IMG/VR virus record: IMGVR_UViG_3300035162_002058
Span: 1 to 33,832 of that record
DNA: 33,832 bases
Origin: a virus
Direction: 5' to 3' (one strand)
In this document: positions 1 through 33,832 of the stretch, one piece after another
Layout of the letters: each line of letters begins with the position of its first letter
Numbering within the stretch: position 1 is the stretch's first letter
Translations under genes and position numbers: made by a program
Notes under the pieces: generated by a model
Told to the model about the DNA's origin: nothing
Databases searched by the model: none
The model's input: the letters and a program-made list of their open reading frames with translations, nothing else

Positions 1-3000
1 CTGGATGTTCACTCTTAGATGCACTTACACCTGTGCATCGAACAGTGGCGAAGTCACCGACATTGAAACCGCGTGGGCCTTTTGCGCTCCCTACATTCAT
101 GTAGTGTTCTTTACCAACTTGCTGTGTGCGCTTACCATAGTGTTCGGGATTCATGAGTGGTCCGACACCGATGGTGTAGTTTTTACCAGCACGCGAAAGT
201 ATGATGACATCAAGCATTTTTTCTTTACTCAACAGCACCCACTTAGGGTGACGAGGTTCACCTTTCATGTATGTAGCGTTAGCATCCCGCAAAAGAATAT
301 CCATGTTGTTTTCGTTCTGCAAACTCTCAACCGCAACGGATAATCCTTCATCATCGCTACGCTTGGTGTTAATTGGTTCGGGCATTTTAATGTGTTCACT
401 TGATTCATATTGAGCGCGGAGATGACGGATGCGGTCTTTCGTTGGCATGTTGTGTGTTTCTTCGTCTGCTGTTTTCAACAAATCAATGACAGTCATTATC
501 CCGTCATGCAGTATAGCATGGACTACGAAATCTTTCTCATACACTTTAGTGACTTCTTCATTGAATATCTTATCCAACTTAATGTCACCGTCAGCACCGT
601 AAGCGGTCATCTTTTTACCTTTCTTTGTCGCGATGATATGTTCACCTTGAGGATAGAGGCTGATGACCCAATCACCAACAAATCCGCGCAATTGCTTCAA
701 GTCTTCTAAATCGAAAATGCGATGCATAAACTTGACTGGTTGTGGTTTCCCATCGTCTTTAATGATGAGTGTGTCATCAAGCGCGACATCAAGAAGATGT
801 GAAGAGTGAGCGAAAAGTGAAGGGTCTGTGGATTGCATTGCTCCCGGTGTTAATGGCATGTCCGATTGCATAGCCATTGTTTGATTGATGGCTTGACCTA
901 CACGCGTGTTTGGGTTTGGTTCGTTATCGGAGTGTTGATACCCGACCATGTGAGTTGTAGCGGTTGATGGGTCGAGGGGTTTGAGTGCAGGGTTGACGCG
1001 TCTCATCATATCTCGCGGAAACACCATCTGTTGCGGTGAAGGAGGATTATACACATGATTATCGTTGTCTTCCAAATACAAATTGCCATCTGCCATCGCG
1101 CCCGGTCTTGCGATGAATGGTGTAGTTGTCCCGAACCCACTGTTAAACTTCTTATCCGCGCTTGTATGAATTGGCACAACAGGAGCGTTATTGAAATTAC
1201 TCCCACCTATCACAGTTGACTCTTCTGTTGATGATGACTTGTCAAATATCTGTGTTGAAGTGGAGTCGTTAAGTAAAGAAGCAATCTTTTGCAGACTTGA
1301 TGGTTTGTTGAAATCCATTAAGCGTTTCGCTTTTTTCGCTAAATTGCCTTTGAAACTTTGCAGTTTTTTTGTATCTAATCCAACATCGCTCCCTTCTCTT
1401 GTTTGCTTCACCGTGTTATGAAGCAACTTTATTATGAGTTCGCGCTCTTTGTTCATGTTGATAGGATTGCCTTTTTTATCAAGAATGCTTTCTCCACCAC
1501 TTCTTGTCATGTCTTGACCATGAAATAAGCCACCATCATTGAAAACGAAATTGTTTCCGCTCCTTTTAGGAATGTTGATGATGTCATAAACTTCACTTTT
1601 TTCTTCACCTCGTATAGCGCGACCGTCTTTCGATACTGGGTGGTATCTTGCTTTGAATGCTTCATCGAAACTGATTTGTTGTTGTGCCGCGGCTTTTTTC
1701 ACGCTACTGATTATCGTGTCGAACATTCTTATTTCTTCTTCATCAATTTCGTTTGAGTCTTTCGCGAGGTGTGACATCACCTTGTATCCACTTGGTTGAA
1801 CACCGCCGAAGATACCATCTTTCATTTCACTGGCTTGGTAAGAAGAGTCTTGGTGTGTATCACGCTTGACTTTGATGTTGGCTAATGCTTCAACCTCGTC
1901 AGTTGATAAGTCGAATGATGCACTCTTACCACCCAATTTGATGTTATTTTCACCGCTAAACAATTTTCTCTTCTCATCCGGTTCCATGTGTAGTATTTGT
2001 TCCGCGAGTTTGAGTGTGTAGCCAGTAGCCGCGTGTGCTTCGTTATTTTCCTTAGTATAAACATCGGGATATATTTTTTCTATCGCAGGTTGCAATGCTT
2101 TGTATATCTTTTCAACACCGCGCAAAGTATCAAGGTGGTTTGATATTCGTTGATTGGAATGATTCAACTTTACTTCACCACCATCAAGAGGTGGCGCGGC
2201 GCGGCGAATCTCCATCATTCTTTTCTCAATCATCTCTTGACTGTCTTCGTCGTTGTTTTTTCGAGCGATTTGTAATGCACTCCCTAACATCGTTAGATGT
2301 TGCGAAGCGAGATAAGAAGGGGTTGGTGCTATGACAAGAGCCGACAATGCAGGGTTTTCTTCGTCACCATGTTGACGATAAGCAACAACTTTACCTTTGT
2401 CATCTTTGTAGTTTTTGAGCATTTTTTCAAGTTCCTCATGACGATTACCCATAGCGGTATCATCACCTGCTTGTTTTGCTTGAATGTATTCTTGGTCAAG
2501 ACCTTTCAGTTCTTGTAGCAGTCTGCCTCGCGAACGAATGTTTTGCACTTGCGCGTCGGGTAATTCGTATGTGTCATTGAAGTTGAGCATGTTGTAATTG
2601 TCTAAATCTTCTTTGTGATATATCGCGAATTGAGTTGGTTCTTCAACACCCTCGCTAATCTCTCTCATCATATCTCGACCCGTTCTGCCACCATAGCCTA
2701 TGATGTCCTTGTGATGCGAACCGTCTTTGATAGCCTGTAATGGGTTCTCGATTTCACCATTCATGAGTTTGTTAAAGAACTCCAAAGCGGCATCATCGTG
2801 TTGAGTTAACGGGTTGTGCAGACCGAGTAACCCCGCGTCTATCATCATTTTGTCTTCTTGAGAGTGTTTGTTCTTGGTGATGCCGAAATCACCTTTACCA
2901 CCCTTTATGTTATCCCTATCAAACATTCTTCTCTTACCATTACTTTGTGCATGGATTCTCGTTTTGCGCGTAGTCAGCATCGGGGTATGAAGCGAGGCTT

Positions 3001-5263
3001 CTGTGCTTTGAACAGGTAAGCCATCGAGAGCAGTGAACCCAACATGGTCTTTCATGTTAACACCAAGATGGTTGCCGTGAGCCATGAACCATGAGTTCAA
3101 GCCTCTCGTCGCGGGAGTCATTGGTGAAGGCATACCTTCCGTATATTCTTCTAACTGTTCTTGAGGTCTTAGCAAATCTTCGGGGTTTTCTTCTGCCGCG
3201 AAAGGATTGATGATACCTTCTGCTACATCTTGTGAAGTTGTCTCTTTGCGCGGAACTTCAATACGAACAACTTCACCGTTATCGAATTGAGCCAACTGCT
3301 CTTCGTAGTTTTGGATATTGTATTTGCGCAGTGTTCGCTCTAAGTCAACTCTCATTTGACCTTCATCATCCGCTTTCGCTGGGTCGAACTCATTTATTTG
3401 CTCAACTGATTTATGCGCCCCACCACCTTCTTTTTCACCTCGCGATGGGAGCATAAACCTTCTTTCGGGTAAAGGTGAGTAAAGCATGTTAGGCATAGAT
3501 TCTTGATAATGCACACCGAAGTCGGCACTTTCTCCATCCGCGTTACCTCTTCTGTTGCCAACCCCTTCCATCAAAATACCGAGGGGTGACTTTGAAATTA
3601 GTGGTTCTTTTGTCATATCAAACTCTTCGTTTGTTTTATGACTGTGGGTATAACCCTGCAATGTTTGTCGCATTATGTCCGCGTATTCTTTTGTCCCATA
3701 CGAAATCAAACTTTGTTCGATGATGCTTTTGAGTTCATCGTCTTCAAAGAGTCCGTGGTTCACTAAGTCTTTCATGTCGGGTAATTCCGATGTCATGTAA
3801 ATGAAAGTGCCATATTCACTCTCGTTTATGTGTGGATATTGAGGGTTGTCATCATCTTCAATGACTTCGCTATCAGCGTGTTTTTCTTTATATCGTCCAA
3901 CCATTTGATTGAAGTCAACATCTTGTAAAGCATTTTGTAGCGTATCATCCTCAATCCTACCCCACTTGTTGTCTTCCAACTTCTCTCTTATGTCTTGGTG
4001 CTTTTCTTCAATGTCATTTTTTGCTTCGCGTGCGGCTCTTTCTGTAAAGCGATTTGGTAAAACATGGTTCATACCGTTTCTGTTTGAGCCACCCGCGTAA
4101 AGAGTATTCAACATGTTATCCATGAGATAAGCGTGGTTAGCCATGTATCCTCGCGCACCGGGTCCGAGAATCTTGTTGATGAATGAATCATCAATTGAGC
4201 CGTCTTCTTGAACACCTCCACTTGTTTCCAGCATCCATCTTTTGATTTTGTAAATGTCATCATAGGGGAGCATGGATATACCAAGACGGTGAATATCGTC
4301 ACCGATACGACCGAAGTTTCTTTGGTCTTTGACTGGTTTTCTGCGCGTGTCGTTGTATCCATCCGCCAATTCGCGTAGTTGTTGAATAGGAGATTGCTTA
4401 CCGTCACCATCGCGTATTGTGTTACCGTCATCATCAAACAATAAATCGAAAATTTCTTCGCGAGGAACGCCTTCGTTTTCCCAATTCTTTACGCGCATGA
4501 AATGTTCATCAAGCATAGGGTGAGCAAGTAAGTCATGACCCTTACCGTAGCGTTCACCAAAAGCCTTGATGAATTCATCTTTACCAGTCTTGTAAATTGA
4601 TTTTAAGGTGACATTGTTCCCTCTCCATTTACCGAACATGTGTTGTTGTTTGAGAACGGGGTGAAGACCATCTGCTGTTTTTATCATCGCTTCGTTGAGC
4701 CTTTCAGCGTTTTTTCCTTTATTACCGTAAAGGTATCTGTTGAGTTGTTGCCACAGTGGTTTTTCTCCATAAGCAACTTCATCTTTGCGCGAAGGGTGAA
4801 GATTGAGTGTTTTGAACATAGAATGCTTACCCACGATGTCATCACCGCGTTCAGCAATGTTGGGTATAGTATCATCAAAACGGCGACCAATAGCCATTCT
4901 CACCATTGCATCAATTGATTTTTCATCGCCGGTCATCATCGCCTTAGCCCAATCATCGCTGTGAAACAAAGGTCTTGCCTTATGATGACGCGACGGTGCT
5001 GGTTCATGGATTGTCGAACCACCGGAAAAAATTCTTTCCATCCCTCTATCCGAGGGGTTCCTAACTTGGAGTTCGGGTTGGAGTTCATCAATATACGCTT
5101 TGGCGTTTTTCTTGAATAGGGGTTGCGTGTATCCTTGATTCTCCAAGTTGTTAGCACTTAGAAGAACATTGACCGCTTCGTCGCGAGCATCTGCTTTGTT
5201 GATTAAAGCGTAAGTGAATTCATCCACTACACGCTTGTGGTATTGCAATGCATCTTCGCGCAC
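1..5263 (-). CDS. Giant structural-type protein with C-terminal ligase-like module (partial, runs off left edge)
   Basis: An open frame of 1754 codons starts at a GTG (5263-5261) and reaches the left edge without a stop. An in-frame TGA lies two codons upstream, and GAGGTGGTG sits about 7 bases before the GTG, which fixes the start. The first ~1490 residues are hydrophilic, helix-rich and rich in D/E/N/K/H, with no domain I recognise. From about residue 1530 the pattern follows ATP-dependent DNA ligases. A degenerate motif I (SLYPQGEH, 1535-1542) has Tyr1537 where the nucleotidylated Lys should be. It is followed by HDGIMTVIDLL (about 1586-1596, like motif III), MDILLRDANATY (1654 on, like motif IV with Arg1659 for Lys), WVLLSK (1675-1680, like motif V) and an OB-fold-like stretch. 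It is the last gene of the packaging operon, 11 bases after the gene before it. A virion role is inferred from position only. Confidence 0.88.
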   Translation of the reverse strand, partial: MREDALQYHKRVVDEFTYALINKADARDEAVNVLLSANNLENQGYTQPLFKKNAKAYIDELQPELQVRNPSDRGMERIFSGGSTIHEPAPSRHHKARPLFHSDDWAKAMMTGDEKSIDAMVRMAIGRRFDDTIPNIAERGDDIVGKHSMFKTLNLHPSRKDEVAYGEKPLWQQLNRYLYGNKGKNAERLNEAMIKTADGLHPVLKQQHMFGKWRGNNVTLKSIYKTGKDEFIKAFGERYGKGHDLLAHPMLDEHFMRVKNWENEGVPREEIFDLLFDDDGNTIRDGDGKQSPIQQLRELADGYNDTRRKPVKDQRNFGRIGDDIHRLGISMLPYDDIYKIKRWMLETSGGVQEDGSIDDSFINKILGPGARGYMANHAYLMDNMLNTLYAGGSNRNGMNHVLPNRFTERAAREAKNDIEEKHQDIREKLEDNKWGRIEDDTLQNALQDVDFNQMVGRYKEKHADSEVIEDDDNPQYPHINESEYGTFIYMTSELPDMKDLVNHGLFEDDELKSIIEQSLISYGTKEYADIMRQTLQGYTHSHKTNEEFDMTKEPLISKSPLGILMEGVGNRRGNADGESADFGVHYQESMPNMLYSPLPERRFMLPSRGEKEGGGAHKSVEQINEFDPAKADDEGQMRVDLERTLRKYNIQNYEEQLAQFDNGEVVRIEVPRKETTSQDVAEGIINPFAAEENPEDLLRPQEQLEEYTEGMPSPMTPATRGLNSWFMAHGNHLGVNMKDHVGFTALDGLPVQSTEASLHTPMLTTRKTRIHAQSNGKRRMFDRDNIKGGKGDFGITKNKHSQEDKMMIDAGLLGLHNPLTQHDDAALEFFNKLMNGEIENPLQAIKDGSHHKDIIGYGGRTGRDMMREISEGVEEPTQFAIYHKEDLDNYNMLNFNDTYELPDAQVQNIRSRGRLLQELKGLDQEYIQAKQAGDDTAMGNRHEELEKMLKNYKDDKGKVVAYRQHGDEENPALSALVIAPTPSYLASQHLTMLGSALQIARKNNDEDSQEMIEKRMMEIRRAAPPLDGGEVKLNHSNQRISNHLDTLRGVEKIYKALQPAIEKIYPDVYTKENNEAHAATGYTLKLAEQILHMEPDEKRKLFSGENNIKLGGKSASFDLSTDEVEALANIKVKRDTHQDSSYQASEMKDGIFGGVQPSGYKVMSHLAKDSNEIDEEEIRMFDTIISSVKKAAAQQQISFDEAFKARYHPVSKDGRAIRGEEKSEVYDIINIPKRSGNNFVFNDGGLFHGQDMTRSGGESILDKKGNPINMNKERELIIKLLHNTVKQTREGSDVGLDTKKLQSFKGNLAKKAKRLMDFNKPSSLQKIASLLNDSTSTQIFDKSSSTEESTVIGGSNFNNAPVVPIHTSADKKFNSGFGTTTPFIARPGAMADGNLYLEDNDNHVYNPPSPQQMVFPRDMMRRVNPALKPLDPSTATTHMVGYQHSDNEPNPNTRVGQAINQTMAMQSDMPLTPGAMQSTDPSLFAHSSHLLDVALDDTLIIKDDGKPQPVKFMHRIFDLEDLKQLRGFVGDWVISLYPQGEHIIATKKGKKMTAYGADGDIKLDKIFNEEVTKVYEKDFVVHAILHDGIMTVIDLLKTADEETHNMPTKDRIRHLRAQYESSEHIKMPEPINTKRSDDEGLSVAVESLQNENNMDILLRDANATYMKGEPRHPKWVLLSKEKMLDVIILSRAGKNYTIGVGPLMNPEHYGKRTQQVGKEHYMNVGSAKGPRGFNVGDFATVRCTGVSASKSEHP

Positions 5264-5274
5264 ACTTCACCACC

Positions 5275-5634
5275 TCAAGAATAATCGGTGAGGTTGTATG
5301 CTCCTTGAGGATTCTTGTCGGATGGGTCACCCGCTTTATTCTCATGTGCTTCTAAAGCATTATCGTGTGATGAATGTTGCATAGAGTCCAACTTAATCTC
5401 TTCTTTTTTAGGGTCTGTGCGCTTTACATCCTCGACGGTGATTCGTCGTTGGTTGGTGTCGTAATACCCTGTGCGGACAGGCTCACTGCCTGTGACATTT
5501 GCAAAGAGGTCGGCACTTTCTGTCCCGAAGTCTTTTGTTTCTTTGTCAACTTTCGCAATCAATTCTTCTGCTTTCGCAACCAGTTCATCAACATCGGGTG
5601 CAAACTTACCTGCTTCAACTTTCATTGGCTTCAT
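5275..5634 (-). CDS. Small acidic hypothetical protein
   Basis: 119 aa, unrecognised. The first ~45 residues look like an amphipathic helix (repeated EL/AK pattern, residues 15-35). The rest is polar and probably disordered, rich in D, E, K and N. Its ATG overlaps the stop of the preceding gene in an ATGA, so it is probably translationally coupled. It sits between the portal block and the left giant protein, where tailed phages often keep small head-completion or scaffold proteins. That role is only a positional guess. Confidence 0.8.
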   Translation of the reverse strand: MKPMKVEAGKFAPDVDELVAKAEELIAKVDKETKDFGTESADLFANVTGSEPVRTGYYDTNQRRITVEDVKRTDPKKEEIKLDSMQHSSHDNALEAHENKAGDPSDKNPQGAYNLTDYS

Positions 5635-5981
5635 TGGTCAACTCTCCTTCCTTCGACTTGCGCGGCTGTGTTAGCCATCGCGTGAATATCGTCCCAATTC
5701 ATATCATGCCATTCTTCATTTGAAGAAGGCATACTCATACCCGATTCATCAATAGCATTAGCGGCTTTAGAAATAACATCCTCTCGGTCACCGCGTAATG
5801 GGTCACCCCACACATCTTCTGCTTGAGGTGTTTTAGCGCGAACAAATCCAGCGCGCTTTAGAAATAATTCCGGTGTGTTCATACTTTTACGCATGTTGTT
5901 AAGTTCAGCATCCATAGATTCCATCTTAGAGATGAGGGCTTTCATCAACATCACGGCATCTGTATCATCGGACACGCTCAC
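5631..5981 (-). CDS. Small hypothetical protein with N-terminal helix
   Basis: 116 aa, unrecognised. An N-terminal helical segment (residues 8-38, heptad-like M/L spacing) could form a coiled coil. A polar, Trp-containing acidic C-terminal half follows (EEWHDMNWDDIH around residue 88). The start and stop overlap the flanking genes by ATGA on both sides (5981-5978 and 5634-5631), so it belongs to a tightly coupled run of three small genes after the portal. No catalytic motif is visible. Confidence 0.8.
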   Translation of the reverse strand: MSVSDDTDAVMLMKALISKMESMDAELNNMRKSMNTPELFLKRAGFVRAKTPQAEDVWGDPLRGDREDVISKAANAIDESGMSMPSSNEEWHDMNWDDIHAMANTAAQVEGRRVDQ

Positions 5982-6328
5982 ACCTGTCCTTGTTTCTTGA
6001 AGTGTCCACCAATTCTATCCGGTCCGATGTAACCCATAGGTCGCTCGCTTTTCGCGATAACACCTTGAGTGCTGTTGAATTGCATAACAGGTGCGCCACC
6101 AGCGAATCGGTCATTGACTCCAATTACCTTTACTTCATTTTGTGATTTGTAAATTGCGGTGACATCATCAGCGAGGAAGTCAGCGGTCGCGTTGATACTG
6201 CGTAGGAACTGTTCGGCTGATACAAGGTCGTTGTTTGCGAGTGCAACTTTGAACTCGGACATTGCTGATTCCAGTTTGCGCACCATAGGGTCCATCTTAT
6301 TGAGAAGGTTGCTCATGCAGTAAGCCAT
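5978..6328 (-). CDS. Small hypothetical protein downstream of portal
   Basis: 116 aa, unrecognised. Residues 5-60 look fully helical (EFKVALANNDLVSAEQFLRS and surroundings), followed by a Gly-rich, probably extended C terminus (GYIGPDRIGGHFKKQG). It lies 25 bases after the portal stop and is coupled by ATGA to the next gene. The ATG at 6328 has AAAGG about 11 bases upstream. An alternative ATG four codons later is possible. A head-assembly accessory role would fit the position but is not shown by the sequence. Confidence 0.8.
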   Translation of the reverse strand: MAYCMSNLLNKMDPMVRKLESAMSEFKVALANNDLVSAEQFLRSINATADFLADDVTAIYKSQNEVKVIGVNDRFAGGAPVMQFNSTQGVIAKSERPMGYIGPDRIGGHFKKQGQV

Positions 6329-6353
6329 GACCGCGCCGCCTTTGAATGTATCG

Positions 6354-8204
6354 CTAAAACCCGCTTTCTTTATTCTTACTTGTAGGGTCTTGCGCGGCTC
6401 TAACGCTATCTAACGCTTGTTCTAAAGGAGTCTTGTCTTTACCGTGTTGATTTTTCTTAGGTGATGGCGCACCCGATTGATGAGTTTCCGATGAGATAGG
6501 TGCAGGTCCGTTGTCGCGTTGCCCTGTTCCTTCACCGAGTCCAACTGCGCCACCTTTCTCCATCATCATAATTTGACCGCCTCCCGGTGGTGGGGACGCT
6601 CCCCCGCCGGGTGGAAGCCCACCACCGCCCGGTGGCATCATCGCGCCCCCACCCTGTGGAGGAATCCCGCCGCCCCCCGGCGGCATAGGTGGAGGCATAC
6701 CACCACCCGGCGGCATTCCGCCCGGTGGCATTCCGCCCGGTGGCATTCCGCCACCTGCGGCATTAGGGTCTTGAGGTTGAGGTTCGGGTTTTGTGTAAGT
6801 GAATCGTATGTCACTACCGCCGTCTTCTGTTAATTCGGGCTGGAAACCAAGTTGTTGCATACGCTGTGCGATGTTAACTTCTTGTTCATCGCGTCGTAGT
6901 CTTGTGATTTCATCCTCTTCTTCATTCGGATAAAGAGTTAATGTCCAATCTTCGACACCCATTTGGTCAAGCATTCTTGGGAACAATTCGCGTGAATATA
7001 ACTTCTGTCCCGATTCAACAGCGCGATTCGTAACGAGGATTTGCATTCCTTCATTATTCAGTCCACCGGACTTACCGCTATCCATCATGAATACATTGGA
7101 TACGCCATAGAAAGCCGCTATGCGCATTCGGATTTCATCACGAACTTGCGCGTATTGCATCTCATCAAGACTATCCATGAAACGAACGAACTCAACTTTA
7201 CCACGACCCGATGCTGATTCAATACCAACCTTCGGAATGTAGTGAGGGTCGCGCTCCATCTTCTCTTCTGCACCTTTCCAAAAGGCCGCTGTTGATTGAA
7301 TGTTATCTGTTGTGATAGCAAGAACACCGCGTGGTATTCTTCGCTTTTGATACGCGAGATAAATGTAAGTATCCATCGCTGTGAGTGATTGAGCCTGTCT
7401 CCACATGCTGGCAACAGGTGAGCGACCATACAGTTTAGATGGGTTGAATTTTGATGTGTGTAACACTTCACCGTCGATGTAGTATTGTGTTTTACCACTG
7501 CCAGCAGTATTGATGTAATGAACATCTTGTAATGGGAGTTCACATGAGTCACACTTATCATAGTCACCGTTATGTGGATATGTTTTATCACGATGGATAG
7601 GACATAGAAGGTATCGCCCTCCGCGCTTACCTGCTTTGTCTGCGACGATACGCATGAATGTTGGGTCACCACGGACAAGTTCTTTGACACGGAAAAATTC
7701 TATCTCGCCAGTATCGGGGTCGAGAAAATACTCTTTGATGAGTAATAAAAACGCGTCGTCAACAATATCTAAGTCCCATTCAATCTCTTTCATGACTTCA
7801 AGGAATGATTGGTCCATGCTGTTGCGTTCTTTCATCAACCAACGCGGGTAAATGATTTGGTCAGCGTCGGGGCTATCGAATTTTTCTTTGCCGCAAATTC
7901 GGCATTCTTGCACAGTATCATGTTGATATTCTTCACCACAGTTTTTGCATTTCTTGTGAAACTTCTTTTCCCAATAATACCCGCGACGAAAAATCTCTTG
8001 ACATAGCGTGTTGATTGTAGTTCTTAGGATGATTGATTCTTGAACCGTCGCGTAAAGTGCCGGAATTGAGACACCTTGAACAAGAACAGGTTCTTGGATA
8101 CCCGTCTTCCATAACGGCATCATTGGTTCGGGTGTTGTTCGCCTACTGAACGGCTTCGTCAGCGTTGATAAGAAACGCCCCACTAAGCCTTTTTCTTCTG
8201 CCAT
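6354..8204 (-). CDS. Portal-like protein with two zinc-binding insertions
   Basis: 616 aa. It is called the portal from its place right after the terminase block and from a portal-like body: an N-terminal helical part, a wing/crown region, then an R/E-rich segment (about 340-440) with the AAFYGVSNVFMMDSG and MQILVTNRAVESGQKLY stretches typical of portal stems. Two cysteine clusters interrupt it: C86/C89 with C101/C104, and C201/H204 with C218/C221. These suggest two small zinc ribbons. The tail from about residue 480 is a PPGG/GGM repeat, then an acidic-to-basic disordered end. The portal would form the dodecameric DNA channel at the capsid vertex and dock the terminase. Its ATG overlaps the preceding stop as TAATG. 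Zinc insertions of this kind are unusual for portals. Confidence 0.8.
   Translation of the reverse strand: MAEEKGLVGRFLSTLTKPFSRRTTPEPMMPLWKTGIQEPVLVQGVSIPALYATVQESIILRTTINTLCQEIFRRGYYWEKKFHKKCKNCGEEYQHDTVQECRICGKEKFDSPDADQIIYPRWLMKERNSMDQSFLEVMKEIEWDLDIVDDAFLLLIKEYFLDPDTGEIEFFRVKELVRGDPTFMRIVADKAGKRGGRYLLCPIHRDKTYPHNGDYDKCDSCELPLQDVHYINTAGSGKTQYYIDGEVLHTSKFNPSKLYGRSPVASMWRQAQSLTAMDTYIYLAYQKRRIPRGVLAITTDNIQSTAAFWKGAEEKMERDPHYIPKVGIESASGRGKVEFVRFMDSLDEMQYAQVRDEIRMRIAAFYGVSNVFMMDSGKSGGLNNEGMQILVTNRAVESGQKLYSRELFPRMLDQMGVEDWTLTLYPNEEEDEITRLRRDEQEVNIAQRMQQLGFQPELTEDGGSDIRFTYTKPEPQPQDPNAAGGGMPPGGMPPGGMPPGGGMPPPMPPGGGGIPPQGGGAMMPPGGGGLPPGGGASPPPGGGQIMMMEKGGAVGLGEGTGQRDNGPAPISSETHQSGAPSPKKNQHGKDKTPLEQALDSVRAAQDPTSKNKESGF
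6560..6765. repeat. Low-complexity Pro/Gly/Met repeat in portal tail
   Basis: An imperfect tandem repeat of GGTGGCATTCCGCC-like units (plus strand) encodes GGMPPGG blocks in the portal C terminus. The most regular copies are near 6708-6750. Such tracts are prone to expansion and contraction and are presumably disordered in the protein. Confidence 0.85.
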
Positions 8205-9595
8205 TACATCATCTCCACAAGTCGGGTCGCGTCGTCAAGAAGACGGAGGGTTTCACCGTCCCGACTAAACATCGCACGCACTCCCACCTCATCAATGTTC
8301 CACTCCTTCAAAAGTTCTTCACGCTTGTCGGGAACATCTTTCCAATTGAGCCATTTAACGATGCGGTAAAGTTCATCGCGTCGTGATTTAATGATGTCAG
8401 TTTTGCGACCGCGCACATCGAGCAATTCAATCACTGCACCAGCCTGTCCTTTTTTCATACGAAGATGTTGAGTAATACCTTTCATCAATTTACGCAAATC
8501 CTTCTCGCTGTAAAATTGAAGGCGATGCTGTGTGCGTCTGCTGTTTTTATGAATCTTCAAATCAGTTTGAAGAACGCCGCAACCAAGTGCTTTATGCAAC
8601 TGCTCGCAGTGTAACTTACCTCGTTCTCCTGTGGCGATGAAACCTGCTCTTGGTTCAAGACGCTTCGTGATAGTGATGTAACCATCAGCATCAAGGAAAC
8701 CCGCGGCGTAAGCCCACACATCTTTGAAAATTACACTGTTGTCGCGAACAAGACCCCAACCAATACCAATTTTCTCTATGTCATATTCAACACCATGCAT
8801 CTTGAACAAAGCGGATAACTTTTGAGTTGTTAAATGAGTTGTTCCTTGCATACTATTGAACACTTCTTTACTTGAAAGAGGTCCGCGCTCTTCAAGGATG
8901 TTTGCGGCTTTCGCGAGAAAAATTGCATCGGTCTTTTTTATATTGTCAACAGAATGAAGTGAGTTTTTCCATTCCTTCTTTGCGTTCTTTTTGATTTGTT
9001 GAGCATTGACCCACATATCTCGTTGTTCATCGTTGAAGTCACCCTCTATGAGAAGTAATTTACTGATAGTGTCGTTGGCTTTCTCCCATTGAAGACACGC
9101 TCTTCTTAATGCGTATTCGCGAGATATGCCATGTTTGCGTAACGCTTGAAGGTCACGGTCGTTGATACCTAAATTACGAACTGTTGTGTCATGCTTACCA
9201 ATCCACCCTATTGATTCCAAAGTCGCTTCGACTTCTTGTTTTTTCGCGATGCGGATAGCATCAATGGCTTCATCAATAGCCTCACGCATACTCTTGTTAA
9301 CACGACGCGCCATTCGTAAGTCTTTCACTAAGTCACCAGCATTACGACCGAACATGCTGTTGAACCAATCACCGTTAGGTCGAGAACGCTTGAGTTGTTG
9401 AGCAACTTGTTGAGCAATCTCTTTTTGCTCTTTTTCCTCTTCAATCTCGTTCGGTTTAGGAGGTATTGGGTTCGCGTTTGCTGTCCCCTCTCCCTCTTGA
9501 TTAGGCTTGGGTGCGTCACCAAAAGATGCACCTTGAATTGTATTTTTCAAAATAGCATCAATGAATGCTGTTTCATCGGATAAATCAATTCGCAA
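8204..9595 (-). CDS. LAGLIDADG-domain protein fused to coiled-coil and wHTH regions
   Basis: 463 aa from a TTG start (9595-9593) with GGTGA 8 bases upstream. Order: Pro/Glu-rich disordered N terminus with a Gln/Glu helix (50-70), an SMFGR motif (80-84), helical segments (95-215), a winged-helix-like segment (about 225-290, ERGPLSSKEVFNSMQ), then one LAGLIDADG motif (AGFLDADG, 298-305, both Asp present) with the usual following beta-rich core to about 400. One motif copy implies homodimerisation if it is an active homing endonuclease. The gene is stand-alone, not inside an intron or intein. It sits exactly between the terminase block and the portal with TAATG coupling to the portal, which suggests a fixed role in packaging or a domesticated nuclease rather than a random insertion. 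Confidence 0.85.
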   Translation of the reverse strand: MRIDLSDETAFIDAILKNTIQGASFGDAPKPNQEGEGTANANPIPPKPNEIEEEKEQKEIAQQVAQQLKRSRPNGDWFNSMFGRNAGDLVKDLRMARRVNKSMREAIDEAIDAIRIAKKQEVEATLESIGWIGKHDTTVRNLGINDRDLQALRKHGISREYALRRACLQWEKANDTISKLLLIEGDFNDEQRDMWVNAQQIKKNAKKEWKNSLHSVDNIKKTDAIFLAKAANILEERGPLSSKEVFNSMQGTTHLTTQKLSALFKMHGVEYDIEKIGIGWGLVRDNSVIFKDVWAYAAGFLDADGYITITKRLEPRAGFIATGERGKLHCEQLHKALGCGVLQTDLKIHKNSRRTQHRLQFYSEKDLRKLMKGITQHLRMKKGQAGAVIELLDVRGRKTDIIKSRRDELYRIVKWLNWKDVPDKREELLKEWNIDEVGVRAMFSRDGETLRLLDDATRLVEMM

Positions 9596-9731
9596 TATTG
9601 TTCACCTTTCTTTTATTCCAACTCATCACTTTTGGACTGCCATTCTTAATCCAACATTTTTTGCAGAAACCGTATGGGTATATTTTATCCGTTGCGTAAC
9701 AACAACTGTTATACGCAACAGTTTTTCCCAT
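9585..9731 (-). CDS. Small zinc-finger-like protein (48 aa)
   Basis: 48 aa. The frame is open upstream to 9821, but the ATG at 9731 overlaps the preceding stop as TAATG and has GAGGTGG about 9 bases upstream, so this shorter start is preferred. Cysteines C10, C11, C23 and C26 form a CC-x11-CxxC pattern (YNSCC, YGFCKKCW), consistent with a single zinc site. The C terminus is basic. It overlaps the next gene by 11 bases. It may bind DNA or a partner protein; the function is unknown. Confidence 0.7.
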   Translation of the reverse strand: MGKTVAYNSCCYATDKIYPYGFCKKCWIKNGSPKVMSWNKRKVNNIAN

Positions 9732-10408
9732 TAACAATTCCACCTCTTTAACGATGCGCCTTTTGGAGTCAATTTGCCACCTTTGCTTGTTGCACCTTTC
9801 ATGCCACCCATCCGCGCGCAAAAAGACTTCCTACGCTTGGCTGACTTGCTTCCCGGCTTGAGCGAACTTGGTTTTTTGGTGACAGGAGGTTTGAGATTCG
9901 CGCCTGTTTTGCGTTTAGCGGCGGCTCGACCCTTCGCATTCAAGCCACCTTTCTTACTGTGCTTGTTTGGATTATAACCATGAAACGGTTTGCTTTTCTT
10001 TTTTGCTTTGAGAACACTTGTTGCTATTTCAAACGGCGAACAGCAATCACAGAACGACACGCTCTTCGCGATGTCTTCATCATTCATCATTGCTAATTCT
10101 TCTGCTGTTATTGGTTCATGCATTATGTATTCGTAGTTCATCTTCACCACCGTGGGCTTACCACCCACTCCTTGTTTTTTACTGCGCTTTCTTTTCGTAG
10201 CCGCGCGTTTTTGACCCGACGACATAGAGCCGCTGGTCTTTGGAGTCTTACTTGTAACTTTGACGGAGGGGCGACACTTTGGATACCCCTTAGAAGACTT
10301 CTTGGCTTTGCTACGCCCACATGGAGGATGCTTACCATCCTTACCTGTGCGTGATACATCAACCCACTTCTCCTTGAACCATCGGTTCAAGTTCTTCTCA
10401 ACGGTCAA
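9731..10408 (-). CDS. Basic two-module hypothetical protein (PCGR / CARMxGMK type)
   Basis: 225 aa from a TTG start (10408-10406); there is no ATG between the upstream in-frame stop and this codon, and GGTGAG lies about 12 bases before. The N-terminal module (1-48) has WFKEKWVDVSR, PCGR and YPKCRP. The C-terminal module (about 150-225) has GGLNAKGRAAAKRKTGA, KSFCARMGGMKG and a terminal LKRWNC. Both resemble small domains of unknown function that I recall from marine phage and giant-virus proteins, here joined by a Lys-rich linker and an FCDCC cluster (119-123). It is strongly basic, so nucleic-acid binding or DNA condensation is plausible but unproven. It overlaps the upstream 55-aa gene by 4 bases. 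Confidence 0.8.
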   Translation of the reverse strand: MTVEKNLNRWFKEKWVDVSRTGKDGKHPPCGRSKAKKSSKGYPKCRPSVKVTSKTPKTSGSMSSGQKRAATKRKRSKKQGVGGKPTVVKMNYEYIMHEPITAEELAMMNDEDIAKSVSFCDCCSPFEIATSVLKAKKKSKPFHGYNPNKHSKKGGLNAKGRAAAKRKTGANLKPPVTKKPSSLKPGSKSAKRRKSFCARMGGMKGATSKGGKLTPKGASLKRWNC

Positions 10409-10572
10409 CGAATCACTCTCACCATTTTTTTCATAGAGCCTTTCTGTTTATCAATCAAAGAATAGCATGGACATTTAGGAGACTTCGCGGAACAATCATT
10501 CCCTTCAATCATACATACACATGGTGTGCTTTTTGTGCCACCGCAACAGCATTTGTCTTTCTTAAGTTTCAT
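10405..10572 (-). CDS. Tiny cysteine-rich protein (55 aa)
   Basis: 55 aa: ATG at 10572, TGA ending at 10405. Nine cysteines fall in the first 40 residues (CCCGG, PCVC, NDC, KCPC), followed by a basic tail (KKMVRVIR). The ATG overlaps the stop of the upstream 65-aa gene as ATGA, and its own end overlaps the TTG start of the 225-aa gene, which supports it as a real coupled gene. It probably binds metal. No family is recognised. Confidence 0.65.
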   Translation of the reverse strand: MKLKKDKCCCGGTKSTPCVCMIEGNDCSAKSPKCPCYSLIDKQKGSMKKMVRVIR

Positions 10573-10766
10573 TTCTTCTTCGCCCCCTTCTTTTTACCTG
10601 CGCCTATTTTGCCTCGACAGACCTGCACAGCATACCCGTTCGCATACGCGCTTGGGTAAACATCGAACTTTTTCTTAGCCGCGGCTTTGCCTTTAGGACA
10701 TAATTTCTTCTCAAGATAACCGAAGGCCGCTTCTGTGCCTACACATAAATCACAATTACAAGTCAT
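10569..10766 (-). CDS. Small Lys-rich protein with YPSAYANG motif
   Basis: 65 aa. The N terminus has C3, C5 and C8 (CNCDLC), the middle has FDVYPSAYANGYAVQVCRG, and the C terminus is a GKKKGAKKK tail. The YPSAYANG signature is a small domain of unknown function I recall from marine phages and giant viruses, often beside proteins like the 225-aa neighbour. It starts 29 bases after the terminase stop and is coupled by ATGA to the 55-aa gene. The Shine-Dalgarno is weak. Confidence 0.75.
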   Translation of the reverse strand: MTCNCDLCVGTEAAFGYLEKKLCPKGKAAAKKKFDVYPSAYANGYAVQVCRGKIGAGKKKGAKKK

Positions 10767-10795
10767 CTAAAAACCCCATTCGTCGAAAGGAAAAA

Positions 10796-12214
10796 TCAAT
10801 CAATCATCCCCGCCATCATATCATCAATGTCAACCACTCGTTCGCGGAATTCAGTAGTAGCCCAATGAGCCAAAGCGAGAGCGATAGCGAAGTCATCGTG
10901 ACGACCAATGCTATCAAGCCGTCCCTTTTTACTCATACCAAACATCATCAATTCGCGCTCTAACTCACTTACTACTGTTCGCGAATTATCATCACCCCAC
11001 GGCAATCGCATTTGCTCGTTCTCAAAGCGTAACACCAACCCCATGAGAAGTGATTCACGGCGTTGGCGTGTGGAGATGAATGTTTTGATAGGGAGGTCTG
11101 TGTCTGCGCGTAGTTCAGTAGCGAACACACGCTGAAAGTTGTTTGCTTCAAGTTCAATCACATCGGGACTGAACTTCGCGTTGAGTCTTTGAATCTCCAT
11201 AATCTGTGTTCGGAAGTCCATATTCTTACGACGAACAACATGAACCAACTCAAGCAATTCGGGGTTGGTTGATGGACGGCGGAGAACAACCATAACCGTG
11301 TAGTCAGCAGACCTGTCCGACGAAATAGCAGGGTCCCAACCGATGAAGTATTGGTCATCGGGGTCACCTGTTTCGCGCTCAATCAGTTTGAGTGTATTGT
11401 CTTTTGCGGTTTGCATCACAGTCGATGGGAACAGACTTGATACATCGTCCATCGGCTCACACAGGTATTCGCGAGCGAATGCAACGGCTGGCATATCAGC
11501 CCTGCGCGCATCCAATGATTCTAAGTCCCAGCGTTCCGGCCAAAGTGCTTCGCCTTTTGTGTTGATGGCTGGGTATGTTTCAACGAGATAACCGTCGCGA
11601 CTCTCAAGTTCTGTGTAAAGGTCAGTTGGTGTGAACGGTGTTCCTACAATCATCAGTTTAGATGTGTGGTGAAGTGTTGGGACAAGAACCTCATAGAACC
11701 AACTCGCGACTCTTTGGAGTTCTGTGTCAGTTGTTCCCCACAGAATGTCGTCACATAGAATGAGGTCGGGGTGGATACCACGAATAGCACCACCAACAGA
11801 CTTCGCGCTAATGTTAGAACCGTTAGAAAAACCGAAGAATGTCTTAGACCATGAATCAGCCTTCTTCATTTTAGCGAGAAACGGCACGCTGTCAATCAAA
11901 TCATTGAGTGTCCGCATGTGGTGTATTGACTGATGAAGACTGTGCGAAATCAATACGGCTTTCGTCTTTGGGTTGAAGGCCGTCTTCCAAAGCATATAGC
12001 CGAGAAAGAGGGTTGACTTACCGTGGTCACGCGCCGCTTTTACACAGTATCGTTTGCGCTCTTCAAGATTATTATACCAGCGTTCGTGATGATGCGAGAG
12101 TTGAAATCCAAGAATCTCTTCAAAGAAGAATTTGAAATCGCGCTTCGCTACTTCAAAGTCAATTTCTTCAATCGCTTCGAGTGATAATGATGACTGCAAG
12201 CCATCACCGCACAT
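10796..12214 (-). CDS. terL: Terminase large subunit
   Basis: 472 aa. It packages DNA into the prohead: ATP-driven translocation plus headful or site cutting. The N-terminal ATPase has Walker A ARDHGKST (61-68), Walker B LILCDD (151-156) and a GTP motif around 191 (coupling motif III). The C-terminal RNase H-like nuclease has Asp294 (GWDPA), acidic residues in VIELEANN (353-360) and HDD (439-441). All expected catalytic acidic residues are present and the length is normal. The ATG at 12214 overlaps the previous gene by 11 bases and has AAGGA 5 bases upstream. It is the best family anchor in the window. Confidence 0.96.
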   Translation of the reverse strand: MCGDGLQSSLSLEAIEEIDFEVAKRDFKFFFEEILGFQLSHHHERWYNNLEERKRYCVKAARDHGKSTLFLGYMLWKTAFNPKTKAVLISHSLHQSIHHMRTLNDLIDSVPFLAKMKKADSWSKTFFGFSNGSNISAKSVGGAIRGIHPDLILCDDILWGTTDTELQRVASWFYEVLVPTLHHTSKLMIVGTPFTPTDLYTELESRDGYLVETYPAINTKGEALWPERWDLESLDARRADMPAVAFAREYLCEPMDDVSSLFPSTVMQTAKDNTLKLIERETGDPDDQYFIGWDPAISSDRSADYTVMVVLRRPSTNPELLELVHVVRRKNMDFRTQIMEIQRLNAKFSPDVIELEANNFQRVFATELRADTDLPIKTFISTRQRRESLLMGLVLRFENEQMRLPWGDDNSRTVVSELERELMMFGMSKKGRLDSIGRHDDFAIALALAHWATTEFRERVVDIDDMMAGMID

Positions 12215-13979
12215 TCAGTCCTTTCAAAACAGAATCCCAAGAGGCTTGATGCTTCTTACTACTCAAAGCCAATTGGTTTTGGTCGGTTGGTTGTCCTTCT
12301 TGTAAATCGGGCATGGTGCTAACAACCTTCTCGGCTTCGGCTTCAACACGCTCTTTTGCTTGAGAGTCGCCTTGAACCGCTTGTTCTTTGACATATTGAG
12401 GGAGCGCGCGAAGTCTTTGCATAATCGCTTGACCAATTTTATTATCTTTGATTCCCAAAGTTTGAATCATCTCTTCTGTGAGTTGCTGGTCAACATTGGA
12501 TAAATCAACTTCACTGTCCATACCCCTTTGCATTTGTCCTTTCGCTGAATTTCCACCCATCTTGTATCCAGTGCCTTGCTCATCCTCTTGCCTACCAAAC
12601 ATACTGCTGAATGCTTCTTGTCTTGGGTCCGATTCAGTCGCCGTAGCGGTCTGTTCCGGCTTTTGCGCCGGGTCCGGCGGAGTTCCTGTTTCCGGTCCAT
12701 TTGTCAAGTCCGGCATAGTGTTCTCCGGTTCGGGAACCATGTCTGCATTCGCCGCGTCCTCCGCGGCAGTTGATGGACCGGGCGGGAGTGGTGGCACTTC
12801 TCCATCTTGTTCTCCCATGTTAGAAGGCGCGTATGCCGCACCTTCTTTTTGCGCTTGATTATTACCGCGTCGCTCTTCACCGCGTCGCTTCATACCATCC
12901 ATGAACCCTTCATCTTTCTCGCCAGCAGGGAGGTCAACTTCATTACCATCCTTGTCTTGTGTCTTACCTTGATTCCTCAAACCAATCTGTTTCACTTCAT
13001 CACGCATAGCATCTTCGACTGATTGAGTCGGCTTACCTTTTTTGTTAGTATTTGGAGTGATATTGAAATCGCGAGCGAGTCCTTGACTTGTCCTTCCTTT
13101 CGCTCGGTCCATTTGGTCGTCATATCCTGCACTACCCTCAACGAATCGTCGCGATGAATTTTCATTTTCTTTATCTCCACGACGAACACCGGCTTCGAGT
13201 GCGTCTCTCCTACTGTTGCGCTCACTTGCGGCTCGCATTTGTCCAAATGATTGCTTTGCCGCGGCTGGGGCGTGTCGTAAATCGCTGATTCCGCGACCTG
13301 CCGCACCCATGAAGTTCTTCATACGCTCACCCATACCGCTGTCTTTAACGGCTTGAAGTGCGCGACCACCAGCATCCATTGTGGCTCGACCTGCTTGACC
13401 GGCCATCTCTTTTGCGCCACCGTATGCTCGACCCATAGCAGGTCCGGCTGTATTCTGTGCGAAATCTTTTGCCGCACCACCAGCGGCCATACCTGCACCG
13501 GCTATTCCACCAGCGGCGGCTTTACCTGCACCCATGATGTTCCTACCCGCTTGCATAGCGGCTCGGCCTTTGAAACCTGCACCGTATAAATCACCAACTT
13601 TAGTGCTACCGTCACGAACTGATTGACCTTGATTTGACGCATGTAAGGCTTGGTTTGCTTGTTGCACCGCTCTTCGGTTCGGTGCGACAGCAGTTCCCGC
13701 CGCTGGAACAGCAGGTCTAAATTCTTGAGAAGGCATACCGAATATCTGTGGCTGTTGTTGTTGTTGCGCCGCTTCTTTCCGAATGATGTCGGGGTGAGAG
13801 TTTTCGCGCTCCGCGACAGCCTTGATAAGAGGTTCCCAAGTGTTGTCTTGAACATCGAACATAACATAGTTCATATCGGAGAGGTTGCCGCCTTTTGCGA
13901 AAATAAATTCCATAGTCCCTGTATCGCGACCGTGTTGAATCATACTGCTATTCCATTCTATTTCCCAATTGTTAACCAT
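12204..13979 (-). CDS. Ala/Gly-rich, mostly disordered structural-type protein
   Basis: 591 aa. It opens with an ordered ~65-residue segment, then Gln-rich and Ala/Gly-rich repeats (about 120-240, GRAxxAG-type), a charged Lys/Asp/Glu middle, and a Pro/Glu-rich linker. Two copies of the TMPDL motif occur (Met422 and Met556) and an SMFGR motif (about 459-463) that is also in the LAGLIDADG protein. The C terminus looks helical (EEMIQTLGIKDNKIGQAIMQ). GGAGGCG lies 8 bases before the ATG, and the gene overlaps the one before by 8 bases. Scaffold, ejection or minor virion protein are possible; none is demonstrated. Confidence 0.88.
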   Translation of the reverse strand: MVNNWEIEWNSSMIQHGRDTGTMEFIFAKGGNLSDMNYVMFDVQDNTWEPLIKAVAERENSHPDIIRKEAAQQQQQPQIFGMPSQEFRPAVPAAGTAVAPNRRAVQQANQALHASNQGQSVRDGSTKVGDLYGAGFKGRAAMQAGRNIMGAGKAAAGGIAGAGMAAGGAAKDFAQNTAGPAMGRAYGGAKEMAGQAGRATMDAGGRALQAVKDSGMGERMKNFMGAAGRGISDLRHAPAAAKQSFGQMRAASERNSRRDALEAGVRRGDKENENSSRRFVEGSAGYDDQMDRAKGRTSQGLARDFNITPNTNKKGKPTQSVEDAMRDEVKQIGLRNQGKTQDKDGNEVDLPAGEKDEGFMDGMKRRGEERRGNNQAQKEGAAYAPSNMGEQDGEVPPLPPGPSTAAEDAANADMVPEPENTMPDLTNGPETGTPPDPAQKPEQTATATESDPRQEAFSSMFGRQEDEQGTGYKMGGNSAKGQMQRGMDSEVDLSNVDQQLTEEMIQTLGIKDNKIGQAIMQRLRALPQYVKEQAVQGDSQAKERVEAEAEKVVSTMPDLQEGQPTDQNQLALSSKKHQASWDSVLKGLNVR

Positions 13980-15744
13980 AGATTACGCCTCCACAAGACC
14001 GTTTGATAACGCGAACCACATCATGCGTAGTGCTAAAGGCTTTCGCTAAGACCGCCCAATCACCAACCGACATAGCAATCGCGCGAACATCAATACTTGA
14101 TAAGCCTACATCTTGTCCCAAAGTGCGCATGTCGTAAGAATCCATAGGGTCATATTTTGTCAATAAAGAGCCACCCGCGTCATGTAATTGCACCCGCTCC
14201 ATGATTGTCGCGATGACACCCATTGGGTCATCGTCGGACATTTGAAATGTTCTTCCCGAAGGGAATGGATTGAATTGTGACATATCTTGTTGTTGCCCCA
14301 TAGGAAGCGCGAGTTGAGGTTGTGTAGTCAAAGCAGGTGCAGGTTCACTCATTGGTCCATCTTCAAGAACTGCTTGTGTTGGTAAAACATCAGCAGGTGA
14401 ACCGCCGCTTAAGTGGTCGGGGAATTTTTCGTAAATGTGGTCCATGTTACCCGCGAACTTACCCCTCATAGGGTGTCCTTCGTCAACACTCCCAAGAGCC
14501 GCCATATCCAGTTGCCTACCACCTTCTGCGAGAGCGACTTTTTGCCATCCACCCATCACGGATTCGGGTGCTGATTGCGACATTGAGTATTTACCCGGCT
14601 CGACTCCCATCTGTTCTGCCAGTTTTAGTAAAGACATGATTTCAATAGCCGCGTGGTTTCTTCCTTTATCGCCACCTCTTATCATAGGCGCGAAGTGGTC
14701 ACGGTGATTTTTAAACATAGCATGAATATCATTGTTTGAATCGACTTGTAGTTTAGCGCGCATGTTGCTAATTACCTTACGGAGTCCTGTCGCTGAACCG
14801 TCTTTACCTCGTCCATAAAGTAATTGATTAACAGGTGCGCGAGCCATAGCCCTCGCAGTAGGTTGGTCATAGCCCATATCCTTGAGTTCATTCATTATTC
14901 TTGTTGACATTCCGCCTTCTGTTGACGGGACAAAGAAGTCGTTTGGTAATACAGAAACAATATCCATAGGTGATATTTCACCGTATGCCGCAGTTTGCGC
15001 GTGTAGGTCTTTGTAGTGATTTGGGTATTTTGTATTCGACTTGGATGTTGGGTCTTCGTCATTTGAAGTATAGCGATGAGTAACACCATCTGTGATTTGT
15101 TGAGGCTCGATGACATTTTGCTGTGCCGCGAGTTCTGTTTCAATGCCCATCTTTTCTGCTTCTTGTCGCAACTCATCGAAAATATGCAAAGCCGCGGATT
15201 CAAGGTGTTGTCCAAGTTCAGCGTGTCCTTCATTACGCGGGTGATTATTTATCAGTTTACCATCTTCCGTTCGCGTTTTTCTGTTTGCGGTTGAAACACG
15301 GCGTGGTTGATGCCCTCCATAATGATTGTTGGAGTATTCGGGGTGCAAAGTTCCATTCTCCGTGAATGGTAATTTCAATGTATGGAGGTCATCACCACTA
15401 TCGCGCTTGATGTTATTGAAACGATTCGTCGCGTTGTTGAACATTGTTTTTGCTAAACGCAGTGCCGAAGATTCACTTGTTGGTTTTCTCTTCGCACCCG
15501 ACTCGTCTTTGTATCCTTGTTTCATCATTTCGCGAGCCAAAATGCCAGCGGCAATCTCCATAGGAAACTTACCCACTAACCCCTTACCGCCCAATTCTTT
15601 GAACGGTTCTCCTGTCTTACTGTTGATGTGAAAATGAGATACCTTTTCATGGTCGGAATCTTTCGGAGGAAAAGATTGCGGATGCATTACTCCTTCGCCA
15701 TCGCGATACCATACACCCTTACCCTTGAGGATAATATCGCTCAT
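13972..15744 (-). CDS. Hypothetical structural-type protein with C-terminal HTH-like segment
   Basis: 590 aa, unrecognised. The N-terminal ~100 residues (KGKGVWYRDGEG, PMEIAAGILAREMM) look folded. The centre holds helical segments separated by His/Asn-rich polar stretches, then a Pro/Gln-rich linker around 455-490. The last ~45 residues (SSIDVRAIAMSVGDWAVLAK and the TTHDVVRVIK that follows) look like a helix-turn-helix. The start is coupled to the 3' gene order by ATGA with the preceding 419-aa gene. It belongs to the long block of virion-type proteins between the small- and large-terminase genes, an unusual place for so much sequence. Confidence 0.85.
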   Translation of the reverse strand: MSDIILKGKGVWYRDGEGVMHPQSFPPKDSDHEKVSHFHINSKTGEPFKELGGKGLVGKFPMEIAAGILAREMMKQGYKDESGAKRKPTSESSALRLAKTMFNNATNRFNNIKRDSGDDLHTLKLPFTENGTLHPEYSNNHYGGHQPRRVSTANRKTRTEDGKLINNHPRNEGHAELGQHLESAALHIFDELRQEAEKMGIETELAAQQNVIEPQQITDGVTHRYTSNDEDPTSKSNTKYPNHYKDLHAQTAAYGEISPMDIVSVLPNDFFVPSTEGGMSTRIMNELKDMGYDQPTARAMARAPVNQLLYGRGKDGSATGLRKVISNMRAKLQVDSNNDIHAMFKNHRDHFAPMIRGGDKGRNHAAIEIMSLLKLAEQMGVEPGKYSMSQSAPESVMGGWQKVALAEGGRQLDMAALGSVDEGHPMRGKFAGNMDHIYEKFPDHLSGGSPADVLPTQAVLEDGPMSEPAPALTTQPQLALPMGQQQDMSQFNPFPSGRTFQMSDDDPMGVIATIMERVQLHDAGGSLLTKYDPMDSYDMRTLGQDVGLSSIDVRAIAMSVGDWAVLAKAFSTTHDVVRVIKRSCGGVIYG

Positions 15745-17000
15745 CCCATACCACCTCGTCTTACATACAAATCATAGGGGTGAGTTCCCCACATAGTAGG
15801 GTCATCTTCGGGGTCGGTTTCAGTTGGTCCTGTTGGTGCAGATGTCATGCGCTTCGTGCCTTGATTCGGTGTAGCACCACTTGGAGCATCGTCAGCACTC
15901 GCGTCCGCTTTACGCATCAAACGACGCAATGCGTGATTGAGTTGGTCAATGAGTTGTCTGTATTCGATACGGTCGCGAGGTGACATCTTCTGTGATTTCA
16001 AGAACTCTTCGGATGCGAGAATAGCGTCCGATGAACCCAAACCACCAGCGGCCATAGCAGATGCGCCACCACCGAGAGCGATGTCCTTAGAGGCTTCTGC
16101 ACCACCCGGTGTTTTAGTTGTCCTCGGTTGACGGGTTGCTTTACTGTGTGGTTTTGAATCTCTTGAGCCGCGAGTAGCGCGTGGTATTCTCGACTGTGCC
16201 GTGATTGTTGGCATTGGTGGTGTGATGTCTTGTGTAGGAGAATCTTGACGAAGTTCTTGACGAACATCCTGTGCTAATTTTTCACGCGGACTGGTTGAGG
16301 CTCTTGCTTTCGATTTACCCGATGAATAACTCAAAAACCTCGGCCCTGTGGGTGTTGGTCTTCGCGTTCCCATCATCCCAAACGATGTGTAAGGTGCGCG
16401 AGCCGCACTCATTGTCGAAGCGATACCGGGTTGGCGAACATTCCCACCTTTCAATTGCTTTTTGTTAGCCCCTCGCCCTTTGCTTGTTTCTGTGGTCTTC
16501 TTACCTTGCTTTCTTGAACGCTTACCTTTCTTAGCGCGTCTGCGTTGTAAAGAAGTATCAATAGTAGTTGTCTTCTTAGGCTTTTCATCATCGTATTTGG
16601 GTTCATCTTTCTTTTTACGAATCATCTCAAAAGCATCGTCAATGAACGGTGCAGTGGAAAGGAGGATATTCATACCTCCACCTTTTGGATTAGCACCAGC
16701 GTTGGCTTCATTTTGGCCCACTTGACCCGACATTTGCCCCGCTTCTGCTTGTCTCTTCATGTCACTGTCTTCTTCATCTTCCTCATGCTCGTCTTGAGGA
16801 ATTTTTATCTTCATGTGTTGAAGACCTTGTAATTTCTTAGCGCGCTTATCGTTCGTTTCACGCTTCTTAGCATCGTGCTTTGCACGCTCTTCGGAGTCTT
16901 CGCGACCAACAGTTGAGTCTTCTTGTAACTCTTCTGCGCTGTATCGCGGATTGAATTTCAAACCTTTTGTTCCGCCTTCCAGTCCACCAGCAACCATCAT
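15741..17000 (-). CDS. Highly charged, mostly disordered protein
   Basis: 419 aa. It has low complexity throughout: a Lys/Arg/Glu/Asp N-terminal third (an EHEEDEEDSD run near 75), a very basic middle (RRRAKKGKRSRKQGKK, about 155-170), a Ser/Thr/Arg/Pro region, and one short likely folded helical segment (about 330-365, MSPRDRIEYRQLIDQLNHAL). A PPMPTI motif at Met263 resembles the TMPxL/I motif of other proteins here. It is coupled by ATGA on both sides. The basic centre could bind packaged DNA. No family is recognised. Confidence 0.82.
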   Translation of the reverse strand: MMVAGGLEGGTKGLKFNPRYSAEELQEDSTVGREDSEERAKHDAKKRETNDKRAKKLQGLQHMKIKIPQDEHEEDEEDSDMKRQAEAGQMSGQVGQNEANAGANPKGGGMNILLSTAPFIDDAFEMIRKKKDEPKYDDEKPKKTTTIDTSLQRRRAKKGKRSRKQGKKTTETSKGRGANKKQLKGGNVRQPGIASTMSAARAPYTSFGMMGTRRPTPTGPRFLSYSSGKSKARASTSPREKLAQDVRQELRQDSPTQDITPPMPTITAQSRIPRATRGSRDSKPHSKATRQPRTTKTPGGAEASKDIALGGGASAMAAGGLGSSDAILASEEFLKSQKMSPRDRIEYRQLIDQLNHALRRLMRKADASADDAPSGATPNQGTKRMTSAPTGPTETDPEDDPTMWGTHPYDLYVRRGGMG

Positions 17001-17665
17001 TCATCGCCTCCGACTAACTTACCGCGTAACCGCGCCCAAACTTCGGGTGACTCTTTCGCTAATTCAACCTTTAGTATGTTGATGGTCTGTGCGGTTATAT
17101 TTTCAGTCACATTACCAGCCGCGCGTTCTTGCACTCTCATGATGTCTTTGACGGTTTCCCGAACTTCTTTGTGGAGTGAAACGATGTTGCGAACATATTG
17201 AGGGTCGTTACGGTCTGCATCATCGAGAAAATGACCAAGTTCACCGTTCAGTCGCGATAAATTGTTTCGTATGTTTTGCATTTCTTGACCCGACTCGACA
17301 ATAATGATGTCTGCCGCGCCTTTTTGGACAACAGGTTTGAGGTGATGTTTGAGGTGATGATACACACTTGAGTCGGCCATCTGCATATCTTCTGCTATTT
17401 CTGCAACAGTCATCGACGCGTTGAAATATGCCAACTCTAAGTTCTCTCGCTTTGGTGTTGTGCATATTTTACACTCGCTGTTAGAACCCATGTGGTATTC
17501 ACCCATGTGGTTTCGGAAATGGCGGTCGGCACTTCCTTCTCGCCACCCCTTCTGTTTGTCTAAATCCTTTGCAACGATTAACCCAGCCTTCAACATTTCT
17601 TCAACACCGTCGCGTTCGGGGTCTTGACAGAAGTTGCAAGAGGCTCTTGTTATGCGCTCCGCCAT
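16997..17665 (-). CDS. Small-terminase-like zinc/HTH DNA-binding protein
   Basis: 222 aa from ATG 17665. The frame is open further upstream to 18016, but that extension overlaps a convincing plus-strand gene and has no family-like content, so the internal ATG is used. Two Cys clusters are seen: C10/C13 with H49/H53, and C65/C68. A helix-turn-helix follows (MTVAEIAEDMQMADSSVYHH, 85-104, then HLKHHL). The C-terminal half is long helices suited to oligomerisation. The CxIC...R...LE..L...HTH...HxxHHL pattern is typical of phage small terminase or terminase-associated DNA-recognition proteins. It would mark the packaging site for TerL. It is separated from terL by three long genes. Confidence 0.75.
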   Translation of the reverse strand: MAERITRASCNFCQDPERDGVEEMLKAGLIVAKDLDKQKGWREGSADRHFRNHMGEYHMGSNSECKICTTPKRENLELAYFNASMTVAEIAEDMQMADSSVYHHLKHHLKPVVQKGAADIIIVESGQEMQNIRNNLSRLNGELGHFLDDADRNDPQYVRNIVSLHKEVRETVKDIMRVQERAAGNVTENITAQTINILKVELAKESPEVWARLRGKLVGGDE

Positions 17666-17702
17666 AGCAAAGACCAAGTATCGGTAGCAAAAGAGTCTTT
17701 CC

Positions 17703-18041
17703 ATGCGAAAGAGGTTAAAACGCGCTCCAAAAGTAGCCGGTATCCCTATATCTATCTCGACTGCGAGAAGCCTCACGCGAGCCGCGGCTGATATTGTCAC
17801 AAACCAAAGAGTGGACTTGACAGAACGCGAACGAAGATATAACATTTGTTTGAAATGCCCCGAACGGAAACATGACCGATGTAACTTGTGTGGGTGTTTC
17901 TTGAAGACCAAAAGTATGCTCAAGAACAGTGAGTGTCCTATTGGCAAATGGTCAACCTTGTTGACCGAGGCGGCGATAAACGATACCTGTTGCGCTGAAA
18001 CAAACGAAAAGCGCACCGATGAGCCAACTCAAGTCACTTGA
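17703..18041 (+). CDS. Small zinc-binding protein of phage CGCF...CPxGKW type
   Basis: 112 aa, the only plus-strand gene in the left 28 kb. It has SLTRAAADIVTN (23-34), then C49/C52, C60/C63/C65 and C78 in the order ICLKC, CNLCGCFLKTK, ECPIGKW. This is a widespread small phage zinc protein of unknown function; the conserved part ends at Trp83. The last 29 residues are antisense to the end of the minus-strand two-helix membrane gene. It begins 37 bases from the divergent small-terminase-like gene. No clear Shine-Dalgarno precedes ATG 17703. It may be an independently expressed accessory gene. Confidence 0.8.
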   Translation: MRKRLKRAPKVAGIPISISTARSLTRAAADIVTNQRVDLTERERRYNICLKCPERKHDRCNLCGCFLKTKSMLKNSECPIGKWSTLLTEAAINDTCCAETNEKRTDEPTQVT

Positions 18042-18185
18042 ACTAAGTCTTGGACCGGAAAAAACCAAAATCATGAAACATCCGAGTGTTAGCGCGATGA
18101 GTTGCACCATAATCATATCAACAATAACTGATTTACGCAAATTAGTCATGTCACTCATAGCGTTGTAAAGACTCGTCATGTCCAT
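17952..18185 (-). CDS. Small two-helix membrane protein
   Basis: 77 aa. Two hydrophobic segments (about 25-44, MVQLIALTLGCFMILVF, and 53-70, LSWLIGALFVCFSATGIVY) are joined by a short polar loop, with a basic C-terminal end (YRRLGQQG). GGAGG lies about 9 bases before ATG 18185. The gene starts just after the stop of the preceding 195-aa gene. It is the last member of the membrane/GTPase module and overlaps the plus-strand zinc gene tail to tail by 90 bases. A holin-like or virion-membrane role is possible; nothing proves it. Confidence 0.78.
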   Translation of the reverse strand: MDMTSLYNAMSDMTNLRKSVIVDMIMVQLIALTLGCFMILVFSGPRLSSSDLSWLIGALFVCFSATGIVYRRLGQQG

Positions 18186-18186
18186 T

Positions 18187-18774
18187 TCATCGTCCTCCTG
18201 TTGCTAATCCGCGCACTAAAGAACCGAGTCCGCCGCCAACATTCTGCATCATACCGGGGTCAGCCAACGCACCATCCAACATGTTTTGCATACTGCCTTG
18301 ATTTGCCATAGCAACCATCTGTTGGACTTGCATTTGGTTCTGTTGAACCACATTTGATGCGTTATTTTGGAGTTGTGTCTTACTCATGGTAACACTATCC
18401 ACCGTTGGTATTCCTTGAACCGCACTAAAGTCAAACTTGTATCCCTCTCCGTCTTCAACTAAGCGCGCATTTGAAAGCATTGTATGAACAGACACCGCGA
18501 CAACGCTACTCATGAGGTTGATGAGAGGTTGAAAGTTTGTATCGCTCATCAACCATCGGTCAATGAGCGGGTTGGTAGTGATAAGGGCTGAAATAATGTC
18601 CATTTCACTCGGTGGAGGTTGATATTGTTGCTGTCCCCACGGAGTTTGTTGTTGTTGCATACCCATACCCATACCCATATTCTGTGAAGGAACTTGTTGT
18701 TGTCCTCCCGCTAATCCGAGATTCATAGCACCTGTTTGCGCGGGTTGTTGGTTGTTACTAAACGGCCATACCAT
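18187..18774 (-). CDS. Gln/Met/Gly-rich protein with a hydrophobic core segment
   Basis: 195 aa. The N-terminal third is Gln/Pro/Gly/Met-rich (MGMGMGMQQQQ). The middle is likely folded (about 57-125) with a hydrophobic stretch LINLMSSVVAVSVHTML (84-100). The C-terminal third is Gln/Met helices, then a Gly-rich end (NVGGGLGSLVRGLATGGR). GAGGTG lies 5 bases before ATG 18774, and the gap to the preceding gene is 9 bases. It belongs to the GTPase module by position. No family is recognised. Confidence 0.8.
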   Translation of the reverse strand: MVWPFSNNQQPAQTGAMNLGLAGGQQQVPSQNMGMGMGMQQQQTPWGQQQYQPPPSEMDIISALITTNPLIDRWLMSDTNFQPLINLMSSVVAVSVHTMLSNARLVEDGEGYKFDFSAVQGIPTVDSVTMSKTQLQNNASNVVQQNQMQVQQMVAMANQGSMQNMLDGALADPGMMQNVGGGLGSLVRGLATGGR

Positions 18775-18783
18775 GATAACACC

Positions 18784-19674
18784 TCACATGCTCCCATCAT
18801 TTGATTGTGTCGGTAAGGGCATAGCAGTATTTTGTTGCTGTTGCTGTTGTAATTGATGCATAGCGAGCGCATCGAAAAGCAAGCGCGAGTTGTTTCCGGC
18901 TTGAAATTGGCGCATATCGAACACTATCAATACCAAATCATTCGTCCCTGTCGCGGAATTAGCGAAATGCGTAACCGGAATGTTGTCATTTTTCAACATT
19001 TGAAAGAAAGGTTCGTATTTAGCGAGTATCGGTGGCGTATTATCTTTCTTTTTGATACTGCTTATTGGCACTACTACGGTTGAAACACCTCTTTTGAGTT
19101 TGGCTTTGAGTGTGCCATTGGTTCCTTCTTCTTCTTTTTCGTCTTCTTTGAGCCATTTAGTCAATAAATGGTATAAGTGGAGGTGTTCGGGACAGTAAGT
19201 TCCCTTCATTTTACGCCCCGAAGTGACATTTTCGCGGGCTATAAACGCTTCAATTTCACCTGTCACGCCGTTTTTCCAATACAAATCCCATAGAGAATGG
19301 CCGCTTTCTTCGTCAATAACCTGTTCATAGATGTTTCCAGCGAGGCGTAAGAGGTGTTCGACATCACATCCGTCCACTACACAGCGCATTGTGTTGGTAT
19401 TGTAGCGATGTTTGCCTCCCCACCACCTACGAGGCGATAAAATACCTCTTTTTATGGGTCTTAGGAGTCTAAATGCCTGTTTTATGTCTTGACGGCGCGC
19501 TTTTGTCGGGTTTGAGTGCCTTGAAGGGTAAAAATTTACTTGAGGGACTTCAATATGCGAACTCGCGTTCGACATAGCGGCCTGTGCCGTCGCTTGCTGT
19601 TGCATTTGAGCAAGACTCATCTGTGTTTGTGCGGCGAGCGTCAATAAATCGTTTTGAGGTTTGTTTCCAAGCAT
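18784..19674 (-). CDS. Hypothetical protein with Cys/His zinc-like sites, next to the GTPase
   Basis: 296 aa. An N-terminal Gln/Ala/Met helix (10-35) is followed by a basic segment (PTKARRQDIKQAFRLLRP, 56-73), then C98/C103/H107 and C161/H164/H166/H169, which could form one zinc site. A folded alpha/beta C-terminal domain follows (VSTVVVPISS, DLVLIVFDMRQF) and a Gln-rich tail. It starts 4 bases after the GTPase stop, with GGTGAT overlapping that stop as its Shine-Dalgarno. The tight coupling makes it the best candidate partner or effector of the GTPase. That is an inference. Confidence 0.82.
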   Translation of the reverse strand: MLGNKPQNDLLTLAAQTQMSLAQMQQQATAQAAMSNASSHIEVPQVNFYPSRHSNPTKARRQDIKQAFRLLRPIKRGILSPRRWWGGKHRYNTNTMRCVVDGCDVEHLLRLAGNIYEQVIDEESGHSLWDLYWKNGVTGEIEAFIARENVTSGRKMKGTYCPEHLHLYHLLTKWLKEDEKEEEGTNGTLKAKLKRGVSTVVVPISSIKKKDNTPPILAKYEPFFQMLKNDNIPVTHFANSATGTNDLVLIVFDMRQFQAGNNSRLLFDALAMHQLQQQQQQNTAMPLPTQSNDGSM

Positions 19675-19678
19675 TTTA

Positions 19679-20401
19679 TCACCAAGTTAACATTTCTATC
19701 ATTGTTTTTTCAACATTCCAGCCAATTTTAGTAGCCATCATGCTAACGCGACACGGAATACCTGCTTTTTGAAGCCTCCGCATGGCTGGACGGTGCGCGT
19801 CGAACACTTTATGTTCTCGCAAACGGTTCGATTGCCACAATATATTCGCTTTATCATCCCACCACTCATCTGCTTTGTTCGCGACGAGCCATATTTGCTT
19901 AGGAGTGTAGCGTTTTCCGCGCAGTCTTGTTTTCAACGAGCGATACTTCCATCGTTTTTCAATCAATGAGTCAACAAGATATTCAAAACCACCCACCGCG
20001 TCGATTATTTGCGCTCCGTTTCCGTTTAAAACACGCGTGTCAGTCATAAAAATGACTATTTCGACCTGCCTATCGACCATATCATCAATCCAAAGGTTCC
20101 AAAACCGTTGTTGCCCTCCAATATCGGCGGAATGAACGACTCTTTTCTCACCTTGCCAGCGAAGACGCTTGCGTGATGCTGTTGGTAACACATAACCACC
20201 ACCGATGAGTCGCTTTGGGTGCATTGTTCGGTCATCTATGTCATCCATCTCACCGGGAGTTCTCATGAATTGGTCAAGTGTTGTTTTACCAACCATAGTT
20301 GGACCGTAAATTCCAAGTCTGCGCGGCTTTAGATAATTGTAAAGTTCCTTGCCATAAACAACTGCACCCATGAGCGCGCTACCAGCAAATGTAGCAACCA
20401 T
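19679..20401 (-). CDS. Membrane-anchored Arf/Ras-superfamily GTPase
   Basis: 240 aa. ATG 20401 overlaps the preceding stop as TAATG, so it is preferred to the in-frame ATG 54 bases upstream. An N-terminal hydrophobic segment (2-16, VATFAGSALMGAVVYG) likely anchors it in a membrane. The GTPase motifs are complete: G1 GPTMVGKTT (33-41), G3 DIGGQQ (93-98) with the Arf-type GGQ and the catalytic Gln present, G4 NKAD (175-178), and a G5-like SMMATK (220-225). FWNLW after G3 matches the Arf pattern. It should bind and hydrolyse GTP as a membrane-associated switch. A 30-residue insertion lies between G3 and G4. Arf-like GTPases are common in archaea and eukaryotes but rare in tailed viruses. It sits inside a run of membrane proteins. 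Confidence 0.85.
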   Translation of the reverse strand: MVATFAGSALMGAVVYGKELYNYLKPRRLGIYGPTMVGKTTLDQFMRTPGEMDDIDDRTMHPKRLIGGGYVLPTASRKRLRWQGEKRVVHSADIGGQQRFWNLWIDDMVDRQVEIVIFMTDTRVLNGNGAQIIDAVGGFEYLVDSLIEKRWKYRSLKTRLRGKRYTPKQIWLVANKADEWWDDKANILWQSNRLREHKVFDAHRPAMRRLQKAGIPCRVSMMATKIGWNVEKTMIEMLTW

Positions 20402-20646
20402 TAACCCACCCACCCACGGACTTTGTTGTAAAACCACTCGACTGTTCCTTCCCAAATGCTTACATCACTCGCTTGTTCAAACCAAGATATACTCAACGCG
20501 GTAACAACACCTGTTATTACACACAGAACCAGTGCCTTTCCCTTCTCGTAATAAGTGTCGAGTGTGTTTTGAGTGTGCAAAGCGCGTAATGTTGCTTCTG
20601 TCGCATCATCACCGGGTGTTTTGAACAACCAACCCATTAGGCTCAC
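20401..20646 (-). CDS. Single-helix membrane protein
   Basis: 81 aa. One transmembrane segment (about 38-55, ALVLCVITGVVTALSISWF) separates a polar N-terminal domain from a short Trp-rich amphipathic C terminus (WEGTVEWFYNKVRGW). The ATG overlaps the upstream stop as ATGA and its own stop overlaps the GTPase start as TAATG, so all three are read as one coupled unit. It may be an anchor or regulator for the GTPase. No family is recognised. Confidence 0.8.
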   Translation of the reverse strand: MSLMGWLFKTPGDDATEATLRALHTQNTLDTYYEKGKALVLCVITGVVTALSISWFEQASDVSIWEGTVEWFYNKVRGWVG

Positions 20647-21167
20647 ACCTTTTTCTTCGCGTAAGTTCCATCCGGGTTTCTTTTACCTTGATTACCCAAC
20701 TTCATAGGTATCTTGGTATCCGCTTTATGGTTCGGTGCTACTTGTTCTTCTTCATTCATACCCATCAACCCAAGATATTGTTGAACTTCGGGGTCTTTTT
20801 CCAACTCTTCCATCTGCTTCTTGAAAGTTACTTCTTGTTTCTTAATCTCCATCTCCATTTGCGCTTGGGTGAAACGCATCTGTTGGTTTTGCATTTGACG
20901 CGACATGTTGCGTTGCATGTTTGAAATAACAGCGCGTTGGTCCATACCATCCTGTGCTAACATTTTGTAAATAAAATAAGACATACCTTGTAATGTGAAC
21001 GCGCCCATCGTGTATGTTATCGCATTCGTGTAAGTGTCGGGTGATGTAAGCCATAATTCAGCATCGAATACAGCAATCGCGCATCCGACAAGAACGCTTA
21101 CGAATGAAATCAGTCCCAATACCCTCAATTCATCTTTGTTTTGATTTTGGGTGCTTTGTGGTTGCAT
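20643..21167 (-). CDS. Two-helix membrane protein with Gln/Met coiled coil
   Basis: 174 aa from the second ATG (21167). The first ATG (21176) directly abuts AAGGAG and would leave no spacing, while the second has about 9 bases. It has two transmembrane segments (about 20-40, VLGLISFVSVLVGCAIAVF, and 52-72), then a long coiled coil rich in Q, M and E (about 80-130, QMRFTQAQMEMEIKKQE), and a basic tail. It is the first gene of the operon driven from the AT-rich promoter upstream. It probably scaffolds the membrane complex with the 81-aa protein and the GTPase. That role is inferred. Confidence 0.8.
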   Translation of the reverse strand: MQPQSTQNQNKDELRVLGLISFVSVLVGCAIAVFDAELWLTSPDTYTNAITYTMGAFTLQGMSYFIYKMLAQDGMDQRAVISNMQRNMSRQMQNQQMRFTQAQMEMEIKKQEVTFKKQMEELEKDPEVQQYLGLMGMNEEEQVAPNHKADTKIPMKLGNQGKRNPDGTYAKKKV

Positions 21168-21176
21168 AAGTCGCAT

Positions 21177-21307
21177 CTCCTTGAGTAGTGCGTGGCGCGA
21201 AGGCTACATAAGCATATTGATTCACCTTTTTCTTGATATTCTTATATTATTATGATAACAATATAGTAATTATTATTCTTATTAGAACAAAACGATATTA
21301 TCGAGAA
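21177..21307 (-). promoter_or_regulatory. AT-rich promoter/leader of the membrane-GTPase operon
   Basis: This non-coding gap lies between the giant gene and the membrane operon. In the minus direction it has the palindrome CGATAATATCG followed by TTTT (21303-21293, possible weak terminator), then a TATA-rich tract (21288-21230). The tract begins GTTCT, AATAAGAATAATA and ends in ATATCAA, an AAGGTGA site (21228-21222) and an ATG at 21215. The whole block lines up with the promoter/leader at 30032-30106, sharing ATAAGAATAATA exactly. A second Shine-Dalgarno (AAGGAG) serves the 174-aa gene. Confidence 0.65.
21204..21215 (-). other. Three-codon minigene (Met-Leu-Met-stop) with a full Shine-Dalgarno
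   Basis: ATG CTT ATG TAG follows AAGGTGA with a 6-base spacer, in the leader of the membrane operon. The matching leader at 30032-30106 leads into a normal gene. This could be a remnant of a lost gene start or a regulatory leader minigene. Confidence 0.4.
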
Positions 21308-24300
21308 TCAGTTAGGGTATTCATCTTCATTTGAAGCGTAAATACTCTCATCTATTGGTTGATTCAATGTTGGACTTCGCCCATAAGTCACATAGGCAGG
21401 GGGTGTGTATCCAACAGGTGGTTCAACAGGTGGTTCAACAGCGGGTTGTTGTTCATTGGTGTGTTGTAAATTCCTCTCCGCGGCTAACGCATACGCTTCT
21501 GCGTCACCGAACTTTTGAGGGTTGAGAACGGGATGAGACAATTTCATACTCGCTTGTCCTGTTGATATATGACTTTGTAATTCTTCCGGTAATGCTCTAT
21601 TGGCGTATGCTTGTGATACTTCTTCATGACCATCGAAGCCGTCATGCTTCCCATCTTCACCATCTATCACGCCACGGATGTCTTCGCGCATTTTCCAATT
21701 CGGCATTTCATGATATTCTGTCATTCTCTTAACGGATTCGTAATTTTTACGGTCTAATGGAGTGACAGCGCGGTCCCTGCTTTCTTGTAAAATTTCATCT
21801 GCTGGTTTCGCGACAAATGTTTCCGTTGGTTGTTGCACGCCATTTTCATCCGGTTCTGTCATTCCGTGTTTTATGTAACCCATCTCCATTTGCTCGGAGT
21901 CTTCATGGTCCACTCCCTGCATCACACTTGCTTTGAAATCTCTTGGATTCAACTTCACACCACCAATAGTCACACTTGTCGCTAAGTTGACTTTCTTTTC
22001 TAATTGTTCTTCGTCTTCATAACCAGCAACTTTCGCGGCTTCATCTTTCAACAATTGAGACAGACCGCTATCTTCCCCGACCATTAAAGAAAAATTGGAT
22101 TGGTTGATACCCGATGGTATTTTTGGATGGTCGAGAGGGTTGTTAACTCGCGCCATGAAATGTTGAAGTGCTTTACGCATGACATACTCTTGCCACAACG
22201 GTTTAATCGCTTTATTACGCATCGTGGTATATCCTTCATTCAACGCGCGATGTTGACCAATTTTGTTTTCAGCAGTCAATAATGAATTAACATCTGTCGC
22301 ACCAGCGGCTTTGAATGCTTTCATTGCTTCTTCACTGTAAGTCATCGCGCGTTTTTCCATACCAGCAATCATCGGTTTTTCATCGAACTCTTTCAAAATA
22401 CTGTTCAGTTCATCACTAAACATATTGGATGTCTTTCTTGCCACCATTGGTTTTTCGATTTTACTAAGCGCGGTTTTAATTTTCTCCAACTTCTCCGGTT
22501 TGAATTGTTCTGCATCCTCAATTCTCTTGAGCAATCGTGATACCTTCTTGTTACCCGCGAAGAAATTTCTCATTTCTTTATGAGTTACCTCTTTGGGTTG
22601 ATTTTCTTGACCCGGTTCAAACAATCCTTCGCGTATTTCTTTCGATGCTAACATGTGTCCATGATAAGGCGTTAGTGGTTCAAAGTCACCAAAAGTCATA
22701 GGTGCGTTTCCTCCGAAGACATCAGCCATCGTTAGTTTCAAATTACCTTCTTCATCAGTAGGCAACTGTCTTCGTTTAGCGCGTATTGCATTCTGTTCTT
22801 TACTACCCAAGCCACTTATGTCGCTGTAATCATCAACATAGTTCGCTTCCGCGATTTCTTGTAGTTTGTGCATTTTTTCAACCAAATGATGGTCTTCATC
22901 ATTGTGAGCGTCTAAGAATGCAGGGTCGTTGACGATGCTATTGTATAATGCATCAATCTCTTTCTTCATCCCCGGTTGACCATGCACAGCCATTGTGTGC
23001 ATCATTTCACAATGTTTTTTCATCATGATTTCGTGATGTTTTTCCATCGCTAATTGATTGACGGAGTTGAGTTTAATCTCCGGCATAGTGTTCATCTCTA
23101 TCTTCGGCATAGAACCTATTTCAGCAGGGGTGTTGATTGCAATATCCGGCATTGTGTTTGGCGGTCTATCTCTTTCATGAGGTGCGCGTGGTATCTCCGG
23201 TGCATTCGGGTCGATAACCAGTGGTTCGCGTTGCTTCTTTTTGCGCGCTTCACGCATTTCTTCAAATGTTTTGAACTTACCGCTCCCTACATGTTGAGAG
23301 AACATTTGCCAAACTGGTGATTTAGGTGAAAGAACACCTTTCAAATAATCCGGTATTTCACCCGACTGTAACATTTCAGCCTGTCCTAACGCCAGTTGGT
23401 TGAGGTAATCGAACTTTTGATTCACCATATCATTGTGTGAATAGTGGTGATTCTTCCCATCAATTTTATTTCCATCTGCGTCTGTATAACCATCTTGGAT
23501 GTGTTCATCATCTGCTGGGTCGCGCATACCTGTTCCAAAACAATCTCCGCAAAGTCCGTTCGATATTTTACCACCTTGAACATAATCAGCGGAGTGTTCA
23601 CAAGCCGGACACGCGAGTTGTTCATGTTCTCCCGCATCCATTTCATCACCCATAGGGTGTTCGTCATATGAAGCATGACCACGCGGCCTCATTTTCTTCT
23701 CGATATATTTGTTGATTTTCGGGCTATTGCGATTTTCGTCGCGCATACTTGGTATGCGGTGACGAATGTATGAAACTGCTTCATCCCTTGTAACAAACCT
23801 ATGTCCATGACATACACCGCACAATGTTGGCGCGTTGTCTCTCCAATTGGAAACTAAGTTATGGGCTTCAATGTTACCATCTGCTATCGCTTTTTCACTC
23901 CCTTTAGTGAAGTGTGAGTTTTGTTCTCTTCGCGCCGCTTCATCTTCTGTCAACAATCCCAATTCGTTTTCGGTATCGTCATGGTGTTCATGTGGTAACT
24001 CCGATATATTCATCATGCTGAAATCATCAGCAGTCAACTCTTTTCCTATACTTTGAATTGTTTGAGGGTCAAGTGCATCTGCCATATCAGCGTCATGCAA
24101 CATATCCTTTGCGCGCTTAATGTCTTCTTCTGTGAGAGGGAAGCCCATTTGAATACGATGAGCGAGTAATTGATTGATTGAATTGATTCGCGGGATTGCT
24201 TTGTTGTTGGTGATTGACATGACACCTGTTCCAGCCATTTCACCCATTCTGCCGAGTTTATATTTGTCGAGTGAGTGAGTGTAGTCTTGGTCCACACTCC

Positions 24301-27300
24301 CATCTATGTTTCCTTTGAAAACGGAATCATAATCGCTATCACCATACATATCATCGTGTAATTCACTAAGCATACCCATCTTAGCGTGTTCGCTTGCTGA
24401 CTCCGGTGATTTTTGCATCTTGGCGAATATCTTAGCCAATTTGTCACTCGCGTTGTATTTTTGACCACCCGTATATACATCTTTACCGATGAACGCACCA
24501 AGCATGTATTCGTTTGTTCGACTAATGTTATCGTCGCTCGCATCTTTTAACTTGGCGATTTTCTTTTCAGCAGATTTAATCTCTTTCAATTTTCTATTAC
24601 GGAGAGCCAACATAGTGCCATATTTATTTTGAAGTGCCTCACCTTGCTCTTTAATCAACGCTATTTGACCGGGTGACTGATATTCACCGCGCTCTTCTCT
24701 TTCTTCACCATCAGCGTCTTTTACCTTTTTTGGTTTCGTCTTTTCTTCGTTGCTGTCTTGGATTGCCTTTTGTTGCAAATACGCCCTGTATAGGTCTTTG
24801 TAAGAATCAATTTCACGCTTTCTTTTCGCGACAATTCCGCTTTGCTTCTCCACACCCTTAGTGGGTGTAGTAATCATAGCGTTCAACAAATTGCGTCGCT
24901 GTTCGGAGGTTTTCAACGCACCCGGTTTGATTTTCTTACCACCATAAGCACCATCAGCGAGTTCTTCCATGAAATGCATAGCATCAGTGATAGCATTGAA
25001 ACGCGTTGCTACAAGCGTTTTCTTACGCATTGATTCTTGATGTTTGTCAACTGAATCGTCATTATCCATAAAGAATGAAGAAGCAACCAATTCCTTGTTG
25101 CTCATACCTGCTGGTCCACTCGCGATTGAGTTATCTTTTGTTCGGTAAAGTCCAAACTTCTTAAAAATGTTAGCCGCGCGTGGGTTGCCTGTAACGACTG
25201 CTTCTTTGATTCTTCGACGCATTGTTCGCTCTTCATCATTTCTCCATTTTTGTTTGTTAGGAGCGTTTGCTTCTCTCTTCACCAACTTTTTATAATCGTA
25301 AAAGTCATTGTCGGGGAAAATATGCCTCAATATAGAACCAAGTGAAATATCATTTTCACTTACACCGTTAGCGTATAGCGGGTGTTCTTCACCGCCTTGT
25401 TTGTATTCTTTGAGTTGTGGGATTGTTATTGCTTTGTGAGTGTAAGGTGATTTTTTTCCTTTGACGGGAGAATTTATCCGCGCTGTTTCTGCTTCCCTGT
25501 TACCAAAACGGTCTGTGTTGCAAGAAACGCATGTTTCGGGGTCGTGTAAAATATCACGGTGCGATACTTCGGGGTCTTCGTCTTTACTACCCTCTTCTTT
25601 TTGTTCTTGGCGCGCAGTATGGTTTCTGTGGTATTTCTCTTGTTGCTCTTGGCTTTTTTGATTGTGTTCTTCATCAACGGCTTCGCGCATACCTGTCTTT
25701 CTCAAATACTGTAATAGGCGGTCTATCGGGTATGTATTCAAACTGCCATCTTTGCGGGTTTGTGTGGATAATGATTTGAATGCGTCAAGATACCCAACAC
25801 GACTCATATCAGCGTTCGCGTATCTCATAGCCGCACCAAGTAAATCAACATCGGATAATCCAATCTGTTTCATCATATCGTGTTGTCTATTCAAACGAGA
25901 AGTAATGGTTGGGAGTATTTGCCCTAAAGTGCCTATACCGGGAACGCTTTTCATTTTTGGCTCATCACCCGCTTTTGCTGTATTTACTAATTGCGTCGGA
26001 CTCAACATTTCATCAAGTTTATTGTATCGTTTTTTGTCTTCAAGTGTCGCGTTGTCAAGGTTACCAAATGCAATCATATTCTCCGCGGTTAATCCAACAG
26101 CCATCAATTTTTTATTGATTGCTTCTTTTTCTTCATCTGTTTTAGCATCAGCGTTCGCGTATGCTTTGTATCGCAGTTCTCGCATCACGCGACTCATACC
26201 GATGAGATTGTTTGTGAATGCGCTTGTTGCTTGAATTATTGAATTCTCATTCATGCCATGAAGCGCGTGACCAACATCGAAGTCATTACCTGTTAAACCA
26301 TTCAGTTCTGCATCGGGGTTCAATTTGTGTTCATTGACACCCATAGCCATGCGTTGCATTTCATATTCGTATTCGTCAATAACACCTTCTTGCAACTGCC
26401 GCTCAAGTTGCACCATTTTTTGGCTTGGTGTCATGCTTCTATTCCCGCGAACTGATTCAAGTTCATCTTCGGGTTCTAACATAGATGATTCAGTGGCTAC
26501 ACCACCAAACCTCTCTCTTCGCGCTTCACTGGCCCTACCTGCTATCTCTTCTTGTGAACCACCCGGTCCAGCACCTTCGGTAGTCACTGCGTTTTTATCA
26601 CCAAACAGACTACTCAAGAGGCCACCCTCACCCGTAGCGGATGTTAGTGACGGATGAAAACCCACTTGACCAACAGATGATAATTCATCAGCCAAAGCAT
26701 CTCGCGTTTTGTTGCTGAATGCACTTTTTGGGTCTTTCAAATACGGACTAATCAACGAATCGGGCATGTTTGGTGCAATCGAAGACAACCCAAGTTGCTC
26801 CGCGGCATCAGCCATAGAGGGTGTAATTGCGTCGGGTGCTTTTCTTTCTACTATTCCCTTACCGTATTTACCCGCGCGACCCGAAGTTCCGAATGCTTTG
26901 TTTCCGGTTAAAGAAATCATAAAGCCGTTAAAATTACTCATCAATTTCTTGAATGCAGTTTTCTCATCAATTGATTCTTCGCGTGAAATATCTCGCACTT
27001 GATTAAGAATTTGCCTTGTGGTTGAGGATGAAGGTTTGTTAAGAGAGAAACTCGACTGCCCTTCTCTTTGTGGAGAAACTGAACCTTCTTGAAACAACTT
27101 GTCGTAAAATTTGCTCGCTCCACCTTTATCGCGCTCCGCAGTGAATCGCTTATCATCCTTAAAGTTCAAGTTCTCCTTTTGCTCATCGCGCAATTGGTTC
27201 ATCTCTTCTTCAAACGAAGGGTCTTGCATTTTACCAGCGACGCGAATCTTACGCCCCACACTTGGTCTGTAATTGCTTGCAATGCGGTCACTCTTCGGTA

Positions 27301-28045
27301 TATCTGCTGATAGTGTCACACCGAGAGGATGGTCGTATTTGCTAAGGAGTTGGTAAATACCATTGATGTCTTTTTGTTGGTGTCTTCTGCCCTCATTCAA
27401 TGGGTCCGCGATAAATGATGAAATATCAGCGCGTATTCCTTTTGAACCACCCGTAGCGTCTGCTAAAGACCCGTTCATTTCTTCGTCTGCTTTTTGCACA
27501 TCCTTGAGTTCGGGGAACTCATTCGACAACCTCTTGAAATGCATCATAACAGGCCCGTTTAGGAGTGGTTCGTGAAGCATAGCAGGGAAGCCATCTTCAC
27601 GCTCTTGTAGCATCTCATCTTTCTCTTGTCCCAAAGCGCGACCCAAGAGCATGTTGTTGGCGAAAATGATGTCTTCGTAAAATGTAGTCGCGTCTATCTC
27701 TTCTGCTTTGTATCGGCTGACTAAATCGCCCATATAAGGTGCTAAAGACGCGAATCCTTTCTCCGTCTTACCGCCCTTACCCTTTCTGTTATCGTTCGCG
27801 GGGTTAACCACTTTGACTTTCTTGGGTTCTTCTTTAGGAGGTTCTTCTTTAGGAGGTTCTTCTTTAGGAGGTTGTTTCGATGAATCGGTAACGCGCACAG
27901 GAGAAGAAGGTTCAGTCTTTTTTTGCTTCTTGGCTTCCCTTGCCGCATCCCTTTTAGCCTTGCGTGCATCCTTCTTTTTTTGGTTGGTTTCCTTGAGGAT
28001 TAGACCCTCTTCAACCGACTTAACAACACGGACGCTCGGACGCAT
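21308..28045 (-). CDS. Giant hydrophilic protein with DnaJ-like Cys motifs
   Basis: About 2245 aa, with the start set at ATG 28045, which overlaps the stop of a tiny upstream ORF as TAATG. An in-frame GTG at 28069 is an alternative. Order: a basic Lys/Arg/Ala helix (about 20-45), a PPKEE tandem repeat (about 60-75), and long charged helical regions throughout. A CVSC pair lies at 839/842. A cluster follows at 1409-1510: CGVCHGH (1409), CPAC (1479) and CGDCFGTG (1499), like DnaJ-type CxxCxGxG zinc repeats. A linker at 1630-1656 has two NTMPxI motifs and an SMPKI. The end is a Pro-rich tail. No enzyme motif or transmembrane segment is visible. Size and composition suggest a structural or ejected virion protein; it is unrecognised. 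Confidence 0.9.
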   Translation of the reverse strand: MRPSVRVVKSVEEGLILKETNQKKKDARKAKRDAAREAKKQKKTEPSSPVRVTDSSKQPPKEEPPKEEPPKEEPKKVKVVNPANDNRKGKGGKTEKGFASLAPYMGDLVSRYKAEEIDATTFYEDIIFANNMLLGRALGQEKDEMLQEREDGFPAMLHEPLLNGPVMMHFKRLSNEFPELKDVQKADEEMNGSLADATGGSKGIRADISSFIADPLNEGRRHQQKDINGIYQLLSKYDHPLGVTLSADIPKSDRIASNYRPSVGRKIRVAGKMQDPSFEEEMNQLRDEQKENLNFKDDKRFTAERDKGGASKFYDKLFQEGSVSPQREGQSSFSLNKPSSSTTRQILNQVRDISREESIDEKTAFKKLMSNFNGFMISLTGNKAFGTSGRAGKYGKGIVERKAPDAITPSMADAAEQLGLSSIAPNMPDSLISPYLKDPKSAFSNKTRDALADELSSVGQVGFHPSLTSATGEGGLLSSLFGDKNAVTTEGAGPGGSQEEIAGRASEARRERFGGVATESSMLEPEDELESVRGNRSMTPSQKMVQLERQLQEGVIDEYEYEMQRMAMGVNEHKLNPDAELNGLTGNDFDVGHALHGMNENSIIQATSAFTNNLIGMSRVMRELRYKAYANADAKTDEEKEAINKKLMAVGLTAENMIAFGNLDNATLEDKKRYNKLDEMLSPTQLVNTAKAGDEPKMKSVPGIGTLGQILPTITSRLNRQHDMMKQIGLSDVDLLGAAMRYANADMSRVGYLDAFKSLSTQTRKDGSLNTYPIDRLLQYLRKTGMREAVDEEHNQKSQEQQEKYHRNHTARQEQKEEGSKDEDPEVSHRDILHDPETCVSCNTDRFGNREAETARINSPVKGKKSPYTHKAITIPQLKEYKQGGEEHPLYANGVSENDISLGSILRHIFPDNDFYDYKKLVKREANAPNKQKWRNDEERTMRRRIKEAVVTGNPRAANIFKKFGLYRTKDNSIASGPAGMSNKELVASSFFMDNDDSVDKHQESMRKKTLVATRFNAITDAMHFMEELADGAYGGKKIKPGALKTSEQRRNLLNAMITTPTKGVEKQSGIVAKRKREIDSYKDLYRAYLQQKAIQDSNEEKTKPKKVKDADGEEREERGEYQSPGQIALIKEQGEALQNKYGTMLALRNRKLKEIKSAEKKIAKLKDASDDNISRTNEYMLGAFIGKDVYTGGQKYNASDKLAKIFAKMQKSPESASEHAKMGMLSELHDDMYGDSDYDSVFKGNIDGSVDQDYTHSLDKYKLGRMGEMAGTGVMSITNNKAIPRINSINQLLAHRIQMGFPLTEEDIKRAKDMLHDADMADALDPQTIQSIGKELTADDFSMMNISELPHEHHDDTENELGLLTEDEAARREQNSHFTKGSEKAIADGNIEAHNLVSNWRDNAPTLCGVCHGHRFVTRDEAVSYIRHRIPSMRDENRNSPKINKYIEKKMRPRGHASYDEHPMGDEMDAGEHEQLACPACEHSADYVQGGKISNGLCGDCFGTGMRDPADDEHIQDGYTDADGNKIDGKNHHYSHNDMVNQKFDYLNQLALGQAEMLQSGEIPDYLKGVLSPKSPVWQMFSQHVGSGKFKTFEEMREARKKKQREPLVIDPNAPEIPRAPHERDRPPNTMPDIAINTPAEIGSMPKIEMNTMPEIKLNSVNQLAMEKHHEIMMKKHCEMMHTMAVHGQPGMKKEIDALYNSIVNDPAFLDAHNDEDHHLVEKMHKLQEIAEANYVDDYSDISGLGSKEQNAIRAKRRQLPTDEEGNLKLTMADVFGGNAPMTFGDFEPLTPYHGHMLASKEIREGLFEPGQENQPKEVTHKEMRNFFAGNKKVSRLLKRIEDAEQFKPEKLEKIKTALSKIEKPMVARKTSNMFSDELNSILKEFDEKPMIAGMEKRAMTYSEEAMKAFKAAGATDVNSLLTAENKIGQHRALNEGYTTMRNKAIKPLWQEYVMRKALQHFMARVNNPLDHPKIPSGINQSNFSLMVGEDSGLSQLLKDEAAKVAGYEDEEQLEKKVNLATSVTIGGVKLNPRDFKASVMQGVDHEDSEQMEMGYIKHGMTEPDENGVQQPTETFVAKPADEILQESRDRAVTPLDRKNYESVKRMTEYHEMPNWKMREDIRGVIDGEDGKHDGFDGHEEVSQAYANRALPEELQSHISTGQASMKLSHPVLNPQKFGDAEAYALAAERNLQHTNEQQPAVEPPVEPPVGYTPPAYVTYGRSPTLNQPIDESIYASNEDEYPN
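27825..27871. repeat. 15-bp tandem repeat, three copies, in the giant gene
   Basis: The unit GGTTCTTCTTTAGGA (plus strand) is repeated exactly at 27825-27839, 27840-27854 and 27855-27869. It encodes the PPKEE repeats of the giant protein in its disordered N-terminal region. It is a likely site of copy-number variation. Confidence 0.9.
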
Positions 28046-28146
28046 TACTGAATGGGAAGACAACCACACCCTTGAACATAGCGGTTGACGAGATTCATGG
28101 CTGGGATTTTTTTTGGTCCCATGAAAAAAATATCTGTATTTCGCAT
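28045..28146 (-). CDS. Tiny ORF coupled to the giant gene (33 aa, possibly 17 aa)
   Basis: From ATG 28146 the frame gives 33 aa ending in GCGCLPIQ; an internal ATG at 28098 would give 17 aa. Its TAA overlaps the ATG of the giant gene (TAATG), a junction type used elsewhere in this genome (portal, GTPase, 48-aa gene). No Shine-Dalgarno lies close to either ATG, so it may be leaderless. Support is limited to the overlap geometry. It could be a leader peptide for the giant protein. Confidence 0.35.
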   Translation of the reverse strand: MRNTDIFFMGPKKIPAMNLVNRYVQGCGCLPIQ

Positions 28147-28166
28147 GGTGTTAAGGAGGGCAAATT

Positions 28167-28184
28167 GCGCGCCGCGAGGCGCGC
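28167..28184. repeat. 7-bp GC hairpin with GCGA tetraloop
   Basis: GCGCGCC (28167-28173), GCGA loop, GGCGCGC (28178-28184): a perfect stem, with a loop of the stable GNRA class when read as RNA on the plus strand. Confidence 0.75.
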
Positions 28185-28343
28185 CTCCGGCTAACGCGAG
28201 AGGCAAATACACCGCGAGGGACTCGCTGTGTGCATCCGTGTCGCGCGTATCGCACAGGTCACAAACGAAACAGGCTCGCAGTGTCGCGCTTCGCGCTTGG
28301 TTCGTCGCGTGTTGTCGCGAGAGTCGAATGCTTCGCGCTCGCT

Positions 28344-28358
28344 CCAACCATACGGTTG
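28344..28358. repeat. CCAACCATACGGTTG hairpin, copy 1
   Basis: CAACC-ATAC-GGTTG forms a 5-bp stem. The same 15 bases recur at 29799-29813, so the two copies bracket the 382-aa gene; both are preceded by CGCTC. The 3' part overlaps the 5' arm of the long hairpin at 28354-28408, so the two folds compete. Confidence 0.7.
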
Positions 28359-28408
28359 TCGCGCGTTCTTGCTATCCTTCGCGGCAAGAGCGCGAAAGGC
28401 CGACAACC
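28354..28408. ncRNA. Long inverted-repeat hairpin, possible structured RNA or origin element
   Basis: The outer stem GGTTGTCG (28354-28361) pairs with CGACAACC (28401-28408). Directly inside, CGCGTTCTTGC (28362-28372) pairs with GCAAGAGCGCG (28384-28394) with one G-U, around an 11-base loop; six bases (28395-28400) bulge on the 3' side. That is 19 base pairs in all. It lies upstream of the TATA-like palindrome, so it would not be in the leader of the next gene. A transcript of its own, a transcription stop, or an origin hairpin are all possible. Pairing is seen directly; function is not. Confidence 0.5.
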
Positions 28409-28423
28409 CGATTTTGGCTCAAC

Positions 28424-28435
28424 CCCTTATAAGGG
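28424..28435 (+). promoter_or_regulatory. Palindromic TATA-like element upstream of the 382-aa gene
   Basis: CCCTTATAAGGG is a perfect 12-base palindrome centred on TTATAA, 43 bases before the GTG at 28478. If it is an archaeal TATA box, transcription would begin near 28455. The palindrome could also be an operator. Confidence 0.5.
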
Positions 28436-28445
28436 AGTCGGTAAA

Positions 28446-28473
28446 CCTTACTGAAAAGTCAGCCCAAGTAAGG
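28446..28473 (+). promoter_or_regulatory. Leader hairpin that covers the ribosome binding site
   Basis: CCTTACT (28446-28452) can pair with AGTAAGG (28467-28473). The 3' arm contains the AAGG core of the likely Shine-Dalgarno for the 382-aa gene, so folding would mask it. Directly after, GTGATAAC occurs twice (28478-28485 and 28487-28494), each beginning with a possible GTG start in the same frame. Confidence 0.4.
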
Positions 28474-28477
28474 GTAA

Positions 28478-29626
28478 GTGATAACTGTGATAACAATAAC
28501 GAAAAATGAAAACGATGAATTGAACCACTTCGGTGATGAATTAGTAGGTGCTATGAAAGGAAAAGATGGCCCTCGCTTTGCTACGCTGATGGATGGAAAG
28601 ATGGCTGATGTGAAGACTAAGAAAGGCTCAAGCACTTCCCGTGCTGTTGGTAACGCTACTTTCTTGGTGCGCTTCGGTAAGTATTGCGATGTGTCCAACA
28701 CATTGATTGATGCCTACTATGCTGGTAACAGTGGACCGAACAAGAAGAACGACATTGTGAACCTCCAAGCAATCGGTGGCGACATCGTCAACAGCCTCGG
28801 TGGAATGCAATGCAACCCAATCCAAGTGATTGAGAAGTTACAGGACTTCGTAGCATCTTTCAAAGTTGCGCCGAGTCCGGTTGCTACAACCATGCCAGCA
28901 CTTGGAACAACGATGCCAACCATTGCCAAGTCTGCCCTTCCAATGCCAGCCGATGAACACCACGATGAAGAAGACGAAGAAGAAGAGGAAGAAGAAGTCG
29001 CTACTGCTACTGAATCCAAACCTCTTGTCTTCGATAACTACACCATCGAAGTGCGAAATGCAATCCAAGCACTCACCGCCGAGCAAGTCACTCAAGCCAA
29101 AGAGGTTCTGTTGAACACCAACAAGAACGGCGAAGGCTATGAGATGACCCTCTCCGGTAAGAAAACCCTGACCCCCAAGAACCTCAACAACTTGAGAGAG
29201 TGGGACAACGGACTGCTCAAGGTTGCCGCTGACATTCTTGCTATTGCCCCAAAGCGTAACAAGAAATGGACTGCCTCCAACGGAACGGAATACAAAACCC
29301 GCACTTGGTTTCCCGAACTTTGTGGTGCTTCCGACTACCAAGCCGCTAAGAAGTTGACCGAACAGATGGCCGCTTATGTCATCCTTGCATCGGACCGAAA
29401 CTTTTGGAACGCTCGCTTTGGTTGGTCTGTTTCCGAGGTCTTCCGACAAGGCTTCCGCACTCAAATTGGTATCAACGAAGAAGTTGCTGACTCCGCAGTT
29501 GTCGGTGGTCAAGCACAGTCTTGGCATTGGCCTTTGGTTGCAAACGATTGGAAACCTACCTCATCCAGCAAAATCAGTGATGAGGACTTCCGTTCACTTG
29601 ACTTGGGTTCACTTGACTCCCTTTGA
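28478..29626 (+). CDS. Monocistronic, probably highly expressed protein of unknown function
   Basis: 382 aa from GTG 28478 (GTG 28487 is also possible; there is no early in-frame ATG). An N-terminal domain (about 1-130) is followed by a Thr/Met/Pro linker with TMPAL (Met139) and TMPTI (Met146), then an acidic run with 14 D/E within about 18 residues (about 168-182). A C-terminal helical domain contains Trp-rich segments (NRNFWNARFGWSV-like, about 310) and an acidic Ser/Asp/Leu end (SLDLGSLDSL). Codons are strongly C- and G-ending (AAC, ATC, AAG, GGT), unlike the minus-strand genes, which suggests high expression. It has its own promoter and a strong terminator. An abundant virion protein or a single-strand-binding-type replication protein with an acidic tail are both plausible. 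It is unrecognised. Confidence 0.9.
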   Translation: MITVITITKNENDELNHFGDELVGAMKGKDGPRFATLMDGKMADVKTKKGSSTSRAVGNATFLVRFGKYCDVSNTLIDAYYAGNSGPNKKNDIVNLQAIGGDIVNSLGGMQCNPIQVIEKLQDFVASFKVAPSPVATTMPALGTTMPTIAKSALPMPADEHHDEEDEEEEEEEVATATESKPLVFDNYTIEVRNAIQALTAEQVTQAKEVLLNTNKNGEGYEMTLSGKKTLTPKNLNNLREWDNGLLKVAADILAIAPKRNKKWTASNGTEYKTRTWFPELCGASDYQAAKKLTEQMAAYVILASDRNFWNARFGWSVSEVFRQGFRTQIGINEEVADSAVVGGQAQSWHWPLVANDWKPTSSSKISDEDFRSLDLGSLDSL

Positions 29627-29682
29627 TTGATTAGTCAATCAACCACACCCGTTTGAAGGAGCGTAACCTTCACCCATTCTTT

Positions 29683-29727
29683 GGCGTGGTGCATAGTCGG
29701 GTTGGCTATGCATCGCGCCTTTTTTTT
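29683..29727 (+). terminator. Intrinsic-type terminator after the 382-aa gene
   Basis: GGCG (29683-29686), a 3-base internal mismatch, TGCATAG (29690-29696), a 9-base loop, CTATGCA (29706-29712), a 3-base mismatch and CGCC (29716-29719), followed by eight T residues (29720-29727). It lies 57 bases after the stop codon. Confidence 0.85.
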
Positions 29728-29798
29728 ATGTCTCGAAACCTAAATGAAAGTCATTCACGGTTTCTCTTGGTGACATAAGACAAAGACACGACGCTCCG

Positions 29799-29813
29799 CC
29801 AACCATACGGTTG
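29799..29813. repeat. CCAACCATACGGTTG hairpin, copy 2
   Basis: Identical to 28344-28358, in the same orientation, downstream of the terminator of the 382-aa gene. Confidence 0.7.
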
Positions 29814-29850
29814 AGAACATTCCTCCTGTGTCAAATAATATCCTCTCTTC

Positions 29851-29909
29851 TGTCGAGAGAGCGCAACTCTTAGCACTCTCGACATATCATCCGTTGCTTC
29901 TCAAGCAAC
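29851..29909. repeat. Two adjacent perfect inverted repeats
   Basis: TGTCGAGAG (29851-29859) pairs with CTCTCGACA (29876-29884) around 16 bases. GTTGCTT (29893-29899), CTC, AAGCAAC (29903-29909) follows 8 bases later. Neither has a T tract, so they are not simple terminators. Confidence 0.7.
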
Positions 29910-30031
29910 ACATCACATTCACCTCGCGTCTATCGCAACAACTATGACACTTGCATGGTTGTCTTACGATGACGAGTATCTATCCACGCGCTAATCTGCA
30001 TACTAACACGAATGATTATCGCGAATATCAT

Positions 30032-30103
30032 GTTCTTCTTATAAGAATAATAGTTATATCTCTATTATAATAAAAAGATAATATCAATAAAGGAAGTGAA
30101 ACA
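30032..30103 (+). promoter_or_regulatory. AT-rich promoter/leader of the right operon
   Basis: It starts with GTTCTTCTTATAAGAATAAT, which contains the palindrome TTCTTATAAGAA (30034-30045), followed by TTATAT and TATTATAATAAAAAG tracts, ATATCAA, and a GGAAGTGA ribosome site 5 bases before ATG 30104. It matches the promoter/leader of the membrane operon on the other strand (21288-21215) in order and spacing of these blocks. Confidence 0.65.
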
Positions 30104-30433
30104 ATGACTGAAAACAATGAAACAGATAACAATGAAACAGATTGGCAACGCCAAGCATTAGACCAATGGGCCTCGCGACTACCGGATGAATGGGACACTC
30201 ACAAGTTGGGTGGCATAACTACATCCGGTGATGGTGTGTGTGCTGTTGACTGCGAAGCGTGCCGGTTCAACAATGCCGTAGCAACCAAGCCTCTTACTCT
30301 ATGGTATGCTTACATCCAATGGGAACATGATATTCTATTCCTCGCTAAGACCAAAGAGATTGCCGAGTTCATCGCGAAAACAGAATGGGATGGCTACCCT
30401 GTAATCATCAAGGAAATGGAAGTGACAGAATGA
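30104..30433 (+). CDS. Hypothetical protein, first gene of the right operon
   Basis: 109 aa. The first 13 residues are a short NET repeat (ENNETDNNETD), then an acidic Trp-rich helix. C46, C50 and C53 (VCAVDCEAC) suggest a metal site. An alpha/beta C-terminal half follows (LTLWYAYIQWEHDILFLAK, then EFIAKTEWDGYPVII). GGAAGTGA lies 5 bases upstream of the ATG. Being first in an operon with a helicase suggests early, DNA-related expression. No family is recognised. Confidence 0.85.
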   Translation: MTENNETDNNETDWQRQALDQWASRLPDEWDTHKLGGITTSGDGVCAVDCEACRFNNAVATKPLTLWYAYIQWEHDILFLAKTKEIAEFIAKTEWDGYPVIIKEMEVTE

Positions 30434-30732
30434 GTTACCCACTCTCCACGATGAATCACAAAGGAACGACTCGATGGAACAGTTGGGCTGAATGGTATTC
30501 ATCCCTTACCGAAGAAGACAAAGAGCAAGCAGGTTATACTTACTACTCAAGCACCGAGGCTTATGTCATTGCTTGCGATGAGTGGATTGAAAACCTTGAG
30601 TTGATTAACTATCAACGCTTCAACCTTGACCCTCACCACATCATCGGTCAGCATTTCTGTGATTGGTTCACACCATCCGATGCTGATTGGATTGACACTC
30701 GCGCTCAACAGATTGATGAGGTGAGCGCATGA
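30430..30732 (+). CDS. Acidic Trp/Tyr-rich hypothetical protein
   Basis: 100 aa from ATG 30430, which overlaps the preceding stop as ATGA; the open frame extends 45 bases upstream but that part lies inside the previous gene. It is rich in Trp, Tyr, Asp and Glu (WNSWAEWYSSL, ACDEWIENLELINY, WFTPSDADWID) and probably helical. No Cys pair or catalytic motif is seen. A very acidic small phage protein like this could act as an inhibitor or DNA mimic; that is speculation. Confidence 0.82.
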   Translation: MSYPLSTMNHKGTTRWNSWAEWYSSLTEEDKEQAGYTYYSSTEAYVIACDEWIENLELINYQRFNLDPHHIIGQHFCDWFTPSDADWIDTRAQQIDEVSA

Positions 30733-30866
30733 ACTACGCAATGGTTTGTAGCGATTGCGATGTGGTCATGGATTTGATTCATGGAGGGAACATGATGCAT
30801 AAGCGCACCTACCATCATTGCTGTCCCGAATGCAAGCAATGGACTACACTTGAGGTGAAACAATGA
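30729..30866 (+). CDS. Tiny zinc-finger protein (45 aa)
   Basis: 45 aa, with C7/C10 (VCSDC) and C31/C32/C35 (HCCPEC) about 21 residues apart, the spacing of a small zinc ribbon. GAGGTGA precedes the ATG, and both ends overlap neighbours as ATGA (30729-30732 and 30863-30866). The exact double overlap makes it a confident gene despite its size. Function unknown. Confidence 0.78.
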   Translation: MNYAMVCSDCDVVMDLIHGGNMMHKRTYHHCCPECKQWTTLEVKQ

Positions 30867-31072
30867 ATAACAAACAGGCGAAAGCAATAGAAGCATGGAA
30901 CACAAAGGTAAGAAGAGAACACAAAGTAATCGAAGATAAAATCAGTGCTTGTCTTACCGCTATGATTAGTATGCTTGGTGACCCGATGACCATTGAACAT
31001 GGCATACTCGACACGCTAACCTATGCACAGAAGGAGAACCTTCTCGCTGACATGAAGGAGGCGTTGCAATGA
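30863..31072 (+). CDS. Small helical protein
   Basis: 69 aa, almost entirely helical: a basic first helix (KQAKAIEAWNTKVRREHKV) and an amphipathic second half (MTIEHGILDTLTYAQKENLL). GAGGTGA lies 5 bases before the ATG. It is coupled by ATGA to the helicase gene that follows. It may be a helicase partner. No family is recognised. Confidence 0.8.
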   Translation: MNNKQAKAIEAWNTKVRREHKVIEDKISACLTAMISMLGDPMTIEHGILDTLTYAQKENLLADMKEALQ

Positions 31073-32658
31073 ATACTATGCCGGTATTGGATGACAATAC
31101 TATGCCCGACCTTGTAATGAACACAAGCAAAGCGACCGATGTGATGACGCTTGAGAACATTGTCAACATCAAAGCATCTCTCCCAAAGAATCGAACAGGT
31201 GAACAGTTGGAAGAAGGTGCGCGTCTATGGCAAGCACAAGCATACAACAAATGGCTCGGTCTATTGTCCCCACGAATGTGTGTCAAGGCCGCAACAGGTT
31301 CGGGTAAGACCCGCCTCGCTATCACTATCATGCACCAATGGTTACATCAACACGCCGAAGGTGTTATCGTATTCGTTGTGCCATCCAAGCAACTACTCAA
31401 TCAAACGCGAACGACTGTTCGTATGTGGAAACTCACCTGCGGTCGTATCGGTGGTGGATACAATGAACGCGCACCGAACAAGGATGTTTATATCACTACT
31501 TACCTCTCACTCAAGAAGGTGAAAGCACTTACTCACTTGAAGGGCAGACCTACTCTCTTGGTTCTCGATGAATGTCATCGAGCAGGTGGAGAGGTTGCTC
31601 TTCAAACACTACGCAACTATCAAGGTGATGGTTGTCTTCTCCTTAGCGCAACACCAAACCGTAGTGATGGTGTCTGTGTCATGCACGAAATGAATACCGC
31701 ACCTGCTGGTTCTGTCTGTCAAGGTGAGGAATGCGGTATTGGTATTCATTTCCATCTCAATTTGATTGATGGTATCTCGCAGTCAAGCAACGGTGATGAC
31801 GCACTCGACTTCACATTCCATCTCGTTCATGTCAATATGACAACTCAAGAACAGATTGAGTATGATGATTTGACCGAGCGCATATCCAAACTTTATCACA
31901 AAGCGTATGTTTCTATCGCCACAGCAGGTGGCAATACAGGTAACCTCTTTGCCCGCGGCAATTGGAATCTTGGTGGTGAGAATGGTGCAGAAGCCGCGAG
32001 AGATTTAGGTGTATATCAAGCGCGTTGTAATGAACGAAAGCGATTGATGAATGAGATGGAGAATAGATTCGACGCGGCACAACAAGTCTTGACTCATGAG
32101 ATTGGTAAGAAGTATGCACTCTTCCATGAAACAATCTTCGGTATCGAAAGACTCAACGGTATGTGTAAGGACATTGGTATTCATCCTCATGTATATCACA
32201 GCGGTCTTACTACACTACCACCACAAATGTATCAAACATACCCCGAACTAAACAACCCAGCATTCAAGCGACGACTTCAACAGTATGGTGAAGACGCGAC
32301 GAAGGAACTCAAGCGATGGGAGAGGTCAGTCTCCGACATCCTACTCACATGTAAGTCATTGAAAGAAGGATTCAATGCACCCGACATGGATGGCATCATT
32401 ATGATGAGTGGCACAAACAATGTGCGCTCTCGTATTCAAACGATTGGTCGTGTCTTCCGAGGCGCGAAGCACAAGAGCATTTGGATGTTCGTCTATAACG
32501 ACACAGAAGGCGGTGACTATCGCTCGTTCTATAACCTCATCCATGAAACAGGAATACCTCATGACAAGATACGATACCACACTAACGGTATCAATCCAGC
32601 ACACTTAGTCCACAAGTCAACAGGCTTGATGCACAACACAAAGGAAGTGAAAATATGA
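31069..32658 (+). CDS. SF2 DNA helicase (XPB/UvsW type)
   Basis: 529 aa. It would unwind DNA or remodel forks and R-loops using ATP. Motifs: Q-like upstream segment (WQAQAYNKW), Walker A ATGSGKT (75-81), motif Ib region, DECH (167-170), SAT (193-195), and motif VI QTIGRVFRG (about 457-465), preceded by a KSLKEGFNAPDMD motif V. All core residues for ATPase activity are present. The first 20 residues hold a tandem NTMPVL and NTMPDL, a motif shared with virion-type proteins of the same genome. Two extra cysteines (about 214 and 219, CQGEEC) follow motif III. The family is the restriction/XPB-like SF2 group; viral relatives act in replication, recombination or repair. Confidence 0.93.
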   Translation: MNTMPVLDDNTMPDLVMNTSKATDVMTLENIVNIKASLPKNRTGEQLEEGARLWQAQAYNKWLGLLSPRMCVKAATGSGKTRLAITIMHQWLHQHAEGVIVFVVPSKQLLNQTRTTVRMWKLTCGRIGGGYNERAPNKDVYITTYLSLKKVKALTHLKGRPTLLVLDECHRAGGEVALQTLRNYQGDGCLLLSATPNRSDGVCVMHEMNTAPAGSVCQGEECGIGIHFHLNLIDGISQSSNGDDALDFTFHLVHVNMTTQEQIEYDDLTERISKLYHKAYVSIATAGGNTGNLFARGNWNLGGENGAEAARDLGVYQARCNERKRLMNEMENRFDAAQQVLTHEIGKKYALFHETIFGIERLNGMCKDIGIHPHVYHSGLTTLPPQMYQTYPELNNPAFKRRLQQYGEDATKELKRWERSVSDILLTCKSLKEGFNAPDMDGIIMMSGTNNVRSRIQTIGRVFRGAKHKSIWMFVYNDTEGGDYRSFYNLIHETGIPHDKIRYHTNGINPAHLVHKSTGLMHNTKEVKI

Positions 32659-33053
32659 ACAACCCCGAAACCCAAACCCGAAACGAAACAGATGCACTCG
32701 CTGAACTGCGAGCGAACATGAAGAACAACAACAGTCCGTGGCGACGCTTTGATGCACCAACCACCATTCAATTTAATGGTGGCAAAGTATTCTTGAGCCG
32801 ATGTAAGAATTACATTCGCGTCAAGAGACCAACAGGCTCAAGCAGTTACTTGTTGAAGAAGAAAAAATACTACGGTAACATCGCGGAAGCGCAAGGTGAT
32901 TACAGACTCTCCATCATTGAAGACTTGGATGGACTCACACAAAACACAGTTGCTCAACTCAAAAAGATTTGTGAAACACTTGGTGTGTCAAAGACAGGCC
33001 GCAAAGCAGACATCATCGCACGACTTGAAGCACTCAAAGGTGAAGAAGAATGA
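32655..33053 (+). CDS. SAP-domain protein
   Basis: 132 aa. The C-terminal SAP motif (about 96-128, TVAQLKKICETLGVSKTGRK and the IIARLE after it) is a helix-loop-helix that binds AT-rich double-stranded DNA. The N-terminal part (about 30-75) is basic and beta-rich (TIQFNGGKVFLSRCKNYIRV). It is coupled to the helicase by ATGA, so a DNA-targeting role beside the helicase is likely. It may bind the AT-rich promoters seen in this window. Confidence 0.85.
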   Translation: MNNPETQTRNETDALAELRANMKNNNSPWRRFDAPTTIQFNGGKVFLSRCKNYIRVKRPTGSSSYLLKKKKYYGNIAEAQGDYRLSIIEDLDGLTQNTVAQLKKICETLGVSKTGRKADIIARLEALKGEEE

Positions 33054-33346
33054 GTGGCTGTATTTCAACAGGGATTTTCCCAAGTATGACTTGTGAACAC
33101 TGTGGGTTTGACCCACACCTACTTGTGCTTTACCAATGCAAACAGAACGATGAAGATTTAACCCATGATGAATGGAAAGAACAGTTAGAGTTTTACTTCT
33201 ATGAAGGCTCACACAGCGAACAGTGTCAAGGTGTTATTGATGAAGAAAAGGCACGATTGTTGCGCGAAGCAGAAGCATTCAAATGCTTGAAAGATGTTGT
33301 TGAAAATTGTGTGTGTGATTCTTGTTGGAAAGGTGATGAAGAATGA
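33050..33346 (+). CDS. Small Cys-rich protein
   Basis: 98 aa from ATG 33050 (ATGA overlap); an internal ATG at 33086 would start at MTCEHC. Cysteines C15/C18 near the N terminus and a C-V-C-x2-C cluster near the C terminus (ENCVCDSCW) flank a helical acidic middle. The KARLLREAEAFK segment repeats in the next gene. Probably metal-binding; function unknown. Confidence 0.78.
   Translation: MSGCISTGIFPSMTCEHCGFDPHLLVLYQCKQNDEDLTHDEWKEQLEFYFYEGSHSEQCQGVIDEEKARLLREAEAFKCLKDVVENCVCDSCWKGDEE
33247..33283 (+). repeat. 37-base direct repeat, copy 1
   Basis: Matches 33363-33399 at 35 of 37 positions by eye. It encodes KARLLREAEAFK. Confidence 0.8.
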
Positions 33347-33621
33347 GGAAGATGTCATTCCGAAAGGCACGATTGATGCGCGAAGCAGAAGCAATCAAAG
33401 AAGAGATGATAGCATCGGGTGAAAATAAATATGACTGTGGTTGCGACGCTGAAATTGTTTTTGCATCGGGTCATTTTCAAGTTGATTATGACGGCGTTGA
33501 TTGTTGTTCATGCGGTTATAAATCATGCCTTGATTGTCACCACATCAATTCCCAATCCGATAACCACCACGCATGGAAATGCTACGAAGGGTATGGATGC
33601 AACAAGAAGGTGAGCGAATGA
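33343..33621 (+). CDS. Small Cys-rich protein, partly paralogous to the preceding one
   Basis: 92 aa. The N-terminal segment KARLMREAEAIK nearly copies the middle of the preceding protein. The C-terminal half has many cysteines and histidines (YDCGCDA, CCSCGYKSCLDCHH, CNKK), enough for two zinc sites. ATGA overlaps occur on both sides. Function unknown. Confidence 0.78.
   Translation: MRKMSFRKARLMREAEAIKEEMIASGENKYDCGCDAEIVFASGHFQVDYDGVDCCSCGYKSCLDCHHINSQSDNHHAWKCYEGYGCNKKVSE
33363..33399 (+). repeat. 37-base direct repeat, copy 2
   Basis: Second copy, encoding KARLMREAEAIK in the next gene. The copies are 116 bases apart in start position and lie in two different reading units. Confidence 0.8.
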
Positions 33622-33832
33622 GTGATGAACCTCTTCTTCAATGCAAAGACTGTGCCGCTATCGAGGGTGGCCCAATTGAAGGCTGTGATTACTGCAACAT
33701 CACTGTCCCGTATAACGGAAGATACTATACTCAAAAGAGCATGATAGGTGTCCATTTTTGGTGTAGGAATGATGAACATACTTGTTCAGCATGTGGTGAA
33801 GTCGTGGCTTATGATGACATCGTAGGCGACGG
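33618..33832 (+). CDS. Cys-rich protein, partial at the right edge
   Basis: 71 codons from ATG 33618 (ATGA overlap with the previous stop), open to the window edge. CxxC pairs at the start (QCKDC), middle (CDYC) and near the end (CSACGEVV) suggest zinc ribbons. It continues the run of small zinc proteins in the right operon. Confidence 0.75.
   Translation, partial: MSDEPLLQCKDCAAIEGGPIEGCDYCNITVPYNGRYYTQKSMIGVHFWCRNDEHTCSACGEVVAYDDIVGD

Follow-up and report, generated by a model that had tools for sequence, protein, structure and literature searches.

An Arf-like small GTPase conserved, with putative membrane partners, in the morphogenesis gene cluster of tailed archaeal viruses

Arf-type switches bend and sort membranes in eukaryotic cells. 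In Haloferax volcanii, the Arf-like GTPase ArvA, which has an N-terminal amphipathic helix, drives vesicle formation, and vesicle budding needs in addition its operon partners ArvB and ArvC, the latter a Zn-ribbon protein (PMC10927574). The viral GTPases that we matched in BFVD are mostly annotated as Ras, Rab or Ran type and come from giant eukaryotic viruses. These are likewise virus-encoded small GTPases, but they differ from the one described here in type and in virus, and none of them is known to sit beside membrane partners among virion genes. We describe here a divergent Arf-like GTPase of tailed archaeal viruses and suggest, at a little under an even chance and by analogy with such systems, that it acts late in infection as a GTP-driven membrane switch, which would serve assembly at the membrane or release.

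The GTPase was found in a 33.8-kb virus record, which was analysed whole and is referred to below as the window. Its genes of interest lie on the minus strand in the order 2253-aa protein, p174, p81, GTPase, p296, p195, HTH protein, three large low-complexity proteins, TerL, endonuclease-like ORF and portal. The features needed for the argument are as follows.

21177..21307, no strand: A+T-rich gap 5' of p174 (70% A+T versus 55% across the window), with TATAAG on the minus strand
20643..21167, minus strand: p174, 174 aa if the ATG at 21167 is used (ORF call, hydrophobicity, 40-sequence alignment; 128 of 130 loci)
20401..20646, minus strand: p81, a one-TM protein (129 of 130 loci)
19679..20401, minus strand: Arf-like small GTPase, 240 aa, ATG start, with a hydrophobic N-terminal helix and a G domain
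18784..19674, minus strand: p296, conserved partner gene (130 of 130 loci)
18187..18774, minus strand: p195, Gln/Met-rich, of the same cluster (122 of 130 loci)
16997..17860, minus strand: HTH protein with Cys pairs (Pfam HTH_5, E 2e-4, slightly short of the cut-off; 129 of 130 loci)
10796..12214, minus strand: large terminase subunit (TerL), end of the syntenic block and our anchor (Pfam Terminase_6N/6C; phrog_38, E 1e-61)
6354..8204, minus strand: portal protein (phrog_18178, E 6.8e-73; HVTV-1/HCTV portal at 30–31% identity, E 1e-56 to 1e-57)

An initial annotation of this DNA had described 2 membrane proteins ahead of the GTPase in a tailed-virus virion operon, and both points held, with TM segments in p174 and p81 and with HTH protein, TerL and portal of a tailed archaeal virus on the same strand; the HTH protein, judged by its motif and position, is a probable small terminase subunit. 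The order p174-p81-GTPase-p296-p195-HTH is not peculiar to this contig, since it was retained across the loci examined (n=130). Other details of that description needed adjustment. The coupling sequences were given as TAATG and ATGA: the p81 stop and the GTPase ATG do overlap as TAATG, but the p174/p81 junction reads GTGA. Sizes of 174, 240 and 296 aa stood, whereas p81 is more likely 78 aa long, with a predicted start at the ATG at 20637, after AAGGTG. A further gene had been placed within 4 bases of the GTPase stop, and this spacing is correct (19679 versus 19674), although that gene, p296, occupies 18784–19674 and so falls outside the 19679–21167 segment assigned to the module.

Upstream of the module, AAGGAG precedes the p174 ATG (21167) by 8–9 nt and TATAAG lies 79 nt upstream. 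From these signals p174 is likely to be the first gene of a transcription unit, and the gap at 21177–21307 is a candidate promoter of the GTPase module. For the GTPase itself, the alternative TTG start at 20455 (258 aa) is not conserved and was rejected because several close homologues carry stops in that upstream stretch. A fusion of p81 to the GTPase, considered on account of long open frames in L008–L020 and L037–L040, was likewise dropped, as a stop separates the 2 genes.

Because searching with the GTPase would bias a count of its occurrence, we took the terminase as anchor. Among terminase-anchored loci with enough upstream DNA, the GTPase was present in 29 of 29 near and 43 of 43 distant relatives (72/72), in every case 7.8–10 kb upstream of the terminase. 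Mean identity across 9 long genomes was highest within the gene cluster for the GTPase (66%), followed by portal (64%), TerL (63%, partly truncated in the pieces used), p296 (56%), p81 (52%) and p174 (42%). The ratio dN/dS, calculated against 4 relatives, was 0.03–0.05. The gene is therefore real and under constraint, not a chance ORF, and it is a core gene of the lineage, its conservation being no less strict than that of the portal and packaging motor.

Such conservation, together with a same-strand position between a giant structural-type gene and HTH/TerL/portal, would also be expected of an assembly factor that does not bend membranes, i.e., a protein that acts as switch or chaperone when head, packaging or tail parts are assembled, that docks to p174/p81 or the membrane, and that is perhaps present in the virion. 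In favour of this explanation, the neighbouring proteins p195, p419 and p590 resemble virion-type low-complexity proteins. Yet the immediate partners of the GTPase are TM proteins, and the family profile found no match in HVTV-1, HCTV-5 and 2 methanogen viruses, a set of records that includes no positive control; the same profile detects L083 at 4.5e-129. Also, to our knowledge, the well-known tailed phages assemble without a GTPase. We regard a pure assembly factor as rather unlikely.

Three other ORFs of the window deserve mention. At 8204–9595 (minus strand) is an endonuclease-like ORF, with a match to phrog_5046 HNH (E 3e-9) and a LAGLIDADG-like FLDADGYITI motif, which all 9 of 9 long relatives retain in this place between the TerL and portal genes, at 41–82% identity; in HVTV-1, too, the TerL and portal genes have an HNH gene between them. 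The 2253-aa protein (21308–28069, minus strand) has no Pfam match but contains several CxxC pairs, among which CGVCHG and CGDCFG are reminiscent of DnaJ-type zinc repeats; it diverges fast and is undetectable by BLAST in distant relatives. An ORF of more than 1755 aa (2–5266, minus strand) runs past the end of the window and also lacks a Pfam match; its C-terminal part is conserved downstream of the portal in relatives.

With regard to the virus lineage, full-length relatives are 90–118 kb in size. Among 16 long relatives, 12 encode a family B DNA polymerase (PolB), and every one of the eleven that reach 90 kb does so; a chaperonin was found in 9 of 10, and PCNA was not found in the virus genomes. 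Marine Group II viruses have PolB, a chaperonin and a comparable genome size (Nishimura et al., PMC5332604; ICTV profiles PMC10768690, PMC12999244), and on the strength of this match we assign the lineage to the magroviruses. A Druskaviridae-like portal is also among the reported traits of those viruses (PMC5332604, PMC10768690). The window is a fragment and enters this assignment through relative G001 (TerL 95%, portal 89%). To judge from these viral features, the host is very probably a Marine Group II (Poseidoniales) archaeon, a member of a group that is abundant in the ocean. Three homologues carried by cellular bins, L082 (Cytophagaceae MAG), L083 (Asgard MAG) and L084 (Maricaulis MAG), lie on contigs with the viral gene order; a cellular origin was rejected, and we take them to be mis-binned viral contigs for this reason.

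Searches of IMG/VR recovered 142 relatives with a single query and 205 and 214 with alignment queries; homologues are 54–97% identical, and the family counts below refer to 151 distinct homologues. The GTPase contains G1 GPTMVGKT (residues 33–40), G2 RT (58–59), G3 DIGGQ (93–97) and G4 ANKAD (174–178), which bears out the complete G1/G3/G4 set with DxGGQ that had been read from this sequence. Where SAK/CAT would be expected, a G5-like SMMATKIGW is found, and MATxIGW is present in 143 of the 151. We observed the P-loop GxxxxGK[ST] with its Lys in 150/151, the sole exception, L042, probably being truncated before G1. D-x-[GA]-G occurs in all 151 and ANKAD in 149, and the G1 Lys, T59 (G2) and D93 (G3) are invariant in the family alignment.

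The G3 Gln, which had been named beside the G1 Lys as a residue that homologues should keep, is less constant than the Lys: position 97 is Q in 104 homologues, E in 39, D in 7 and H in 1, and the tree implies at least 9 changes. Since Gln is thus replaced by Glu, Asp or His in 47/151, one cannot suppose that the family as a whole depends on Gln catalysis of the strict Arf type. An apolar residue never occurs there, however, from which we infer that a water-orienting role may be retained, with turnover differing among members. Ras Q61E is known to be active.

These counts bear on 2 further explanations. The protein might be a non-working GTPase, its P-loop fold being kept solely for nucleotide sensing or structure; the loss of Gln in about a third of homologues would suit such a protein, as would the model, in which residues 37–46, 48–51 and 55–60, including switch regions, have pLDDT below 50. 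This appears extremely unlikely when set against the invariant Lys, Thr and Asp and the nearly universal ANKAD, and against a Gln position that always holds Q, E or D or, once, H, as fits a water-orienting residue. Alternatively, the protein could be a decoy directed at the host, a mimic of a host Arf/ArvA-type GTPase that captures or blocks trafficking, division or vesiculation factors, for example in superinfection exclusion or to stop vesicle loss. Euryarchaeota do possess Arf-like GTPases that drive membrane budding (PMC10927574), and the repeated Q/E/D exchange would fit altered cycling. A host-specific decoy would not be expected, however, to show strict conservation and fixed partner genes throughout a lineage, and we consider this explanation improbable.

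The GTPase escapes annotation because single-sequence searches return nothing useful, as we observed with Pfam, PHROG, NCBIfam and PDB; in particular, Pfam Arf does not match the window GTPase itself. Assignment to the small GTPases, and to the Arf type among them, is supported by profile, fold and motif. When the viral family was aligned by hhalign with 5 Asgard Arf proteins, the probability was 98.4% (E 8e-15, 158 columns), compared with 0.6% for a terminase P-loop ATPase used as control. Searched against 99 Asgard genomes at E <= 0.01, the family profile matched only itself and 6 proteins: the best Pfam family of the 3 that were scanned (L219, L220, L221) is Arf (E 7e-11 to 5e-16), and the remaining 3 have the Arf-like DxGGQ...LW motif. 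The nearest PDB relative of L221, an Asgard Arf-like protein, is Arl8. As a separate observation, about 100 additional residues, conserved among them (IRTLECxxC ... HxDHxRIxYF), extend the N-terminus of the Asgard Arf-like GTPases L220, L221 and L224.

Among the viral members, Pfam Arf matches 15 of 45, the most of any family, with a best E of 0.006 that lies under Pfam's curated cut-off; Gtr1_RagA matches 3 of 45 weakly, and for L083 the NCBIfam model small_GTP gives 6e-5, also below its cut-off. The AlphaFold (AF2) model (pLDDT 73, pTM 0.72) has Arl8b as its best structural match (Z 14.2), followed by Gtr of EGOC (13.4), the tubulin-cofactor GTPase CIN4 (9edt_G; 13.1) and RagD (12.6); most Ras/Rab proteins score about 11–12, and 986 of 1000 chains have Z >= 8. 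VIA matches to the G-alpha chains of GPCR complexes were disregarded (rmsd about 9). Finally, counted from the G3 Asp, positions +10/+11 are LW (DxGG-x6-LW) in 151 of 151 homologues and likewise in the Asgard Arf proteins. By these criteria, the protein is a divergent Arf-like small GTPase.

The membrane anchor proposed in the initial annotation is less secure than the Arf-type G domain. The N-terminus forms a hydrophobic helix (residues 2–24 in the model) in which apolar or small residues continue without a break for only about 16 positions, with a best 15-residue Kyte-Doolittle mean of 1.86; it is a putative membrane anchor, although short for a TM helix. Of the partner proteins, p174 contains two hydrophobic segments, one clear and the other weaker, followed by a Met/Gln-rich region that is predicted to form a coiled coil; p81 shows a single clear TM segment and a conserved N-terminus, FKTPxDDxxExTLR. 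The third, p296, had been called zinc-like: invariant C98, C161 and H164 (CPEH) are indeed present, and it is a possible zinc protein, zinc binding being a prediction. Its core, from about 50 to 180, is confidently predicted and matched nothing in the PDB (best Foldseek E 0.8, VIA Z 3.2), a result that should not be taken to indicate a new fold.

In some members further small ORFs lie between the GTPase and p296, besides an AbrB/SpoVT-like short ORF (SLRTTIPxWxVxQ) seen there at L058 8715–9773, L124 8715–9402, L126 8715–9316, L083 3661–3915 and L078 2293–2532. In a divergent branch (L051, L053–L057, L059, L060, L062, L065–L067, L069–L073 and others), sequences resembling p225 and p65, two low-complexity ORFs of the window, occur 2–5 kb upstream of p174 and not downstream of TerL; this similarity may be an effect of Lys/Ala-rich composition.

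Membrane proteins within a morphogenesis cluster could also indicate an entry factor, a module that either travels with the virion or is expressed immediately, and that acts on the membrane during genome delivery; the very large neighbours (2253 and over 1755 aa) would then possibly be injected. The GTPase would, however, have to work from the cytoplasm before it is expressed, and we think entry very unlikely.

A membrane switch of late infection, the reading we favour, might operate as follows. Late in infection, a timing suggested by gene position, the GTPase would be produced together with the small membrane proteins p174 and p81. In its GTP state it would lie on the host cytoplasmic membrane by way of the hydrophobic N-terminal helix, held or recruited there by p81/p174, and would engage p296 as effector or regulator; GTP hydrolysis would reset it. 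Such a cycle could gather p296 and virion parts at the membrane, or deform the membrane, with particle assembly at the membrane or release as the outcome, in the manner of Arf/Sar and ArvA. Membrane binding, the effector role of p296 and the assembly or release function are, like the timing, deduced rather than observed. In a stronger form of this proposal, magroviruses would reshape the cytoplasmic membrane of the archaeal host, for assembly or for release without lysis, by means of an Arf-type GTPase cycle of their own and membrane partners dedicated to it. We hold this form to be possible but on balance doubtful; tailed viruses normally exit by lysis, which counts against budding. If it is true, a tailed virus encodes an Arf-like vesiculation machine.

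No match was found in 50,697 phage records, either by tblastn with the window GTPase or with an Asgard Arf protein as query, and Asgard Arf proteins matched no GTPase family among the PHROGs. The main texts of PMC10160649, PMC5332604 and PMC8651126 and the ICTV profiles do not mention the GTPase; the supplements of Philosof 2017, Zhou 2023 and Prabhu 2025 may annotate one. What is new is a viral family and a context for a known kind of protein. A GTPase switch conserved like the portal and packaging motor points to an undescribed step in the virus cycle, for which G-domain mutants and the partners p81, p174 and p296 offer handles. Also, the presence of an Arf-like GTPase in viruses of non-Asgard Archaea is relevant to how membrane-trafficking GTPases arose and spread.

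In comparison with known viruses, the relatives resemble Magrovirales/Marine Group II viruses in genome size (about 90–110 kb), PolB, chaperonin and related morphogenesis genes. The haloarchaeal Druskaviridae (HVTV-1) share a related portal (30–31% identity) but not the module: upstream of its TerL, HVTV-1 has an HNH gene, a hypothetical protein and replication genes.

Among cellular GTPases, the viral protein shares with Arf/Arl (Arl8, Arf1, Asgard Arf-like) the G-domain fold, DxGGQ in most members, LW at +10/+11, NKxD and a hydrophobic N-terminal helix. In contrast to Arf/Arl, residue 2 is Val in the window protein and not a myristoylated Gly, the interswitch Trp before the G3 Asp is replaced by Ala, Ser or Thr in aligned members, additional residues are present near G2 as well as in the interval from G3 to G4, the family falls below the Pfam Arf cut-off, its Gln is not universal, and it is virus-encoded. 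Rag/Gtr proteins are similar in DxGGQ and in structural score (Z 13.4 for Gtr in EGOC, 12.6 for RagD), yet the viral GTPase ends with the G domain, without a C-terminal roadblock-type domain, and the Pfam count is weaker (3/45 versus 15/45 for Arf).

The likeness to ArvA-ArvB-ArvC lies in an Arf-like switch that has an N-terminal helix and shares its operon with a protein containing Cys; the viral partners, however, are 2 TM proteins and p296. Profile searches ruled out p296 as ArvC or ArvB, and at E <= 10 none of 10 relatives of 90–118 kb contained ArvB (DUF2073/OapB, PF09846) or ArvC (DUF2072/OapC, PF09845), the Haloferax volcanii control being positive for both. For these reasons the parallel is one of analogy: the viral GTPase may work like ArvA, without being called ArvA.
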